From the NCBI RefSeq assembly GCF_004216665.1, contig NZ_SGWY01000001.1:496001-560000 (forward strand): a DNA stretch of 64,000 nt. Direction: 5' to 3'. The notes under the pieces were generated by a model. That model ran no database searches and was not told the origin of the DNA. It saw nothing but the letters and a program-made list of their open reading frames with translations. Of the stretch, positions 1-64,000 are shown piece by piece. A program made the position numbers and the translations under genes. Each line of letters starts with the position of its first letter. Position 1 is the first letter of the stretch. Origin of the DNA: Agromyces ramosus. Its GTDB lineage: Bacteria > Actinomycetota > Actinomycetes > Actinomycetales > Microbacteriaceae.

Positions 1-2391
1 CTCGAGGTCGGCGAGCTCTCCGAGAAGACGGACATCTACGCCGTGCAGGCGGACGGCACGCCCTATCACCTCGCCTCGTTCTTCGACGAGAACCGCGAGG
101 AGGTGCCGTGGGAGTCGATCAGCCAGTACGTGAAGGATGCCGCGGTCGCCGGTGAGGACCCCCGGTTCTACGAGCACGGCGGCATCGACATCCAGGGCAC
201 CATACGCGGTGCCGTGAGCACCTACGTCCTCAACCAGGACGTGCAGGGCGGCTCGTCGATCACGCAGCAGTACGTGAAGAACGTGCTCATCAACAACGGC
301 GTGCGCGAGGCGCAGACCGAGGAGGAGAAGGAGGCGGCGTACGACGCGGCCACCGAGACCTCGCCCGAGCGCAAGCTGAAGGAGATGCGCTACGCGATCT
401 CGCTCGAGAAGAAGTTCTCGAAGGACGAGATCCTCATGGGCTACCTGAACATCGCCGCGTTCGGCGGTCGCGTGTACGGGATCGAGTCCGCGGCCCAGTA
501 CTACTTCGGCGGGAAGCACGCGTCCGACCTGTCCCTGGCCGAGGCGGCGAGCCTCATCGCAATCGTGAACACCCCCGAGAAGTTCCGGCTCGACTACCCC
601 GAGAGCGAGACGAACGGCGCGAGCACGGTCGTCGACGGCCAGCCCGTCCCGTACGCCGACAACAAGCAGCGACGCGACTACATCCTCGGCCAGATGCTGA
701 AGGAGAAGAAGATCACGCAGGAGGAGCACGACGCGGCCGTCGCCTCGCCCGTCGCCCCGGCGATCCAGGAGCCCAGCACCGGCTGCCAGACGGCCGGCGG
801 GAGCGCCTTCTTCTGCGACTACGTCAAGAACGTCATCCTCAACAACTACGACGATCCCGCGACCGAGGAGAACGAGGGCGCCGCGATGCTGCAGCAGGGC
901 GGCCTGCAGGTCTACACGACCCTCGACCTCGAGCTGCAGGGTCGTGCCGAGGCCGCGATGGCCGAGAACGTGCCCTACACCGACCCCCGATTCGATGTCG
1001 GATCCGTGGCCGTCACGGTCCAGCCGGGCACCGGCAAGATCCTCGCGATGGCGCAGAACAAGCGCTTCACGGAGGACCCCGACATCGCGGCGACGAGCCC
1101 CGAGTACACCTCGATCAACTACAGCACCGACTTCGGCTACGGCGGCTCCAGCGGGTTCCAGCCCGGTTCGACGTACAAGGTCTGGACCCTGGCGCAGTGG
1201 CTGAACTCGGGCCACTCGCTCACCGAGACCTTCAACGGCGCCCGCCGCGACTTCACTCGCTTCACGAACTCGTGCGAGGGCAACTTCTCCGGGTCGTTCA
1301 ATCCCAGGAACGACGACGGGCGCATCGCGAACAACGCCGTGGATGCCACCAAGTGGTCGGTCAACTCCAGCTTCATGGCCATGGCCCAGCAGATGGACCT
1401 GTGCGACATCAAGAAGACGGCGGAGGCGTTCGGCATGCACCGCGCCGACAGCCAGCCCCTCACGATGTATCCGTCGGACGTGCTCGGCACGCAGGAGATC
1501 GCCCCGGTCACGATGGCGGCCGCCTTCGCCGGTATCGCCAACAACGGCACGACCTGCAGCCCGGTCGCGATCGATCGCATCGTCAAGGCCGACGGCACCG
1601 AGGTGGCGCCGCCGGCGTCCACGTGCACGCAGTCGGTGACCCCCGAGGTCGCGCACGCGATGGCGTACGCGATGCAGCAGACGTTCGCAGGCGGAGGCAC
1701 GGCCGTCGCGTCCAACACCGGCACCGGCGTGCCCCATATCGGCAAGACCGGTACGACCGACAACGCGTTCGACACGTGGATGGTGGGTTCCAGCACCAAG
1801 GCGGCGACCGCCGTCTGGGTCGGGAACGTCACCGGCGGTGACAATCGGACGAACCTCCGCAACATCAGCTTCGACAGCGGTGCAGCGGCGACCGCACGCC
1901 ACCGCATCTGGCCCTCGATCATGGAGCTCGCCGACACCAAGTACGGCGGCGACGAGTTCCCCGACCCCGACCCGAGCGCCTTCAAGCAGGTGCTGGTCGA
2001 CGTGCCGCAGGTGGCCGGGCTCTCGCTCGACGCTGCGAGGCAGGCGCTCGAGGCAGCCGGGTTCGTCTTCGAGGACGGCGGCCAGCAGGACTCCAACCTG
2101 CCCGCCGGTACGGTGGCCGGCACCGATCCGTCGGGCCAGGCCGGCCGCGGCGCCACCATCCGCGTGTTCACGAGCAATGGCCAGGGAACGACCGTCCCCG
2201 ACCTCACGGGCATGAATGCGCTCGAGGCGAAGGCCGCACTCGACGCGGCCAGCCTGCGGATGAAGGGCGGCGGCGGCAACCCGACCGGCACGGTCACGAG
2301 CCAGAGCCCCGCACCGAACAGTCCGGCCAAGCGCGGTGACGAGGTCACCGTCACCTTCGGCGGCAACGGCAACGCGCCGGGTGACGGTTGA
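1..2391 (+). CDS. Class A penicillin-binding protein with two PASTA domains (5' end outside window)
   Basis: Bifunctional cell-wall synthase that polymerises lipid II (glycosyltransferase family 51) and cross-links peptides outside the membrane. The frame is open from base 1, so the N-terminus and membrane anchor lie upstream. Visible in order: the GT51 motifs EDPRFYEH and GGSSITQQ, then a transpeptidase domain with the active-site serine in GSTYK, the SVN motif in WSVNSSF and the KTG motif in GKTGTTD. Two PASTA repeats follow (starting near VPQVAGL and VPDLTGM) before a short Gly/Asn-rich tail. PASTA repeats are typical of actinobacterial PonA-type enzymes. The stop overlaps the TTG start of the next gene by 4 bases, which suggests translational coupling. 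Confidence 0.93.
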   Translation, partial: LEVGELSEKTDIYAVQADGTPYHLASFFDENREEVPWESISQYVKDAAVAGEDPRFYEHGGIDIQGTIRGAVSTYVLNQDVQGGSSITQQYVKNVLINNGVREAQTEEEKEAAYDAATETSPERKLKEMRYAISLEKKFSKDEILMGYLNIAAFGGRVYGIESAAQYYFGGKHASDLSLAEAASLIAIVNTPEKFRLDYPESETNGASTVVDGQPVPYADNKQRRDYILGQMLKEKKITQEEHDAAVASPVAPAIQEPSTGCQTAGGSAFFCDYVKNVILNNYDDPATEENEGAAMLQQGGLQVYTTLDLELQGRAEAAMAENVPYTDPRFDVGSVAVTVQPGTGKILAMAQNKRFTEDPDIAATSPEYTSINYSTDFGYGGSSGFQPGSTYKVWTLAQWLNSGHSLTETFNGARRDFTRFTNSCEGNFSGSFNPRNDDGRIANNAVDATKWSVNSSFMAMAQQMDLCDIKKTAEAFGMHRADSQPLTMYPSDVLGTQEIAPVTMAAAFAGIANNGTTCSPVAIDRIVKADGTEVAPPASTCTQSVTPEVAHAMAYAMQQTFAGGGTAVASNTGTGVPHIGKTGTTDNAFDTWMVGSSTKAATAVWVGNVTGGDNRTNLRNISFDSGAAATARHRIWPSIMELADTKYGGDEFPDPDPSAFKQVLVDVPQVAGLSLDAARQALEAAGFVFEDGGQQDSNLPAGTVAGTDPSGQAGRGATIRVFTSNGQGTTVPDLTGMNALEAKAALDAASLRMKGGGGNPTGTVTSQSPAPNSPAKRGDEVTVTFGGNGNAPGDG

Positions 2392-3365
2392 CGCGCTCCA
2401 CCCTGTCGCCTGCCGCGCGGATCGCCATCGCGATCGGCGCGGCAGGCGCTGCCGCGTTCGCCTGGGGCTCCCTCGTGGAGCGCACGCGGTGGACGCTGCG
2501 GCGCGCTGAGGTCCCGGTGCTGCCCGCCGGCGCCGAGCCCATCAGGGTGCTGCACGTCTCCGACCTGCACATGGCGCCGTGGCAGCGCGACAAGCAGGCG
2601 TGGGTGCGCTCGCTCGCCGAGCTCGAGCCCGACCTCATCGTGAACACGGGCGACAACCTCGGTCACGAACGGGGCATCGAGGGCATCCGACGCGCGTTCG
2701 ACGGGTTCGCGGGCATCCCCGGGGTGTTCGTGAACGGCTCGAACGACTACTTCGGCCCGGTGCTGAAGAACCCGTTCATGTACTTCGGCGGCCCGTCGGG
2801 GCCGATGGCCCGCGCGAAGCGCCTCGACATCGAGGGCCTGCACGCCTACTTCGCCGGCCTCGGCTGGCACGACCTCGACAACACGGCGGCGAGCCTCGAC
2901 CTGCGCGGCACGCACTTCGAGTTCTTCGGGGTCGACGACCCGCACAAGGGCTACGATCGCCTCGACCTCATCACCGCGGCGATCGACGAGCTGCGCGCCG
3001 AGGACCCTCTGGGCGACGAGCTGTGGCCCGACGCGGCATCCGTCAGCGAACGCCGCCCCACGGTCACGGTCGGCGTCACGCACGCGCCCTACCAGCGGGT
3101 GCTCAATTCGTTCGTGAACCACGGCGCGCAGCTCGTGCTCGCCGGCCACACGCACGGCGGCCAGGTGTGCGTGCCGGGGTTCGGCGCGCTCGTCACGAAC
3201 TGCGACATCCCGCGCAAGCAGGTGCGCGGGCTCAGCGTCTGGCAGCACGGACTGCGCACCGCGTACCTCAACGTCTCCGCGGGTCTCGGCACGTCGATCT
3301 ATGCGCCGGTGCGCTTCGCGTGCCCGCCCGAGGCCACGCTGCTGACCCTCGTGCCCGCGGCGTAG
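2388..3365 (+). CDS. Membrane-anchored metallophosphoesterase (YaeI/YkuE-like)
   Basis: Calcineurin-like phosphoesterase of 325 aa. The metal-binding motifs are visible in order: DLHM, GDN, GSND, a histidine in THAP, and GHTHGG. One N-terminal hydrophobic segment (about residues 9-26) suggests a membrane-anchored protein. The TTG start overlaps the stop of the penicillin-binding protein by 4 bases. This PBP-phosphoesterase pairing is common in actinobacteria and suggests an envelope role, but the substrate cannot be read from sequence. Confidence 0.9.
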   Translation: MTRSTLSPAARIAIAIGAAGAAAFAWGSLVERTRWTLRRAEVPVLPAGAEPIRVLHVSDLHMAPWQRDKQAWVRSLAELEPDLIVNTGDNLGHERGIEGIRRAFDGFAGIPGVFVNGSNDYFGPVLKNPFMYFGGPSGPMARAKRLDIEGLHAYFAGLGWHDLDNTAASLDLRGTHFEFFGVDDPHKGYDRLDLITAAIDELRAEDPLGDELWPDAASVSERRPTVTVGVTHAPYQRVLNSFVNHGAQLVLAGHTHGGQVCVPGFGALVTNCDIPRKQVRGLSVWQHGLRTAYLNVSAGLGTSIYAPVRFACPPEATLLTLVPAA

Positions 3366-3464
3366 CGCCGACGGCGAGGGTCGGGCGACCCGTCCCACGA
3401 GACGGTCGCGTGGTCGGATGGTCCGGATTTATCGGCTATCCTTGTGGAGGCTCGTGAGGGCCAC

Positions 3465-3541
<77 letters not shown>

Positions 3542-3546
3542 CCGGT

Positions 3547-3574
3547 GAAGCCCCCTCCTCCGGGAGGGGGCTTC
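3547..3574 (+). terminator. Intrinsic terminator of tRNA-Pro
   Basis: Perfect 12-bp stem GAAGCCCCCTCC/GGAGGGGGCTTC with a TCCG tetraloop, six bases after the tRNA CCA. There is no long T tract, which is usual in high-GC actinobacteria. It could also stop the opposing gene that ends at 3619. Confidence 0.85.
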
Positions 3575-3618
3575 GTCGTACCGGGGCGCATCGCATCGCC
3601 GCGCGAGACGTGCACGGT

Positions 3619-4275
3619 TCACGGATGTCGCACGACCACGGCTTCCCCGAGCACGTGCACGACGGTCCACTCCGGCCCCTGCCCGCCCTCGGCCGCCGCG
3701 AGCTCGTCGGCGCCCACGCGAACCTCCCGCGGATCCCGTGCCAGCCCCGTCCCGTGCGCCTTCAGCACCGCCTCCTTGATCGTCCACGCCCGAGCGAGCG
3801 TCCGGCGTCGCACCGCGTCGGGCAGCGTCGCCGCGAAGGCCCGCTCGTCGTCGGCGCACATGCGGCGCACGAGTGACCGGCGACCGAAGGCCGCGAACGG
3901 CTCGTCCTCGACGTCGACGCCCACGAGCCCCTCGGCGGCGACCCCGACCAACAGGGTGCCGGCGCCGTGCGAGATGCTCACGTCGATGCCGCCCCCGCCG
4001 AGCAGGACCGGCTTGCGGTGCGTCGCGACGGTGGCGAATCCCGGCCACTCGACGCCGAGCCGGGCCGTGACGAGTTCCCTCACCCAGCGCCGGCCGACCC
4101 GGCGGCGCCGATGGAGCTCGGCGACGCGCACCTCGTGGGGACCGGCCGCGGCGACAGGTGGCGGGGCCGGATCCTCCGCCGCGCGCCAGTCCCCCCGGCG
4201 CCAGTGGACGCCCGTGTCGGTCACGCCCTCGACGGGCGGAGCCGGCGTCCGGGGTGGGGCGTCGACTCGGGTCAC
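3619..4275 (-). CDS. 4'-Phosphopantetheinyl transferase (Sfp type)
   Basis: Transfers phosphopantetheine from CoA to the serine of a carrier protein. The 218-aa protein carries the PPTase signature: an SISHG-like region near residue 101, GVDVE with D121 and E123, and WTIKEA with E168; these acids are the usual metal ligands. I chose the GTG at 4275 because it overlaps the stop of the acyl carrier protein gene (GTGA), as do all the other junctions of this cassette. A longer frame exists upstream but would run through the ACP gene. It is last in the five-gene operon and most simply activates the ACP just upstream. Confidence 0.88.
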   Translation of the reverse strand: MTRVDAPPRTPAPPVEGVTDTGVHWRRGDWRAAEDPAPPPVAAAGPHEVRVAELHRRRRVGRRWVRELVTARLGVEWPGFATVATHRKPVLLGGGGIDVSISHGAGTLLVGVAAEGLVGVDVEDEPFAAFGRRSLVRRMCADDERAFAATLPDAVRRRTLARAWTIKEAVLKAHGTGLARDPREVRVGADELAAAEGGQGPEWTVVHVLGEAVVVRHP

Positions 4276-4526
4276 GCCGCCGCCGCGAGCCGGCCGGCGA
4301 TGCCGTGGGCGAGCGACCTGATCGTCGGGTGGTCCCAGACGATCGTCGGGTCGACCTCGAGGTCGAACCGGTCCTCGATGTCGCCGCACAGCGTCAACGC
4401 GTACACGGAGTCGAGGCCGAGCTCGGCCAGCGGCGTCTCGGGGGTGAACGATCCGATGTCGACCTTTCCATAGGCCACGACGCGGCCCTCCAGCCAGGCC
4501 TCGATCGTCGATGCATCCGTGTTCAT
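4272..4526 (-). CDS. Acyl carrier protein
   Basis: An 84-aa carrier protein with the phosphopantetheine attachment motif LGLDS (Ser40) in a typical four-helix ACP pattern. The ATG overlaps the stop of the upstream dehydrogenase gene by 4 bases, and its own stop overlaps the PPTase start. It is probably loaded by the fatty acyl-AMP ligase of the same operon and holds the acyl chain while the dehydrogenase-like proteins act on it. It is distinct from a housekeeping AcpP, which would normally sit with fab genes; none are seen here. Confidence 0.92.
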   Translation of the reverse strand: MNTDASTIEAWLEGRVVAYGKVDIGSFTPETPLAELGLDSVYALTLCGDIEDRFDLEVDPTIVWDHPTIRSLAHGIAGRLAAAA

Positions 4527-6265
4527 CGGACGTCTCCTTCCTTCGGCGCGGGGTCGCGCGCGTCGTCTCGGGTCGAGATGGTCAAGCGGATGCCGCGATC
4601 GGTGCGGTCCACGGCGTAGGCGACGAGGCGCTCCACCAGCTCCGGCTCCAGGGAGCCGGCGCGACCGGCGAGCCGGTCCTCGACGCGACGGAGGCACGCC
4701 TCGCGGACGAGCGGATCCGCCGTGATCGGATCGCCCTCGCGCTCGGCGCACACGCCCGCGAACGCGCCCGCGGCGAGCAGGAGCGTGAGGCGATGCAGCG
4801 GCACGGCCCACTCGGCCGTGTCCGTCGACGGCTCGGGCGCCCGCGCCACGACGAGGTCGAGCTCGTCGCGGGCGGCGTCGAACGCGTCGGCGAGGCGGTC
4901 GAGCACCGCGAGGTGCTGGCCGTTCGTCCCGAGCGCTGCGCGAACCCCGGGATCGCGCAGCGCGGCGCCGAGCACGTCGCCCGGGCCGGCGTCGAGCCCG
5001 AGTCGATCGAACGCGAGGGGGCCGAGCGGCGCGCCGAGCCGGAACCACGCGCGGTCGGCGGCCGCGATGCCACGCGAGGAGTCGAGCCATCCGTCGAGTC
5101 CCGCCGCGATGGTGCGGAGGCAGGCGTCGGTGCCGTCGTGGCCGATCGACAGCACGGCCACGTCGCGGAGGAACTTCTCGAAGACGTCGTAGGGCTCCAC
5201 GCGTGCGTAGAACGTGGAGCCGAAGAGCACCGACAGGTCCTGCATCGCCGACGAGAGCAGCTGCGGCACCAGGTAGCCGCTCGCGGCCGTGGGGACGAGG
5301 CAGTCCTCTGGCGCGACGTGCAGGCCGCGCACCACCACCGAGCTGAACGCGTCCGCGAGGAGGAAGTCCGCGATCGCGCCCGCGAGGAGCGCGCGCGACT
5401 GCGGGAGGTCGAGCACGGAACCGCCGTAGAGCGACCGCTCGCCGGCGTACCGGACGGCGAGCTCGAGCGAGGAGTCCACGGTCGCGACGGCGAGCGCCGG
5501 GAGCACCGCCCGGGTCACCTGCGACGCGATGCGGGCGGTCGGCACTCCCGTGCCGGGCGGTCCGACCGTGCGGCCGACGGGCACGGGCAGCTCCCGGAAC
5601 TCGGCCGCGCCGAGGCGTCGCCCGCGCGTGCCGCCGGTGAGCACGCGGCGCGCGGTGTCGACGTGCGGGGCGGCGACGGCATCCCGGTCCCAGAGCAGGA
5701 GCGAGTGGCTGCGCGGCCCGGACCCGGAGCCGGTGCGGGCCAGGATGAGCATCGACTCGGCTCGATCGGCGTTGTCGACGACCTGCTTCACCCCGCTCAC
5801 CAGCCAGCGATCGCCGTCGAGCGCCGCGGTGCAGGCCACGTGCTCGAGGTCGCCGCGGTCGAGCTCGTCGAGGCCGGCCGCGATGCGCTCACCGCGCAGG
5901 AGGCGAGCCGCGACGGCCGCCTGCTGCGCGGGGTCGCCCGCGATCCAGACATGCGTCGCCGCCGTGAGCGTGGCGACACCGTGGCCGAGGCCCAGCGACG
6001 GATCGCGGCGGAAGACCGGGCGCCAGCGATGGACGAGCTCCTCCGTGGACACCCACCGGCCGCCGAGCGCTGCGGGCACGAAGTCGGCGGCCGCGCCCCA
6101 CTCGTCGAGCAGTGCCTCGGCGGCGGTGCTCACTCGGCGCGCCTCGTCGTCGGCCACGATCGACGCGTAGTCGAACGGACCCGTGGTGCGTGGGTCGCCG
6201 AAGCGCACCTCGAGGTCGTCGGGCTCGCGGACCCGCGGTTCGGCGTCGACGCGCGGCCGGCTCAC
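4523..6265 (-). CDS. Acyl-CoA dehydrogenase-like flavoprotein, second copy
   Basis: 580 aa, longer than a typical 380-aa acyl-CoA dehydrogenase; about 180 C-terminal residues are extra helical sequence. The core shows ACAD-like middle and C-terminal regions, including FLRDVAVLSIGHDGTD near residues 365-380. In classical family members the catalytic base is a Glu in the YEGT motif; here the aligned residue appears to be Asp377. The GTG start at 6265 overlaps the upstream stop (GTGA). Given the ACP and acyl-AMP ligase partners, the likely substrate is acyl-ACP rather than acyl-CoA. It may be active, or a non-catalytic partner of the first copy. Confidence 0.8.
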   Translation of the reverse strand: MSRPRVDAEPRVREPDDLEVRFGDPRTTGPFDYASIVADDEARRVSTAAEALLDEWGAAADFVPAALGGRWVSTEELVHRWRPVFRRDPSLGLGHGVATLTAATHVWIAGDPAQQAAVAARLLRGERIAAGLDELDRGDLEHVACTAALDGDRWLVSGVKQVVDNADRAESMLILARTGSGSGPRSHSLLLWDRDAVAAPHVDTARRVLTGGTRGRRLGAAEFRELPVPVGRTVGPPGTGVPTARIASQVTRAVLPALAVATVDSSLELAVRYAGERSLYGGSVLDLPQSRALLAGAIADFLLADAFSSVVVRGLHVAPEDCLVPTAASGYLVPQLLSSAMQDLSVLFGSTFYARVEPYDVFEKFLRDVAVLSIGHDGTDACLRTIAAGLDGWLDSSRGIAAADRAWFRLGAPLGPLAFDRLGLDAGPGDVLGAALRDPGVRAALGTNGQHLAVLDRLADAFDAARDELDLVVARAPEPSTDTAEWAVPLHRLTLLLAAGAFAGVCAEREGDPITADPLVREACLRRVEDRLAGRAGSLEPELVERLVAYAVDRTDRGIRLTISTRDDARDPAPKEGDVR

Positions 6266-7983
6266 GGCGCAGCCTCCCATCCCTCGAGCACCGAGAGCCG
6301 GCGACCGTCGCGGGTCGCCTCCAGGGCGAGGTCGCCGAGCAGCGAGGCCGACGCCGACGCCGACGCCGCATCCAGCACGCCGAGGCGCACCGCGATCCGG
6401 TCGAGCATGGCGCGCAGTCGGGCCTCGGATGCCGCGCCGGCGGCATCCGGCCCCCCGAGCTCGACCGCGATCGCGCACGAGGCGCCGAAGCAGAGCGCGA
6501 TGCGCTCGGCGAGCTCGAACGACCGGGCGCTCGGCATCGCCGCACGCGGCGCGCCGGCGGCGAGGTCCACCACCCGGTCGAGCTCCGACGCGATCCGCCG
6601 GGCGGGGCGGGCGGACTCGCGCGGCCCGAGCAGGTCGACGAGCCCGGGCAGGGCACGGAGCAGCCGGGACCCGCGACGGGTGACGAGCCGCAGCCGCCCG
6701 GGATCGAGCCATCCGTCGGGCGCCGCGTCGTGCCGCATGGACGCCACGACGAGCGAGGCGTCGACGGGGTCGTCGGGCCGCGCGATCGTGCCGAACTCGT
6801 TGACGATCATGTTCAGGTTCACCATCGAGTTGCCGTCGAAGATGCCGACCACGCGATTGTCGCGGGCCACCTTCTGGAAGCCTCCCGCGCCCGCGACGCC
6901 GAGCAGCTGCGAACGCTCGCCGAGGAACGGCGCGATCTCGCGCACGAGGAGGTCGACCGTGTTGGGAACGAGGAACTTGGCGAGCGAGCTCACGAGCGCC
7001 ATCTCGTGCGTGGCGTGGTGCATCTCGCGTGCCGCCGCGACCATGACCGCCTCGGCGAGGAGCCCGTCGGCGACGGCGGTGCCCAGCGTCGACCGGGTCG
7101 AGGGTCGGCGGGCGGGTGGGCCGCCGACGGCGGGCGAGGTCACCGCGAACTCGAGCGCGACCCCGATGGCGTGGTCGGCCGCCCCGACCGAGAGCGGCGT
7201 GGTCAGCGGGCGGGTGAGCTGCAGGCTCTTCAGCACCGTCTCGAGGCCGTGACCGGGCTCCCCCACGAGCATCTCCGGGTCGACGACCGCGCGGCGCATG
7301 GCGAGCCCGCTGATGTCGGCGCCGCGCGTGCCGTGCGTGGCGACCTTCGGCAGCGTCGTGAGCGTGGCCGCGTCCACGCGACGCTTGTCGACGAGCACGA
7401 GCGACAGCGATCTCGGGCCGGGCTGGTCGGAGCTGCGGGCGAGCACCGTCATCGCGCGTCCGCGCGTCGCGTTGTTGATGGGCCATTTCTCGCCGTCGAG
7501 CACGACGTGGCCGCCGATGCTCGCGGTGGTCGCCGTGTTCGAGAGGTCCGACCCTCTGCCCCGCTCCGTCAGCCCCCACGAGACCGGACCGCCGTCGAGC
7601 ACGAGCTCGGCCATGGTTCGGGCGATCGGGCCGCCCGTGATCCAGGCGCCGACCGCCCCGAGGAAGGTCACCCCGTGCGCCACCGCGACCGTGAGGTCGC
7701 GTCGCGCGATGCTCCGGATCATCAGCATCGGCACGAGGAAGTCGCGGAGCTCGCCGCCGTGGGCCTCGGGCACGTACCACCGCTGCAGCCCCAGCTCGTC
7801 CACCGCGGCGATCGCGTCCGCCGGGAACTCGCGGCGCTCGTCGAGGCCCACCGACCGGTCGACGGGAATGACGGATGCCGCATCGCGCGGATCCCCGAGG
7901 TGCCGCTCGAACTCGCGCACGACGCGTCGCGCCGCCCGAACCGTCGGGGCCTCGTCGAGCACGGCGTGGTCGGCGGTGCTCAC
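6262..7983 (-). CDS. Acyl-CoA dehydrogenase-like flavoprotein, first copy
   Basis: 573 aa. Clear ACAD features: the FAD/substrate region WGLTERGRGSDLSNT (about 136-150), NGxKW-like LDGEKWPINN (about 162-171), and a C-terminal ARDNRVVGIFDGNS motif (about 373-386) that aligns with the RDxRVxxIYEGT block of the family. The expected catalytic Glu is Asp383. An extended C-terminal helical region follows. The GTG start at 7983 overlaps the stop of the acyl-AMP ligase gene. In enduracidin and ramoplanin clusters, paired ACADs beside a FAAL and an ACP are thought to introduce double bonds into the acyl chain; the same role is inferred here. Confidence 0.85.
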   Translation of the reverse strand: MSTADHAVLDEAPTVRAARRVVREFERHLGDPRDAASVIPVDRSVGLDERREFPADAIAAVDELGLQRWYVPEAHGGELRDFLVPMLMIRSIARRDLTVAVAHGVTFLGAVGAWITGGPIARTMAELVLDGGPVSWGLTERGRGSDLSNTATTASIGGHVVLDGEKWPINNATRGRAMTVLARSSDQPGPRSLSLVLVDKRRVDAATLTTLPKVATHGTRGADISGLAMRRAVVDPEMLVGEPGHGLETVLKSLQLTRPLTTPLSVGAADHAIGVALEFAVTSPAVGGPPARRPSTRSTLGTAVADGLLAEAVMVAAAREMHHATHEMALVSSLAKFLVPNTVDLLVREIAPFLGERSQLLGVAGAGGFQKVARDNRVVGIFDGNSMVNLNMIVNEFGTIARPDDPVDASLVVASMRHDAAPDGWLDPGRLRLVTRRGSRLLRALPGLVDLLGPRESARPARRIASELDRVVDLAAGAPRAAMPSARSFELAERIALCFGASCAIAVELGGPDAAGAASEARLRAMLDRIAVRLGVLDAASASASASLLGDLALEATRDGRRLSVLEGWEAAP

Positions 7984-9710
7984 CGCGCGCCCGCCCGTTC
8001 GAAGCCGAGCGTGAGCACGGTCGCGAGTCGATCGTCGGCCAGGAGCGACCGGGTGAGGCTCCGCTGCACCTTGCCACTGGTGGTGCGCGGGAGCGTGCCC
8101 TTCCTGATCAGCGCGACGCCGAGCTCGGGGAGCTGGAACTCCTCCGCCACCGAGCGCCGCACGCGCTCGGCCAGGTCGCCGAGGTCGTCGGGCGAGACCC
8201 TCGCCGTGTCGACCTCGGCCACGAGCCCGACGAGGGGCTGCGCGACCGTGCCCTCGAAGGCGGCGCTCAGGCATCCGGAGTGCAGCAGCCCCGCCGCCAT
8301 GCCCTCGAGGTCCTGCGGGTACAGGTTGCGCCCGCGGATGATGATGAGGTCCTTGAGTCGTCCCGTGATCACGAGCTCCCCGTCGACGAGGACGCCGAGG
8401 TCGCCGGTCCGCAGGTATCGACGGCCGTCGGGATCACCCGGGATCGTGGCGGCGAAGGTCTCCGCCGTGGCGTCCGGCCGCTTCCAGTACCCCTGTGCGA
8501 CGCTCGGGCCGCGCACGAGGATCTCGCCGATCGAGCCCGCCGTCGCCCGCTCGCCCGACCGCGGGTCGACGATGACGACCTCGTGGCCGCCGGCCGGCGG
8601 ACCGCACGACACCAGCTCCACGGGTCGTCGGCCGATGGACGCCGGTACGAGCTCGCCGCGCTCGATCGCCGCCGAATCGGCCTCGACCGTCGAGACCGCT
8701 CCCTCGCGCACGCTCGCCGTGACGAGCAGGGTGGTCTCCGCCATGCCGTACGCGGGGATGAACGCCCGGGCCCGGAAGCCCGCCGGGCCGAATCGCCCGG
8801 CGAACGCCGCGAGCGTGTCGGCGCGCACCGGTTCGGCGCCCGTGATGACGCCCTCGAGCGACGACAGGTCGAGCTCGCCGACCTGTTCGTCGGTCACCAG
8901 CCTGGTGCAGAGGGCGTACGCGAAGTCGGGCCCGACGGTGTGCGTCGAGCGGTGCTGGGTGATCAGTCGGAGCCAGAGCAGCGGCCGCCGGAGGAACTGG
9001 CTCGGCGAGGTGAGCACGCTGTCGGCGGCCACCGACACCGGCTGCAGCAGCTGGCCGATCAGGCCCATGTCGTGGTAGTGCGGCAGCCACCCCATCGTCC
9101 GGGACTCGCCCGTGATCCCGACGGCTCCCGCGATGGCCGCCTCGTTGGCGACGAGGTTGCCGTGGCTCACCATGACGCCCTTCGGCACGCCGGTCGACCC
9201 TGAGGTGTACTGGAGGATCGCGAGCGAGTCCGGCGTGATGGGCGGTGCGGTCCAGTCGTCGACGACCCCCTCCAGGGCGGTGATCGGCACGAGGTCCGCG
9301 CCCGCGAGCGTGCCCGACGGCTCCAGGCCCAGCGACCGCAGCGCGGTGGGGTCGGCGAGGATGAGGCGACTCCCCGAATCGGCGATGATCGCCTCGAGGC
9401 GACGCAGTGCGACGTCGGGCTGCCGCGTCGCCGCGACGGGGACCGGGGCCGCCACGAGGCCGGCGTAGAACGTCGCGTACAGCGCCCGGATGAACTCGAG
9501 GCCCGGCTCGAAGGCCAGCACCGCGACCTCACCGGGAGCGTGGCCCAGCGCGGCCAGCGCCGCGGCATCCGCCCTGGCCTGCCGGTCCAGTCGCGCGTAG
9601 GAGGCGAACGCGGACTCCGTCGGGTTCGCGTAGAAGCGGAAGCCGCGCGCGTCTCCTGCGGCGACGGCCGCAGTCCGCATGGCGTCGAGGAAGGTGCTGT
9701 TCGCGGTCAC
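7980..9710 (-). CDS. Fatty acyl-AMP ligase (FAAL)
   Basis: 576-aa adenylate-forming enzyme that activates a fatty acid as acyl-AMP and passes it to a carrier protein. The AMP-binding motif YTSGSTGVPKG, the FAAL-typical GWLPHYHDMGLIG, the YGMAE and RTGDLG motifs and a C-terminal TTSGKVQR lysine region are all visible. The GTG start at 9710 has a good Shine-Dalgarno (GGAGGG, 7 bases upstream). It is first in the operon with two ACAD-like genes, ACP and PPTase. The length and motifs favour FAAL over acyl-CoA ligase; the presence of a dedicated ACP supports this. Confidence 0.92.
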   Translation of the reverse strand: MTANSTFLDAMRTAAVAAGDARGFRFYANPTESAFASYARLDRQARADAAALAALGHAPGEVAVLAFEPGLEFIRALYATFYAGLVAAPVPVAATRQPDVALRRLEAIIADSGSRLILADPTALRSLGLEPSGTLAGADLVPITALEGVVDDWTAPPITPDSLAILQYTSGSTGVPKGVMVSHGNLVANEAAIAGAVGITGESRTMGWLPHYHDMGLIGQLLQPVSVAADSVLTSPSQFLRRPLLWLRLITQHRSTHTVGPDFAYALCTRLVTDEQVGELDLSSLEGVITGAEPVRADTLAAFAGRFGPAGFRARAFIPAYGMAETTLLVTASVREGAVSTVEADSAAIERGELVPASIGRRPVELVSCGPPAGGHEVVIVDPRSGERATAGSIGEILVRGPSVAQGYWKRPDATAETFAATIPGDPDGRRYLRTGDLGVLVDGELVITGRLKDLIIIRGRNLYPQDLEGMAAGLLHSGCLSAAFEGTVAQPLVGLVAEVDTARVSPDDLGDLAERVRRSVAEEFQLPELGVALIRKGTLPRTTSGKVQRSLTRSLLADDRLATVLTLGFERAGAR

Positions 9711-10038
9711 GCCGGATCCCTCCGCTGGTCGGCAGGGCTCGGGGCGCCGACGCGCCCGTCCCCCCTTCGGTCCGGCGAGCCTACGGCCCGCAGTTGAACG
9801 GGGAGGGCGCGTGGTGTTGCGACCGTGTTACAAGTCCCTGCGTCCTACCCCCAACTCGGGGGCGGCGTTCGCGGTCGCCCCTGTTACCTCCCGGTAAACA
9901 ATCCCCCGCACGACGGCCCCGGCGTCCGGTCGCCGGATACGCTGGTCGGGCTGGCGACTCGGCCGACGGCGGACCCTCGGTGACGGCACACCGGCTCGGG
10001 GGCGCGGTCACCGAGGTCGGCGACCGGGGAGGGCGGAC
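9711..10038. promoter_or_regulatory. Divergent intergenic region between acyl cassette and polysaccharide genes
   Basis: 328 bases with no convincing gene. It must hold back-to-back promoters for the acyl-AMP ligase operon (minus) and the acyltransferase operon (plus). It contains GTTAC at 9827 and the imperfect dyad GTTACC-TCCC-GGTAAAC at 9883-9899, similar to GTTAAC elements upstream of other operons in this region. A CCCCC-AACT-style hairpin with CGGGGG lies near 9848-9862. I cannot place -10/-35 boxes with confidence. Confidence 0.45.
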
Positions 10039-10599
10039 GTGAACGGACTTGACCTGCTCCTGCTGATGCAGCGGGCACGCGACGCGGCCTTCTCGTGGAT
10101 CGCCGGTACGGGCTTCGCGCGCTTCGGTGCGCGGACGCGGATCCTGCTGCCGTTCCGGGTGGGGAACGCGGATCGCATCGCGATCGGCTCCGACGTGCTG
10201 ATCGGACCGGGCTCCTGGCTCATCGTGCCGCGCCTCGACGAGCCCGGCCCGGTGATCGTCATCGGCGATCGCGTCCGCATGAACGAGACCTCGATCTCCG
10301 CCGTGCACAGCGTCGTGATCGAGGACGGCGTGGCGATGGCGCGCGGCGTCTACATCTCCGACCACACGCACGGGTTCGACGCGCCGGACACGTTCATCAG
10401 GGACCAGCCGCTCGCCAGGGTCGCGCCGGTGCGGATCTGCCGGGGCGCGTGGCTCGGCCAGAACGCCGTGATCATGCCCGGCGTCACCATCGGCGCCGGC
10501 GCCGTGGTCGGCGCCAACTCGGTCGTCAGGGAGGACGTGCCGCCGCGCTGCGTCGTCGCGGGCGCTCCCGCCCGACTCATCCGGCAGCTGGCCGCATGA
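10039..10599 (+). CDS. Hexapeptide-repeat acyltransferase (WcaF/MaT-like)
   Basis: 186-aa left-handed beta-helix acyltransferase, probably transferring an acetyl or other short acyl group to a sugar. The C-terminal half shows repeated [LIV]GxxxxI/V hexapeptides, including the WLGQNAVIMPGVTIGAGAVVGANSVV region split over several turns, and the catalytic-type histidine in SDHTHGF. The GTG start has a purine-rich GGGGAGGG Shine-Dalgarno. The stop overlaps the ATG of the next glycosyltransferase. It likely decorates the polysaccharide repeat unit. Confidence 0.88.
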   Translation: MNGLDLLLLMQRARDAAFSWIAGTGFARFGARTRILLPFRVGNADRIAIGSDVLIGPGSWLIVPRLDEPGPVIVIGDRVRMNETSISAVHSVVIEDGVAMARGVYISDHTHGFDAPDTFIRDQPLARVAPVRICRGAWLGQNAVIMPGVTIGAGAVVGANSVVREDVPPRCVVAGAPARLIRQLAA

Positions 10600-11792
10600 C
10601 GGAGCAGACCGGCACCGGCTCGGTCCCGGCCCAGGTCGGGGCCGGTCCTCGCCGCGCCGCCGACTACGTCTTCACCTTCAGCTACGAGACGTACTCCGAC
10701 GCCGTGCGTCGCGGCATGATGCGCCCGCCCGACCGGATCCTCGCGAGCCTGATGCGGAGCCCGGAGGTGCGCCGCCTGCTCGTGGCGAACCCGTTCCGGT
10801 GGCTCCCCAGGGTCGCGGCGACGCCGCTGCTCGACCGCGACGCGCGGTTCCCCCCGAGTGGGCGGATGTCGCTGCATCGTCCCGTGCGGATGCGCCGCGA
10901 CGACCCCACCGACGTCGGCGCCCTCGACGCCGCTTACCGCGGCTACGACCGCTCCCTGCTCCGTGCCGCCCGCCGGCTCGAGCTGGTGCTGCCGTACGTG
11001 CTCACGACCAATCCCCTCGTCGCCGGATTCGCGCCGTTCGACTGGGCCTCCGAGGTGACGTTCTTCGCGCGTGACGACTGGTCGAGCTCCCCGGCGCGCG
11101 AGGCGTACTGGCCGGCGTATCGGGCGGCGTACCGCCGGATCTCGGAATCGGGACGGCCGGTCGCCGCCGTCTCCGAGGAGATCATCGATCGGATCGCCCC
11201 GACCGGCCCCAGCGCCGTCGTGCCGAACGGCGTCGAGCCGTCGGAGTGGCTCGGCCCGCCGCCGCCGGCCCCCGCCTGGCTCGACGCGATCCCGGGTCCA
11301 CGGGCGGTGTACGTCGGCACCCTGGACTCGCGTCTCGACGTGCCGGGGATCGTGGATCTCGCGATTCGCCGCCCCGACCTGCAGGTGGTGCTGCTCGGCC
11401 CGCTGCCCGACCCCGCGTACGTGGCCGAGCTCCGCCCGCTCCGCAACGTCCACCTGCACCCGAGCGTCGCTCGTGCCGAGCTCGTCGCGACGCTTCGCAA
11501 CGCCGACCTCTGCCTGCTCGCCCATCGCCGCACCCCGCTCACCGAGGCCATGAGCCCGCTGAAGATCTACGAGTACCTCGCGGCCGGGATCCCGGTCATC
11601 GCCACCGATCTGCCGCCCGTGCGGGGCATCGACGAACGGGTGCTGCTCGCCGACACCGTCGGCGAGTTCGCCGACGTCGTCCCGATGGCGCTCGCGCTCG
11701 ACCGCGCGGACGAACCGCGGCGCACCGCCTTCATCGAGGCGAACTCGTGGGCGGCGCGACACGAACGGGTCTTCGCCCTCGCACGATCGTGA
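10596..11792 (+). CDS. Glycosyltransferase (GT4-like, GT-B fold)
   Basis: 398 aa. The C-terminal nucleotide-sugar binding half is recognisable: AVYVGTLDSR, LLGPLPD, and the acidic motif in PLKIYEYLAAGIPVIAT, where Glu of the E-x7-type motif normally binds the donor. The N-terminal half is less conserved and begins YVFTFSYETYSDA. The ATG overlaps the upstream stop (ATGA). The donor and acceptor sugars cannot be deduced. Confidence 0.85.
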   Translation: MTEQTGTGSVPAQVGAGPRRAADYVFTFSYETYSDAVRRGMMRPPDRILASLMRSPEVRRLLVANPFRWLPRVAATPLLDRDARFPPSGRMSLHRPVRMRRDDPTDVGALDAAYRGYDRSLLRAARRLELVLPYVLTTNPLVAGFAPFDWASEVTFFARDDWSSSPAREAYWPAYRAAYRRISESGRPVAAVSEEIIDRIAPTGPSAVVPNGVEPSEWLGPPPPAPAWLDAIPGPRAVYVGTLDSRLDVPGIVDLAIRRPDLQVVLLGPLPDPAYVAELRPLRNVHLHPSVARAELVATLRNADLCLLAHRRTPLTEAMSPLKIYEYLAAGIPVIATDLPPVRGIDERVLLADTVGEFADVVPMALALDRADEPRRTAFIEANSWAARHERVFALARS

Positions 11793-12170
11793 GGTGCTCG
11801 CCGTGCGCGTCACGAGCCCGCCGGGGAGCCTGTGCGCCGCCGGATCGGCCCGCTGCCCCCCGAACGGAGGGGGCACCCACCCGAATGTGTCGGCCGTGTA
11901 TCGGTCACCTGAAGAGCCTGTGAATTGCACCTCCGGGCGCTATCGCGGGGATCCGACGTCTGGCTAGCATCGCCCCAGAGGACGATCGACCGCGGCACCG
12001 GGGAGGGCCGCGGATCCCCCGACGGGACGTGGACACCACGTCGATCGCACTCGCTCGAGTTCACAGGCGACGACCGCCTGCACCACTGCCAGCATTCGGC
12101 CGGGCAGGGTGGTCGCCCCCTCCGACCGCTCGTACGAGCCGTATGGGCCGCCACGGAGGGGGAACGATCG
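11793..12170 (+). other. Intergenic region before the first sugar-1-phosphate transferase gene
   Basis: 378 bases without a convincing gene. It starts with a terminator-like hairpin (11854-11875). A TTGCAC hexamer (11925-11930) and TAGCAT (11965-11970) are individually promoter-like but 34 bases apart, so I do not pair them. The long 5' leader of the next gene ends with the GGAGGGGG ribosome binding site at about 12155-12162. Confidence 0.4.
11854..11875 (+). terminator. Hairpin after glycosyltransferase operon
   Basis: Inverted repeat TGCCCCC/GGGGGCA with an 8-base loop, 61 bases after the stop at 11792. There is no T tract. It is a plausible terminator for the two-gene unit ending at 11792. 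Confidence 0.5.
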
Positions 12171-13700
12171 TTGACCACTGAAGCAGACAGCAGGTCGATC
12201 GCGGGCTCACCCGCGGAGCGCCTGCTGGACCGCGCGGCATCGGTCGGGGCATCCGTCGGCCAGCGCGTGGCCTCGCAGCCGCGCAAGCTCGGTTGGCGCC
12301 ACCGGCTCGTGTTCGCCCTCACGGCGACGGATGCCGCGGTCATCGTCGTCGCGCTCCTCGTCGCGCAGTTCGTGCGATTCCGGACCACCGCGCTCGGTGC
12401 CGCGACGCCCCAGGCGGACGTCGCCTACCTGTCGCTCGGCGCGACCATCGCGGTCGTCTGGGTGGTCGCCCTCTCGGCGACGAGGTCCCGGCTGATCCGC
12501 AACATCGGCACGGGCACGGTCGAATACCAGCGCGTGGTGAACGCCACCCTGATCACCTTCGGGACGCTCGCCGTCGTGGCCTTCCTGCTGCAGCTCGAGA
12601 TCGCGCGCGGCTACCTCGCGGTGGCCCTGCCGCTCGGGCTCGCGCTGCTGCTCGCGGGCCGCGTCACCTGGCGCTACCTCCTGCACCGGATGCGTCGTGT
12701 CGGCCGCTGCACGACGGGGTCGATCATCGTCGGCCGGCCGGACGACGTCGCGCGCGTGGTCGACGAGCTCCGTCGGCAGTACCGCGTCGGCTACCGCGCG
12801 ATCGGCGCCACCTTCGCGGGATCGGCGCGGACCCGCCGGTCGCAGGAGATCGACCTGCCCACGGTGGACTTCGCCGACCTCGCCGCGACGTCGAAGCGCA
12901 CGAGGACGCGCGCGGTGATCGTCGCCGGCGACCTCCCCGGCGGGAGCGCCACCATCCGGCGGCTCGGGTGGGAGCTGGAGAACTCGAACACCGAGCTCAT
13001 CCTCGTGTCGCGCCTCACCGACGTGGCGGGTCCGCGCATCCACCTCCGGCCCATCAACGGCCTGCCGATGGTGCACGTCGACCTTCCCCAGTACTCGGGG
13101 TTCGGGCACGCGGTCAAGCGCAGCTTCGACATCGCGGTCGCGGCCGTGGCGCTGCTCCTGCTCGGCCCGATGATGGCGGTCATCGCCGTCGGGGTGCGCC
13201 TCTCCGGAGACGGGCCGGTGCTCTTCCGGCAGGAGCGCGTGGGCGCGCACGGCACTCGGTTCACGATGCTGAAGTTCCGGTCGATGGTCACCGACGCCGA
13301 GGCGCGACTCCTCGACCTGCAGGATCGCAACGAGGGCAGCGGCGTGCTGTTCAAGGTGCGGGACGATCCGAGGGTGACGCCGTTCGGACGCGCGCTCCGG
13401 CGGTATTCGCTCGACGAGCTCCCCCAGCTGTGGAACGTGCTCGCCGGCTCGATGAGCCTGGTCGGGCCGCGGCCGCCCCTTCCGGACGAGGTCGAGCGGT
13501 ACGAGGAGGACGTGAATCGCCGGCTCCTCACCAAGCCCGGCATCACCGGCCTCTGGCAGGTCAGCGGCCGGTCGGACCTCTCATGGGACGAGAGCGTGAA
13601 GATCGACCTCTACTACGTCGAGAACTGGTCGATCACGGGAGACCTGGTGATCCTCCTGAAGACCGTCAGGGCCGTGGTCGGGAGCCGCGGCGCCTACTGA
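12171..13700 (+). CDS. Polyprenyl-phosphate sugar-1-phosphate transferase (WbaP/CpsE type), first copy
   Basis: 509-aa initiating enzyme that attaches the first sugar phosphate to undecaprenyl phosphate at the membrane. The N-terminal half has four to five hydrophobic segments (within about 40-170) and a CoA-binding-like nucleotide region. The C-terminal bacterial sugar transferase domain follows, with KRSFDIAVA, FRQERVG, MLKFRSM, RRYSLDELPQLWNV, SLVGPRPP and PGITGLWQVSGRS. The TTG start at 12171 follows GGAGGGGG at suitable distance; further upstream in-frame starts lack this. A diverged paralogue lies at 36744. Confidence 0.92.
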   Translation: MTTEADSRSIAGSPAERLLDRAASVGASVGQRVASQPRKLGWRHRLVFALTATDAAVIVVALLVAQFVRFRTTALGAATPQADVAYLSLGATIAVVWVVALSATRSRLIRNIGTGTVEYQRVVNATLITFGTLAVVAFLLQLEIARGYLAVALPLGLALLLAGRVTWRYLLHRMRRVGRCTTGSIIVGRPDDVARVVDELRRQYRVGYRAIGATFAGSARTRRSQEIDLPTVDFADLAATSKRTRTRAVIVAGDLPGGSATIRRLGWELENSNTELILVSRLTDVAGPRIHLRPINGLPMVHVDLPQYSGFGHAVKRSFDIAVAAVALLLLGPMMAVIAVGVRLSGDGPVLFRQERVGAHGTRFTMLKFRSMVTDAEARLLDLQDRNEGSGVLFKVRDDPRVTPFGRALRRYSLDELPQLWNVLAGSMSLVGPRPPLPDEVERYEEDVNRRLLTKPGITGLWQVSGRSDLSWDESVKIDLYYVENWSITGDLVILLKTVRAVVGSRGAY

Positions 13701-13732
13701 GCTCCCATGGGGCGCTCCGATCGGAGGACGGC

Positions 13733-14899
13733 ATGGCGGGTCTCATCGTGCAGGAGTGGATCGAGGAGTCGGGCGGGGCGGAGCAGGTGCTCGAGGCCAT
13801 GCGCGTCGCCTTCCCGGAGGCACGCGTCGCCTGCCTCTGGAACGACGATCCGGGACGGTTCGCGCCCGATGCCGTCGACGAGTCCTGGCTGGCCCGCACG
13901 CCGCTGCGCGGCCGCAAGGCGCTCGCCCTCCCGCTGATGTCCGGGACCTGGCGCCGGGGCTGGGGCTCCGCCCAGGCTCCCGACTGGGTGCTGGCGAGCA
14001 GCTACGTCTTCGCGCACCACGCCGGCTTCGGCACCCGCGCCGGCGTGCCGAAGTTCTCCTACGTCCACACGCCCGCGCGCTACCTCTGGGAGCCCGGGCT
14101 GGACGGCCGCACGGCCCTGCCGCTCATGGGTCCGCCCCGCGCCTGGCTGCGCGGCGTCGATCGACGGGCGGCGCCGCACTCGGGCTCGCTCGCCGCCAAC
14201 AGTGCGTTCGTGCGGGACCGGATCCGCCGCGCGTGGGACCGGGACGCGCGGGTCATCCACCCGCCGGTCGACGCGGCGGCGATCGCGGCGGTCGGCGCGT
14301 GGGCCGAGCGCACGACGTCCGCCGAGCAGGCGGTCCTGGCGGACCTGCCGGACCACGGATTCCTCCTGGCGGCCTCGCGCCTCGTCCCCTACAAGCGGCA
14401 TGCCGCGGTGCTCGACCTCGGTGAGCGGCTCGGCCTGCCCGTCGTGATCGCGGGCGCGGGTCCGGAGCGCGAGCGCCTCGCCGCCCTCGCCGCGGACGCG
14501 AGCGTGCCGGTGCACGTGCTCGGGCGCGTGTCCGACGAGCTCATGCGCGCCCTCTTCCAGCGTGCGCTCGCGCTCGTCTTCCCGCCCGTCGAGGACTTCG
14601 GGATCATCCCGGTCGAGGCGATGGCCGCCGGATGCCCCGTGATCGTCAACCGCGTCGGCGGCGCCGCCGAGTCCGTCGTCGACGGCCTGTCCGGCGTCCA
14701 CTACGACCCCGACGACCCAGCGGGCTTCCGCGCCGCCGTGGATGCCGCGAGCGGGATCGATCCCGACGCGGCCCGACGGCGTGCCCTCGAGTTCGACACG
14801 GCGAGGTTCCTCGACGAGCTGCGCGACTGGGTGCTCGGCGGCGACGATCAGGCCGTCGCCGGCACGCGGCCGAACAGCGTCGCCTCCGCGGCCGGGTAG
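13733..14899 (+). CDS. Glycosyltransferase family 4 protein
   Basis: 388 aa. GT4 signature in the C-terminal half: LLAASRLVPYKR (donor phosphate binding), VIAGAGPERERL, and FPPVEDFGIIPVEAMAAGCPVI, with Glu residues of the EX7E motif. ATG at 13733 follows GGAGGA by about 5 bases. It is 32 bases downstream of the sugar-1-phosphate transferase and probably forms an operon with it. Its last 52 bases overlap the end of the convergent gene at 14848. It resembles mannosyltransferases, but the specificity is not certain. Confidence 0.9.
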   Translation: MAGLIVQEWIEESGGAEQVLEAMRVAFPEARVACLWNDDPGRFAPDAVDESWLARTPLRGRKALALPLMSGTWRRGWGSAQAPDWVLASSYVFAHHAGFGTRAGVPKFSYVHTPARYLWEPGLDGRTALPLMGPPRAWLRGVDRRAAPHSGSLAANSAFVRDRIRRAWDRDARVIHPPVDAAAIAAVGAWAERTTSAEQAVLADLPDHGFLLAASRLVPYKRHAAVLDLGERLGLPVVIAGAGPERERLAALAADASVPVHVLGRVSDELMRALFQRALALVFPPVEDFGIIPVEAMAAGCPVIVNRVGGAAESVVDGLSGVHYDPDDPAGFRAAVDAASGIDPDAARRRALEFDTARFLDELRDWVLGGDDQAVAGTRPNSVASAAG

Positions 14900-15801
14900 C
14901 CCCGGCGCCAGTCCGCCCTGCGCCGCCACACGGTGCTCCACGGCGCGCGCGACCGGCGGGTGACGGTCTCCAGCGCGGCCCGGATCCCCACGCCCGCGAC
15001 GAGCAGGCGCACTCCGATCGCGGCGCGCACCGGCGTCCACGTCTTGCGCAGGTGCGTGACCTTGCCGGCCATCACCATGCACCCCTTCTCGCCGCCCGCG
15101 TCGCTCGAGCCCCCGACCTCGTGCACGATGACGGCATCGGGCACCACCACGCGACGCATGCCGGCGCGGCCCGCGCGCAGGCTGAACTCGGCGTCCTCGC
15201 CGTAGAGGAAGTAGTCCTCGTCCATGCCGCCGAGGCGTTCGAAGTCCGCACGGCGAACCAGCAGGAGGCATCCGGTGATGATCGGCACCTCCCGCACGGA
15301 GTCCCGGTTCCATGCGCCGAGGGACTCGGGATCGAAGAACGGCGAGCGCTTGAACGTCGTCGAGAGCATCGTGGCGAACATCGTGAGGGACCACAGGCTG
15401 GGGGCGCCCCAGCAGGAGCTCGGGTCGACGCTGCCGTCGGGCCGCAGGGTCCGCCCGCCGAACATCCCGAACTCCGGGTGCGCGGCCGCGAAGTCGAGCA
15501 GCGCTCGCAGGGAACCGGGGAGCACGATGGTGTCGGGGTTCAGCAGCAGGAGCCAGGTCCCGCTCGCGGCGCGCGCGCCGAGGTTCACGCCGCGGGCGAA
15601 GCCCAGGTTCTCCCCCGCCTCGATCGCCACGACTCCGGGGAACCCGGCACGGAACGCGGGAACGCTGCCGTCCGACGAGCCGTTGTCGACCACGATGAGC
15701 TCCAGGTCGACCGTGGCGGCGGTCTGGAGCACCGATCGCAGGCACGCGGCCGTGGCATCCCTCGTGTTGTAGTTCACGACCACCACGCTCAGTTCGGGCA
15801 C
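14848..15801 (-). CDS. Glycosyltransferase family 2 protein (rhamnosyltransferase-like)
   Basis: 317 aa, GT-A fold. Starts PELSVVVVNYNTRD, followed by VDNGSSDGS, LLLLNPDT (DxD-like position) and FLYGEDAEFSLR, all typical of the RfbF/WbbL-like GT2 group. A C-terminal basic segment may contact the membrane. I chose the GTG at 15801, directly before the conserved beta strand, with GGAAGGA about 8 bases upstream; a longer GTG start at 15852 adds 17 unconserved residues. The 3' end overlaps the opposing GT4 gene by 52 bases. Confidence 0.88.
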   Translation of the reverse strand: MPELSVVVVNYNTRDATAACLRSVLQTAATVDLELIVVDNGSSDGSVPAFRAGFPGVVAIEAGENLGFARGVNLGARAASGTWLLLLNPDTIVLPGSLRALLDFAAAHPEFGMFGGRTLRPDGSVDPSSCWGAPSLWSLTMFATMLSTTFKRSPFFDPESLGAWNRDSVREVPIITGCLLLVRRADFERLGGMDEDYFLYGEDAEFSLRAGRAGMRRVVVPDAVIVHEVGGSSDAGGEKGCMVMAGKVTHLRKTWTPVRAAIGVRLLVAGVGIRAALETVTRRSRAPWSTVWRRRADWRRGYPAAEATLFGRVPATA

Positions 15802-15854
15802 GTTGCGTCCTTCCGGTCTCTGCGGGCTCGGCGGGCTGCGTGGCACGTCCACGG

Positions 15855-16787
15855 TCAGATGGTCACGGGCTCCAGGTCGTCACGGCGCGAGACCCGCCAC
15901 CGCGAGGCCTCGCGGAGATCGTCGTAGGTGATGTCGTCGGCCGGGCAGACGACGGCGAGCCCGCGTTCCGCGAGGAAGGCCGCGAGGTCGTCCTGATGCG
16001 AGTCGATGTGCTCCCCGTGGTCGACCGATCGCGCGGCGAGCACCGGCACCTTCCCGGCGCTGAGCGCCGCGAGCGCGGTCCCGGTCCCCGCGTGCCCGAT
16101 CACCACGTCGGCAGCGGTCAGCTCGGCGGAGAGGGTCGCCGACGGCACCGACGCGATCGCGTCGATGCCCAGGCCGCTGGCGTCCGTCGAGCCCGTCTGC
16201 CAGAGCACGCGGGTGTCGTCGGGGAGCGCGCGATGCGCGGACTCCACCAGCCGACGGAATCCGAAGTCGCCGTTCCCCCCGACGGTGACGACCGCGCGGG
16301 TGATCGGCCGCTCTCCCACGGGCTCGACCTTGAAGCCGTCGAACACCGAGAGGGCGTACCGCCACCGGCCCGAGGCCCGGGACGGGTACTGCACGTACCG
16401 GCGCACCGACGGGATGTGATCCACCAGCTTGCCCGTCGTGGAGAGGTCGGTGACGCGGGTGGCGCTCTCGACGTAGCTGAACGGCACGCGGTGCAGCAGC
16501 GCGGGGATGAGCGCGGAGAGCGCGATCTGCGCCCCCGAGCTGACCACGCGGTCGATCCGGTGCTCGGCGAACGCGCGCTGGGCCACCCGCGTGTCGCGGA
16601 GCACGCCCACCGCGTCCCGCGGCGGTCGCGTCGGCACGTGGTAGACGTGCTCGCCGTCGAGGAGCGAGCGGCTCTGCGCCGTGTCGTCGGTCATCCAGAC
16701 GACGTGGTCGCCGCCCGTGATGCGGGGAGCGAGCATGTGGAGTTGTGCGAGATGGCCTCCTGAGATGGCCACGAGCATCGTCGTCAT
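15855..16787 (-). CDS. Glycosyltransferase resembling fused Alg14/Alg13 (GT28 C-terminal type)
   Basis: 310 aa. The N-terminus MTTMLVAISGGHLAQLHML matches Alg14/PssD-type membrane-associated subunits, and the C-terminal part with VTVGGNGDFGF and DVVIGHAGTGTALAALSAGKVPVLAA matches the Alg13/PssE/MurG donor-binding domain. Family members add a sugar (GlcNAc, Glc or GlcA) to a polyprenyl-linked acceptor. The ATG at 16787 overlaps the stop of the SGNH lipoprotein gene (ATGA). Confidence 0.85.
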   Translation of the reverse strand: MTTMLVAISGGHLAQLHMLAPRITGGDHVVWMTDDTAQSRSLLDGEHVYHVPTRPPRDAVGVLRDTRVAQRAFAEHRIDRVVSSGAQIALSALIPALLHRVPFSYVESATRVTDLSTTGKLVDHIPSVRRYVQYPSRASGRWRYALSVFDGFKVEPVGERPITRAVVTVGGNGDFGFRRLVESAHRALPDDTRVLWQTGSTDASGLGIDAIASVPSATLSAELTAADVVIGHAGTGTALAALSAGKVPVLAARSVDHGEHIDSHQDDLAAFLAERGLAVVCPADDITYDDLREASRWRVSRRDDLEPVTI

Positions 16788-17659
16788 TCCGATCCCCCTT
16801 CGAGTGCACCCCACGCGATCTCGGCGATCGCGCGCTGTCCGGCGATCGACGGATGGAAGAAGTCGATCGCCGAGATCTCCTCGCCGCTGAAGTCGTAGGC
16901 GAAGACCGCACCGCCGTCGTCGATGCAGCGCTCCGCGGCGGCGCACACCCGCACGATGGCCGCGTTGAACTCGTCGACCCGTGCGGCCACCGCGTCGCGT
17001 CGTGCGTCGGCCTCGGCCGAGTCGTCATCGGCCGCACCGAGCAGGTTCGAGCACGACGGGCTGCTGTTCCACGCCTGCACGGCCTGCGGGTTCGTGCGGC
17101 CGATCTCCCAGAGGTGGTGGAGGTCGGGGATGGAGAGCACGAGGATCGTCGCATCGGGCGCCTCGACGTTCAGCCGCCCGAACAGGGCGGCGAGGCCCGC
17201 CTCGTAGTCGGCCGCCGGCGTCATCTCCTCGAGGCTCGGCGCGCACGCGTCATTGCCGCCGAGGAGCACCGTGACGAGCTGCGGCCGCGCCCGGATCACC
17301 TCGTCCGCGAGGCTGAGCGCCTCCCCGACGTCGCCGCCGTCCTTCGCGGCGTTGACGACCTCGGGTTCGGCCCCGGATGCCGCGGCGAGCCGCATCGCGA
17401 TCGATCCGACGGCCGGGTCCGACCCGCCCGCCCACGAGACCTCGGCGCACTGCCCCTGCTCGCCGCAGGCGTTCACCCCGAGCGACATCGAGTCGCCGAG
17501 GATTCCGAGGGCGGCCACCTCGGCCGCGGCGGCCGGCGGCTCGAGCTCGGTGAGATCGGGCTCGGCGGCCGACGAGGCCGCGCAACCGGCCAGCAGTCCC
17601 GTGACGACGAGTGCGATGAGCGCCCGGCCGCCCCGCCCGTGCATCGGTGCTCTCCTCAT
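16784..17659 (-). CDS. SGNH/GDSL-family hydrolase, lipoprotein
   Basis: 291 aa. A signal peptide ends in the lipobox LLAGC (Cys about 26), so the enzyme is predicted to be anchored outside the membrane. Catalytic blocks: GDSMSLG (Ser nucleophile), GGND (oxyanion Asn), and DFFHPS (Asp/His pair) near the C-terminus. SGNH enzymes usually remove or transfer ester-linked acyl groups, and placement inside the flippase/polymerase operon suggests it edits an acyl group on the polymer. Both ends overlap neighbours by 4 bases. A second Met at residue 6 is an alternative start. Confidence 0.88.
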   Translation of the reverse strand: MRRAPMHGRGGRALIALVVTGLLAGCAASSAAEPDLTELEPPAAAAEVAALGILGDSMSLGVNACGEQGQCAEVSWAGGSDPAVGSIAMRLAAASGAEPEVVNAAKDGGDVGEALSLADEVIRARPQLVTVLLGGNDACAPSLEEMTPAADYEAGLAALFGRLNVEAPDATILVLSIPDLHHLWEIGRTNPQAVQAWNSSPSCSNLLGAADDDSAEADARRDAVAARVDEFNAAIVRVCAAAERCIDDGGAVFAYDFSGEEISAIDFFHPSIAGQRAIAEIAWGALEGGSE

Positions 17660-19254
17660 GATTCCGCCTTCCGCTCTCGCATGACCGCCGCGTCGTCGCG
17701 GATGACCTCGTCGACCTCACCGGTGGCCGGCTCGGCCGACGCCTCCGATGCACCCGGCGTGGTGGCCGATTCGCCGGGTGCGGCCCGCGCCGGCTTCCGC
17801 ACCTGCTTCACGAAGCCGGCGATCTGCGCGAGATCGCGTCGATAGGCCGGGATCGCGAGGCACGCGAGGAACGGCACCGCGCCGGCCGCGACTCCGAGCG
17901 TCAGCTGCACGATCGCGGGAAGTCCGTCGGTGGCGCGCTGGACCGCGGCGGCGGCGGCGTAGCAGAGCGGCGCCAGGATGAGCGGCCGGAGGATCGGCAT
18001 CAGGATGTCGCGCACCCGCATGAAGGTGCCGGAGGTCGCGTAGTAGAGCTCCGGCACGAGGAGCGCCAGCGAGAGGAGCCCGAACACCAGCGCGAGCCCC
18101 TCCGTGCCGGCCCACCAGATGCCGAGGAAGTAGCCGGCGATGAGCAGCGGACGCGTCACGACGAAGAAGACGAGCTGCCGGTGCGCGCGCCCGAGCGTGA
18201 TGTAGAGCCATCCGAGGACGCTGCCGATCGACTGCGCGACGCCGGCGATCGCCAGGATGCTGAAGATGGTCGCCGCCTCCTGCCAGCCGGGTCCGAGCAG
18301 GATCGCGATGAGCGGTGCGGCGACCGCCGCCGCCACCGCGTACACGGGGATGGTGAGGTAGCCGATGATCATGAGCGCCCCGCGCGTGTACCGCCGATAG
18401 CGCTCGGGATCGTCCTGCAGCTTGCTCAGCACGGGCAGGGCGACCCTGCCGAGGGTGCCGTTCAGCTGCTGCATCGGCAGCAGGTAGAGCGCGTATGCCC
18501 GCGAGTACTGTCCGAGCGCCGCGGGCCCGAGCTGCTGGCCGATCACCACGTTGTCGAGGTTCTTCGTCGCGTAGTTCAGCAGCTGGACGCCGAAGATGCT
18601 GCCGCCCGTCGTCACGAGCGGGAGCACCTCGCGTGAGATGTGCGGCCGTCCGAAGCGGGGCCGGGTCCCCACCCACAGCGCGACGAGTCGGTAGACCTGG
18701 CCCGACCCCGACATCACGACGAGCGACCACACCCCCCAGCCCAGCGCGGCGGTGGTGATGCCGAGGCCGACGCCGACCAGCATCGACACGACGTCGATGC
18801 CCGCGAGCGTCCCGAACCGGAGATCGCGCTGCACGCGCGCCTGCATCGGCATCGTGAGGCCGTTGATGAGGAGGATCGGCGCGATCGCGAGCGTGAGCGG
18901 TATGAGCCGTTCCTCGTCGTAGAGCAGGGCGATGAGCGGGGCCGACGCCGCGATGAGCAGCATCAGGCCGATCCCGAGCGCGACCGAGAGCCACATCACG
19001 CTCATCCACATGCGATCGCTGAGCTTCCTGGACTGGATGATCGCACCGGTGAGCCCGAAGTCGCGCACGAGGTCGGCGACGCCGACGATCGCGGTGACCA
19101 TCGCCACGAGACCGAAGTCGGCGGGTGAGAGCAACCGGGCCAGCACGACGGTCGAGGCCAGCTGGATGAGCGTCTTGCCGCCGAACCCGCCCATGGTCAC
19201 GAACACCCCACGCGACGACGTGTGTGCGAGCCGGTCGGTCGGCGGCGCGCTCAT
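17656..19254 (-). CDS. Wzx-type flippase (lipopolysaccharide/polysaccharide exporter, MOP superfamily)
   Basis: 532-aa protein with about 12-14 hydrophobic segments over residues 15-480 and a hydrophilic C-terminal tail rich in Ala/Glu. The N-terminal GGFGGKTLIQLASTVVLARLLSPADFG is characteristic of WzxC/RfbX-type exporters, which flip lipid-linked repeat units. The ATG at 19254 overlaps the GT2 stop, and the stop overlaps the SGNH gene start. It lies in the same chain of coupled genes as the polymerase. Confidence 0.92.
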   Translation of the reverse strand: MSAPPTDRLAHTSSRGVFVTMGGFGGKTLIQLASTVVLARLLSPADFGLVAMVTAIVGVADLVRDFGLTGAIIQSRKLSDRMWMSVMWLSVALGIGLMLLIAASAPLIALLYDEERLIPLTLAIAPILLINGLTMPMQARVQRDLRFGTLAGIDVVSMLVGVGLGITTAALGWGVWSLVVMSGSGQVYRLVALWVGTRPRFGRPHISREVLPLVTTGGSIFGVQLLNYATKNLDNVVIGQQLGPAALGQYSRAYALYLLPMQQLNGTLGRVALPVLSKLQDDPERYRRYTRGALMIIGYLTIPVYAVAAAVAAPLIAILLGPGWQEAATIFSILAIAGVAQSIGSVLGWLYITLGRAHRQLVFFVVTRPLLIAGYFLGIWWAGTEGLALVFGLLSLALLVPELYYATSGTFMRVRDILMPILRPLILAPLCYAAAAAVQRATDGLPAIVQLTLGVAAGAVPFLACLAIPAYRRDLAQIAGFVKQVRKPARAAPGESATTPGASEASAEPATGEVDEVIRDDAAVMRERKAES

Positions 19255-20111
19255 GCCGTCACCCGGGTGGTGTCGTCGCGCGCCCACAGCGGCTCCGTCT
19301 GCTCGGCGACCTGCCTGCGGGCGGTGAGCCTCGGCAGCGTCGACGTGATCGAGTAGACCGCGAACGCCGTCCAGAGGTCGGGCCGGACGAGGACGCGGCG
19401 CACGAGGTTCGCGGCCCGCGCTCCACCGGGTGCGGCGCCCGCGTGCTGGAGCTCGCCCGGGAGTTCGAGGTTGCCCCGCGCGATCCGCGTCGAGCGCCGC
19501 AGGTGGGCGCGGAGGGTGCGGGCGCTGCGCACGGTGAAGGCGTGGTCGTCGAGGGTTCGACGCTGGCGCGGGTGGAACAGCTGCTGGACGAAGCGGTCGT
19601 CCGCGATCACCCGCGGCCAGCGCCCGAACCGGCGGCGTCCGTCGGCCGACAGGGCGTAGACGCCGGAGCCGATGTGCCCGGTCCGCCGGTAGTCGGTCAG
19701 CTCCCAGATGCGGTAGTGCTGCCGCACAGCCCAGGCCGCGCCGACGGCGTCCACCTCGAGCCGCGGCGAGGCGACGAGGGCCCCGCCCGGGCGTTCGAGC
19801 TCGTCCGCCAGCGCGAGCAGCGCCGCGACGCCGAGCACGACGTCGGCGTCGACGTAGGCGCGCGGGAACACGGTCGCGGCCTGGTCTCCGGCTTCGAGCG
19901 CGGCGATCTTCGATGCCTCGTCGATCACGACCACGGTGACGGATGCGCCGTACGACGCCGCCACGCTGGCGGTCGCGTCGGTGCATCCGTTCGCCACGAC
20001 GACCAGCTCGAGCTCGTGCCCGCGGGGATCGGTCGTGAGCCCCTCGAGCAGCCGCCCGATGACGCTCGCCTCGTCGTGCGCGGGGATCACGACCGACATC
20101 CGGGCCCTCAC
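19251..20111 (-). CDS. Glycosyltransferase family 2 protein
   Basis: 286 aa. GT-A motifs: MSVVIPAHDE, VVVANGCTDAT, AYVDADVVLG (DxD) and a later acidic motif IADDRFVQ. The GTG at 20111 forms the GTGA overlap usual in this operon; an ATG four codons further is a possible alternative. Sugar specificity is unknown. Confidence 0.87.
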   Translation of the reverse strand: MRARMSVVIPAHDEASVIGRLLEGLTTDPRGHELELVVVANGCTDATASVAASYGASVTVVVIDEASKIAALEAGDQAATVFPRAYVDADVVLGVAALLALADELERPGGALVASPRLEVDAVGAAWAVRQHYRIWELTDYRRTGHIGSGVYALSADGRRRFGRWPRVIADDRFVQQLFHPRQRRTLDDHAFTVRSARTLRAHLRRSTRIARGNLELPGELQHAGAAPGGARAANLVRRVLVRPDLWTAFAVYSITSTLPRLTARRQVAEQTEPLWARDDTTRVTA

Positions 20112-21745
20112 CGGGTCACCCCCACGGCGTCGGCCGGCGCCGCCGGCCCTGCTGCCGTCCCGGCTTCGGACCCGACCTCCCCCGCATCCGACGGCTCCGC
20201 CGCGGCGCGCCTCGGCGCCTCCGTGAGCAGCCAGGCGCCGGCCGCGAGCAGCATGCAGAGGATGAAAAAGGTCTGGAAGAAGCCGAACGCGTCGTAGAAG
20301 AAGATGGCCGCGATGTATCCCGAGATCGCGATCGCGATGGTCAGGGCCAGTGCGGCATGACGGCGCTCGGCCGCCTGCGCGAACGCGAACCGCAGCAGCA
20401 TGATCGGCGGGACGAGGAGGAACACGGCGAGGCCGATCGCGCCGAGCGCGCCGGTCTCCATGAGGGTGCCGAGGAACTGGTTGTCGAGGATGAACGCGTT
20501 CGCCTCGTCGCCGATCACGATGCGGCTGCCGAACCCGCTGCCGAAGAACGGGCGCTGGGCGACCTCCCGCAGCGCCGGTTCGAGGTCGGCGAGGCGACCC
20601 GCGCCGCCCATGCCCGCCGAGGTGTACTGCGAGGCGACCAGCGAGTCGACATCGAGGAACGACAGCACCATCTTGTCGAAGACCTTCGGCACGACCACGG
20701 CGGCGAGCAGCACCATCGGGAAGGCCAGGGCGAAGAGGATCCCGGCGACCCGGGGGTGGAACACCAGCGTCACGAGGAACATGACCCCGAGCACGACCAC
20801 CGCGGTGCGCGAGATCGCGGCCAGCACGCCGCCGAAGAGCATCACCACCGCCCCGGCGTACACGAGCCGCCGATTGATCGCGTTGGACGGCCACCCGGCG
20901 TACTTCGCGAGGTAGACCGCCAGCGGGATCAGCAGGCAGAGCGCCACGGCGAGTGCGATCGGATGCTGGGCCGACCCGAACGCCCGCGCGACCCCGGCAC
21001 GACTGACATCGCCGCCTTCACGCAGCAGCGTGAGCGGGAGCACGTTCCCGAGCATCAGGAACACGTTCGTGCGCGAGACCCGCTCGATGACCGCGAAGAA
21101 CGAGACCACGACGCCCGCCCACGTGAGGAACGTGACGAGCAGCATCACGTCGCGCTCGCCGCGCAGCAGCTGGCGGAAGGCGTAGAACACCGACAGCATG
21201 AGCAGCAGCTGGGTCATGCCGCCGATGGCGGTCTCCACGAGCCCGGCGTTCGCGAGCTCCATGCCGTTGACGACGAACGACACGGCCACGGTGACGAGCA
21301 GGATCGCGATCGGCACCCCGAACGCCACCGGCCGCCACCGGAAGTCCGGCTGCGTGAGGAGCGCCACGAGGAGGGCGACGAGCACGATGATCAGCACCAG
21401 CCGGTAGGGCTCGAGCTGGAACGGGAGCGGGATGGGGATCGCGTAGCGCCGCGCCGGCACGAACATGATCACGCCGGCGAGGAGGACGATGGCCGTGCTC
21501 CAGGCGAACACGACCCGTCGGAGGAGCACGAGCAGCGCCAGGACGAGCAGCGCCGCGCCCGCGATGAGCGGCGGCAGCAGCACCACCGCGGCGAGCAGCG
21601 CGACGGCGAGCACGCCCGCAGCCGCGAAGACCCTGCGCCGGCTCACCCCGCGGGGCTCGGCCGATGCACCACCCGGAGGGGTGGCGGCATCCGCCGGGCT
21701 CGTGGTCTCGCCGGCGACCCCCGACGCGCCGTTGAGGACCGTCAT
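20108..21745 (-). CDS. O-antigen ligase/polymerase-like membrane protein (Wzy/WaaL type)
   Basis: 545 aa with about 11-12 hydrophobic segments and a large periplasm-side-like loop between about residues 345 and 410 containing PFFGSGFGS. That loop pattern (GxGxG after a long loop) is typical of Wzy_C/WaaL proteins. Predicted to polymerise lipid-linked repeat units outside the membrane. It sits between the Wzz-like gene (8-base gap) and a coupled GT2 gene. Sequence alone does not separate polymerase from ligase. Confidence 0.85.
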   Translation of the reverse strand: MTVLNGASGVAGETTSPADAATPPGGASAEPRGVSRRRVFAAAGVLAVALLAAVVLLPPLIAGAALLVLALLVLLRRVVFAWSTAIVLLAGVIMFVPARRYAIPIPLPFQLEPYRLVLIIVLVALLVALLTQPDFRWRPVAFGVPIAILLVTVAVSFVVNGMELANAGLVETAIGGMTQLLLMLSVFYAFRQLLRGERDVMLLVTFLTWAGVVVSFFAVIERVSRTNVFLMLGNVLPLTLLREGGDVSRAGVARAFGSAQHPIALAVALCLLIPLAVYLAKYAGWPSNAINRRLVYAGAVVMLFGGVLAAISRTAVVVLGVMFLVTLVFHPRVAGILFALAFPMVLLAAVVVPKVFDKMVLSFLDVDSLVASQYTSAGMGGAGRLADLEPALREVAQRPFFGSGFGSRIVIGDEANAFILDNQFLGTLMETGALGAIGLAVFLLVPPIMLLRFAFAQAAERRHAALALTIAIAISGYIAAIFFYDAFGFFQTFFILCMLLAAGAWLLTEAPRRAAAEPSDAGEVGSEAGTAAGPAAPADAVGVTR

Positions 21746-21753
21746 GTGGTCGC

Positions 21754-22620
21754 TCAGTCCGTCCGCGGACCCGAGCCCGCGCCCACGAGTCGGCGCTCGG
21801 CGTCGTCATCGTGCTCCGACGAGGGCGCCGGCGCGTCGATCGACGCCTCCGCGGCGCCGGCCTCGGTCGGCGGGGCGTCGGCGGCCTTCCTGCCGCGTCG
21901 ACGCGGGGTCGCCCGCCGCTTCTCGCGGCCCGAGCGGATGCCGCCGAGGATGAGCGCCAGAGCCACGAACGCGAGGAACACGGCGACGCCGGTGATCACG
22001 ATCGGGATCGCGGGGTTGCTGGTGTCGCCCTCGACGGCCGCGTTGCGGGCGAGCACCTCGAGTTCGACCCGGTTCTCGGGCGGGATCTGATCCGCGTCCT
22101 GCTCGGCGGTGACGTACCCGAGGAAGGCGTCGGTCGCGGCCGCACTGATGTCCTCCGCCCGATCCTCCGTCGCCGCGGTCCCGACGATCTCCAGCACCGG
22201 GAGCTTCAGGGATCCGGGGAAGCGCTCGTCGCCGGCCGGCTGGGTCGTGCGCCGGATCGCGGTGATCGACTCGGTGTCCTGGTCGAGTGCGCCCACCTGC
22301 GAGACGACCTGATCCTCGATCGTCTGCCCCGCCACGAGGTAGGCGTAGATCTGGGCGGCCTCCGAGAGGTCGAGCGGCTCCGGCGGGGTGACCCCCTGCT
22401 CGACCGTCTGCGCCGGCAGCTGCGCCTGGTAGAGCGTGTCGCTCGGACTCGTGACGAGCACGGTCGTTCCCGCCGTGTACGACTTCACCGCCCGTGACTC
22501 GACCTGTCCGTTCGTGATCGTGAACCCGGCGAAGAACGCCGCCGCGATCGCGACGACGAGCCCGAATGCCAGCAACCACTTGTAGCTCCAGAGTGTCTGG
22601 AGGTACTTCGGAGTCTCCAT
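21754..22620 (-). CDS. Wzz/CpsC-like chain-length determinant protein
   Basis: 288 aa with transmembrane helices at about residues 12-35 and 205-228 flanking an extracytoplasmic domain, the Wzz topology. The cytoplasmic tail is basic and Ala-rich and carries no Walker motifs, so there is no fused tyrosine kinase, and no separate BY-kinase gene is seen in the window. First gene of a minus-strand operon; ATG with GAGGGGG about 7 bases upstream. Likely governs polymer length with the Wzy-like protein. Confidence 0.82.
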   Translation of the reverse strand: METPKYLQTLWSYKWLLAFGLVVAIAAAFFAGFTITNGQVESRAVKSYTAGTTVLVTSPSDTLYQAQLPAQTVEQGVTPPEPLDLSEAAQIYAYLVAGQTIEDQVVSQVGALDQDTESITAIRRTTQPAGDERFPGSLKLPVLEIVGTAATEDRAEDISAAATDAFLGYVTAEQDADQIPPENRVELEVLARNAAVEGDTSNPAIPIVITGVAVFLAFVALALILGGIRSGREKRRATPRRRGRKAADAPPTEAGAAEASIDAPAPSSEHDDDAERRLVGAGSGPRTD

Positions 22621-22763
22621 GGCGTTCCCCCTCTTCTGTGTCCCGTCGGCTCTCGGCTGACGGGGCGTCGGCGAGCGCTCCCGTCCCGATCGCTCGGTCC
22701 CGGTGCGTCATCGCCAACGCGAGATTGAGGAACACTCCGTCAGACTCATCGTGGGGGTGGATT

Positions 22764-22802
22764 GTTAACTCCGGCCCCGGTCTCTGTTGCGGGCCTGTTA
22801 AC
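22764..22802. promoter_or_regulatory. Pair of GTTAAC elements in a divergent promoter region
   Basis: TGTTAACTC occurs twice, with the GTTAAC cores at 22764-22769 and 22797-22802, exactly 33 bp apart (about three helical turns). They sit in the 271-base gap between the Wzz-like operon (minus) and the glycosyltransferase operon (plus). Related elements lie at 9883 and 30866. An operator is inferred; no cognate regulator is identified. Confidence 0.4.
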
Positions 22803-22891
22803 TCTGCGCGTCAACACGTCGACGTGCGTTGTGCACCCGAAGGTCCGCCCCGAAGGTTGGAAGGACACATCTCTGCGTCACGGGGGTCCAC

Positions 22892-24115
22892 ATGGCTTCG
22901 ACGGGGTCGGCGAGGGGCGGCGGACGGATCTCGATCCTGTACAGCTTCCCCCACGCATTCGGCGCGCCCGGCATCGGGTGGACCGCGTGGAACCAGGTCA
23001 ACGAGCTCGTCCGGGCGGGCCACGAGGTGCACCTGGTCGCCGCGAGCATCTCGCGCCCGGTGCCGGGTCTCGCCTCCGTCGCGACGTCGCTCGCGATCGC
23101 GGGCCGACGCGTCCCCCACCGCGTCATGGGACGGGATCGGGCGCTCGCCTGGCACGATCGCGTGGCCGCCAGGGCGGTCCTCCGGCACCCGCTCGGTGCC
23201 GTCGACGTGGTGCACGTCTGGCCGCTCGCCGCGACCCGCACCATCGACGCAGCCCGTCGTCGTGGCATCCCGTCGTTCCGGGAGGTGCCGAACACCCACA
23301 CCGCGAACGCCTACGAGGTCGTCGCTCGCGAGTCCGCGCGGCTCGGCCTCACCCCGCGCGCCGGGGCGTCCCACACCGCCGACCCTCGACGGCTCGCCAC
23401 GGAGGAGCGGGAGTGGTCGACCGCGACCGGGCTCCTCGTGCCCTCCGAGGCCGTCGCGGCGACGTTCCTCGAGCGCGGGTACCACCACGCACGTCTCCGC
23501 CGGCACCGCTACGGGTGCACGCCCGCCGCGCCGGTGGTCCGACGCGAGCACGGCCGAGCCGGCCTGACCGCGGTCTTCCTCGGCCGCGTCGAACCGCGCA
23601 AGGGCCTCCACCACGCCCTCGACGCCTGGATCGCGTCGACCGCCAGCCGCGACGGGCGACTCCTCGTCTTCGGGGCCGTCGACGCCGAGTACCTGGCCGT
23701 GGTCGCCGACCGCCTCGCGCACCCCGGCATCGAGCTGCGCGGGGTGACGCCGGCTCCCATCGAGGAGCTCGCGCGCGCCGACGTCCTGCTCCTTCCGAGC
23801 CTCGAGGAGGGCAGCGCCCTCGTGACCTACGAGGCCCAGGTCGCCGGATGCGTCCCGCTCGTGTCCAGCGCCGCGGGCGCGCTGCTCGACCACGACGTCC
23901 ACGGCCTCGTGCACGAGGCGGGCGACGTCGACGCCCTCACCGCCCAGCTCGACCTGCTCGACCGGAGCCCGGAGACCCTCCACCGGCTGCGCGACGCCGC
24001 CATGTCCCACGCACCCGAACTCAGCTGGGAGGCGGCCGGGCGGAGCCTCCTCGCCGCCTACGGCCGCAGCTCGGCCGGCGAAGCAGGCGAGGAGGCGCAT
24101 GCCGACGCCGCGTGA
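22892..24115 (+). CDS. Glycosyltransferase family 4 protein
   Basis: 407 aa. N-terminal ISILYSFPHAFGAPGIGWTAW with a Gly-rich acceptor loop; C-terminal VFLGRVEPRKGLHHAL and LLLPSLEEGSALVTYEAQVAGCVPLV, the GT4 donor-binding EX7E region. ATG at 22892 follows GGGGG by 6 bases; in-frame starts upstream give unconserved sequence. The end overlaps the next gene by 17 bases. First gene of a six-gene plus-strand run. Confidence 0.88.
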   Translation: MASTGSARGGGRISILYSFPHAFGAPGIGWTAWNQVNELVRAGHEVHLVAASISRPVPGLASVATSLAIAGRRVPHRVMGRDRALAWHDRVAARAVLRHPLGAVDVVHVWPLAATRTIDAARRRGIPSFREVPNTHTANAYEVVARESARLGLTPRAGASHTADPRRLATEEREWSTATGLLVPSEAVAATFLERGYHHARLRRHRYGCTPAAPVVRREHGRAGLTAVFLGRVEPRKGLHHALDAWIASTASRDGRLLVFGAVDAEYLAVVADRLAHPGIELRGVTPAPIEELARADVLLLPSLEEGSALVTYEAQVAGCVPLVSSAAGALLDHDVHGLVHEAGDVDALTAQLDLLDRSPETLHRLRDAAMSHAPELSWEAAGRSLLAAYGRSSAGEAGEEAHADAA

Positions 24116-25037
24116 CCTCGCCGTGATCGTCTGCACGCGCAATCGTGCGACGATGCTCGCCGATGCCCTCGCCTCCATCGTGGCCGCGATCCCCGAGGAG
24201 GTCGAGGTGGTCGTGGTCGACTCGGCCTCGGAGTCGTCGGCGACCCGCGAGGTCGTCGCGGCGTCGCGCGCGTTGTACGTGCGCAGCGACATCCGGGGCC
24301 TGTCGATCGCTCGCGACGTGGGACTGCGCACCACCGACCGCCCGCTCGTCCTCTTCACCGACGACGACTGCATCGCGGTGGACGGTTGGATCGATCCCGT
24401 GCTCGATCGCTTCGCCGATCCGACGGTCGGCGCGGTCACGGGGCGGATGCTGGATCACACCCTCATCGGCCGCGACGCCCCGGCCGCATCCCTGCGGCGC
24501 TGCACGCGCACGGTCGAGGGCCTCGACGCCGGGCACGGGGCCGTGATGGCGTTCCGGCGGGAGCTCGTGCTCGAGCTCGGGGGCTTCGACCACGTACTCG
24601 GAGCGGGCCGCCGTCTGGCGGGGGCCGAGGACCTCGACATGTTCTGCCGCGTCCTCGACGCCGGTCACGCGATCGTGCACGATCCCGCCTGCGTGGTCCA
24701 TCACGTGAACACGCGCGACGGCGACTCGTACACCGCCCTCCACCTCGGCTACGGACTCGGCCTCGGCGCCCTGTCGAACAAGCTCGTCCGGCTGCGCTTC
24801 TGGACCGGGGTGGCGATGCTGGCCGTCCTTCTGAAGCGCACCGTGGGACGCGCCATCCGCCACGTCCGCGATCCGCGCAGGGGCGCCGCCGACCGCGCCA
24901 TGCTCCGCGGCATCCGCCAGGGCTTCCTCGCAGGCGCCCGCCTGCGGATCACGGGAACGACGTTCATCGACGAGCATCCACCCGAACCGACCCCGGTCGA
25001 CGCACCGGTCGACCGAGACACCGGGAGGACGCGATGA
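24099..25037 (+). CDS. Glycosyltransferase family 2 protein
   Basis: 312 aa. GT-A motifs LAVIVCTRNR, VVVDSASESS, LVLFTDDDCI (DxD) and GAEDLDMFCRV (ED catalytic region) are clear. The last 100 residues are basic and amphipathic. Overlaps both neighbours (17 and 4 bases), so it is translationally coupled within the operon. Confidence 0.88.
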   Translation: MPTPRDLAVIVCTRNRATMLADALASIVAAIPEEVEVVVVDSASESSATREVVAASRALYVRSDIRGLSIARDVGLRTTDRPLVLFTDDDCIAVDGWIDPVLDRFADPTVGAVTGRMLDHTLIGRDAPAASLRRCTRTVEGLDAGHGAVMAFRRELVLELGGFDHVLGAGRRLAGAEDLDMFCRVLDAGHAIVHDPACVVHHVNTRDGDSYTALHLGYGLGLGALSNKLVRLRFWTGVAMLAVLLKRTVGRAIRHVRDPRRGAADRAMLRGIRQGFLAGARLRITGTTFIDEHPPEPTPVDAPVDRDTGRTR

Positions 25038-26344
25038 ACGCACCCCAGCCCAAGGCCGAACTGATCCGCACCCTGGACGAGAAGTTCGTGGCGAACGCCA
25101 TCGCGTTCGAGGCGATGATCGCCGCAGCGGCCCTGCTCGTGGAGGGCGGGCTGCTCCGGCGGCCCGACGGCGCGATCGACCTCGAGGGCATCCGTGCCAG
25201 GTTCGAGGCGGTCACCTGGCACGTCCCGGCGATGCGGCAGCGGCTGGTGCCGACGCCGCTGCGCGCGACCACGCCCGCCTGGGTGCCCGTCGCCGACCTC
25301 GACGTGGCACGCCACGTGACGCTGCACCCGACCGTCGAACGCGACGACCCCGACCGGGTCGAGGTGCTGACGGGTCGGCTCAGCGGGCCGATGGACCCGT
25401 CGCGGCCCCTCTGGGACATCCGGATCGTCGAGCTCGACTCCGGACGAGTGGCGGTCGTGGGCCGCTACCACCACGTGATCGGCGACGCGCTCTTCGGCCT
25501 CCGCATCGGCGAGGTCGTCGCGGGCACCGAGTCGTCGGCGGCGATCCCCGAGGTGACCGACGCGGAGCGGGAGGCGCTGGGCGTGGCTCCGCGCACGGGC
25601 TTCGGTATCCTCGCCATCGCGTTCCGCGCGTGGCGCGGCCGGCAGCAGGGCGTCCGCGGCGCCTGGCACGAGTACTGGCGCAAGCCGTTCACCCGTCGCC
25701 TGCGGCGCTGGGGCGGACGGGTCATCCGGCCGGTGAAGAACGCCGTCATCGCGCGGTCGGGCGAGGCGACGCGAGTGCTCGTGCCCCGGCACTCCCGCTT
25801 CCTCGAGGTCGACCTGCAGCCCGTCGCGAAGCACGCGTACCGGCTGGGCGGCACCGTGCACGACCTCACCGTCGCCGCGACCCTGCGCGCGGCAGCGGCC
25901 GCAGAGCCCGATCGCGAGACGGTGTCGCTGCTCGTGCCGATCTCCCGCCGCACCGCGGCGGACGCGGACGTGCGGAACCACATCAGCATGGCCAAGGTCA
26001 CGGTGCCCGCATCGGCGCCGATGGAGGAGCTCGTGCCCGCCGTGCGGGCGCAGGTGCAGGCCGCGGTGCAGGATCCCACGCGTCGCGACCTCGGCGAGCG
26101 CGACTGGAGCGGATACGCCACGTTCGTCACGTGGGGGCGGCAGCAGCGGTACGTCGGCGACGCCGCGATCGAGTCGGTCACCGGGTGGCCCGCCGGTGAT
26201 CCGCGTGACGACATCGCCTGCCTCTCCTGCCACTACGGGACCCGCCTCACGATCTGCGTGACGACCCGCGCGACGACCGACATCGACCGCGTCATGGCGA
26301 CGATCGCGGAGTCGTTCGCGGTGCCCGTCGGCGTGGCCGGGTGA
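25034..26344 (+). CDS. WS/DGAT-like O-acyltransferase
   Basis: 436 aa. Contains HHVIGDA at residues 146-152, matching the HHxxxDG active site of wax ester synthase/diacylglycerol acyltransferases except that the last Gly is Ala, and VHDLTVAATLR further on, resembling the family's NDVVLA motif. Such enzymes move a long acyl chain from a thioester to a hydroxyl. It is embedded between glycosyltransferases and a hexapeptide acyltransferase with 4-base overlaps on both sides, so it probably acts on a glycan or glycolipid rather than on storage lipid. The ATG overlaps the upstream stop (ATGA). Confidence 0.75.
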   Translation: MNAPQPKAELIRTLDEKFVANAIAFEAMIAAAALLVEGGLLRRPDGAIDLEGIRARFEAVTWHVPAMRQRLVPTPLRATTPAWVPVADLDVARHVTLHPTVERDDPDRVEVLTGRLSGPMDPSRPLWDIRIVELDSGRVAVVGRYHHVIGDALFGLRIGEVVAGTESSAAIPEVTDAEREALGVAPRTGFGILAIAFRAWRGRQQGVRGAWHEYWRKPFTRRLRRWGGRVIRPVKNAVIARSGEATRVLVPRHSRFLEVDLQPVAKHAYRLGGTVHDLTVAATLRAAAAAEPDRETVSLLVPISRRTAADADVRNHISMAKVTVPASAPMEELVPAVRAQVQAAVQDPTRRDLGERDWSGYATFVTWGRQQRYVGDAAIESVTGWPAGDPRDDIACLSCHYGTRLTICVTTRATTDIDRVMATIAESFAVPVGVAG

Positions 26345-26958
26345 GCCGGATGCCCCGGCTCTCGGGAGCGGCTCGCTCGCTGCTCGATCTCCGCACCTAC
26401 CTGCACGCGTTCCGGCTGGCGCACTTCGCGAGCTACTCGCATGTGCGCCAGGTGCGCCGGCTGCAGCTCGGCGAGGGCGTCTCGATGGCGCCGAACGTGT
26501 CCTTCCGCAACGCCGAGCGGATCAGCATCGGTGCCGGGACGCACCTCGGCGAGCACTCCGTGATCTGGGCCGGCAACGGCACGGGCCGCATCGTCATCGG
26601 CTCGAAGTGCCTGTTCGCCCCGAACGTCACCGTCACCGCGTCGAACTACGGCATCGTGCAGGGCGACGTGGCGATCATGGACCAGCCGAAGGAGGAGCGC
26701 GACGTGGTCATCGGCGACGGCGCCTGGCTCGGGGCGAACGTCGTGGTGCTCGCCGGCGTGACCGTCGGCGAGGGCGCGGTCGTGGCCGGCGGGGCGGTGG
26801 TCACGAGCGACCTTCCGGCGCAGTGCATCGCCGGCGGCGTGCCCGCCCGGGTGATCGGCACGCGCCCGCTTCCGGCTCCCGCCGTCTCGGTCGAGACGGA
26901 TGCCGCGGGGGCCGGGACCGCAGCCGACATCGCAGCCGACGCCGGGGCGGCCGCATGA
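26341..26958 (+). CDS. Hexapeptide-repeat acyltransferase
   Basis: 205 aa. Left-handed beta-helix repeats run from about residue 60 to 175 (ISIGAGTHLG, IVIGSKCLF, VVIGDGAWLGANVVVLAG). The C-terminal 35 residues are Ala-rich and low complexity. Family members are mostly sugar O- or N-acetyltransferases. The GTG start overlaps the acyltransferase stop (GTGA) and the end overlaps the next gene's ATG. It is the second hexapeptide enzyme of the region, suggesting at least two acetylation positions. Confidence 0.87.
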   Translation: MSRMPRLSGAARSLLDLRTYLHAFRLAHFASYSHVRQVRRLQLGEGVSMAPNVSFRNAERISIGAGTHLGEHSVIWAGNGTGRIVIGSKCLFAPNVTVTASNYGIVQGDVAIMDQPKEERDVVIGDGAWLGANVVVLAGVTVGEGAVVAGGAVVTSDLPAQCIAGGVPARVIGTRPLPAPAVSVETDAAGAGTAADIAADAGAAA

Positions 26959-28064
26959 CGGGCGCCGAGCGCCCGCTGGTCGTCGAGGCGGAGCCGGCGT
27001 TCCGCACCGCCCACGCCAACCCGTACAACGCACGCCTGTACCAGACGATCGCCGGCGACGGATGCCTCGTGCGCGACCTCTCCTACGTGCGCCTCGCCAC
27101 CCGGCGCGTCGACATCGTGCACCTGCACTGGCCCGAGCTCACCTTCCTCACCGGCCGCCCGTGGCGGGTGCTCGCGCGGATGATGCTGTTCCGCGCGGCC
27201 CTTCGGGTCGCCCGGCTCCGCAACGACACGAAGGTCGTGTGGACCGTGCACAACGTCGCCTCGCACGAGCGGCGCGCCACCCCGCGACTGCGCGCGATGC
27301 TCCGGCGACTGCTCGTGCGCCACGTCGACGGGCTGCTGTCGCTCACCGAGGGCGGCCTCGCGACCGCTCGCGCGGCCCACCCCCAGCTCGCGGACCTGCC
27401 GGCGGTGGTCACCCCGCACGGGCACTACCGGGAGGACTACGACTTCACGGCGCCCCGGGTCGACGCACGGGCGCGGGTGGGGGTGCGCCCCGGAGCGACG
27501 CTCGTGGTCTCGGTGGGCATGATCCGCGAGTACAAGAACATCCCCGAGCTCGTGCGCACGATGGTCGCGAGCGACGATCCCGACCTGGTGCTGGCCGTGG
27601 CGGGCCGGCCGTCGTCGTCGTCGCTCGCCGAGGAGATCCGGTCCGCCGCCGACGGCGACCCTCGCGTCGTGCTCGACCTCGCCTTCCAGTCCGACGATTC
27701 GCTGGCGACGTGGCTCCGTGCGGCCGACGTGGTCGTGCTGCCGTACCGTGCGATCCAGAACTCGGGCTCGGCCGTGCTCGCCCTCTCCGCCGACCGGCCG
27801 GTCGTCGTTCCCGCGCTCGGCGCGATGCGCGAGCTGCAGGCATCGGTGGGGGCCGACTGGGTGCGCTGCTACACGGGCGACTTCGACGGCGACGAGCTGG
27901 ACGCGAGCGTGGAGTGGGCCCGGAGCATCCGGCCGGAGCATCCATCGCTCGACCGACTCGACTGGCCCGGCATCGCCGCCGACACCGTCGCCTTCTACCG
28001 GCTGGTGCGCGACGGGACGCCGATGCGGCCGCCGGTGCCGGTCCCCGAATCCGTACGCAGCTGA
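26955..28064 (+). CDS. Glycosyltransferase (GT4-like)
   Basis: 369 aa. Recognisable elements: VDIVHLHWPEL, VVWTVHNVASHE, VVSVGMIREYKNIPELV and VVVLPYRAIQNSGSAVLAL (donor-binding region, with GSA replacing the more usual E-rich motif). The pattern resembles GT4 proteins from actinobacterial exopolysaccharide clusters. It is coupled to the upstream gene (ATGA) and 40 bases before the UDP-glucose dehydrogenase. Confidence 0.83.
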   Translation: MTGAERPLVVEAEPAFRTAHANPYNARLYQTIAGDGCLVRDLSYVRLATRRVDIVHLHWPELTFLTGRPWRVLARMMLFRAALRVARLRNDTKVVWTVHNVASHERRATPRLRAMLRRLLVRHVDGLLSLTEGGLATARAAHPQLADLPAVVTPHGHYREDYDFTAPRVDARARVGVRPGATLVVSVGMIREYKNIPELVRTMVASDDPDLVLAVAGRPSSSSLAEEIRSAADGDPRVVLDLAFQSDDSLATWLRAADVVVLPYRAIQNSGSAVLALSADRPVVVPALGAMRELQASVGADWVRCYTGDFDGDELDASVEWARSIRPEHPSLDRLDWPGIAADTVAFYRLVRDGTPMRPPVPVPESVRS

Positions 28065-28104
28065 CCAGGGGACGCATGCACATCACGGCAAGGGAAGGAA
28101 CCAG

Positions 28105-29406
28105 ATGAAGCTGTCCGTCATCGGATGCGGCTACCTCGGTGCGGTGCACGCCGCGGCGATGGCCGAGCTCGGCCACGACGTGATCGGCATCGACGTCGAC
28201 CCGGGCAAGATCGAACAGCTCAGGGCCGGACGGGCGCCGTTCTTCGAGCCGGGCCTGCCGGAGGTGCTCGTCTCGGCGATCGCGTCCGGTCGGCTGCGAT
28301 TCTCGACGGACATCGCCCACGCCGACGATGCGACGGTGCACTTCGTCGCGGTGGGCACCCCGCAGTCGCGCGACGGGAACGCCGCCGACCTGAGATACGT
28401 CGATGCGGCGATCGACGCGCTCCTGCCGCACCTGAAGGCCGGGGACCTCATCGTCGGCAAGAGCACCGTGCCGGTCGGCACGGCGCGTCGGCTCGCCGAC
28501 CGCGTTGCCGACGCCGGGAGCGGCGCGCGGCTGGCCTGGAATCCCGAGTTCCTCCGCGAGGGCTACGCGGTGAAGGACACCATCGAACCCGATCGGCTCG
28601 TCTACGGCGTCGAGGACGACCGCGACGCCGCCGTGCTCGACGAGGTGTACGCCTCGGCAATCGGATCCGGCACGCCTCGCATCGTGACGAACTTCCCGAC
28701 CGCCGAGCTCGTGAAGGTGGCCGCGAACGCCTATCTCGCCACGAAGATCTCCTTCATCAACGCCATGGCCGAGATCGCCGAGGTGACCGGCGCCGATGTC
28801 ACCCGCCTCGCCGACGCGATCGGCCACGACGCCCGCATCGGACGTCGTTTCCTCAACGCCGGCGTCGGCTTCGGCGGCGGCTGCCTCCCGAAGGACATCC
28901 GCGCGTTCGTGGCTCGCGCCGAGGAGCTCGGTCGCGGTGAGTCGATCGCCTTCCTCAAGGAGGTCGACGCCATCAACCTCCGACGTCGGCAGCGCGTCGT
29001 CGAGCTGGCGCAGGAGGCGCTCGAGGGTGCGGTCTACGGCAAGAAGGTCGCCGTGCTCGGCGTGACGTTCAAGCCGCACTCCGACGACGTCCGCGATTCA
29101 CCGGCGCTCGACGTCGCGGTCCAGCTCAAGGGCCTCGGCGCCGACGTGGTGGTGACCGACCCGGAGGGGATCGACAACGCGCGGCTGCGGCATCCGCAGC
29201 TGCTGTACTCGAACGTGACGGAGGAGGCCCTCCGTCACGCCGACCTCGTCGTGCTGGTGACGGAATGGCCCGAGTACCTCGGCCTCGACCCGGCGCACGT
29301 GAAGGAGATCGCGCGGGCCTCGACGATCATCGACGGACGCAACACCCTGGACGCTGCGGCATGGAAGGCCGCAGGCTGGCGGTACGTGGGGATGGGCCGG
29401 AGCTGA
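28105..29406 (+). CDS. UDP-glucose 6-dehydrogenase, first copy
   Basis: 433-aa NAD-dependent enzyme making UDP-glucuronate for the polymer. Rossmann motif VIGCGYLGAVHA at the N-terminus, STVPVGT, NPEFLREG and the catalytic Cys260 in GFGGGCLPKD are present, with the C-terminal UDP-binding domain ending normally. AAGGGAAGGA precedes the ATG. It is collinear without gaps, and about 70% identical over the first 50 residues by eye, with the copy at 33463. Related UDP-sugar or GDP-mannose dehydrogenases share the fold, so the substrate is not absolutely fixed. Confidence 0.92.
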   Translation: MKLSVIGCGYLGAVHAAAMAELGHDVIGIDVDPGKIEQLRAGRAPFFEPGLPEVLVSAIASGRLRFSTDIAHADDATVHFVAVGTPQSRDGNAADLRYVDAAIDALLPHLKAGDLIVGKSTVPVGTARRLADRVADAGSGARLAWNPEFLREGYAVKDTIEPDRLVYGVEDDRDAAVLDEVYASAIGSGTPRIVTNFPTAELVKVAANAYLATKISFINAMAEIAEVTGADVTRLADAIGHDARIGRRFLNAGVGFGGGCLPKDIRAFVARAEELGRGESIAFLKEVDAINLRRRQRVVELAQEALEGAVYGKKVAVLGVTFKPHSDDVRDSPALDVAVQLKGLGADVVVTDPEGIDNARLRHPQLLYSNVTEEALRHADLVVLVTEWPEYLGLDPAHVKEIARASTIIDGRNTLDAAAWKAAGWRYVGMGRS

Positions 29407-29413
29407 GGCGGCC

Positions 29414-29442
29414 GGGTCCGCCACCGCGACGGTGGCGGACCC
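29414..29442. terminator. Strong hairpin terminator between convergent genes
   Basis: Perfect 13-bp stem GGGTCCGCCACCG/CGGTGGCGGACCC with a 3-base loop, 8 bases after the dehydrogenase stop and before the convergent gene ending at 29494. Likely works in both directions. Confidence 0.88.
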
Positions 29443-29493
29443 GACGCCCGTGCCGGCGCCCGTGCCGGCGCCGGATGGGCGGTGCCGGCGGGA

Positions 29494-30741
29494 TCAGGTC
29501 CAGATGCTGCGGAGGTAGGCGTCGGTCGGCGTGGGCGTCCGGGCGTCGAACCACGCGGCGCCCACCGTTGCCATCGCCGGGTCGTAGACCCAGGCGCCCG
29601 TGACCGCCTTGTTGTTCGCCGGGGCCTTGCTGTAGGCGACGAAGCTGTTCTCGACGGTGCCCCACTGGGTCGTGTACATCGAGCCGAACACGTACGAGTC
29701 CTTGGCGAACAGCTGGCCGGACTCGCCGCTGCCGTTGATCGCCTGGCCGAGCTTCGGCGCGTAGGCGCCCGCCGGAAGGGGATACCTCGCCTGGATCGCG
29801 ACGACCTGGGCCGTGAGGATGGAGTGGTCGAGCGTGAGGAAGGGCGTTCCCAGCTCGGGATCCTCGGGCTTGGGGCCGCCGAGCTGCAGGGCGCTGTTCA
29901 GGGCGCCGAACAGCGTCGAGTCGCGGATCGTGAGACCGCGATACGCGCCGTTGCCGTACATCTGCAGCGTGTCGATGTGGTCGGATGCCCCCTCCGGCCG
30001 GAACACCGGCGCGCAGTAGCATCCCTCCCAGACCGAGTCCGTGATCTTCGCGTTGCTCCCGGCGGCATACCCGAGCGGGTCGCTGATGTCGACCTTGGCG
30101 TCGGCCATGACGACCTCGTAGGCGTTGCACTGCCGGACGATCCCGCTCGACGCCGTCATGCGGAAGTTGACCGAGACCTTGGCATGGGCCCAGTTCGTGC
30201 GCGAGCAATCGGTCAGCAGCACGGATCGACCGTTGATGCGGGCGAACGTCACGCCCTTCACGTTCGTGAGCCGCACGTCGTCGCCGATCGTGACCGACCC
30301 CCAGCCGTCCTTCGGCGAGACGAGGATGTTCTTCGTCGCCGTGCCGCGGCCGAACCCCTTGAGCGCGGGCGTGGAGCCCGACGACGAGCCGAAGCCCTTG
30401 AGCGTCCCCGGGGCGATCCGGATGTGCACGCCCGCCGAGATCTGGGCATCGGTCACGGAGGCGATGGCCTTGCCGATCGCGGCCCAGTCGCAGGCCACGT
30501 CGATGACCTTCCCGACCTGGGAGCCGAGGGTCGGGGTGTTCGCCGGCCAGTGCGTGCCGTTCGGGCCGTACGACCTGACGGCCGCGACCGCCGCGGTGGC
30601 CTCGGGCACGGATGCGGGCCCACTCGTCGTGCGCCTGGTCAACGGCTCCGTGGGGTCGAGCGGAACGTGCGGGGCGATGAACGTCGGTACGATGAACGCC
30701 GCTGATGCCAGCAGGGTTCGGCGGGAGATTCGGTCGGTCAT
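29494..30741 (-). CDS. Tat-exported right-handed beta-helix-like protein
   Basis: 415 aa. The N-terminus DRISRRTLLASAAFIVPTF is a twin-arginine signal peptide. The mature part has many short repeats of V/I-rich strands separated by Asn, Asp and Gly turns (for example around LTNVKGVTFARINGRSVLLT), as in pectate-lyase-like or glycan-modifying beta-helix proteins. I cannot identify catalytic residues of a known lyase or hydrolase family, so enzyme activity is only inferred. It lies alone, convergent to the dehydrogenase gene, inside the polysaccharide region, and may process or bind the secreted polymer. Confidence 0.7.
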   Translation of the reverse strand: MTDRISRRTLLASAAFIVPTFIAPHVPLDPTEPLTRRTTSGPASVPEATAAVAAVRSYGPNGTHWPANTPTLGSQVGKVIDVACDWAAIGKAIASVTDAQISAGVHIRIAPGTLKGFGSSSGSTPALKGFGRGTATKNILVSPKDGWGSVTIGDDVRLTNVKGVTFARINGRSVLLTDCSRTNWAHAKVSVNFRMTASSGIVRQCNAYEVVMADAKVDISDPLGYAAGSNAKITDSVWEGCYCAPVFRPEGASDHIDTLQMYGNGAYRGLTIRDSTLFGALNSALQLGGPKPEDPELGTPFLTLDHSILTAQVVAIQARYPLPAGAYAPKLGQAINGSGESGQLFAKDSYVFGSMYTTQWGTVENSFVAYSKAPANNKAVTGAWVYDPAMATVGAAWFDARTPTPTDAYLRSIWT

Positions 30742-31054
30742 GTGCGTCCTCCGGGTCGTGGTGATCGGTTCCGGTGCACGTCCGACGGTTCACGTCCAGA
30801 CGCGGGTACGCGTGCATGATCGCCCGCTCCCCCTGATGCGACGGTTTCGACGCTATCCCCACGTCGTTAACCTCGCATTACGAACGCGCGACAAGTCTGG
30901 TCCCGCCGGTCCCCCGTTCCGGCACGTCGGCCACCTCTCGAGACGGCTCGGACACGTCGGGGAAACCTCCGCGGAACCCCCGTCGACTAGCCTGACCGGA
31001 TGACTCCATCCGATCAGGTGGGCCTCCCGCGACCGACTCGGGGACGACGGCGGC
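30742..31054. promoter_or_regulatory. Divergent intergenic region
   Basis: 313 bases without a gene, between the beta-helix-like gene (minus) and the VanZ-like gene (plus). Holds a GTTAAC element at 30866-30871 and a TAGCCT hexamer at 30988-30993 that could be a -10 for the plus-strand gene. No confident -35. Confidence 0.4.
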
Positions 31055-31573
31055 GTGGTCGCTGAGGCCTCGATCCTGGCGAACCCGAAGGGGCGCGCGT
31101 GGTTCGCCGCCGGCGCCGTGGCGTACGCCGCGGCGCTCGCGATCGTGCTGCTCTGGCCGGTGCACGTCGACGGCGAGGGCGGCCTGTTCCGATTCGACCC
31201 GATCCTGAACCTCCTCGCCCGATTCGGGATCCCCATCTGGGCGAGCTACCCGATCGTGGAGTTCGTGGGGAACGCGGCCCTGTTCCTGCCGCTGGGCGTG
31301 CTGTGGGCGCTGGCCACGGATCGCTGGCCCGCCGTCCTGCGGATCCTCAGTGCCGGCGTGCTCGCGACCCTCATCAGCGCGGGCGCCGAGACGGTGCAGG
31401 GTCGCCTCCTCTCCGACCGGACGATGGACCCGCGCGACATCCTCGCGAACGCCGTCGGTGCGGCGGTCGGCGCGTTCGCGACGGTGCTCGCGGTGCGGGC
31501 GGCACGCCGACGCGGGGAGTCCGACCGGGCGACGTCACCCGATCAGCGCGTCGGCCCGACCGCCGGGTCCTAG
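31055..31573 (+). CDS. VanZ-family membrane protein
   Basis: 172 aa with four hydrophobic segments and the VanZ-type pattern NLLARFGIP, EFVGNAALFLPLG and the acidic ETVQGRLLSDRTMDPRDILANAVGAAVG. VanZ-like proteins are widespread in Gram-positive bacteria, and their biochemical role is largely unknown apart from glycopeptide (teicoplanin) resistance in the founding member. The GTG start at 31055 is the most plausible, although its Shine-Dalgarno is weak. Confidence 0.82.
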   Translation: MVAEASILANPKGRAWFAAGAVAYAAALAIVLLWPVHVDGEGGLFRFDPILNLLARFGIPIWASYPIVEFVGNAALFLPLGVLWALATDRWPAVLRILSAGVLATLISAGAETVQGRLLSDRTMDPRDILANAVGAAVGAFATVLAVRAARRRGESDRATSPDQRVGPTAGS

Positions 31574-31628
31574 CGCCGGGCTCGCGACCGGCCCCGCCCC
31601 GCGGCCGAACGCGGGCGCGACCGCGGGG

Positions 31629-33461
31629 TCACCATCGCGAGTCGCGGGCGACGCTCGCGCTCGCACCGGGCGCCGCCGTGCCGCGCGCGTGCGCGATCGC
31701 GTCGGCGGCGCGAACGAGCGCCAGGTGCGACAGGGCCTGCGGCGTGTTGCCCGCCTGCCGGCCGGTGAGCGGCTCCGCCTGCTCGGCGAGCAGCCCCAGG
31801 TCGGTGCGCTGGCCGAGCAGGCGGTCCATGAGCGCCTCGGCGTCGTCGAGCCTGCCACTGTGCGCGTACTGCTCGACGAGCCAGAACGAGCAGGCGAGGA
31901 AGGCGTTCTCGTCGCCGGGCACGCCGTCGACCTGTGCCTCGGTGCGGTACCGGCAGACGAGTCCGCCGCGGATGAGGGTCTCCTCGATCCGGGCGACCGT
32001 GCCGAGCATCCGCGGGTCGTCGTAGGCGACGTACCCGACCTGCGCGAGCTGCAGCAGGGCCGCGTCGACCTCGGTCGTGCCGGCGAACTGCACGTAGCTG
32101 CCGAGGGACGCGTCGTAGCCGTCGCGCTCGATGCTCGCCGCGAGTCGGGCGCGGATCTCGCGCCAGTGAGCGACGGGCCCCGTCCTCCCATCGAGCTCGA
32201 CCGCGCAGACCCCGCGGTCGAAGGCGGCCCACAGCATGGCTCGCGAATGGGTGAAGTGGCGCTGCGGCCCGCGCATCTCCCAGATGCCCGAATCGGGCCG
32301 CTCGAGGTGCCGCTCCGCCTCGCGGAGCAGGGCGAGCTGCAGCGACCATGAGAAGTCGTCATCGTCGACGCCGCTGTGACGCCCCACGTCGAGCGCGACC
32401 ATCACCTCGCCGAAGATGTCCGCCTGGTACTGCTCGGATGCCGCGTTGCCGATGCGCACGGGCGCGCTCCCGTCGTAGCCGGGCAGCGTGTCGACGGTCC
32501 ACTCGGCGAGCCGCCGCTCCCCCGCGAGCCCGTACACGATCTGCAGGTCGACGGGGTCGCCCGCGATCGCCCGGAGCAGCCACTGCCGCCACGCCTGCGC
32601 CTCATGCGTGAAGCCGTGGTGCAGGAGGGCCTCGAGCGTGAGCGCCGCGTCGCGGAGCCACACGTACCGGTAGTCCCAGTTGCGGGAGCCGCCGAAGTCC
32701 TCCGGGAGGCTGGTGGTCGCGGCGGCGACGATGCCGCCCGTGTCCTCGTGGGTCAGCAGGCGCAGCACGAGCAGCGACCGGCGGACCTCCTCGTCGTAGG
32801 CGCCGGGCGCGACGCACGCGTGCAGCCACGACCGCCACCAGGCGGCGGTGTCGGCGATGCAGGCGTCGACGTCGAGGGGGCCCGGCACCGGCAGGTGCGC
32901 CGGGAACCACGAGAGCTGGAGGTCGACGGTCTCGCCCTCGGCCACCTCGAACGCATCGGAATGCACGCGGTCGCCGGCCACGAAGCGACGGCCGCGCAGG
33001 ACGAGCGCATCCGGCCCCGCCACGGCCAGGAGGGCCGGGGCATCGGGGGTGCCGACCTGACGCATCCACGGCAGTGCCGCGGCGTAGTCGAAGCGCACGC
33101 GGAGCTCCTGCTCCATGCGCACGCGCCCGCGGACGCCGCGGATCCGGCGGATGACGTCGCCCCGGCGGTCGGAGCCGTCGCGCACCGGCATGAGCTCGGT
33201 GACCTCCACCTCGCCGTCGGCCGTCGTCCAGCGGGTCACCAGGGTGAACGTGTCGGTCGCGTACGATCGCGACGCGACGGCCGTGGCGTCCGCCGGCCGC
33301 AGCTGCCAACGGCCCTGCTCGGCATCGCCGAGGAGCGCTCCGAACGCCGACGCGGAGTCGAACCGGGGCAGGCAGAGCCAGTCCATCGAGCCGTCCGGCC
33401 CGATCAGGGCGGCGGTGCGGCAGTCGCCGACGACGGCGTACCGCTCGATCGCCTGCGGCAT
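31629..33461 (-). CDS. Glycoside hydrolase family 15 protein (trehalase/glucoamylase-like)
   Basis: 610 aa. The N-terminal beta-sandwich begins PQAIERYAVVGDCRTAALIGPDGSMDWLCLPRFDS, and the (alpha/alpha)6 barrel contains NWDYRYVWLRDA and the C-terminal acidic motif GDENAFLACSFWLVEQY, standard for the mycobacterial-type GH15 trehalase group. No signal peptide, so cytosolic. One base separates it from the upstream dehydrogenase stop, so the two are likely co-transcribed. Substrate (trehalose or alpha-glucan) is not certain. Confidence 0.9.
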   Translation of the reverse strand: MPQAIERYAVVGDCRTAALIGPDGSMDWLCLPRFDSASAFGALLGDAEQGRWQLRPADATAVASRSYATDTFTLVTRWTTADGEVEVTELMPVRDGSDRRGDVIRRIRGVRGRVRMEQELRVRFDYAAALPWMRQVGTPDAPALLAVAGPDALVLRGRRFVAGDRVHSDAFEVAEGETVDLQLSWFPAHLPVPGPLDVDACIADTAAWWRSWLHACVAPGAYDEEVRRSLLVLRLLTHEDTGGIVAAATTSLPEDFGGSRNWDYRYVWLRDAALTLEALLHHGFTHEAQAWRQWLLRAIAGDPVDLQIVYGLAGERRLAEWTVDTLPGYDGSAPVRIGNAASEQYQADIFGEVMVALDVGRHSGVDDDDFSWSLQLALLREAERHLERPDSGIWEMRGPQRHFTHSRAMLWAAFDRGVCAVELDGRTGPVAHWREIRARLAASIERDGYDASLGSYVQFAGTTEVDAALLQLAQVGYVAYDDPRMLGTVARIEETLIRGGLVCRYRTEAQVDGVPGDENAFLACSFWLVEQYAHSGRLDDAEALMDRLLGQRTDLGLLAEQAEPLTGRQAGNTPQALSHLALVRAADAIAHARGTAAPGASASVARDSRW

Positions 33462-33462
33462 G

Positions 33463-34764
33463 TCAGGGCCGGCCGAGTCCGCGGACCTGCCACCCGGCCG
33501 CGCGCCACGCGGCGGCGTCGAGCACGTTGCGGCCGTCGATGATGCGACGCTCCGCCACGAGCCGGCCGGTCGCCACCGGGTCGAGCGCACGGTACTCGCG
33601 CCACTCGGTCACGAGGACCACGAGCTCGGCGCCCCGCAGGGCCTCCTGCGTGGACGACGTGTAGTCGAGCTGCGGATGCCGCAGCCGGGCGTTCTCGATG
33701 CCCTCGGGGTCGGTGGCCACGACCTCGGCGCCGAGTCCCTTGAGGTGCACCGCGACGTCGAGGGCGGGCGAGTCGCGCACGTCGTCGGACTCGGGCTTGA
33801 ACGTGACGCCGAGCACGGTGATCCGCTTGCGGTGGACGGAGCCGCCGAGGGCCGCCACGGCGAGGTCGACGACCCGCTGCCGCTGTCGCATGTTGATCGC
33901 GTCCACCTCGCGGAGGAACGCGAGCGAGTCGCCGCGGCCGAGCTCCTCGGCCCGCGCCGTGAACGCGCGGATGTCCTTCGGCAGGCAGCCGCCGCCGAAG
34001 CCGACGCCGGCATTCAGGAACCGCCGGCCGATGCGCGCGTCGTGTCCGATGGCGTCGGCGAGCGCGGTGACGTCGGCACCGGTCGCGTCGGCGAGCTCGG
34101 ACATCGCGTTGATGAAGCTGATCTTCGTGGCCAGGAACGCGTTCGCCGCCGCCTTCACGAGCTCCGCCGTCGCATAGTCGGTGACGACGCGGGGGGTTCC
34201 CGCCTCCACGGCCGCGCGGTAGACACGGTCGAGCACGGAGGCCGCGTGGTCGTCGGCCACGCCGTAGACGAGCCGATCGGGCGCCAGCGTGTCCTTCACG
34301 GCGAACCCCTCGCGCAGGAACTCGGGATTCCAGGCGAGGCTCGCGTGGGGCGCGACCTCGGTCAGGCGCGCGGCGAGGCGGGCGGCCGTGCCCACGGGGA
34401 CCGTGCTCTTGCCGACGACGAGCGCGCCGTCGGCGAGGTGCGGCAGCAGCGATTCGAAGGCCGCGTCGACGTAGCGGAGGTCGGCGGCCGTCGTGCCGGC
34501 CGCCTGCGGCGTCCCGACGGCGAGGAAGTGCACCTCGGCGCCCGCGGCATCCGCCATGTCGGTGCTGAACCGCAGGCGGCCGGTCGCGGTCGCCGAGGTG
34601 AGGATCTCGTGCAGGCCGGGTTCGAAGAACGGCGGTCGACCCTTGGCGAGCGCGGCGATCCTGCGCTCGTCGATGTCGATGCCGACGACCTCATGGCCGA
34701 GCTCGGCCATGGCCGAGGCATGCACCGCGCCGAGGTACCCGCAGCCGATCACGGAGATGCGCAT
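33463..34764 (-). CDS. UDP-glucose 6-dehydrogenase, second copy
   Basis: 433 aa, same length as the copy at 28105 with all motifs conserved (VIGCGYLGAVHA, STVPVGT, NPEFLREG, Cys260 in GFGGGCLPKD). ATG at 34764 with GAAGGG about 7 bases upstream; the upstream in-frame extension is unconserved. It lies on the opposite strand to its paralogue, 4 kb away, and is followed by the GH15 gene. Retention of two intact copies may reflect two separately regulated polymers or simple dosage. Confidence 0.92.
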   Translation of the reverse strand: MRISVIGCGYLGAVHASAMAELGHEVVGIDIDERRIAALAKGRPPFFEPGLHEILTSATATGRLRFSTDMADAAGAEVHFLAVGTPQAAGTTAADLRYVDAAFESLLPHLADGALVVGKSTVPVGTAARLAARLTEVAPHASLAWNPEFLREGFAVKDTLAPDRLVYGVADDHAASVLDRVYRAAVEAGTPRVVTDYATAELVKAAANAFLATKISFINAMSELADATGADVTALADAIGHDARIGRRFLNAGVGFGGGCLPKDIRAFTARAEELGRGDSLAFLREVDAINMRQRQRVVDLAVAALGGSVHRKRITVLGVTFKPESDDVRDSPALDVAVHLKGLGAEVVATDPEGIENARLRHPQLDYTSSTQEALRGAELVVLVTEWREYRALDPVATGRLVAERRIIDGRNVLDAAAWRAAGWQVRGLGRP

Positions 34765-34867
34765 GCTCACCCTTCGTTCCGACTCTCCGATCATTCTGCC
34801 GCACCGGCGGCCGAGGACGCGGTTCCCGCCCGGCGGCAGTCGCACGCCGCAACGGATCCACGCGGAC

Positions 34868-36685
34868 TCAGCTGCAGGGAGCCTCGGTGATGGTGACCGT
34901 CGTCGGGTTGATCATCGGCGTCGTCCGTACCTCGACCGGGCCGTCGTCGGGCGTGCCCGAGAACGTGGCGCGCATCGCCGTCACCTCGTCGTCGAGCTGG
35001 GACGCCGTGAACTTCACCGCGGGACGCCCGAGGTCGACGACCGACGGGCCCGGCGAGACGTCGGTGCCGTCGAGCACCTCCACCCCCGTCGTCGTCCCGC
35101 CGAACGGGCCGTAGAGGAACACCTCGGTGCGGAACGTCGGGAACATGCGCGAGAACATGTACGGCGGGAGTTCGACGCCATCCGGGGTGTCGAACCTGAG
35201 GCGCACCTCCACCGTGTACGTCGGTGCGTCGGGCGTGCACGTGTTCGTCGTCACGATCGCCTCGGAGTGGAGGTAGTAGTCGATCTTCGAGATCGTGATG
35301 TCCCTGAAGAAGACACCCAGCACCGTCGCGCCGTCGTTGCCCGTCGGGAGCGTGCCCTGCAGGCGCGTGCCGGCGAAGAGGGCCTGCGTCCCCTCGTCAG
35401 CGCTCCACAGCATGAGGCTGCCGTTGTTCGCGATATCCACCAGTGCCGGCGCCATGGCGAACACGTCGTAGTCCAACGACATGATGCGGTCGAAGATCGC
35501 CGACGCGGCCGATGCGAAGTACGCGTCGGATTCGGCACCGCCCTCGGGGTAGCGGAAGTACGCCTCGTTCAGCAGCTTCGACACCACGTTGCCGCTGTCG
35601 AGCACCTCGCCGTTCGGCATCGTCACCGGACCCGTCACCTGGAGCATGCGGCTGAGCCCGATCGGGTCGAGCGACACGATCACGTCGGGCTTGACCTGGA
35701 ACGTGCGCTCCCAGTGCGCGGAGATCAGCTTCGCCGCCAGCGGGAAGTCCGGCGGGCTCGTCGCCGAGTTCATGTTGAGGATCGTCGTGGGCTGGTACAG
35801 CTCCATCGTGCTCCCGTCGATCCCGACGGGCACCGGTCCAAGCTCCGACACGAAGTCCGCGCTCGAGACCTGGCGCTGGATCGTCACCGAGCCGTTCTCG
35901 ACGTGCAGCAGCGTCTGGGCCGCCGCGGTGCCGCCGAGCGGGTTCGCCTCGGCGTTGTTGAGGAACGCCAGCACGACATTCTTCGGCCCGTCGACGCCGA
36001 GCAGTGCTCCGATACCGGCGAGTGCGCCCCTGATCTGCGGGATCGTCTCCTCCGCCGTGCCGAGCATCTCGTCGAACTGTCCGACCGCCTCGGACACCTG
36101 GCCGATCGTGGCATCCGTGTCGATGGCCTGCACCTCCTCGTGCAGGTCGGTCACGACGCGATCGGCCGTGGCGACGATCTCGGTCGCCTGGGTGAGCGGG
36201 GCGAGGTCGAAGCCACCGGTCGCCGGGTCTCGCTGCAGGCCGAACGAGCCGACCAGGCCGACGGCGGGGTTCACGATCTCGGTCGACACCTCATCGACGC
36301 CCTCGGCGATCACCCGCACCGCCCGGAAGTTCTCGCCGATCACCGGGACGAGCTCGGCCGCGCGCCAGAGCGGCTGCGCCGTCGGTTCCACGGCGCGTTC
36401 GGCGGATGCCGCGAGCCGATCGGCGATCGGCTGGAGCTGGTCGAGCTGGCGTTCGGTTGCGGCCTGCTGGAACGCCGCGACCTCGGTTCGAGCCTCCTCG
36501 AGGTCGGCCCGCACCGACATCGCGCTGTCGTACAACGTCCAGGCCGCGAATCCGCCGCCGATGAGGATGATCGCGACGACGGGCCAGACGATGGCATGCG
36601 CGATGCGCCGCCGACGGCGCTTGCGCTCGGGGCTCGATCGGGTGTCCTCGGGCTCGGTGGCGCCGAAGGGTTCGGATTGCGTCAC
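34868..36685 (-). CDS. DUF4012 domain-containing membrane protein
   Basis: 605 aa. Short basic cytoplasmic N-terminus (RKRRRRR), one transmembrane helix at about 30-50, then a large extracytoplasmic domain matching the DUF4012 family (VVLAFLNNAEANPLGGT region). The function of the family is unknown, but it is repeatedly found beside exopolysaccharide genes in actinobacteria. A role in attachment or assembly of the polymer at the surface is inference from position. 58 bases follow the upstream sugar transferase gene. Confidence 0.8.
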   Translation of the reverse strand: MTQSEPFGATEPEDTRSSPERKRRRRRIAHAIVWPVVAIILIGGGFAAWTLYDSAMSVRADLEEARTEVAAFQQAATERQLDQLQPIADRLAASAERAVEPTAQPLWRAAELVPVIGENFRAVRVIAEGVDEVSTEIVNPAVGLVGSFGLQRDPATGGFDLAPLTQATEIVATADRVVTDLHEEVQAIDTDATIGQVSEAVGQFDEMLGTAEETIPQIRGALAGIGALLGVDGPKNVVLAFLNNAEANPLGGTAAAQTLLHVENGSVTIQRQVSSADFVSELGPVPVGIDGSTMELYQPTTILNMNSATSPPDFPLAAKLISAHWERTFQVKPDVIVSLDPIGLSRMLQVTGPVTMPNGEVLDSGNVVSKLLNEAYFRYPEGGAESDAYFASAASAIFDRIMSLDYDVFAMAPALVDIANNGSLMLWSADEGTQALFAGTRLQGTLPTGNDGATVLGVFFRDITISKIDYYLHSEAIVTTNTCTPDAPTYTVEVRLRFDTPDGVELPPYMFSRMFPTFRTEVFLYGPFGGTTTGVEVLDGTDVSPGPSVVDLGRPAVKFTASQLDDEVTAMRATFSGTPDDGPVEVRTTPMINPTTVTITEAPCS

Positions 36686-36743
36686 AATGCCTCAGCATAG
36701 ACGGGCGGGATCGGAAGCGACCCGCCACGGCGCGGGCTCGCCA

Positions 36744-38219
36744 TCAGTACGCGCCGTCCGCCCGCGCAACCGATCGCACGGTGCGGTACAGGATGATGAC
36801 GTCGCCCGTCAGCGACCAGTTCTCGACGTAGTAGAGGTCGAGACGCACGCTGTCGTCCCACGAGAGGTGGGATCGACCCTGCGTCTGCCAGAGCCCGGTG
36901 ATCCCCGGTCGCACGAGCAGGCGACGCCTGGCCCACTCGTCGTACCGCTCGACCTCGACGGCGAGCGGCGGCCGCGGCCCCACGAGCGACATGTCCCCGT
37001 GCAGCACGTTGATGAGCTGGGGGAGCTCGTCGAGGCTGTAGCGTCGCAGGAACGCGCCGATCCGCGTGACGCGCGGGTCGGACTTGAGCTTGAAGAGCAC
37101 GCCGTTGCCGTCGGTCCGGTCGAGCAGGGTCGGCAGCTGCGCCTCGGCGTCCACGACCATCGATCGGAACTTCAGCATGTGGAAGCGCCGGCCGTTCAGG
37201 CCGACCCGTTCCTGCGTGAAGAGCGCCGGCCCGGGGCTGTCGCGGCGCACCAGCACGGCGATCAGCAGGAACACGGGACTGAGCACCACGAGCGCGAGGA
37301 ACGCCACCACCAGGTCGAACGCGCGCTTGGCCGCGTACTTGCGGCCTTCGAACTCGGGGTAGTCGACCTGGATGAGCGGCAGTCCGGCCACCGGCCGGGC
37401 GTGGATGCGGGGGCCCGCGACATCCGTCAGGGCCGGGGCGACGATCAGGTTGGTCGACGTGGCCTCGAGCTCCCAGCCGAGCTGTCGCATCCCGCGCGGG
37501 TCGATGGTGTCGGCGCCCGTGAAGACGACGGTGTCGGCGCGCGCCTCCTCGAGCACCCTCCCGAGGCTCGAGTAGTCGCCCAGCACCGGGATGCCGGGTG
37601 CGAGCTCACGATCCCCCAGGCCGTGCTCGGTGATGGCTCCGACGATGACGATGCCCGAGTTGCCGTCGCGCGTCATCTGCTGCGCGACGTGCACGGACTT
37701 GCCGCGCTCGCCCATGAGCACGGCGCGGTGCGAGAAGCCCCCCGACTCGCGCTGGCGCACGAGCCACTTGCGCCAGGTCCACCTGGAGACCAGCAGCAGC
37801 GTGAGGCCGAGCGGCAGTGCGACGAGGACGTACCCGCGACCGACCTCCGACTGCAACAGGAAGGCCACGATGGCGAGCACCGCGAACACGCGGATGGTCG
37901 CATCCGCGATGCGCTTGTACTCGGCGGTGCCGGTGCCGATGATCGTGCGGTCGCGGGTGGCGAAGAGCGCGAGGGAGAGGAACCAGCTCATCGCGAGGAT
38001 GGCGGACACCAGCGAGTAGCTGAGCACGAAGCTCGCGCTCTCCGCGCCGGGGATCAGGAGGCCCTCGCCGCTGGTGCCGAAGCGGATGAACTGCGAGCCG
38101 TACACCGAGACCACGATGACGACCAGGTCGGTGATCAGCAGACGCTTGGCATAGGCGCGCTGCCACGCCGCGACCACTGCTGCAGGGGTCTCGACGGACG
38201 TTTGCCGAGCCAGGGTCAT
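36744..38219 (-). CDS. Polyprenyl-phosphate sugar-1-phosphate transferase (WbaP/CpsE type), second copy
   Basis: 491 aa with the same architecture as the gene at 12171: hydrophobic N-terminal half and C-terminal bacterial sugar transferase domain (KRAFDLVVAF, TQERVG, MLKFRSM, RRYSLDELPQLINV, SLVGPRPP, PGITGLWQTQGRS). ATG at 38219 follows GGAGG by about 6 bases. The hairpin GCCCAAC/GTTGGGC at 38265-38286 lies in its leader. A second initiating enzyme implies two repeat-unit starters or two glycans from this region. Confidence 0.92.
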   Translation of the reverse strand: MTLARQTSVETPAAVVAAWQRAYAKRLLITDLVVIVVSVYGSQFIRFGTSGEGLLIPGAESASFVLSYSLVSAILAMSWFLSLALFATRDRTIIGTGTAEYKRIADATIRVFAVLAIVAFLLQSEVGRGYVLVALPLGLTLLLVSRWTWRKWLVRQRESGGFSHRAVLMGERGKSVHVAQQMTRDGNSGIVIVGAITEHGLGDRELAPGIPVLGDYSSLGRVLEEARADTVVFTGADTIDPRGMRQLGWELEATSTNLIVAPALTDVAGPRIHARPVAGLPLIQVDYPEFEGRKYAAKRAFDLVVAFLALVVLSPVFLLIAVLVRRDSPGPALFTQERVGLNGRRFHMLKFRSMVVDAEAQLPTLLDRTDGNGVLFKLKSDPRVTRIGAFLRRYSLDELPQLINVLHGDMSLVGPRPPLAVEVERYDEWARRRLLVRPGITGLWQTQGRSHLSWDDSVRLDLYYVENWSLTGDVIILYRTVRSVARADGAY

Positions 38220-38374
38220 CTGCGCCTCCACATCCGGCCCGCGCCTCGGGATGCGGGTCGGCGAGCCCAACGTTCGGGTGTTGGGCCATGGGTCAGGCTA
38301 CCCCGATTGTGTCCCCTTTTGAGAGGACCCGGGCGAGAAAGTCCCCCGAAGTGGGGCCCCGGTGGCGGGCTCCG

Positions 38375-39460
38375 TCAGCCCGAGGTCGGTGCGGCCTCGA
38401 CCTCCGACCGGTCGCGTCCGCTCGCCCAGCGGAGCAGCCGCTCGAGCGGACCCCGACCGAGGAACCGGCGCCACAGCCACGCGAACGCCATCGAGCCCAC
38501 GACCAGTCCGATCACGAGCGGCCACGAGTCGTCCGTCGGCACGCCGTCCTCCTGCCGCTTCGCGAGCGAGATGACCACGAGGTGGAGCGTGTAGATGCTG
38601 AGCGGCATCGCCCCCATCGCGACCACCGGGGAGAGCACCGCTCCGGCAACGCGGCGCACGGCCGGCCGGGCGAGCGCCGTGAGGGCGAGCATCACCGCGA
38701 CGATGAGCGCGCCGACACCCACGTTGCCCAGGGTCTCGAGGGAGGCGCGCAGCGGCACCGACCAGCTCGCCTCGCTCACCACCTCGGGCGGCGGCAGGAG
38801 CGACGAGATCGGGAGGAGCACGGAGGCCGCGGCGGTGCCCACGAGCGCCACGGTGCCGACCAGGCGGGGTGAACCGAGGTCCATGCGCGCCAGCGCCACG
38901 CCGATGAGCATCACCGGCACCCACACGATCACCGGATAGGCACCACCCACGATCCAGTCGGACAGGAACCGCAACGGGGTGTCGCGCACGGCAGCGACGA
39001 ACTCGGTTCGGGCCCCGATCTCCGCGAGCGCCGGCGTGATCGCGATCAGGCCGATCCCCAGCGCGAGCGCGGTGCGGGGCGGGAGGAAGAGCAGTGGGAG
39101 CATCACGAGGAAGGCGACGCCGTACACGTCGAGGATGATGAAGACGAGCGGGTCCAGCGTGGCCCAGATCAGCATGCCGAGCGCGATGAGGATCACCGCG
39201 CGCACCGCGATCTGCCGACGCAGGTCGTTCCGGCCCTCGGCGATCGGGTGGACGCCGCCCGAGATGAATCCGAGTCCGATGCCGGCGGTGAGGGCGAAGA
39301 GCAGGCGCGGACGCTCGTTGGCGAGCGCGATCAACTCGGTGGCCTGGATCGAGGTGGTCGCGGGCGAGACGTGCGCCACGAACATGCCGATGAGGGCGAG
39401 ACCGCGTGCCGCATCGACGCCGTCGACGCGGCGAGGCATCCGCTGCACGACGACGGTCAT
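38375..39460 (-). CDS. Multi-pass membrane protein, DUF418/DUF1624-like (putative acyltransferase)
   Basis: 361 aa with about ten hydrophobic segments. The start VDGVDAARGLALIGMFVAHV is typical of DUF418 and heparan-alpha-glucosaminide acetyltransferase-like proteins. Family members are suspected to acylate extracytoplasmic glycans, but activity is unproven. A single gene between the polysaccharide region and thymidine kinase; no strong evidence that it belongs to the polysaccharide pathway. Confidence 0.78.
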   Translation of the reverse strand: MTVVVQRMPRRVDGVDAARGLALIGMFVAHVSPATTSIQATELIALANERPRLLFALTAGIGLGFISGGVHPIAEGRNDLRRQIAVRAVILIALGMLIWATLDPLVFIILDVYGVAFLVMLPLLFLPPRTALALGIGLIAITPALAEIGARTEFVAAVRDTPLRFLSDWIVGGAYPVIVWVPVMLIGVALARMDLGSPRLVGTVALVGTAAASVLLPISSLLPPPEVVSEASWSVPLRASLETLGNVGVGALIVAVMLALTALARPAVRRVAGAVLSPVVAMGAMPLSIYTLHLVVISLAKRQEDGVPTDDSWPLVIGLVVGSMAFAWLWRRFLGRGPLERLLRWASGRDRSEVEAAPTSG

Positions 39461-39505
39461 GCTGCCATGCTCGCATCCCGGGGGCCGTCGGTCAGCGGTG
39501 CCCGC

Positions 39506-40120
39506 TCAATGCCGGCCGTCCAGCACGCCACCGCTCTCCTCGAGGTAGCAGACGCCGCACAGCGATTCGTAGGTCACGTTCTCGCCGTCGATCGCGACCT
39601 GGGCGCCGTCGAAGACGAACACCCCGTCGATCCGGCGGGCGTTGAAGATCGCCTTGCGGCCGCAGCGGCAGATCGTCTTCAGCTCCTCGAGGCTGTGGGC
39701 GACCTCGAGCAGGCGCCGGCTTCCCGGGAACGCGACCGTCTGGAAGTCGGTGCGGATTCCGTAGGCGAGCACGGGGATGGCGTCCATGAGCGCGATCCGG
39801 AGGAGGTCGTCGACCTGCTCGGAGGTGAGGAACTGGGCCTCGTCGATGAGCAGGCAGCTCACGTCGCGACCGTGCTCCTCGATCACGCGGGTCCGGTGGT
39901 GCTGGAACCGGTCGAGCACCTCGGCCTCGGGCTCGATCGTGAAGTCGACCTCGCGCACCACGCCGAGCCTCGACACGATGCTCCGGTCGCCCTTCGTGTC
40001 GACCGCGGGCTTGGCGAGCAGCACCTGGTGGCCGCGCTCCTCGTAGTTGAATGCCGCCTGGAGCAGGGCCGTCGACTTGCCGGAGTTCATCGCCCCGTAG
40101 CGGAAGTAGAGCTTCGCCAT
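39506..40120 (-). CDS. tdk: Thymidine kinase
   Basis: 204-aa type II thymidine kinase of the pyrimidine salvage pathway. P-loop GAMNSGKSTALLQ at the N-terminus, LLIDEAQFL (Walker B-like, catalytic Glu), and the zinc cysteines in CRCGRK and CGVCYLEE. Its start directly follows the stop of the response regulator gene, with no gap. Confidence 0.95.
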   Translation of the reverse strand: MAKLYFRYGAMNSGKSTALLQAAFNYEERGHQVLLAKPAVDTKGDRSIVSRLGVVREVDFTIEPEAEVLDRFQHHRTRVIEEHGRDVSCLLIDEAQFLTSEQVDDLLRIALMDAIPVLAYGIRTDFQTVAFPGSRRLLEVAHSLEELKTICRCGRKAIFNARRIDGVFVFDGAQVAIDGENVTYESLCGVCYLEESGGVLDGRH

Positions 40121-40834
40121 CTACTCGAGCAGCCCGTCCTCCGCCGCTCGGCGGATCAGCTCGGACTTGCGGCTCGCCGGTCGCCCGGCCCGCGCGTACT
40201 TCTCGCGCACTCGCCGCAGGTAGGTCTTCGCCGTCTCGTAGCCGATGTCCATGCGGTCGGCGACCTCGTGCGTGCTGAAGCCCTTCGCGTACAGCCGCAG
40301 CGCGCGCTCCTCCGCGGCGCTGAGGTGCGCGGAGCCGGAATCGTCGGCGTGCCGCGGCGGTGCGGCGTCGGGCACGGCCTCGCCGGTCGGTCCCACCGCC
40401 CGGCGACGCAGTCGTTCTCCCCGGGCGACGCGCCGAGCCAGGTCGACGAGTTCCTCGGCCTGCAGGGTCTTGGAGACGAACGCGGCGGCTCCGGCGGCGA
40501 TGCATCGCTCGCGGGAGGCCTCGTCGTCGAGTGCGCTGACCACGACCACCTTCGCGCCGGCTGCACGGCACGCACGGATGCGCGACTCGATCGAGACGCT
40601 GTCACCCAGCTGCAGGTCCATGAGCACGAGGTCGACCGGGAACTCGGGGTTGCGGATGAGGTCCATCCACGTCGTGGCGCGCACCACGACGGAGAAGTCG
40701 GGCGCGTGGTCCGCGAACCAGGTCGCGAGGCTGTCCACGATGAGTCCGTGGTCGTCGAGGAGCGCCAGGCGCACCTGCGCCCCGTCGGACGACTCGCTGG
40801 GCGCGGTCGGCGTGCTCGCCTCAATCGGGGACAT
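40121..40834 (-). CDS. LuxR-type response regulator
   Basis: 237 aa. Receiver domain with acidic pair in LALLDDHG, phospho-acceptor Asp in LVLMDLQLGD and Lys in FVSKTLQ, followed by a LuxR/NarL helix-turn-helix (LSAAEERALRLYAKGFSTHEVADRM, spanning about 170-195). A roughly 30-residue disordered linker joins them. Last in a three-gene signalling operon; its start overlaps the upstream kinase-like gene by 14 bases. Target genes are unknown. Confidence 0.9.
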   Translation of the reverse strand: MSPIEASTPTAPSESSDGAQVRLALLDDHGLIVDSLATWFADHAPDFSVVVRATTWMDLIRNPEFPVDLVLMDLQLGDSVSIESRIRACRAAGAKVVVVSALDDEASRERCIAAGAAAFVSKTLQAEELVDLARRVARGERLRRRAVGPTGEAVPDAAPPRHADDSGSAHLSAAEERALRLYAKGFSTHEVADRMDIGYETAKTYLRRVREKYARAGRPASRKSELIRRAAEDGLLE

Positions 40835-41960
40835 GACTCAACTCCACAGTCACATTCTCGCGCGTCACGGACACTTCCGCGCGCATGGAGACCGCGCGAG
40901 CCACCGCGGCGAAGCGATCGAGCTCGCGGCGAGACGGCGGCGAAGCGCCGTGGTCGGCCGCGATGACGATGCGCCGGCGCCGCGCGCCCGCGTCGATCGA
41001 GACGTGGATGGCCGAGGATCGGCTCCCCTCACCGAGCCACGACAGCAGCGCGGTGAGCGCGGACCGCTGGTCGGCGGCGAGGTCGGCGGCGGCCCCGACC
41101 GGGTCGTCGACGACGACGGGGATGCCGCGCGACATCCGCACCGTCGCGGCGAGGTCGTCGAGCCAGGTCGACTCGATTCCCGCCTTCAGCGCGCGCCGGA
41201 GCGCCTCGGCGAGCTCGCGGGCTCGGTCGGCGTCGGCCACCGAGATCCGATCGGACGTCATGACCCCGGCGAGGAACGGCAGCACCTCGCGCCCGAGCAC
41301 CGACACGCGGCTCTGCTGCACCGATCGGGCGATGCCCGCGCGCAGCTCCGCATCGCGATGCAGCGCCGCCCGGTTCGCCTCCCGCTGCCACGCGAGCGTC
41401 TCGTCGACGATCGCGTAGGAGTACCCGGCCGCAGCGGCCGACATGGCGAGCACCGCCGCGGCGTTCACCGCGATGAGCGCGCTGAGCGGCGGCGCGATGG
41501 GGGTGGTCATCGCCGATCCGACCACGAGGATCGACAGCACGGCCGCCGAGATGATCCCCGCGAGGATCAGCGACACCCACGTGCAGTACGGCGCCAGCGA
41601 GAGGATGAGCATGCCGATGACGACGGGACCGAAGTCGTCGTAGATGTAGCGGTCGGCGCCGATCGTGGAGACGTACTCCGCGATGGCCGCGCCCACTGCG
41701 AGGGCGACGACGAGCCAGAGTCGCTCCGCCGAGAACGGGGCGCGGGAAGGTGCGGCCGAGATGGCCGCGGCGAGGCCCGCGAGTGCGACGAGCACGATGC
41801 CGAGCAGGGCGACGAGCGGCGAGCCCACCTCGCCCCAGTGCGCGTACGTCAGCGCGATCGACGCGCCCAACGCGAGCACCGCGCCGATCACGACGATGGG
41901 CGCCGCGGTGATGCCGCCGATCGGGTCGGCCTCCTGCTGCGTGAGGCGCATCCGGCTCAT
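40821..41960 (-). CDS. Histidine-kinase-like membrane protein, apparently degenerate
   Basis: 379 aa with six or so hydrophobic segments in the first 180 residues and a kinase-like cytoplasmic region. The segment corresponding to the dimerisation box (RSVQQSRVSVLGREVLPFL) has no phospho-acceptor His, and the C-terminal domain lacks the D-x-G-x-G ATP-lid motif that its neighbour has. It is therefore likely a pseudo-kinase or sensor partner. The ATG overlaps the stop of the upstream kinase (ATGA). Confidence 0.72.
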   Translation of the reverse strand: MSRMRLTQQEADPIGGITAAPIVVIGAVLALGASIALTYAHWGEVGSPLVALLGIVLVALAGLAAAISAAPSRAPFSAERLWLVVALAVGAAIAEYVSTIGADRYIYDDFGPVVIGMLILSLAPYCTWVSLILAGIISAAVLSILVVGSAMTTPIAPPLSALIAVNAAAVLAMSAAAAGYSYAIVDETLAWQREANRAALHRDAELRAGIARSVQQSRVSVLGREVLPFLAGVMTSDRISVADADRARELAEALRRALKAGIESTWLDDLAATVRMSRGIPVVVDDPVGAAADLAADQRSALTALLSWLGEGSRSSAIHVSIDAGARRRRIVIAADHGASPPSRRELDRFAAVARAVSMRAEVSVTRENVTVELSHVPD

Positions 41961-43198
41961 TCGCCGCCCTCCGGCACGGTGAGCACGATCGTGGTGCCGA
42001 TGCCCTTGGTCGACCAGAGGCGCACCGTGCCGCCCTCCTGCTCGATGCGGGCCCGGATGGAGGTGCGGAGCCCGATGCGGTCCTCGGGCACCTCGCGTTC
42101 GTCGAATCCGACGCCGCTGTCCATCACGGCCACGGTCACCTCGCCGTCGCCGAGGCCGAGCGCCAGTTCGACCTCGGTGACGCCCGCATGGCGCGCGACG
42201 TTCACGAGGCACTGCGCGACCGCTGCGTCGAGCGCGGCGGCTCTCGCAGGCCCGAGGGCGCCGAGCACGCCGAGGTCGCCCGTCATCCGCACGTCGAGGC
42301 CGGCGTTCGCGGCGGCGGCGAACGCGCCCTCGAGCGTCGGCGTGTCGTCGGCCGGGGAGGCGCCCGTCGCCATCGCCGCGGGCGCGACGCGATCGCGGCC
42401 GCGTCCGGCGTCACCCGTCTGGACGGCCTGGCCGTGGTCGATCGCCCAGTCGCGGCCGACGATCAGTCCGAGGTCCTGCCGGATGCCGTCGCGGAGGCGC
42501 TGGTCGACGGGCCCGGAGCCCGCCGCGGCGATGGCCACGAGGTGGCTGAGCGCGGTGTCGTGCAGGCGTGCCGTCGCGCGGAGCTCGTAGTCGTGCCGGA
42601 TGACGAGCACTCGCGTCTGCTGGCTGGCCCGGTGCAGGCCGGTCTCGCGACGCGAGTCGGAACGGCGGCTGAGCCCGTCGAACGTGCGCACCACGACCAC
42701 GATGCCGAACGCGGTCGCGGCGGCGACGTTCGGCGCCCAATCCCCGCCCGCGAGCACCGCGCCGAGGAACGAGGCGGCCTCCCCGAGCCCGTAGCCGAGC
42801 GCGGCCCACGTGATCGCGAGCACGGAGCCCACCCCTGCGCCGCCCACGAGGATCAGGGCGACGCGCGGCAGCGCGAGGATCACGTTGTTCGTGGTCTCGA
42901 ACCGGTACGCCGGATCCATCACGAGGACGGTGAGGGCGAGCACCGAGCCGGTGCCGACGACCAGGTACACGAGCGTGAGCGTGACGGTGGAGTACCGCGC
43001 GACGAGCACGAGGAGCACCGCCATCAGCGTGGAGAGGGCGGCGCCGACCCACCCGGCCGGGTCGCCGCCGATCGTGGCGCCGATGACGCCGACGACGGCA
43101 CCGATGCCGAGGCAGACCCACGCGGCGCAATGTCCGGCGTGCGCCAGCGCCCGGCTCAGCGAATCGCGCGCGAGGTGTCCCGGCAACCCCAGGGTCAT
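41957..43198 (-). CDS. Sensor histidine kinase (NarL-family, HisKA_3-like)
   Basis: 413 aa. Five hydrophobic segments in the first 170 residues, a likely phospho-acceptor His213 in RLHDTALSHL, and an HATPase_c domain with VNVARHAGVTEVEL (N box), DSGVGFD (G1 box), GLRTSIRARIEQEGG and GTTIVLTVP. ATG at 43198 with GGAGGATCACG upstream. First of three overlapping genes with a degenerate kinase and a LuxR-type regulator. Confidence 0.88.
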   Translation of the reverse strand: MTLGLPGHLARDSLSRALAHAGHCAAWVCLGIGAVVGVIGATIGGDPAGWVGAALSTLMAVLLVLVARYSTVTLTLVYLVVGTGSVLALTVLVMDPAYRFETTNNVILALPRVALILVGGAGVGSVLAITWAALGYGLGEAASFLGAVLAGGDWAPNVAAATAFGIVVVVRTFDGLSRRSDSRRETGLHRASQQTRVLVIRHDYELRATARLHDTALSHLVAIAAAGSGPVDQRLRDGIRQDLGLIVGRDWAIDHGQAVQTGDAGRGRDRVAPAAMATGASPADDTPTLEGAFAAAANAGLDVRMTGDLGVLGALGPARAAALDAAVAQCLVNVARHAGVTEVELALGLGDGEVTVAVMDSGVGFDEREVPEDRIGLRTSIRARIEQEGGTVRLWSTKGIGTTIVLTVPEGGE

Positions 43199-43343
43199 CG
43201 TGATCCTCCGCTCGGGGCCGTCGGCGATCCGAGCCGCGGCTTCCTGCGGATTATCGCATTCCGGCGCAACGGGCGCTGACGTTCGGTCCCGTCCCGCACC
43301 GCCTCGCGCCGTGCGCCGCTTCGCGCTCGGCATCGCGCGAGTC

Positions 43344-44408
43344 CTAGAAGAGCGCCGACGGATCGGGCGGCAGCCCGAGCGCGTCGGGCAGCCGCGTCGG
43401 CAGCCGCGTCGGCGGCGCGGCCGATCGCACGCCCCCGGTCACCGGGTCCTCCCGGCCGCGTTCGAGGCCGTGAGCCCTGATCAACGGCCGGATCCGTTCC
43501 CCCAGCCAGCGACGGTACGCCTTCGGCGCGTACGCGTTGGTGCCGTAGTACATCGAGCGGTACTTCGGCACGAGCTCGGGGTGCTCGCGCTCGAGCCACT
43601 GCATGAACCAGGGCTTGACGCCCCCCCTCAGGTGGAGGGCCGTGTAGAGCACGCTCGTGGCGCCCGCCGCCTTCGCCTGGCGCAGCGCCTCGTCGAGGTG
43701 CGCCCGCGTGTCGGTGAGGTACGGGAGGATCGGCATCAGGAAGATCGCGCAATCGAGTCCGGCGTCGCGCACCGCGGCCACGGTGGCGAGCCGTGCCTTC
43801 GTGCTCGGCGTACCCGGTTCCACCGACTGCTGCAGGTCGTGGTCGTAGACCGCGATCGACATGGCGAGGTCGACCGGCACGCGCGTCGCGGCATCCGCCA
43901 GCTGCGGCAGGTCGCGACGCAGCAGCGTGCCCTTCGTGAGGATGCTGAACGGCGTGCCGCTCGTCGTGAGGGCGTCGATGATGCCCGGCATGAGCGAGTA
44001 GCGGCCCTCGGCGCGTTGGTACGGATCGGTATTGGTGCCGAGGGCGACGGGCTCGTGCCGCCACGCCGGCTTCGCCAGCTCGGTGCGGAGCACGTCGGCG
44101 ACGTTCACCTTCACGATGATCTGGCGGTCGAAGTCGTCGCCGGCGTCGAGGTCGAGGTACGTGTGGGTGGGGCGCGCGAAGCAATAGACGCAGGCGTGCG
44201 AGCATCCCCGGTAGGGGTTGATCGTCCAGCCGAACGGCATCGCCGACTGGCCCGGCACCTTGTTGAGCGCCGACTTGGCGAGCACCTCGTGGAACGTCAC
44301 GCCGGCGAAGTCGGGAGTCTGCACCGAGCGCACCAGGTTGTTGAGCCTGGCGAGCCCGGGCAGCGTGTCGACCTGCTCGACGCCGAGTTCCTGTCCGCTC
44401 CACCGCAT
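43344..44408 (-). CDS. Rv2578c-family radical SAM protein, LexA-controlled
   Basis: 354 aa. The radical SAM cluster motif is in GCSHACVYCFA (CxxxCxxC), followed by SplB/Rv2578c-like sequence (VPVDLAMSIAVYD, LMPILPYLTD, SMYYGTNAYAPKAYR). The reaction is not known; spore photoproduct lyase is a distant relative. I chose the ATG at 44408 by similarity to the family N-terminus MRWxGQ; it has no Shine-Dalgarno, so a leaderless or nearly leaderless mRNA is possible. A perfect actinobacterial SOS box lies just upstream, matching the LexA control known for the mycobacterial relative. Confidence 0.88.
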   Translation of the reverse strand: MRWSGQELGVEQVDTLPGLARLNNLVRSVQTPDFAGVTFHEVLAKSALNKVPGQSAMPFGWTINPYRGCSHACVYCFARPTHTYLDLDAGDDFDRQIIVKVNVADVLRTELAKPAWRHEPVALGTNTDPYQRAEGRYSLMPGIIDALTTSGTPFSILTKGTLLRRDLPQLADAATRVPVDLAMSIAVYDHDLQQSVEPGTPSTKARLATVAAVRDAGLDCAIFLMPILPYLTDTRAHLDEALRQAKAAGATSVLYTALHLRGGVKPWFMQWLEREHPELVPKYRSMYYGTNAYAPKAYRRWLGERIRPLIRAHGLERGREDPVTGGVRSAAPPTRLPTRLPDALGLPPDPSALF

Positions 44409-44416
44409 GCACTCAT

Positions 44417-44432
44417 TCGAACACATGTTCGA
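44417..44432. promoter_or_regulatory. LexA binding site (SOS box)
   Basis: TCGAAC-ACAT-GTTCGA exactly fits the actinobacterial/mycobacterial LexA consensus TCGAAC-N4-GTTCGA. The symmetry extends to 10-bp arms at 44414-44435. It ends 9 bases before the radical SAM start codon, so bound LexA would cover the promoter or start of transcription. Confidence 0.88.
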
Positions 44433-44444
44433 ATGCCAAGGCAA

Positions 44445-44485
44445 GCGGATGCCGCGGCGAGCCGTGGCCCGCTCGCGGCATCCGC
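44445..44485 (-). terminator. Hairpin terminator of the ABC-F gene, built from the GGATGCCG word
   Basis: Perfect 12-bp inverted repeat GCGGATGCCGCG (44445-44456) and CGCGGCATCCGC (44474-44485), 17-base loop, starting 9 bases beyond the ABC-F stop. Each arm contains the octamer GGATGCCG that is over-represented across the window. Confidence 0.7.
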
Positions 44486-44494
44486 CCACCGCGA

Positions 44495-46285
44495 TCACGG
44501 CCGCGGCACGGCCTCCCGCGCGGCACGCACGGCGCGCCCGGCCGCCAGCTCGAGCCGCTCCCCCGTCCAGCGCCGCCGGAGCCACCGGTCGTGACTCGCG
44601 ATCACGACGGCACCCGGGTAGGTGCCGAGGGCGTCCTCGAGGGCGGTCGCGAGGGCGAGCGACAGGTGGTTCGTCGGCTCGTCGAGCAGGAACACGTGCG
44701 GCGGTCGCGCGATCACGAGCGCCATGGCGAGACGCCGCTGCTGCCCGATGGAGAGCGATCCGACCGGCCTGGACTCGTCGCGCGGGGCGATGAGCCCGAG
44801 GCCCGCCAGCGGCACCTGCTCGGCGCGCCGCTCACCGAGCACGCGCTCGTAGAGGCGGCGTGGCGTGGCATCCGGATCGGCGAATCGCACGTCCTGCTCG
44901 AGGAGCTGCACGCGCAGCCCCTTGCGCCGGTGCACGATGCCCCGGTCGATGCCCTGCGTGCCGGCGAGCACGCCGAGCAGGGTCGACTTCCCCGCCCCGT
45001 TCGCCCCCGTGACGAGGAGGCGGGTGAGTGGTGCCACCTGCAGCGCGTCGAGCTCGAGCCGGCCGGCGACCGTCACGTCCGACAGCTGCAGCAGCAGGCC
45101 GGATGCCTCCTCCAGCGCGTGCGAGCCCGACGGGATGCCCGCGAAGGCGAGCGGCGTGGGGGGCTTGCGCACCTGCTCGCGCTCGAGCGTCTCGAGGCGG
45201 TGCTCCGCGTTGCGCACGCGTCGCGACACCGCCTGCTCGACGTTCCCGCGCTTGAAGTGCTTGAGGAACTTGTCGTTGTCGGTCGCCGCTCGCCCGTGCG
45301 ACACGTTGCGTGCGGTCTCGGAGACCGAGGCGCGCAGCCGGCGCAGCTCGTCCTGCTCGTCCGCGTACTGCCGCCGCCAGCGATCGCGCTCCTCGGCCTG
45401 CACGGTGAGGAACTCGCTGAAGCCGCCGCCGAAGACGGTGCCCCCGGATGCCGCGAGCACCTCGTCGCGCGACCTGCCCGCATCGGCACCCGACCCGGCG
45501 AGCGCGAGCGCCCCCCGTCGGCCGGGGTCGAGGTCGAGCAGCCCGGTCGCGACGCGATCGAGGAACTCGCGGTCGTGGCTGGCGAACAGCACCGGCCCGC
45601 GCCAGGCGCGGAGCCGATCCTCGAGGAACGATGCGGCGTCGTCGTCGAGGTGGTTCGTCGGCTCGTCGAGCAGGAGCGCGTCGGGAACGCTGAGCAGCAG
45701 CGCCGCGAGGGCGAATCGGCTGCGCTGGCCGCCCGAGACCTCGCCGAGTCGACGGTCGATGCCGACGCCGGCGACGCCGAGCCCGTCGAGCAGCTCGTCG
45801 CGGCGCGACTCGGCCGACCACACGTCGGCACGCTCGGCCGCGTCGAGGGCGGCCGAGTACCGGGCAGCGGATGCCGCGGCGGCGCGTCCGTCGGAGGCGT
45901 CCGCGCGGGCGAGCTCCGCCGAGGCCGCGTCGAGCTCCCGCTCGATGGCACGCACCTCGGCGAGGGCCGCCTCGAGCACGTCGACGATCCGGTCGTCGGG
46001 GCCGAACGGGAGCTCCTGCGCGAGGAACCCCGTGCGGGCCGGGCGGGCGAGCCGCCCGGACACCGTCGCGTCGCCGAGGCCGGACGCTGCGGCATCCGCT
46101 CGACCGTCGGCCCCGGCGATCAGCCGGAGGAGCGTCGACTTGCCGACGCCGTTCTCGCCGATCAGGCCGAGCCGCTGGCCCGGCGCGACGGTGACGTCGA
46201 GGTCGGTGAAGACGCGTCGATGCGCGTAGGAGGCCGAGAGCCCGTCGGCGCGGAGATGGAGGGAGGGTGAGAGGTGTACAGCCAT
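44495..46285 (-). CDS. ABC-F family ATPase, antibiotic-resistance type
   Basis: 596 aa with two ATP-binding domains and no transmembrane segment. First domain: GENGVGKST, SGGQRSRFALA, LLLDEPTNHLD; second: GANGAGKST, SIGQQRRLAMA, LLDEPTNHLS. The two are joined by a helical interdomain linker rich in charged residues (about 340-420), the ribosome-contacting element of ABC-F proteins. The motif style resembles macrolide/lincosamide protection proteins of actinomycetes (TlrC/OleB group) rather than EttA. I chose the ATG at 46285; the in-frame extension upstream is unconserved leader. Substrate drug is unknown. Confidence 0.87.
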   Translation of the reverse strand: MAVHLSPSLHLRADGLSASYAHRRVFTDLDVTVAPGQRLGLIGENGVGKSTLLRLIAGADGRADAAASGLGDATVSGRLARPARTGFLAQELPFGPDDRIVDVLEAALAEVRAIERELDAASAELARADASDGRAAAASAARYSAALDAAERADVWSAESRRDELLDGLGVAGVGIDRRLGEVSGGQRSRFALAALLLSVPDALLLDEPTNHLDDDAASFLEDRLRAWRGPVLFASHDREFLDRVATGLLDLDPGRRGALALAGSGADAGRSRDEVLAASGGTVFGGGFSEFLTVQAEERDRWRRQYADEQDELRRLRASVSETARNVSHGRAATDNDKFLKHFKRGNVEQAVSRRVRNAEHRLETLEREQVRKPPTPLAFAGIPSGSHALEEASGLLLQLSDVTVAGRLELDALQVAPLTRLLVTGANGAGKSTLLGVLAGTQGIDRGIVHRRKGLRVQLLEQDVRFADPDATPRRLYERVLGERRAEQVPLAGLGLIAPRDESRPVGSLSIGQQRRLAMALVIARPPHVFLLDEPTNHLSLALATALEDALGTYPGAVVIASHDRWLRRRWTGERLELAAGRAVRAAREAVPRP

Positions 46286-46526
46286 GCGAGACGTCCGTTC
46301 GCGAGGGCTCCCGAGCCGTCGCCCGGCACCGCCGGCGCGAGCTGGCACGAACGATGCACCGAGCGGGCGCGCACGCGGCACGGTGGCGCGGACGACGACC
46401 CGGGAGCGGAGTGGTGGATCCCGCCGGGCATCCGCCGTCGCGAAGGGTGCGCGCGACGCTGTCGCGATCAGTGGAAGGTGCACACCCGTGTCAACGGCGC
46501 CTCAGGCGCGGGACGATGGGATGTTC

Positions 46527-46562
46527 TCACTTCATAGCGGGGACGACGATAGCAGAGGTCAT
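46527..46562 (-). CDS. Possible 11-aa leader peptide upstream of ABC-F gene
   Basis: ATG...TGA encoding MTSAIVVPAMK, 241 bases before the ABC-F start and 17 bases before a GC-rich hairpin. The Shine-Dalgarno is poor (TCGGG), and a TTGGCG/TATCGT promoter-like pair overlaps it, so translation is uncertain. Listed because resistance ABC-F and erm genes commonly have such peptides. Confidence 0.3.
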   Translation of the reverse strand: MTSAIVVPAMK

Positions 46563-46599
46563 CCCGAGACGCCAAGCGCTGCGCATGTCGACCCGCGTG

Positions 46600-46661
46600 G
46601 GAATCCCGTGGACCCCTCGGAATCCCCGGGTGCGAGGATTCCGGCGACATACCGGGATTCC
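46600..46661 (-). terminator. Nested hairpin after mqo
   Basis: Outer arms GGAATCCCG (46600-46608) and CGGGATTCC (46653-46661) enclose inner arms CGGAATCC (46618-46625) and GGATTCCG (46636-46643). It begins 18 bases downstream of the mqo stop; no T tract. Confidence 0.6.
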
Positions 46662-46678
46662 GCGTGCATCGAGTGCGG

Positions 46679-48157
46679 TCAGGCGGTGAGCTCGAGCACC
46701 TTCGCGGTCTCGCTGAGCGACGCCTCGGCGGCAGCGGGGTCGATCGACAGCTCCCGTCCGAAGCTCGGGATCATCTGGCGGAGCCTCGGCTCCCAGCCGA
46801 CGAAGCGGTCGGGGAAACAGCGCGCGAGCACGTCGAGCATGATCGGCGCGGCGGTCGAAGCTCCCGGCGAGGCGCCGAGGAGTCCCGCGATCGTGCCGTC
46901 GGCGCCCGTGATGACCTCGGTGCCGAACTGGAGCACGCCGCCCTTCTCGGGGTCCTTCTTCATGACCTGGACGCGCTGGCCGGCGGTGATGAGCTCCCAG
47001 TCGCGGTCCTTCGCGGTGGGCATGAACTCGCGGAGGGCCGCCATCTTCTTCGCGCGCGACGCGAGGAGCTCCGAGACGAGGTACTTCACGAGGTCGAAGT
47101 TCTTGAGCCCGACCTGCAGCATCGGGCCGAGGTTGTGCAGCCGGATCGAGAACGGCAGGTCGAACCAGGTCGACGTCTTGAGGAACTTGGGCGTGAAGCC
47201 GGCGAAGGGGCCGAAGAGGAGTGCGGTCTCGCCGTCGACCACGCGGGTGTCGAGGTGCGGCACCGACATCGGCGGAGCGCCGACGGCGGCCTTGCCGTAG
47301 ACCTTCGCCTGGTGCTGCGCCACGACCTTCGGGTTGGTCGTGCGGAGGAACTGGCCGGAGATGGGGAAGCCGCCGAAGCCCTTGATCTCGGGGATGCCCG
47401 AGTGCTGCAGCAGGGCGAGCGCTCCGCCGCCCGCGCCGACGAACACGAACCGCGCCCGCACGACCTTGGGCGTCTGCCCGACGAGGTGGCGCACGCGGAG
47501 CTTCCACGTGCCGTCCTTCTGGCGCTTCAGCCAGGTGACCTGGTGGTTCGTCTGGACGGACGCGCCGCGCCGCTCCAGGTCGCTGAGCAGGTACTTCGTG
47601 AGTGCGCCGAAGTCGACGTCGGTGCCCGACTCGACCCGCGTCGCGGCGACCTTCTGCCGGGGGTTGCGCTTCTTCGCGATGAGCGGGGTCCACTCGGCGA
47701 TGCGCTCGAGGTCCTCGGTGTACTCCATGTCGGGGAACAGGGGTTCGTCCCTCAGCGCCTCCACGCGCTTCCTGAGGTACTCGATGTTCGCCCGGCCCTT
47801 CACGAACGTCATGTGCGGCGTCGCGTTGATGAAGTTGTGCGGCTCGGGCAGCGCGCCGATCGACACCAGGTACGCCCAGTACTGACGGCTCACCTGGAAC
47901 TGCTCGTTGATCGAGACGGCCTTGGCTGCGCTCACGGTGCCGTCGGCGTTCTCGGGCATGTAGTTGAGCTCGCACAGGGCGGCGTGACCGGTGCCCGCGT
48001 TGTTCCACGCGTTCGAGGACTCCTGGGCGACCTCGCCGAGGCGCTCGTAGACGTTGATGCTCCAGTCGGGCTCCAACTGGGAGATGAGGGAGCCGAGCGT
48101 GGCGCTCATGATGCCCCCGCCGATGAGCACGACGTCGACGGTTTCCTCTGAATTCAC
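46679..48157 (-). CDS. mqo: Malate:quinone oxidoreductase
   Basis: 492-aa FAD-dependent, membrane-associated enzyme that oxidises malate to oxaloacetate and passes electrons to quinone (citric acid cycle/respiratory chain). The N-terminal FAD motif VDVVLIGGGIMSATLG, then NAWNNAGTGHAALCELNY, GFGGFPISG and GASPGASTAAPIM near the C-terminus are diagnostic of Mqo. I chose the GTG at 48157, two codons before conserved sequence; a longer start at 48205 adds 16 unconserved residues. Monocistronic. Confidence 0.95.
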   Translation of the reverse strand: MNSEETVDVVLIGGGIMSATLGSLISQLEPDWSINVYERLGEVAQESSNAWNNAGTGHAALCELNYMPENADGTVSAAKAVSINEQFQVSRQYWAYLVSIGALPEPHNFINATPHMTFVKGRANIEYLRKRVEALRDEPLFPDMEYTEDLERIAEWTPLIAKKRNPRQKVAATRVESGTDVDFGALTKYLLSDLERRGASVQTNHQVTWLKRQKDGTWKLRVRHLVGQTPKVVRARFVFVGAGGGALALLQHSGIPEIKGFGGFPISGQFLRTTNPKVVAQHQAKVYGKAAVGAPPMSVPHLDTRVVDGETALLFGPFAGFTPKFLKTSTWFDLPFSIRLHNLGPMLQVGLKNFDLVKYLVSELLASRAKKMAALREFMPTAKDRDWELITAGQRVQVMKKDPEKGGVLQFGTEVITGADGTIAGLLGASPGASTAAPIMLDVLARCFPDRFVGWEPRLRQMIPSFGRELSIDPAAAEASLSETAKVLELTA

Positions 48158-48247
48158 GGATTCCAGTCTAGGTGCGTTGTGGCGGTGCCCCTGACCGGGT
48201 AGCATCCCCGCCCCCGCCCGTCAGGCCACTGGGGCTGCGGCATCCGC

Positions 48248-48667
48248 TCAGAGCGCGGCCACTCCCCCGGCGATGAGGCCGACGCCCGCGGTGATGAGCG
48301 CCGCCGTGAGCGAGACGACGCCGAGCCAGAGCAGCACGATCAGGCGGTTGGGCCGCTCGGGGTCCCTGCCGAGCACGGACAGGAAGAAGCCGGCGGGCAT
48401 GAGGATCGCCGCGATCGGGACGCCGGTGCGGGCCAGCTGCATCCAGAAGCCGTCGAGCGCGGCGTACGAGATCACCGCGAGGATCGCGATCGACAGCACG
48501 AGCAGCACCGCGGCGTGCGCGTGGCCCGCCCGGAAGAAGCTCGTCTGCAATCCGTTCGCCGGCGCGTGCCCGCGCACGACGCGGGTGAGGAAGTACCCGC
48601 CGCTCTCGACGGTGACGAGCGCGAGCAGCAGGATGCCGATGAGGATGAGGTCGTTCGGATTCGGCAT
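48248..48667 (-). CDS. Small four-helix membrane protein of unknown function
   Basis: 139 aa with four hydrophobic segments (about 5-25, 48-70, 78-98, 108-135) and conserved-looking FFRAGHAHAAVLLVLS between the first two. GGAAGG lies 7 bases before the ATG. Divergent from a MerR-family regulator with a shared dyad operator, so it is very likely the regulated target. I do not recognise a characterised family. Confidence 0.75.
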   Translation of the reverse strand: MPNPNDLILIGILLLALVTVESGGYFLTRVVRGHAPANGLQTSFFRAGHAHAAVLLVLSIAILAVISYAALDGFWMQLARTGVPIAAILMPAGFFLSVLGRDPERPNRLIVLLWLGVVSLTAALITAGVGLIAGGVAAL

Positions 48668-48698
48668 GGTGGGTACCTTCCGGGGACTCGAGGTGTGA

Positions 48699-48742
48699 TT
48701 GGATAGTGTTACTCTCCAATACTAGAGAGTGGAACTATCCAA
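48699..48742. promoter_or_regulatory. Dyad operator between MerR regulator and membrane protein gene
   Basis: Two 18-base arms, TTGGATAGTGTTACTCTC (48699-48716) and GAGAGTGGAACTATCCAA (48725-48742), are complementary at 16 of 18 positions with an 8-base spacer. Its AT-rich sequence stands out from the surrounding 70% GC DNA. It lies in the short divergent gap, suited to autoregulation plus control of the target. Confidence 0.72.
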
Positions 48743-48756
48743 TGCAAGGGAATGGC

Positions 48757-49374
48757 ATGCGCATCTCCGCCCTCGCCGCCGCGGCCGACGTGCCGCTCGC
48801 CACCGTCAAGTACTACCTGCGCGAGGGCCTGCTGCACCCCGGAACCGCCACGTCGGCGACGCAGGCGAGCTACGACGAAACGCACGTGCGCCGCATCCGC
48901 GTCATCCGTGCGCTGACCGGGCCGGTGGGGCTCAGCGTGCAGCAGGCTCGCACGATCCTCGGCCTCATCGACGACCCCGGCGTCGATCTCTACGCCACGC
49001 TCGGCCGAGCGGTGGGCGCGCTTCCGCCGTCCGTCGAGGCGCCGACGTCTGACGACCCCGACCCCTTCCCCCGCGCCCGCGCCGCCCTCGCGGCGCTCGG
49101 GCAGGTCTACGACCCGCAGTTCGCGGCCGTCGCGCAGCTCGAGGCCGCCCTGGCGGCCACCGAGGCGGCCGGGATGCCGCTCAGCGACGACCGGCTGCTC
49201 GAGTACGGCCGCCGCCTGCGGGAGATCGCCGCCTTCGACCTCGAGCGGATGCCGCATGAGCCGCACGCCGCGGTCGAGTACACCGTGCTCGGCACCGCGC
49301 TGTACGAGCCCGTCATCCTCGCGCTGCGACGGCTGGCCCACCAGGACGTCGCCTCCCGGCGCGAACTCGGCTGA
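48757..49374 (+). CDS. MerR-family transcriptional regulator
   Basis: 205 aa from this start. N-terminal winged helix MRISALAAAADVPLATVKYYLREGLLHPG with the second MerR segment ETHVRRIRVIRAL; the C-terminal part has no Cys-rich metal site, so an organic effector or signal is more likely. ATG at 48757 has AAGGGA five bases upstream; an ATG at 48742 and a GTG at 48706 are in frame but fall in the operator. Divergent from the four-helix membrane gene. Confidence 0.85.
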   Translation: MRISALAAAADVPLATVKYYLREGLLHPGTATSATQASYDETHVRRIRVIRALTGPVGLSVQQARTILGLIDDPGVDLYATLGRAVGALPPSVEAPTSDDPDPFPRARAALAALGQVYDPQFAAVAQLEAALAATEAAGMPLSDDRLLEYGRRLREIAAFDLERMPHEPHAAVEYTVLGTALYEPVILALRRLAHQDVASRRELG

Positions 49375-49395
49375 CGCCGCCGCGCCGCGCCGGCG

Positions 49396-50112
49396 CTAGA
49401 GCCCCAGGCGCTCGAGCTCGCCCGACATGCGGCGGGCGATCTCGGCGTATCCCTCGTCGTTCGGGTGGATGCCGTCGACCGACATCCACTCGGGATGCCC
49501 CTCGAGCCAGCGCGAGGCGCCTTCGATGCGGTCGGCGCCGACCCGGTCGGCGGCGGACGCCACCCACTCGATGATCATGTCGACGGAGTCGGGGCGTTCG
49601 TCGGTGTACCAGAACGGCTCGACGACCACGAGCCGCGCCTCGGGCAGATCGTCCCTCAGCCGCTGCAGGTCGGCGCCGATCGCGGCCTCGATGTCATCGG
49701 CGGCGGCCGGCATCGAGAAGTTGTCGTTCAGGCCCATCGTCACGATCACGATGTCCGGCGGCGGGTCCAGCTCGACGATCCGGTCCACGAGGTCGCCGCC
49801 GAAGCCGCGGTTGTTCACGAAGCCCAGCCCGTCGACGCTCGGATTGAACTCGTACCAGCCCCGATCGTCGGCGATGATCGTCGACCACCGCCGCTCGGGC
49901 GAGCTCGCGCCGGTGCCGCGGGTGTACGAGTCGCCGTAGAACGCGACGATCGGGGCTCCGTCGCTCGGCGCCACTGGGCCGGCTTCGGTCGCGGTCGGCG
50001 AGCATGCCGCCAGCACGGCAACGGATGCCGCCGCCACGACGGCGCCGAGCACGGCGACGGCGCGGGCAGCCCGCGACCCCGGTCGGCCGCGGATCGCACG
50101 CGATTCGGTCAT
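49396..50112 (-). CDS. SGNH/GDSL hydrolase, lipoprotein
   Basis: 238 aa. Signal peptide with lipobox VLAAC (Cys about 30). Catalytic blocks GDSYTRGTG (Ser), GFGGDLV (Gly), MGLNDNF (Asn) and DGIHPND (Asp/His) are complete, so an active extracytoplasmic esterase is expected. Substrate unknown. It lies alone downstream of asd. Unrelated in detail to the SGNH protein at 16784. Confidence 0.87.
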   Translation of the reverse strand: MTESRAIRGRPGSRAARAVAVLGAVVAAASVAVLAACSPTATEAGPVAPSDGAPIVAFYGDSYTRGTGASSPERRWSTIIADDRGWYEFNPSVDGLGFVNNRGFGGDLVDRIVELDPPPDIVIVTMGLNDNFSMPAAADDIEAAIGADLQRLRDDLPEARLVVVEPFWYTDERPDSVDMIIEWVASAADRVGADRIEGASRWLEGHPEWMSVDGIHPNDEGYAEIARRMSGELERLGL

Positions 50113-50159
50113 GGCGGTGGTTCGGACCCGACAGCCGAGCGGATGCCGCGACCGACCTC

Positions 50160-51269
<1,110 letters not shown>

Positions 51270-51408
51270 TCAATTGTCCCAGCCCCTGCGACCGAGGCCC
51301 GCCGTTCGCGGAACCTTGGCAGGAATCCCCCGCTGAGCGCGCGGATCTCGACGATCCCGCGTCAGTGGCCTCCGAGAGCACCGGATGCCGCGGCGACGAC
51401 GTCGACCC

Positions 51409-51927
51409 TCAGCGCCCCGTGCCCGCGTGCACGACGGCGTCATCCTCGCCGTCGAGCTCGAACGCGGTGTGCACGGCGCGGGCTGCGGCGTGCACGCTGT
51501 CGGCGCGCGTCACGACCGAGATGCGGATCTCGCTCGTGGAGATCATCTCGATGTTGATCCCGGCGTTGTACAGGGCCTCGAACAGCCGTGCCGACACGCC
51601 CGTGGCCGAGCGCATCGCCGCCCCGACGAGCGAGAGCTTGCCGATCTGGTCGTCGTACTGCAGCGAGGCGAAGCCCACGGCATCCTGGGAGTTCGCGAGC
51701 GCGGTGAGCGCCCGCTCCCCGTCGGACTTCGGGAGCGTGAACGAGATGTCGGTGCGGCCGGTCGAGGCGGCCGAGACGTTCTGCACGATCATGTCGACGT
51801 TCGCGTTGGTGTTGGCGACGATCTTGAAGATCTTGGCGGCGACGCCGGGCACGTCGGGCACGCCGACGACCGTGATCTTCGCCTCGGTCAGGTCGACCGC
51901 GACACCCGCGATGACGGACTCTTCCAC
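51409..51927 (-). CDS. lysC: Aspartate kinase, beta subunit from internal in-frame start
   Basis: An internal GTG at 51925-51927 begins [10 protein letters not shown] and is preceded by the perfect Shine-Dalgarno AAGGAG (51933-51938) with a 5-base spacer. It gives a 172-aa ACT-domain protein. In Corynebacterium the beta subunit is made the same way from an internal lysC start at the equivalent place, and the enzyme is an alpha2beta2 assembly. Confidence 0.8.
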
Positions 51928-52683
51928 AGCTGCTCCTTCGGGAAGACGCGAGGGGTCGTAGACGATGGTCCCCTCGCTGTTGTTGAACGACGAACGCACG
52001 TGCAGGGTGACGCCGTGGCGCCGGGCGAACTCCACCGCCCTGATGTGCAGGACCTTGGCCCCGGATGCCGCGAGCTCGAGCATCTCCTCGCTCGTGATCC
52101 GGTCGAGCTTCCGCGCCTTCTTCACGATGCGGGGGTCGGACGTGAAGACGCCGTCGACGTCGGTGTAGATCTCGCACACGTCGGCCTCGAGCGCCGCCGC
52201 GAGCGCCACCGCCGTGGTGTCGCTGCCGCCGCGGCCGAGCGTGGTGATGTCGCGCGACTCGCGGCTGAAGCCCTGGAAGCCGGCGACGATGACGATCGCG
52301 CCGTCGTCGAGCGCCTCGCGGAGGCGCACCGGGGTGACGTCGACGATGCGCGCGGCGCCGTGCGTGGCATCCGTGATCATGCCCGCCTGGCTGCCGGTGA
52401 ACGAGCGTGCCTCGTGCCCCATGCTCTTGATCGCCATCGCCAGGAGCGCCATCGAGATGCGCTCGCCGGCGGACAGCAGCATGTCGAGCTCGCGCGGCGC
52501 CTGGATCGGCGTGACCTCGTTCGCGAGGTCGAGCAGCTCGTCGGTCGTGTCGCCCATCGCGGAGACGGCGACCACCACGTCGTTGCCCGCCTTGCGGGTC
52601 TCGACGATGCGCTTGGCGACCCGCTTGATGCTCTCCGCGTCGGCGACGGACGACCCGCCGAACTTCTGCACGATCAAGCTCAC
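51409..52683 (-). CDS. lysC: Aspartate kinase, alpha subunit
   Basis: 424 aa. Kinase domain begins [17 protein letters not shown], with [23 protein letters not shown] (spread over about 150-175) binding substrates, followed by two ACT domains that mediate feedback control. The GTG start at 52683 has GGGAG five bases upstream and aligns with the known family N-terminus. Length matches the corynebacterial alpha subunit (about 421 aa). First enzyme of the aspartate pathway, upstream of asd. Confidence 0.96.
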
Positions 52684-52811
52684 GTGGTCTCCCAGGGGTG
52701 GTGGCAGGCGCCGGGATGCGCATCCGGTCGCCGGAAGCACCATCATACGGCGGCGCGTATGCGCCCCCGGCAATGTGACGACGGCCGGCGGCCCGACGCT
52801 AGAGTGCCCTC

Positions 52812-53306
52812 ATGGCGGAAGCGCTCGAGGGGTGGACCGACTTCAACGTCGCCATGGTCGGCGCGACGGCGGCGCTCGCGGGCCTGATCATCGTGGCGAT
52901 GTCGGTGAACATGTCCACCATCATGACGTCGGCGACGCTGCCGGCGCGTGCCGCGACCGCGATCGCCACGCTGGTGCTCGCGATCGTCGCCGGGGCGTTC
53001 GGACTGATCCCCGATCAGGGCACCTTCGCCTACGGCGTCGAGGTGCTGGTGGCCACGCTCATCGCGGGGGTCTTCCAGGCGCATGCGATCAACGTGATCA
53101 TGAAGCAGACGTCGAATCGGGCGGGCTACCGGCTGCTGCAGAGCCTCGCCGGGCTGCTTCCGCTCGCGGCCTTCCTGACGGGGTCGGTGCTGGTCGTCGC
53201 GGGCGCGGCGTGGGCGGGGCTCGTCGCCCTCGCGTTCGGCTCGGTGCTCGCCGTGATCTCGGCCATCATCATCGCGTGGGTCGTGCTCGTGGAGGTGCTC
53301 CGCTAG
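52812..53306 (+). CDS. Small membrane protein of unknown function
   Basis: 164 aa with four or five hydrophobic segments and little polar sequence; begins MAEALEGWTDFNVAMVGATAALAGLIIVAMSVN with the first segment at about 14-34. I recognise no characterised family, though similar proteins are common as lone genes in actinobacteria. Divergent from lysC and convergent with the SnoaL-like gene. Confidence 0.72.
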   Translation: MAEALEGWTDFNVAMVGATAALAGLIIVAMSVNMSTIMTSATLPARAATAIATLVLAIVAGAFGLIPDQGTFAYGVEVLVATLIAGVFQAHAINVIMKQTSNRAGYRLLQSLAGLLPLAAFLTGSVLVVAGAAWAGLVALAFGSVLAVISAIIIAWVVLVEVLR

Positions 53307-53336
53307 GCCCGGCGCTGCGGGTCCCGGATGCCGCGG

Positions 53337-53696
53337 TCAGTCCCCGTGCGGTCGCGGCATGTACCACTCGGTGTACTCGGTCGCCCGGCCGTCGTCGGCG
53401 AGGCGGATGATCCAGAGATTGAGGTAGTCCTTCTCGGCGGGGTACTCCGTGCGCCCCTGCACCACGACGAAGTCGTCGTGCTCGTCGAGGATGGTCCAGT
53501 CGAACGACCACGTTCCGGGGTCGTCGAGATCCTCCAGCCATCCGGCGACGATGGCCTCGCGGCCGCGGCGCGGCTCGGCATCGGGTGCCGTCCGGTACAC
53601 CGCGTCGTCGGTGAACAACGCGCCGATCTGCTCGGGGTCGTTCGATTCCCACGCCGCGATGTATCCCGCGACCCATTCCGCGCCCTTGCTCGCCAT
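53337..53696 (-). CDS. SnoaL/NTF2-like domain protein
   Basis: 119 aa, alpha+beta barrel pattern: helix with YIAAWESNDPEQIGALFTDDAVYRT, then beta strands with GREAIVAGW and YTEWYMPRP. Members include ketosteroid isomerase-like enzymes and many proteins of unknown role; no catalytic residues can be assigned. I chose the ATG at 53696; ATGs at 53705 and 53720 are possible. It lies downstream of recR on the same strand after a 79-base GC-rich gap. Confidence 0.75.
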   Translation of the reverse strand: MASKGAEWVAGYIAAWESNDPEQIGALFTDDAVYRTAPDAEPRRGREAIVAGWLEDLDDPGTWSFDWTILDEHDDFVVVQGRTEYPAEKDYLNLWIIRLADDGRATEYTEWYMPRPHGD

Positions 53697-53775
53697 GCGT
53701 CCCATTCCAGCCGCGCCCACGCACCGGCGTCAAGGGGTGCGTCACGGTCGCCGGCGCCGGCGCCGGTGGCGCGGG

Positions 53776-54372
53776 TCAGCCGACGACGCGACGACCCTCG
53801 AACGCGCGACCGAGGGTCACCTCGTCGGCGTACTCGAGGTCGCCGCCGACCGGGAGCCCCGAGGCCAGCCGCGTGACGCGGATCTCGAGCGTGGTGAGCA
53901 GCCGGCTGAGGTAGGTGGCCGTCGCCTCGCCCTCGAGGTTGGGGTCGGTCGCGATGATGACCTCGACGACGGTGCCGTCGGCGAGTCGCTGCATGAGCTG
54001 CCTGATGCGGAGCTCGTCGGGCCCGATGCCGTCGATGGGGCTGATCGCCCCGCCGAGCACGTGGTAGAGCCCGCGGAACTCGCGGGTGCGCTCGATCGCG
54101 ACGACGTCCTTCGCCTCCTCGACCACGCAGATGAGGGTGGGGTCGCGCCGCGGATCGCGGCAGATCGAGCAGGTCTCCTGCTCCGACACGTTGCCGCAGA
54201 TGTCGCAGAAGCGCACCTTGTCGCGCACCTCGAGCAGGATCTCGGCGAGCCGGGTCACGTCGAAGTGCTCGGTCTGCACGATGTGGAACGCGATGCGCTG
54301 CGCGGACTTCGGGCCGATGCCGGGAAGTCGCCCGAGTTCGTCGATCAGCTCTTGGACGATGCCTTCGTACAC
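53776..54372 (-). CDS. recR: Recombination protein RecR
   Basis: 198 aa. Helix-hairpin-helix [17 protein letters not shown], the zinc finger [16 protein letters not shown], and the Toprim domain with [14 protein letters not shown] and [12 protein letters not shown]. Works with RecF and RecO in loading RecA at gapped DNA. GTG start; only 3 bases after the dnaX stop, the standard dnaX-recR pair. Confidence 0.96.
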
Positions 54373-54375
54373 GTG

Positions 54376-56790
54376 CTACCCGCGCTCCCCGAAGCCGGGG
54401 CGGCCGGGCGCCTCGACCTCCTCGAGGAAGGTCGCACCGAGCACCTCGCGCACGACGGACTCGCCGTAGCGCTGGATGCCGCCGTCGGCGGGAGCCGAGC
54501 CGGATCCGCCACGCGCGACGGATGCCTCGACGACCATCTCGGGCGCGGGCCCGGGATCGAACGGCGGCTCGTCGTCCTCGGGTGGCGCGTCGTCGTCGTG
54601 GGGGGCCGCGAGGTCGACGGGCGCCTCGGCGAGCCCGGCGGATGCCGCAGCCGGCGCCTCGGCGAGCGCAGTCGACGCCGCAGCAGGTGCCTCGGCGAGC
54701 GCGGTCGCCGATGGGCGGGCCGCGCCTGCCGGGGCGGACGCGGCGGACCCCGCCGACGCCCCATCGGCCTCGAGTCCGGTCGGGATCGCGATCGTGGCCC
54801 AGGAGTCGACGGGGCCGGAGGGCGCGGACGTGGAGGCCGTCGGCGCGGGCGTGGTCGACGACCGTGAGGCCCGTGACGCGGCGCCCTGCTCGGCACCCGT
54901 CGGTGCGGACCCGGTCGGTGCCGTGCCGGTGGCGGCAGGACCCGTCGACCCGCGGCCGGGCGGGGTGGCCGTCGTGGCCTCGGACGGCTCGGCGTCTGGC
55001 CGACCGGGATCGGCGTCGGGGGCGGCGGTCGGCGACGCGGCCGACGCCGTCTCGGCCGCGCGGGAGCCGGGCCCCTCGACCTTGGCGATGAACTTGACGG
55101 TGACGCCGAGCACATCGGCGATCGCGCTGCGCAGCAGTTCGCTGACGCTCTGGCCGGGTGCCCCGCCGCGGAAGCCCGCGACGTCCTGCTCGCTCGGGAA
55201 CGCGAGCACCAGCACCTCGCCGTCGCGGAACTCGCGCACCTGGGCGGTGAACGCCACCATCCAGGCGCTGCGCTTCGTGCGCTGCAGCGAGGCGAGGACC
55301 TCGGGCCAGGCGTCGCGCATCTGCTGCAGCGTCACCGGCGCGACCGGCTTCGGCGCGGCGGGCGGCAGATCGGCCTCGGGCGCGTCGGCAGGGGGCGTGG
55401 CGGGTTCGGATGCCGCCGGTGTCGAGCCGGTCGCACCGGAAGACGCGGGCGCCGACGCCACTCCGGCGCTCGACGGCGCCGACTGGGCGCCACGCGCGGC
55501 GGGACGGTTCGCAGCGGCGGCAGGAGCGGCGGCAGGGGCTGCCGCGCGGGTCGCCGCCGCGGGCTCGACGGGCGCGCCGCCGCGAGCGGGCGGCGCCTGG
55601 CCCCCGGCATCCGTCGCGGCATCCGCGACGCCGACGCGGCGCTCGAGGCGCTCGACGCGAGCCAGGGCACCGCGCTCGGTGTCGTCGCTCGACGGCACGA
55701 GCACGCGCGCGAGCATGAGCTCGAGGTGGAGCCGCGGCGAGGTGGCGCCCGTCATCTCGGTGAGCGTCTGGTTCACGAGGTCGGCCACGCGCGAGAGCTC
55801 GGCCGAGCCGAACGTCGACGCCTGGGCGGCCATGCGCGCGAGCTCGTCGGCCGGCACGCCGCGCAGCACGGCCGCGGCCGCCTCGGGCGACGATGCCGCG
55901 ACCACGATGAGGTCGCGAAGGCGCTCGAGCAGGTCTTCGACGAACCTGCGCGGATCCTGCCCGGTCTGCACGACGCGGTCGGCCGCGGCGAAGGCGCCTG
56001 CGGCGTCCTTCGCGCCGATGGCATCGACGACCTCGTCGAGGAGGGCGCCGTGGGTGTAGCCGAGCAGGGCGACCGCGCGCTCGTAGTCGATGGTGGGACC
56101 CTCGGAGCCGGCGATGAGCTGGTCGAGCAGCGAGAGCGTGTCGCGCGGAGACCCGCCGCCCGCGCGGACGACGAGCGGCAGCACGCCGGGTGCGACCTCG
56201 ACGCCCTCTTCGCTGCAGAGCTGCTGCACGTACTCGAGCATCGGCCCGGGCGGCACAAGCCGGAACGGGTAGTGGTGCGTGCGCGATCGGATGGTGCCGA
56301 GCACCTTGTCGGGCTCGGTCGTGGCGAAGATGAACTTGATGTGCTCGGGCGGTTCCTCGACGAGCTTGAGCAGCGCGTTGAAGCCCTGCGGCGTCACCAT
56401 GTGCGCCTCGTCGAGGATGAAGATCTTGTAGCGGTCGCGCGCGGGCGCGAACACGGCCCGCTCGCGGAGGTCGCGGGCGTCGTCGACGCCGTTGTGGCTC
56501 GCGGCGTCGATCTCGACGACGTCGAGCGAGCCGCTGCCGCCGCGCGAGAGCTCGATGCAGCTCGGGCACACGCCGCACGGCGTGTCGGTCGGCCCCTCGG
56601 CGCAGTTGAGGCAGCGGGCGAGGATGCGGGCCGAGGTGGTCTTGCCGCAGCCGCGTGGGCCGCTGAACAGGTAGGCGTGGTTCACCCGATCGGTGCGGAG
56701 CGCGGTCATGAGCGGCTCGGTCACCTGCGACTGTCCGATCATCTCGGCGAACGTCTCAGGCCGGTAGCGGCGATACAGGGCGGTGACCAC
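54376..56790 (-). CDS. dnaX: DNA polymerase III subunits gamma/tau
   Basis: 804-aa clamp-loader ATPase of the replisome. Walker A GPRGCGKT at 44-51, zinc cysteines 60, 63, 72, 75 and 78, the DEAH box in FILDEAH and sensor sequences in the first 370 residues. A long Ala/Pro/Thr-rich low-complexity C-terminal region (about 400-500 and 590-760) surrounds the DnaE-binding-like segment near VTLQQMRDAWPEVLASL. I see no A-rich frameshift signal for a separate gamma form. GTG start at 56790. Confidence 0.96.
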   Translation of the reverse strand: MVTALYRRYRPETFAEMIGQSQVTEPLMTALRTDRVNHAYLFSGPRGCGKTTSARILARCLNCAEGPTDTPCGVCPSCIELSRGGSGSLDVVEIDAASHNGVDDARDLRERAVFAPARDRYKIFILDEAHMVTPQGFNALLKLVEEPPEHIKFIFATTEPDKVLGTIRSRTHHYPFRLVPPGPMLEYVQQLCSEEGVEVAPGVLPLVVRAGGGSPRDTLSLLDQLIAGSEGPTIDYERAVALLGYTHGALLDEVVDAIGAKDAAGAFAAADRVVQTGQDPRRFVEDLLERLRDLIVVAASSPEAAAAVLRGVPADELARMAAQASTFGSAELSRVADLVNQTLTEMTGATSPRLHLELMLARVLVPSSDDTERGALARVERLERRVGVADAATDAGGQAPPARGGAPVEPAAATRAAAPAAAPAAAANRPAARGAQSAPSSAGVASAPASSGATGSTPAASEPATPPADAPEADLPPAAPKPVAPVTLQQMRDAWPEVLASLQRTKRSAWMVAFTAQVREFRDGEVLVLAFPSEQDVAGFRGGAPGQSVSELLRSAIADVLGVTVKFIAKVEGPGSRAAETASAASPTAAPDADPGRPDAEPSEATTATPPGRGSTGPAATGTAPTGSAPTGAEQGAASRASRSSTTPAPTASTSAPSGPVDSWATIAIPTGLEADGASAGSAASAPAGAARPSATALAEAPAAASTALAEAPAAASAGLAEAPVDLAAPHDDDAPPEDDEPPFDPGPAPEMVVEASVARGGSGSAPADGGIQRYGESVVREVLGATFLEEVEAPGRPGFGERG

Positions 56791-56868
56791 GCATCAATCG
56801 TAGTTGCCGCGTGTGACACGGCGTCCGGATCCGGCAGGCGTAGCATTCCATGATCGGAAGGGGGCGAG

Positions 56869-57243
56869 ATGACGGCGACGATGATGACCCCGGCACAGCT
56901 CGCACGGTTCGAGGCGCGACTCCGGGCGGAGCGCGCCGACGCCGAGGAACGGCTCGCGGAGTTCGACGACGCGATGGCCGAGGTACGCATCGCGAGATCG
57001 GATGCCACGGCCGACGACGAGCACGACCCGGAGGGCCCGACGATGACGCAGGAGTGGTCGCAGCGCACCGCGGTGCTGGCCGACGTGCGTGCGGAGCTCG
57101 CCGACGTCGACCGGGCGCTCGCGCGCATCGCCGACGGCAGCTACGGCATCTGCGCTCGCTGCGGCAAGCGCATCACCGTGCCCCGCCTCGACGCTCGCCC
57201 GACCGCCACGCTCTGCATCGACTGCGCCCGGCTGGTCGGCTGA
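56869..57243 (+). CDS. TraR/DksA-family zinc-finger protein
   Basis: 124 aa. Coiled-coil-forming N-terminal half rich in Arg/Glu/Ala and a C4 zinc finger CARCGKRI...CIDCARLV near the C-terminus. DksA-like proteins bind RNA polymerase in the secondary channel; in actinobacteria short members of this family are of uncertain role. Good Shine-Dalgarno GAAGGGGGCGAG before the ATG. Divergent from dnaX. Confidence 0.88.
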   Translation: MTATMMTPAQLARFEARLRAERADAEERLAEFDDAMAEVRIARSDATADDEHDPEGPTMTQEWSQRTAVLADVRAELADVDRALARIADGSYGICARCGKRITVPRLDARPTATLCIDCARLVG

Positions 57244-57247
57244 GGCC

Positions 57248-58585
57248 TCACACGCCGGTCGTGGTCTCCGCGAGCGGGCCGGATGCCTCGAGCTCGCGCT
57301 CGACGCCGCCCTCCGTCGCCTCGGTTCCGCCGTGCGTGCGCGCGGCCGTCAGCCCCGAGAACGCGCGGATGAACAGCGGACTGCCGCCCAGCACGAGGTA
57401 GAGCGCCGCGCACGTCGCGAGCGTGGGCACGAGTCCGGCCTGCTCGACCGCCAGTCCGCCGAGCAACGCTCCCAGCGGCATCGACGCCGCGACGCCGGCG
57501 GTGGTGGCGCCGAACACGCGGGCTCGCATGCCGTCGGGCACCTCGCCGTACATCGCGGTCGCCATCATGGGATTCAGCGCGCCGGCGGCGAGTCCGGACA
57601 GCGCGAGCACGGGCAGCAGCACGGGCAGCGGCGCGCCCAGTGCCATCGCGAGGTACGGCGGCGCACCGGCGAGCACGAAGCACGTCGCGAACATGAGCCG
57701 CCCCGAGTAGCGGTGCCCGAACACCCCGAAGATCGCCGAGCCGGTGAGGGCGCCGGCGGCGAAGCATCCGACCATGAAGCCGAGCATCGCGGGGTCGTGC
57801 AGCACCTCGGTGGCGTAGACCGGCTTCAGCACGGTCATGCCCGCGGCGTCGATCGCGTTCGTGAGCGTCACGAGCAGCACGATCGCCCGCAGCAGCGGGT
57901 TCGTCGCGATGAATCGGATGCCGGCGACGAAGCCGCCCGTGCCGTTCGAGTCAGCGCCCGACGCCTCGTCGTCGGCGGCGGCGGCGGCGGCACGCGGCAC
58001 GAAGCACGCGACGAGCAGCGCCGACACGAGGAATCCCGCCGCGTCGACGACGAGCGCCGGCACGGGGCCGAGCAGGGCGACGAGCGCCCCGGCGACGCCG
58101 GCACCCACCATCGAGGCGGTGCGCTGCACGGCGGACTGGGCGCCGGCGGCGCGGGCGAGCGGCATCCGCGCAAGGCGCGCGAGGTCGGGCACGAGCGCGG
58201 TCTTGGCGGTGTCGCCGGGCGGGTCCAGGAGTCCGCCGAGGAACACGAGTGCGAGCAGCACGCCGAACGGCAGGCCGACCGCGGCGCTGAGCAGGGGGAT
58301 CGCGATCACGGTGAGACCGCTCGCGACATCCGCGACGATGCTCGAGACGCGGTAGCCGAACCGGTCGACGAGCACGCCGCCGAAGGTGCCGCCGATCACC
58401 AGGGGCACCGTCGCGAACACGCCGGCGACGCCCGCGGCGAGGGGCGAACCCGTCTCGACCAGCGCGATGATCGGGATGGCGATGAGCGCGATCGCGTTGC
58501 CCCCGAGCGAGAAGAACTGCGCGGCGAAGAGCGCGAGGATCGGCAGGCGCCGGCGCGGGGCGGCTGCTGCGGTCTCGGCGGTCAC
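57248..58585 (-). CDS. Major facilitator superfamily transporter
   Basis: 445 aa with about twelve hydrophobic segments and the MFS loop motif GGVLVDRFGYR between helices 2 and 3. The overall pattern resembles macrolide-efflux-like (MefA/DUF4981-type) exporters, so drug or metabolite export is likely. The GTG start at 58585 overlaps the stop of the ArsR-family regulator (GTGA), so expression is coupled to it. Convergent and only 4 bases from the TraR-like gene. Confidence 0.87.
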   Translation of the reverse strand: MTAETAAAAPRRRLPILALFAAQFFSLGGNAIALIAIPIIALVETGSPLAAGVAGVFATVPLVIGGTFGGVLVDRFGYRVSSIVADVASGLTVIAIPLLSAAVGLPFGVLLALVFLGGLLDPPGDTAKTALVPDLARLARMPLARAAGAQSAVQRTASMVGAGVAGALVALLGPVPALVVDAAGFLVSALLVACFVPRAAAAAADDEASGADSNGTGGFVAGIRFIATNPLLRAIVLLVTLTNAIDAAGMTVLKPVYATEVLHDPAMLGFMVGCFAAGALTGSAIFGVFGHRYSGRLMFATCFVLAGAPPYLAMALGAPLPVLLPVLALSGLAAGALNPMMATAMYGEVPDGMRARVFGATTAGVAASMPLGALLGGLAVEQAGLVPTLATCAALYLVLGGSPLFIRAFSGLTAARTHGGTEATEGGVERELEASGPLAETTTGV

Positions 58586-59214
58586 GACTCGCTCCTCGGG
58601 AACGTGTGCGTGATCCAGCGCACCGACCGCGTGCCCTCGCGGGGCTCGCGACCGACGCTCCACCACTTCTCGCGCACCGCGGCGAGCTCGGCGGTCAGCT
58701 CGCGGAACTCGTCGAGCGTGAGCTGGGCGGCGCCGTCGCTCGAGTCGGAGGCGGCGACCCACTCGGGGTCGAGCGACAGCTCGGCGTCGACCGCCTCCAG
58801 CAGCTCGCGATGGTAGGCGTCGAGCACGGCGCGTCGCACGGCGTCGGATGCCTCGCGCCGCTCGGGATCGTCGAGGAACTCCTCGGTGCGCCAGCTGGTC
58901 ATCTCGTGGGCGGCGCGCCACCAGCGCTCGCGCCCGTCGCGCTCGAGCTCGGGCGCCGGCACGACGAACCCGTGCTTCGCGAGCGTCGAGAGGTGGTAGC
59001 TCACCGAGCCGGATGCCGCACCCGTCGACCGCGCGAGTGCGCCGACCGACTGCGGCCCCTCGACGCGCAACAGGCCGAGGATGCGCAGGCGCAGCGGGTG
59101 CGCGAGCGCGCGCATGGAACCCGTGTCGTGGACCTGGATCGCGCGCTCGGCGGGCCGCTCGGCGATCGGATCGCGCCGCCCGACGCGGGGATCGGGCTGC
59201 TCGGGGTGGGACAT
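58582..59214 (-). CDS. ArsR-family transcriptional regulator
   Basis: 210 aa. Winged helix from about 35 to 110: MRALAHPLRLRILGLLRVEGPQSV, GASGSVSYHLSTLAKHGFV. The C-terminal region is predicted alpha-helical and lacks a metal-binding Cys/His cluster, so it belongs to the helix-turn-helix group that controls efflux genes by other signals. Translationally coupled to the transporter. A three-repeat operator candidate lies directly upstream. Confidence 0.87.
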   Translation of the reverse strand: MSHPEQPDPRVGRRDPIAERPAERAIQVHDTGSMRALAHPLRLRILGLLRVEGPQSVGALARSTGAASGSVSYHLSTLAKHGFVVPAPELERDGRERWWRAAHEMTSWRTEEFLDDPERREASDAVRRAVLDAYHRELLEAVDAELSLDPEWVAASDSSDGAAQLTLDEFRELTAELAAVREKWWSVGREPREGTRSVRWITHTFPRSES

Positions 59215-59231
59215 GCCCCCATGGTAACTCC

Positions 59232-59277
59232 GCAAGATTTCTTGCACAATACTTCTTGCACAAAACTTCTTGCCGAA
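59232..59277. promoter_or_regulatory. Tandem 14-bp repeats, likely ArsR operator
   Basis: Three direct repeats start at 59239, 59253 and 59267: TTCTTGCACAA, TTCTTGCACAA, TTCTTGCCGAA, period 14 bp. The first also forms the palindrome GCAAGA-TT-TCTTGC (59232-59245). AT-rich against the genome average and 18 bases before the regulator start, so autoregulation is the simplest reading. Confidence 0.7.
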
Positions 59278-59365
59278 AACCGGTTGGCGCGAGGACGCAA
59301 TCGGTGGGTCAGGCGGGTCGGGCACGCGCCGATCCCGTCGTCGCAGCGACGGCCGTCGGCACGGA

Positions 59366-60586
59366 TCAGGCGTCGACGACCGCGAGCGCCTGCCGCGCGA
59401 TCTCGAGCTCCTCGTTCGTGGGCACGACGAGCACGGCCACCTTCGAGGCATCCGTCGAGATGCGACGGGCGTCGCTCCCCCGCCGGCGGTTGCGCTCGGG
59501 ATCGACCTCGACCCCGAAGCCCTCGAGCCCCGCGAGCGACCACTCGCGCACGATCGACGCGTTCTCGCCGACGCCCGCCGTGAACACGATCGCGTCGACC
59601 CGCCCGAGCTGCGCGGCGTAGGCGCCGACGTACGAGCGGATGCGGTGCGCGTACACCTCCAGCGCGAGCGTCGCCGCGTCGTCGCCCGACTCGCTCGCCT
59701 GCACCAGGTCGCGCATGTCGGCGTGACCGCCGAGCCCGAGGATGCCGCTCCGCGAGTTGAGCAGCCGGTCCGTCGCATCCGTGTCGAGGCCCGCGACCCG
59801 TTGCAGGTGGAGCAGCACCGCTGGGTCGATGTCGCCGGAGCGGGTGCCCATCACGAGGCCCTCGAGCGGGGTCATTCCCATGCTCGTCTCCACGGAGCGC
59901 CCGCCCGAGACGGCGCACGCCGACGCGCCGTTGCCGAGGTGCAGCACGATCATGCGCAGCTCGTCGACGGGGCGACCGAGGAACTCGGCCGCCGCACGCG
60001 ACACGAACCGGTGCGAGGTGCCGTGGAATCCGTAGCGGCGCACCCGGTGCTCCGCGGCGAGCTCCCGATCGATGGCGTAGGTGTACGCCGCCGGCGGCAG
60101 CGTCTGGTGGAACGCCGTGTCGAACACCGCCACGTGCGGCACGTCGGGGAACGCCCGCTCGGCCGCGACGATGCCCGCGAGGTTCGCGGGGTTGTGCAGC
60201 GGTGCGAGGACCTCGAGCTCCTCGATGTCGCGCTTCACCCGGTCGGTGACGACCGTGGGCTCGAAGAAGCGCGCGCCGCCCTGCACCACGCGGTGGCCGA
60301 CGGCGACGGGCGGGTGATCGTCGAGCGACGGCCCGTGCTCGGCGAATGCGTCGAGCATGTGCGCGAAGGCGGCGTCGTGGTCGGGCACGGCCACGTCGAC
60401 CCGGAACGTGTCGTCGGCGGCATCCGACCCGGGCGACGACGGATGCCGCACGGTATGCGTCGCCCGACCCTCCGCCTGCCCGATCCGCTCGATCAGCCCG
60501 CTCGCGAGGGGCTCGCCCGCCTCGACGTCGGTCAGCTGGTACTTCATCGACGACGAACCCGAGTTGACGACGAGGACGACGCTCAC
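59366..60586 (-). CDS. ackA: Acetate kinase
   Basis: 406 aa. Converts acetyl phosphate and ADP to acetate and ATP. Motifs: LVVNSGSSSMKYQL at the N-terminus, VFDTAFHQTLP, HLGNGASACAV, and GGVGENA-type FTAGVGENASIVRE near the C-terminus. The GTG start at 60586 overlaps the pta stop (GTGA). Standard two-gene pta-ackA operon. Confidence 0.96.
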   Translation of the reverse strand: MSVVLVVNSGSSSMKYQLTDVEAGEPLASGLIERIGQAEGRATHTVRHPSSPGSDAADDTFRVDVAVPDHDAAFAHMLDAFAEHGPSLDDHPPVAVGHRVVQGGARFFEPTVVTDRVKRDIEELEVLAPLHNPANLAGIVAAERAFPDVPHVAVFDTAFHQTLPPAAYTYAIDRELAAEHRVRRYGFHGTSHRFVSRAAAEFLGRPVDELRMIVLHLGNGASACAVSGGRSVETSMGMTPLEGLVMGTRSGDIDPAVLLHLQRVAGLDTDATDRLLNSRSGILGLGGHADMRDLVQASESGDDAATLALEVYAHRIRSYVGAYAAQLGRVDAIVFTAGVGENASIVREWSLAGLEGFGVEVDPERNRRRGSDARRISTDASKVAVLVVPTNEELEIARQALAVVDA

Positions 60587-62745
60587 GAGGCATCCGCCGC
60601 CTGGATCGCCGTGATGGCCACGGTGTTCACGATGTCCTGCACGAGCGCGCCGCGGGAGAGGTCGTTGATGGGCTTGTTGAGGCCCTGCAGCACCGGGCCG
60701 ATCGCGACGGCGCCCGACGAGCGCTGCACGGCCTTGTAGGTGTTGTTGCCGGTGTTGAGGTCGGGGAAGATGAAGACCGTCGCGCGGCCGGCCACGTCGG
60801 ACTCGGGGAGCTTCGTGCGGGCGACCGCGGCGTCGGCGGCGGCGTCGTACTGGATCGGCCCCTCGACGGCGAGCTCGGGGGCGCGCTCGCGCACGAGCTC
60901 GGTGGCCCGCCGCACCTTGTCGACATCGGCGCCAGTGCCGGACTCGCCCGTGGAGTACGACAGCATGGCCACGCGCGGCTCGATGCCGAACTGCGCGGCC
61001 GTCGCCGCCGACGAGATGGCGATGTCGGCGAGCTGCTCGGCGGTGGGCACCGGCACGATCGCGCAGTCGCCGTAGACGAGCACGCGATCGGCGAGCGCCA
61101 TGAGGAACACGCTCGACACCACGTCGACGCCGGGCCTCGTCTTGATGATCTCGAACGCGGGCCGGATGGTGTGCGCCGTGGTGTGCACCGCGCCCGACAC
61201 CATGCCGTCGGCGAGGTCGAGCGCGACCATCATCGTGCCGAAGTACGACACGTCCTGCACCGTCTCGCGCGCCTGCTCGAGCGTGATCCCCTTGTGCGCA
61301 CGGCGCCGGTGGTACTCGTCGGCGAACCGGTAGACCAGCACGTGGTCGTGGTTCGAGAGCACCGTGGCCCGCGAGATGTCGAGGCCCAGCCCGATGGCCC
61401 GGGAGCGGATCTCGATCTCCTCGCCCAGGATGGTGAGGTCGGCGACATCGCGGGCGAGCAGCGTGGCCGCGGCGCGCAGGATGCGGTCGTCGTAGCCCTC
61501 GGGCAGCACGATGTGCTTGCGCGCGCGGCGCGCCCGCTCGAGCAGCCCGTACTCGAACATGAGCGGCGTCACGACCTCGGGCGAGGCGACGTCGAGCAGG
61601 TCGAGCAGGGCGTGCCCGTCGACGTGCCGCTCGAAGAGCGAGAGCGCGGTGTCGCGCTTGCGCTGGGACTCGGCGGCGAGCCGGCCGCGCGTCTGCGTGA
61701 TGGACAGGGCGGTGTCGTAGCTGCCGAGCTGCGTGCGGATGATCGGCAGCCCCGCCTCGAGCCCGCCGATGAGCCGCTCCACCGCATCGGAGAGCGGGAA
61801 CCCGCCGTTCAGCACGATGCCGGAGATCGAGGGGAAGGTCGCCGACGCATGCGCGGTGAGCACGCCGAGCAGCACCTCGCTGCGGTCGCCGGGAACCACG
61901 ACCACCGACCCCTCGATGAGGCGGGTGAGCACGTTCTCCATCGACATCGCGGCGATCACGACGCCGAGCGCCTCGCGGTCGAGCAGGGCGGGGTCTCCGG
62001 CGTACAGCGTGCCGTCGACGGCCTCCATGATGGCGCGCATCGACGGCGCGACGAGGTAGGGGTCCTCGGGGATGGCCCACACGGCGACGGATGCCGCGGC
62101 GAGCATCTCGCGGCCCGTGACCACGTCGATGTCCCAGCGGGCTGCGGCACCGACGAGGTCGACGATCTCGAGGAGCCGTTCGGGGTCGGCGCGGTTCACG
62201 ACCACGCCGAGGAGCGTCGCGTGCTCGCGGGCGAGCTCCTCGATCGCGAGCTCGGTGAGCTGGGCGAGCTCGTCGGGCGTTCGCGCCTCCGCATGGCCGA
62301 GTCGCTCCGAGGCGCCGCGGCCCTGGCCGACGCGGCCGCCCAGTACGAGCAGCACGGGGGCGCCGAGGTTGGCGGCGATGCGGGCGTTGTAGCCGAGCTC
62401 GGTCGGGCTCCCGACGTCCGTGAAGTCGGAGCCGATGATGACGACCGCGTCGCAGCGGTCCTCGACGGCCTTGAAGCGCCGCACGATGGTGGCGAGCGCC
62501 TGGTCGGGATCGGCGTGCACCTCGTCGTACGAGACGCCGATCGCCTCGTCGTACTCGAGCGGCACGACGCCGTCGTGGGCGAGCAGCAGGTCGAGCACGT
62601 AGTCGCGCTCCTCGGTGGAGCGGGAGATCGGCCGGAACACGCCGACGCGGGTCGCGCGCCGGGCGAGGGTGTCGAGCGCGCCGAGCGCGACGGTGGACTT
62701 CCCCGTGTTCCCCTCGGCCGAGCAGATGTAGATGCGGTGCGCCAC
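60583..62745 (-). CDS. pta: Phosphate acetyltransferase
   Basis: 720 aa, the long form. The N-terminal P-loop-like domain (SAEGNTGKSTVALG) is followed by a DRTGG domain (about 220-330) and the C-terminal catalytic PTA_PTB domain (LPEGYDDRILRAA to the end, containing GMVSGAVHTTAHTIRPAF and FPDLNTGNNTYKA). Interconverts acetyl-CoA and acetyl phosphate. GTG start at 62745. Confidence 0.96.
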   Translation of the reverse strand: MAHRIYICSAEGNTGKSTVALGALDTLARRATRVGVFRPISRSTEERDYVLDLLLAHDGVVPLEYDEAIGVSYDEVHADPDQALATIVRRFKAVEDRCDAVVIIGSDFTDVGSPTELGYNARIAANLGAPVLLVLGGRVGQGRGASERLGHAEARTPDELAQLTELAIEELAREHATLLGVVVNRADPERLLEIVDLVGAAARWDIDVVTGREMLAAASVAVWAIPEDPYLVAPSMRAIMEAVDGTLYAGDPALLDREALGVVIAAMSMENVLTRLIEGSVVVVPGDRSEVLLGVLTAHASATFPSISGIVLNGGFPLSDAVERLIGGLEAGLPIIRTQLGSYDTALSITQTRGRLAAESQRKRDTALSLFERHVDGHALLDLLDVASPEVVTPLMFEYGLLERARRARKHIVLPEGYDDRILRAAATLLARDVADLTILGEEIEIRSRAIGLGLDISRATVLSNHDHVLVYRFADEYHRRRAHKGITLEQARETVQDVSYFGTMMVALDLADGMVSGAVHTTAHTIRPAFEIIKTRPGVDVVSSVFLMALADRVLVYGDCAIVPVPTAEQLADIAISSAATAAQFGIEPRVAMLSYSTGESGTGADVDKVRRATELVRERAPELAVEGPIQYDAAADAAVARTKLPESDVAGRATVFIFPDLNTGNNTYKAVQRSSGAVAIGPVLQGLNKPINDLSRGALVQDIVNTVAITAIQAADAS

Positions 62746-62890
62746 GCGCTCCAGCCTATTGGGCGCCCGCCCCGCGGCGGTCGGCGAATCGGCGCGGATG
62801 CCTCGTGCCGATGCCGCGCGTGGGCCAGCGGCATCCGCTCGCAGGGCTCGACGGCGTACATCGCGCGGGTCCGGCTCGGGTAGACTGTCC

Positions 62891-62982
62891 GAGGCTCCTC
62901 ACGTGGCGCCATCCAGGCCAACTCCCCCAGGGCGGAAACGCAGCAAGGGTAACCGGGCTCTGGCGGGTGCGTGGGGAGTCTC
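62891..62982 (+). ncRNA. ffs: Signal recognition particle RNA, small bacterial type
   Basis: The conserved apical core GGGCGGAAACGCAGCAAGGG (about 62930-62949) is the SRP RNA signature (GGAA tetraloop and Ffh-binding internal loops). The 5' GAGGCTCCTCACG (62891-62903) pairs with CGTGGGGAGTCTC (62970-62982), giving a continuous outer stem. TAGACT at 62881-62886 is a good -10 element about 7 bases before the likely start. Exact ends are inferred from pairing. Confidence 0.88.
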
Positions 62983-62983
62983 A

Positions 62984-63071
62984 GGAGGATTCGCCTAGTG
63001 GCCTATGGCGCACGCTTGGAAAGCGTGTTGGGTGAAAGCCCTCGGGGGTTCGAATCCCCCATCCTCCGCCA
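62984..63071 (+). tRNA. tRNA-Ser (anticodon GGA)
   Basis: Acceptor GGAGGAT (62984-62990) pairs with ATCCTCC (63061-63067), G discriminator and encoded CCA (63069-63071). Anticodon stem CACGC/GCGTG encloses TTGGAAA with GGA at 63018-63020, and there is a long variable arm as expected for tRNA-Ser. Begins one base after the SRP RNA outer stem. Confidence 0.96.
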
Positions 63072-63131
63072 AGAAGACCCGGGTGATGCGCACAGCGCTC
63101 ATCCGGGGTTCGAATCCCCCATCCTCCGCCA
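63045..63131 (+). repeat. 27-bp duplication of the tRNA-Ser 3' end
   Basis: The last 27 bases of tRNA-Ser including CCA (63045-63071) recur exactly at 63105-63131, offset 60 bp. The rest of the tRNA is not repeated. This is the footprint expected of site-specific integration at a tRNA 3' end or of a partial tRNA duplication; no integrase is near. Confidence 0.92.
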
Positions 63132-63140
63132 GCGAGCGCT

Positions 63141-63169
63141 GGGCCCGATCGCGTCAGGCGGTCGGGCCC
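63141..63169 (+). terminator. Terminator after tRNA-Ser and its partial copy
   Basis: Stem GGGCCCGA/TCGGGCCC with a 13-base loop, followed by TTCGCGTCTTC. It lies 10 bases after the second CCA. Confidence 0.72.
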
Positions 63170-63289
63170 TTCGCGTCTTCGCCGCGTGCGCCCGAGGCGT
63201 GGTTCCCGCCGCACTGCGCCGCGGCATCCGCTCGTGTCCTCATTAATGCCGAATGGCGCGCCGACCATGCGCATCGGATGATGAAGGAG

Positions 63290-63898
63290 ATGTCAACGAC
63301 ACCGTTGGAAACTAGGAGTGGGGACGCAGGGGGCTCCTCCAACGGGTCGACGGCAGTAAGGGGCGACGGCCTCAGGGTGTTCACCCTGAGGCCGCGTCGC
63401 ACCCTCACACGGAGCATCGGACTCCCGGTCTTCGCCCTCGTGCTCCCGCTGCTCGCGGCCGAGCTGTGGCTGCTCGATCCGCGCGGTTCGTGGCCGGTCG
63501 TGGCCTGGACCGGCGCGGTCACCGCCGTGCTGATCGTCGCCGCATGGGTCGCCTACCAGCGCACGCAGGCGTCGCTCAGCCAGTACGGCATCGTCGAGCG
63601 TGGATTCTTCGGCGGCACCTACACCGTCGCGGCGCGCGACATCGCGGGGGTGCTGCGCGTGCAGCTGTACCGATCGAACAGCCTCGACACCACGCAGGAG
63701 CTCTTCGTCGTGAGCCGCACGGGCCGGGGCGTGTTCCGCATGCGCGGCCGGTTCTGGAACACCGCCACGATGGATCGCGTCGCGGGCATCCTGGGTGCCG
63801 AGGAGACCGTGCGCGCGGAGCCCGTCACGCTCGCCGAGCTGCGGCAGACCGACCCCGAGCTCCTCTACTGGTTCGAGCGGCGCTCGCTGACCCGCTGA
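63290..63898 (+). CDS. Membrane protein with PH-like domain
   Basis: 202 aa from this start. Two hydrophobic helices (about 48-70 and 76-96) are followed by a bacterial PH-like beta domain (SQYGIVERGFFGGTYTVAARDIAGVLRVQLYR, continuing to about 190). Function unknown. The start is uncertain: ATGs at 63278, 63281 and 63290 are in frame, and AAGGAG directly touches the last one, so none has ideal spacing. Confidence 0.72.
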   Translation: MSTTPLETRSGDAGGSSNGSTAVRGDGLRVFTLRPRRTLTRSIGLPVFALVLPLLAAELWLLDPRGSWPVVAWTGAVTAVLIVAAWVAYQRTQASLSQYGIVERGFFGGTYTVAARDIAGVLRVQLYRSNSLDTTQELFVVSRTGRGVFRMRGRFWNTATMDRVAGILGAEETVRAEPVTLAELRQTDPELLYWFERRSLTR

Positions 63899-63946
63899 CT
63901 CGCGGCACACGGTCGGCGCCGGTTCCGCCCCGGCGGCGTGCGCGCG

Positions 63947-64000
63947 TCAGCTCGTCGCGACGCCCAGCAGCGGCGCGTCGGCGCGGCTCGACGGCAGCTC
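63947..64000 (-). CDS. 3' end of an unidentified gene running off the window
   Basis: An open minus-strand frame from the window edge ends in TGA at 63947, encoding the last 17 residues (ending LLGVATS). It is convergent with the PH-like gene. Too short to identify. Confidence 0.35.
   Translation of the reverse strand, partial: ELPSSRADAPLLGVATS

Follow-up and report, generated by a model that had tools for sequence, protein, structure and literature searches.

A predicted acyl-donor cassette bordering a Wzx/Wzy polysaccharide cluster in Agromyces ramosus

The window analyzed here, a stretch of 64,000 nucleotides from Agromyces ramosus (contig NZ_SGWY01000001.1, positions 496,001 to 560,000), holds a five-gene cassette next to a polysaccharide cluster (Table 1). 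The cassette encodes a fatty acyl-AMP ligase (FAAL), two proteins with Acyl-CoA_dh domains (ACAD1 and ACAD2), a free-standing acyl carrier protein (ACP) and a phosphopantetheinyl transferase (PPTase). Neighboring genes overlap by four bases at each junction, with GTGA shared by FAAL and ACAD1 (7980-7983), by ACAD1 and ACAD2 (6262-6265) and by ACP and PPTase (4272-4275), and ATGA by ACAD2 and ACP (4523-4526), exactly where a sequence-only reading of this DNA had placed the overlaps. The same order with a possible four-base overlap at every junction is found in all seven cassette-bearing Agromyces genomes, the window's included, and its retention at 28 of 28 junctions argues that the arrangement is not due to chance; the tally leaves out the row for M. 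allomyrinae, in which ACAD1 and ACAD2 were misassigned, and the gene starts, like the short Microbacterium ACAD2 length given below, come from a purpose-made gene caller. FAAL and both ACADs are 58-73% identical to those of six Agromyces relatives, and ACP 76-81%.

Table 1. Genes of the cassette and the polysaccharide cluster, in window coordinates.
Feature	Position	Strand	Family or score	Remark
PPTase	3619..4275	-	PF01648 (ACPS) 53 bits	phosphopantetheinyl transferase
ACP	4272..4526	-	PF00550 (PP-binding) 51 bits	free-standing acyl carrier protein
ACAD2	4523..6265	-	weak Acyl-CoA_dh domains	predicted non-catalytic partner subunit
ACAD1	6262..7983	-	PF02770/PF00441/PF02771 above cut-offs	predicted catalytic acyl-ACP dehydrogenase subunit
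FAAL	7980..9710	-		first cassette gene
LbH1	10039..10599	+	PF00132	hexapeptide acetyltransferase, probably not acceptor enzyme
GTa	10596..11792	+	PF13692	glycosyltransferase
Initiating bacterial sugar transferase	12267..13700	+	PF02397 231 bits	
GT4b	13733..14899	+	PF00534	GT4-type glycosyltransferase
GT2c	14848..15801	-	PF00535	GT2 glycosyltransferase
GT28C	15855..16787	-	PF04101 32.7 bits	GT28C-like glycosyltransferase, tracks cassette
SGNH	16784..17644	-	PF13472 54.8 bits	SGNH/GDSL hydrolase, possible acyl-editing enzyme
Wzx	17656..19206	-	PF13440 257 bits	Wzx-type flippase
GT2d	19251..20099	-	PF00535	GT2 glycosyltransferase
Wzy	20108..21745	-	PF04932 40 bits	Wzy-type polymerase
Wzz-like	21754..22620	-		chain-length protein, named from place and membrane segment
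GT4e	22892..24115	+	PF13692	glycosyltransferase
GT2f	24099..25037	+	PF00535	GT2 glycosyltransferase, immediately precedes WS/DGAT-like gene
WS/DGAT-like	25034..26344	+	PF03007	acyltransferase, predicted ACP-to-glycan acyl transfer
LbH2	26350..26958	+	PF00132	hexapeptide acetyltransferase
GT4g	26955..28064	+	PF13692	glycosyltransferase

The first cassette protein passes the Pfam cut-off for PF00501 (AMP-binding) with 213 bits, and its AMP-binding fold is closest to FAAL models and structures. Without reaching a curated NCBIfam cut-off, it scores 450 bits with a multidomain NRPS/PKS model, 365 with PRK09192 (fatty acyl-AMP ligase), 336 with PRK07768 (named long-chain-fatty-acid--CoA ligase) and 178 with PRK06187. 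The PDB gives 255 bits (E 1.7e-74) for the fatty acyl-adenylate ligase 3pbk as against only 96 for the acyl-CoA ligase 3g7s, and the solved relatives also include FadD23, FadD32 and FadD28. FAALs carry a FAAL-specific insertion; residues 6-565 of the window protein can be aligned to 7r7e, deposited as a polyketide synthase and taken here to be a FAAL domain, and the gaps in this alignment are short. The ACP contains GLDS, presumably the attachment site. The genome has three PF01648 matches; the PPTase, which is among them, scores 42 bits with the HetI-like model NF042922, under that model's cut-off.

Beyond the cassette, an initiating transferase, a Wzx and a Wzy occur together, as expected of a Wzx/Wzy-dependent cluster; the sequence-only reading had called the neighbors Wzx/Wzy polysaccharide genes. 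The Wzz-like gene has no Pfam match and a place that is conserved among relatives, and the SGNH/GDSL hydrolase has a lipobox-like LAGC, read by eye.

Acyl-CoA_dh Pfam domains are present in both ACADs, with one of three above its cut-off in ACAD2, for which an ACAD fold is predicted. Asp383 of ACAD1 falls at the catalytic-base position, FDGN being aligned to YEGT of 3pfd, and Asp is kept in all 45 of the other ACAD1 proteins that are ungapped at this position, 16 of which carry the search pattern FDGNS and 29 of which do not. The corresponding residue of ACAD2 is non-acidic in 37 of 37 other aligned sequences that have no gap in that column, unlike the window's own ACAD2, which has Asp; the column is gapped in one row for ACAD1 and in five for ACAD2, one locus (L136) yielded no ACAD1 and five yielded no ACAD2. 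In four Microbacterium genomes ACAD2 was called at only 356-380 amino acids, and the one scanned matches the C-terminal ACAD domain only. Since the catalytic acid is missing from all 37 of these sequences, ACAD1 and ACAD2 probably form a single heteromeric dehydrogenase in which only one subunit is catalytic, introducing one double bond. Two dehydrogenases working in succession to make a dienoyl chain would suit the Asp of the window's ACAD2, and a second dehydrogenation is considered for rotihibin (PMC8552735), but the 37 non-acidic sequences and the one-domain Microbacterium protein make this quite improbable. Of the losses of 2 or 4 Da from acyl-ACP that had been foreseen, a single catalytic subunit would give the first and not the second. 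The catalytic-residue pattern predicts that paired ACADs are one enzyme with one active subunit, lipopeptide loci included.

Gene sets of this kind are familiar from lipopeptides. Those of ramoplanin and enduracidin presumably also comprise a FAAL, an ACP and paired ACADs (a likeness of gene content, not sequence), and their products, unlike the one considered here, are presumably made by NRPSs. PMC8552735 names both antibiotics and mentions the paired ACADs of ramoplanin; it describes RthH-RthI-RthJ-RthK of rotihibin as FAAL, ACAD, ACAD and ACP and proposes that they load a fatty acid and dehydrogenate it, the ACP then passing a 2-decenoyl chain to an NRPS. The kinds of gene and their order are identical to ours (likened by gene order, not sequence), and the supply side is already known from that system. 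The settings differ in that the proposed rotihibin acceptor is an NRPS (PMC8552735), whereas here the operon includes a PPTase and the partner would be the WS/DGAT-like acyltransferase of a polysaccharide cluster.

The same reading had noted the lack of an NRPS or PKS, and this extends to the genome: the whole 3.84 Mb (99.98% complete) gives no match to the condensation domain PF00668, and of five matches to the ketosynthase family PF00109 one is full-length, in a 435-aa frame, and the rest are short and partial, with no type I PKS inside the cassette and none evident elsewhere in that search. Nor does an NRPS lie just outside the window, where the AMP-binding gene to the left is an acetyl-CoA synthetase (PF16177). 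We therefore reject the idea that the ACP serves an NRPS or PKS encoded at another place in this genome and regard it as extremely improbable, despite the rotihibin precedent (PMC8552735) and the company kept by related cassettes. We collected 47 related loci with two short ACAD1 patterns, one of them FDGNS, a scan that is no full census and favors FDGNS; within the fetched stretches, a condensation domain occurs in at least 11 of the 47 and a ketosynthase in two more. Outside that tally, L101 has a free-standing condensation protein beside FAAL, and L115, L119 and L135 have adenylation-type ORFs with no condensation match. Related cassettes sit with NRPS genes, PKS genes, a KASIII/ATP-grasp set (L103) and other genes, so such cassettes are not confined to polysaccharide loci. 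Nor do homologous cassettes always accompany NRPS or PKS genes, which would have overturned the earlier proposal had it been so. In G277, L096 and L109, FAAL-ACAD-ACAD-ACP occurs with no polysaccharide genes in the stretches read and with a second AMP-binding ligase (G277 by eye), and a WS/DGAT match at E <= 0.001 is absent from the L096 genome; these loci count against the polysaccharide reading favored below.

In all seven cassette-bearing Agromyces genomes and in 4 of 4 Microbacterium genomes, the cassette has a Wzx/Wzy cluster of one and the same kind as its neighbor, Wzy being seen in all four Microbacterium loci and Wzx in two, the other two stretches ending first. This adjacency holds while the outer flank of the cassette differs (PBP/phosphoesterase or UDP-sugar dehydrogenase). 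Among 60 Agromyces genomes, this WS/DGAT and this Wzy always occur together, in ten genomes, and the cassette is found in 7 of these ten and in none of the other 50 (Fisher 3e-7 for cassette against WS/DGAT, kinship not corrected for); the seven may be one lineage. A pyruvyl-transferase-like gene lies beside FAAL in relatives and was set aside as a required partner, the window genome having none at that place.

We divided the clusters into type A, with the cassette (n=11), type B, cassette-free with a diverged WS/DGAT (n=18), and type C, with a FAAL and no ACADs (n=2); G368, one of 21 genomes with WS/DGAT, was left out. Type B clusters have no cassette within the stretch read, and in one (G413) WS/DGAT is in two pieces. 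For 10 of 15 relatives these stretches were about 20 kb, in which a cassette further away would be missed; ACAD2 matches at E <= 1e-30 occur in 7 of 398 genomes and in none of those relatives, whose place in that sample we deduced. Since 18 cassette-free clusters keep a WS/DGAT, this gene does not depend on the cassette, and another donor must serve there.

The sequence-only reading had proposed acylation of a glycan by sugar acyltransferases, and while glycan acylation is the best reading of the cassette, the hexapeptide enzymes now seem unlikely to perform it. The product of the WS/DGAT-like gene, 15 kb from the cassette, is the most likely acceptor-side enzyme. It passes the PF03007 cut-off, and its predicted structure has a WS/DGAT fold and matches solved WS/DGAT proteins and PapA5. 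The motif of this family is HHxxxDG; the window protein has HHVIGDA, with both His and the Asp kept and the final Gly replaced by Ala, and it shows only 16-19% identity to the wax ester synthase/diacylglycerol acyltransferases 6chj and 7nxg in alignments. Of six related loci that lack polysaccharide genes, three (L097, L099 and L100) have WS/DGAT as the immediate neighbor of the cassette, overlapping PPTase by four bases in L099, on a contig of G384, and G036 and G431 have FAAL-ACP-PPTase-WS/DGAT sets without ACADs inside such polysaccharide clusters; both observations point to WS/DGAT as the acceptor-side enzyme. That the gene lies in the midst of glycosyltransferase genes points to a sugar as the acceptor. 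Transfer from the ACP by a hexapeptide, LpxA-like acyltransferase, LbH1 or LbH2, instead would agree with the position of LbH1, which adjoins FAAL and is divergent from it, and LpxA/LpxD-type enzymes take acyl-ACP. Neither LbH gene, however, tracks the cassette: the Agromyces copies are about equally similar to those of cassette-free and Microbacterium cassette clusters (differences of -2.1 and 3.9 points), and no LbH gene was seen next to the cassettes of L097, L099 and L100, which makes this alternative very unlikely.

Comparison of cassette with cassette-free clusters places GT28C, WS/DGAT and SGNH as the three most divergent of 14 genes, GT28C being the only strong outlier. Against four cassette-free clusters only, the distance-ratio z was 2.0 for WS/DGAT and 2.2 for SGNH; against up to 18 (fewer for some genes) it fell to 1.7 and 0.9, with z of 1.9 and 1.3 on identity, and we do not use co-divergence as proof. 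Type A clusters form a clade for most other genes too, so common descent accounts for some of the divergence. In this comparison, what is entered as FAAL for G028 and G046 is an acetyl-CoA-synthetase-like neighbor and no FAAL. GT4b is present in all 11 type A clusters (10 in the cluster comparison, G044 by tblastn in L090) and in 0 of 18 type B and 0 of 2 type C clusters.

Gene order, conservation, the lack of a condensation domain, co-occurrence, divergence, the residue pattern and predicted fold are the basis on which we consider it reasonably likely that the cassette serves the neighboring Wzx/Wzy pathway as an acyl-donor module. We infer each reaction and the acceptor, taking the steps from the protein families. 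The PPTase would arm the ACP, and FAAL would adenylate a free fatty acid and load it. Together with ACAD2, its probably non-catalytic partner in a heteromer, ACAD1 would remove two hydrogens to give a 2-enoyl-ACP, the position of the double bond being suggested by analogy to rotihibin. In the cytosol, the WS/DGAT-like protein (25034-26344) would move the chain to a hydroxyl of the lipid-linked repeat unit, probably on a branch made by GT28C and GT4b; Wzx and Wzy would export and polymerize the acylated unit, and SGNH may trim acyl groups outside. A predicted likeness exists to the mycobacterial acyltrehalose pathway of FadD21, Pks3/4 and PapA3, in which, according to PMC4183827, a FAAL starts a carrier-bound chain and an acyltransferase esterifies the sugar at the cytosolic face before export. 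There a PKS extends the chain and trehalose is the acceptor, whereas here a free ACP and dehydrogenases replace the PKS and the predicted acceptor is a Wzx/Wzy repeat unit.

The main competitor is a separate small acyl product, such as a free enoyl ester or glycolipid, made through the WS/DGAT-like protein or another partner, with the polysaccharide adjacency merely inherited. Loci such as L097, L099 and L100, with cassette and WS/DGAT and no polysaccharide genes, and the other non-NRPS settings (the second ligases and the KASIII/ATP-grasp set) speak for it. We nevertheless find it unlikely in view of the adjacency kept in two genera despite different outer flanks, the position of WS/DGAT within the polysaccharide gene order, cassette-free clusters included, and the FAAL-ACP-WS/DGAT sets of another kind inside such clusters in G036 and G431.

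Taking the polysaccharide role as the preferred reading, the cassette looks like an exchangeable donor module, since some clusters have it or FAAL-ACP-PPTase-WS/DGAT and 18 have a diverged WS/DGAT without it. We suggest, tentatively and at somewhat less than even confidence, that many Microbacteriaceae have in common a Wzx/Wzy polysaccharide with a fatty ester added by a WS/DGAT-type transferase, supplied by other donors in type B, by FAAL loading without ACADs in type C, and by FAAL loading and ACAD desaturation to a 2-enoyl chain in type A, a lipopeptide priming module being re-used for surface-polymer lipidation. We found no FAAL with a polysaccharide destination in the literature searched, and the main text of a 2025 FAAL review (PMC11837247), when searched for the terms, gave neither 'polysaccharide' nor 'sugar'. 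If true, a polymeric glycan would join NRPS and PKS products as a destination of FAAL/ACP chemistry, and a likely acyltransferase could be named for lipidated actinobacterial polysaccharides. Two of the 18 type B genomes, VKM Ac-2854 and -2855, have the cassette and a second WS/DGAT on another contig, and this separate location suggests that the second copy may acylate something else.

The five cassette genes, for a fatty acyl-AMP ligase (FAAL), two acyl-CoA dehydrogenase homologues (ACAD1 and ACAD2), an acyl carrier protein (ACP) and a phosphopantetheinyl transferase (PPTase), lie where the sequence-only reading had placed them, as borne out by coordinates and by Pfam (weakly for ACAD2), and each junction is an overlap of exactly four bases. 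Beyond the PPTase gene there are also genes for a phosphoesterase and a penicillin-binding protein (PBP), both named from reading the sequence.

Cassette genes and the adjoining tRNA gene in the window
Feature	Position	Strand	Support or location
FAAL	9710-7980	minus	Pfam-supported
ACAD1	7983-6262	minus	Pfam-supported
ACAD2	6265-4523	minus	Pfam support weak
ACP	4526-4272	minus	Pfam-supported
PPTase	4275-3619	minus	Pfam-supported
tRNA-Pro	3465-3541		beyond PPTase

A close relative of ACAD2 (E <= 1e-185) occurs in seven of 60 Agromyces genomes, the window genome counted, and none of the remaining 53 has a match better than 3e-14. The five-gene order is identical in all seven, with a possible four-base overlap at 28 of 28 junctions, and in each the cassette is flanked by a PBP/phosphoesterase pair on one side and on the other by one conserved polysaccharide cluster containing Wzx, Wzy, an initiating transferase, glycosyltransferases, an SGNH protein and a WS/DGAT-like gene. 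The window-type Wzy is found in 10 of the 60 genomes and the window-type WS/DGAT in the same 10, namely these seven together with genomes G028, G046 and G036. A polysaccharide-pyruvyl-transferase-like gene (named by eye, not by profile) occupies the place of window positions 9711-10038 in six of the seven cassette clusters, the window genome having none there. A protein of ~546-576 aa (locus L043, 10561-12201, and relatives) adjoins the glycosyltransferase gene GT4g in G004, G008, G043, G054, G048, G028 and G046 and has Ig-like domains in the G048 copy, the only one scanned; neither the window genome nor G044 has it at this point. Window positions 34868-38177 encode a DUF4012 protein as well as a further initiating sugar transferase, which suggests a second glycan cluster nearby.

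The claim that no NRPS or PKS accompanies the cassette is borne out across the whole window genome (3.84 Mb, 99.98% complete), in which a profile search gave no match to PF00668, the condensation domain, and no PKS is evident, PF00109 giving a single full-length match, which lies in a 435-aa frame, besides four short partial ones. The AMP-binding gene immediately left of the window encodes an acetyl-CoA synthetase.

A pattern scan based on the ACAD1 alignment, run over a collection described as representing 84,980 species by a single genome apiece, yielded 47 loci, 36 of which have FAAL, ACAD1, ACAD2 and ACP in that order (tblastn, rows counted by hand). The same polysaccharide genes adjoin FAAL at four Microbacterium loci (L092-L095), with Wzy at four and Wzx at two within the stretches read, a WS/DGAT of 58-59% identity ~14 kb from FAAL, and a UDP-sugar dehydrogenase gene, not PBP, on the opposite flank. 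At six loci with FAAL identity >= 48% (L096, L097, L099, L100, L109 and that of genome G277) polysaccharide genes are absent from the stretch read; WS/DGAT adjoins the cassette in three of them, directly after PPTase in L097 and L099 (Microbacteriaceae VKM Ac-2854 and -2855; the two genes overlap by four bases in VKM Ac-2855, G384) and divergently beside FAAL in L100 (M. allomyrinae). The expected company of Wzx/Wzy rather than NRPS genes is kept in the seven Agromyces and at the four Microbacterium loci L092-L095, but not throughout: of the 47 loci, a minimum of 11 have a condensation domain in the fetched stretch, and two more have a ketosynthase there.

Other settings include a free-standing condensation-domain protein immediately before FAAL in Solihabitans fulvus (L101 6839-8206) and, in Actinomadura logoneensis (L103 13679-17342), FAAL-ACAD-ACAD-ACP followed by KASIII-like, ATP-grasp and ornithine/DAP-type decarboxylase proteins, with no condensation match in the fetched stretch. 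A second AMP-binding ligase follows the cassette in Cellulomonas (L096 14382-18383), Sphaerimonospora (L109 13026-16052) and Microbacteriaceae G277 (L070 3192-6958); L096 and, by eye, G277 also have a TetR-type regulator there, together with a nucleosidase or deoxyribosyltransferase-like gene. Genome G314 (L071/L072, positions 17557-36720 of the joined stretch) offers a PUFA-synthase-like setting with names read by eye, in which a distant ACAD pair and a PPTase adjoin a 2281-aa ORF with a ketosynthase-like beginning, an ORF of 2102 aa and a PfaD-like protein.

WS/DGAT profile matches occur in 21 of 396 Microbacteriaceae genomes, and the surroundings of 20 were read (15 newly, plus the window genome G000, G004, G054, G036 and G384; G368 was left out). 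Fourteen of the 15 have the same polysaccharide cluster, its WS/DGAT diverged (and in two pieces in G413), and neither FAAL nor ACAD in the stretch read. ACADs are missing both from the cluster of the remaining genome, G431, which includes FAAL-ACP-PPTase plus a pair of WS/DGAT genes, and from that of Agromyces G036, in which ACP, PPTase and WS/DGAT are accompanied by three FAALs. In all, the full cassette is present in 11 clusters (type A), 18 are cassette-free (type B) and two have FAAL-ACP (type C). Type B includes the clusters of G028 and G046 and, in each of the two VKM strains, the one at the second WS/DGAT locus; the cassettes of these strains sit on a different contig. Type B Agromyces lack a cassette-like FAAL, the search giving no match at 1e-20 in G046 and one weak match (7.5e-27) in G028. 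The proposed pairing of cassette and WS/DGAT holds in all seven cassette-bearing Agromyces and at the seven loci L092-L095, L097, L099 and L100, but WS/DGAT also occurs in the 18 cassette-free clusters. More than one acyl chain is hinted at in type C, because WS/DGAT stands in tandem after FAAL-ACP-PPTase in G431 (L216 9226-11809) and FAAL is in tandem in G036.

Cluster genes were scored by how much closer, in mean identity, the Agromyces type A copies are to those of Microbacterium type A than to those of type B. Against up to 18 type B clusters the difference is 26.4 points for the glycosyltransferase GT28C, 19.2 for WS/DGAT and 15.2 for SGNH, and -2.1 to 9.0 for the other 11 genes; with four type B clusters it is 26.9, 15.1 and 15.1 vs -6.1 to 6.3. 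GT28C alone reaches a robust z of 3 (3.0 on identity, 4.5 on distance). All 11 type A clusters have the glycosyltransferase GT4b (one copy, L090, by tblastn after the gene caller missed it), and none of the 18 type B clusters does. We infer that the acyl chain would be placed by WS/DGAT on a branch built by GT28C and GT4b. The core of the earlier glycan-acylation idea stands, as predicted reactions, with the acceptor-side role most likely passing to WS/DGAT from the hexapeptide enzymes, which do not track the cassette.

The supply side, FAAL-ACAD-ACAD-ACP, is already known; what is new is its use, in predicted reactions, beside WS/DGAT and a Wzx/Wzy cluster. PMC8552735 proposes rotihibin RthH-I-J-K, of this composition, as an NRPS feeder, and PMC4183827 describes acylation of trehalose via FadD21, Pks3/4 and PapA3 in mycobacterial DAT/PAT. 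We found no paper joining FAAL to Wzx/Wzy polysaccharide among the open-access papers searched, and the terms 'polysaccharide' and 'sugar' are absent from the main text of a 2025 FAAL review (PMC11837247).

Both ACADs are present as first read, and their role is revised: they probably form one heteromeric enzyme, to judge from aligned residues. Opposite the catalytic Glu (in YEGT) of classical ACADs, ACAD1 has Asp in the window and at 45 other loci (one more row is gapped). One of the two scan patterns includes this motif, but the Asp is also kept in 29 of these 45 proteins that do not match the complete pattern. At this position ACAD2 is non-acidic in 37 others (Ala 21, Ile 13, Gly, Pro and Cys one each) and Asp in the window copy, whose HDGT aligns to YEGT; five rows are gapped. 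A single heteromer differs from the expectation, in PMC8552735, that one rotihibin ACAD makes the first double bond, the second dehydrogenation being regarded there as possibly not essential. The window ACAD2 has an ACAD fold in its AF2 model; Microbacterium ACAD2 is 356-380 aa long by our own gene calls, and the C-terminal ACAD domain is the only match in the one scanned. At ACAD2 residue 377 (gene 4523-6265) the window copy is the sole aligned one with an acidic residue, its Agromyces relatives having Ala or Gly.
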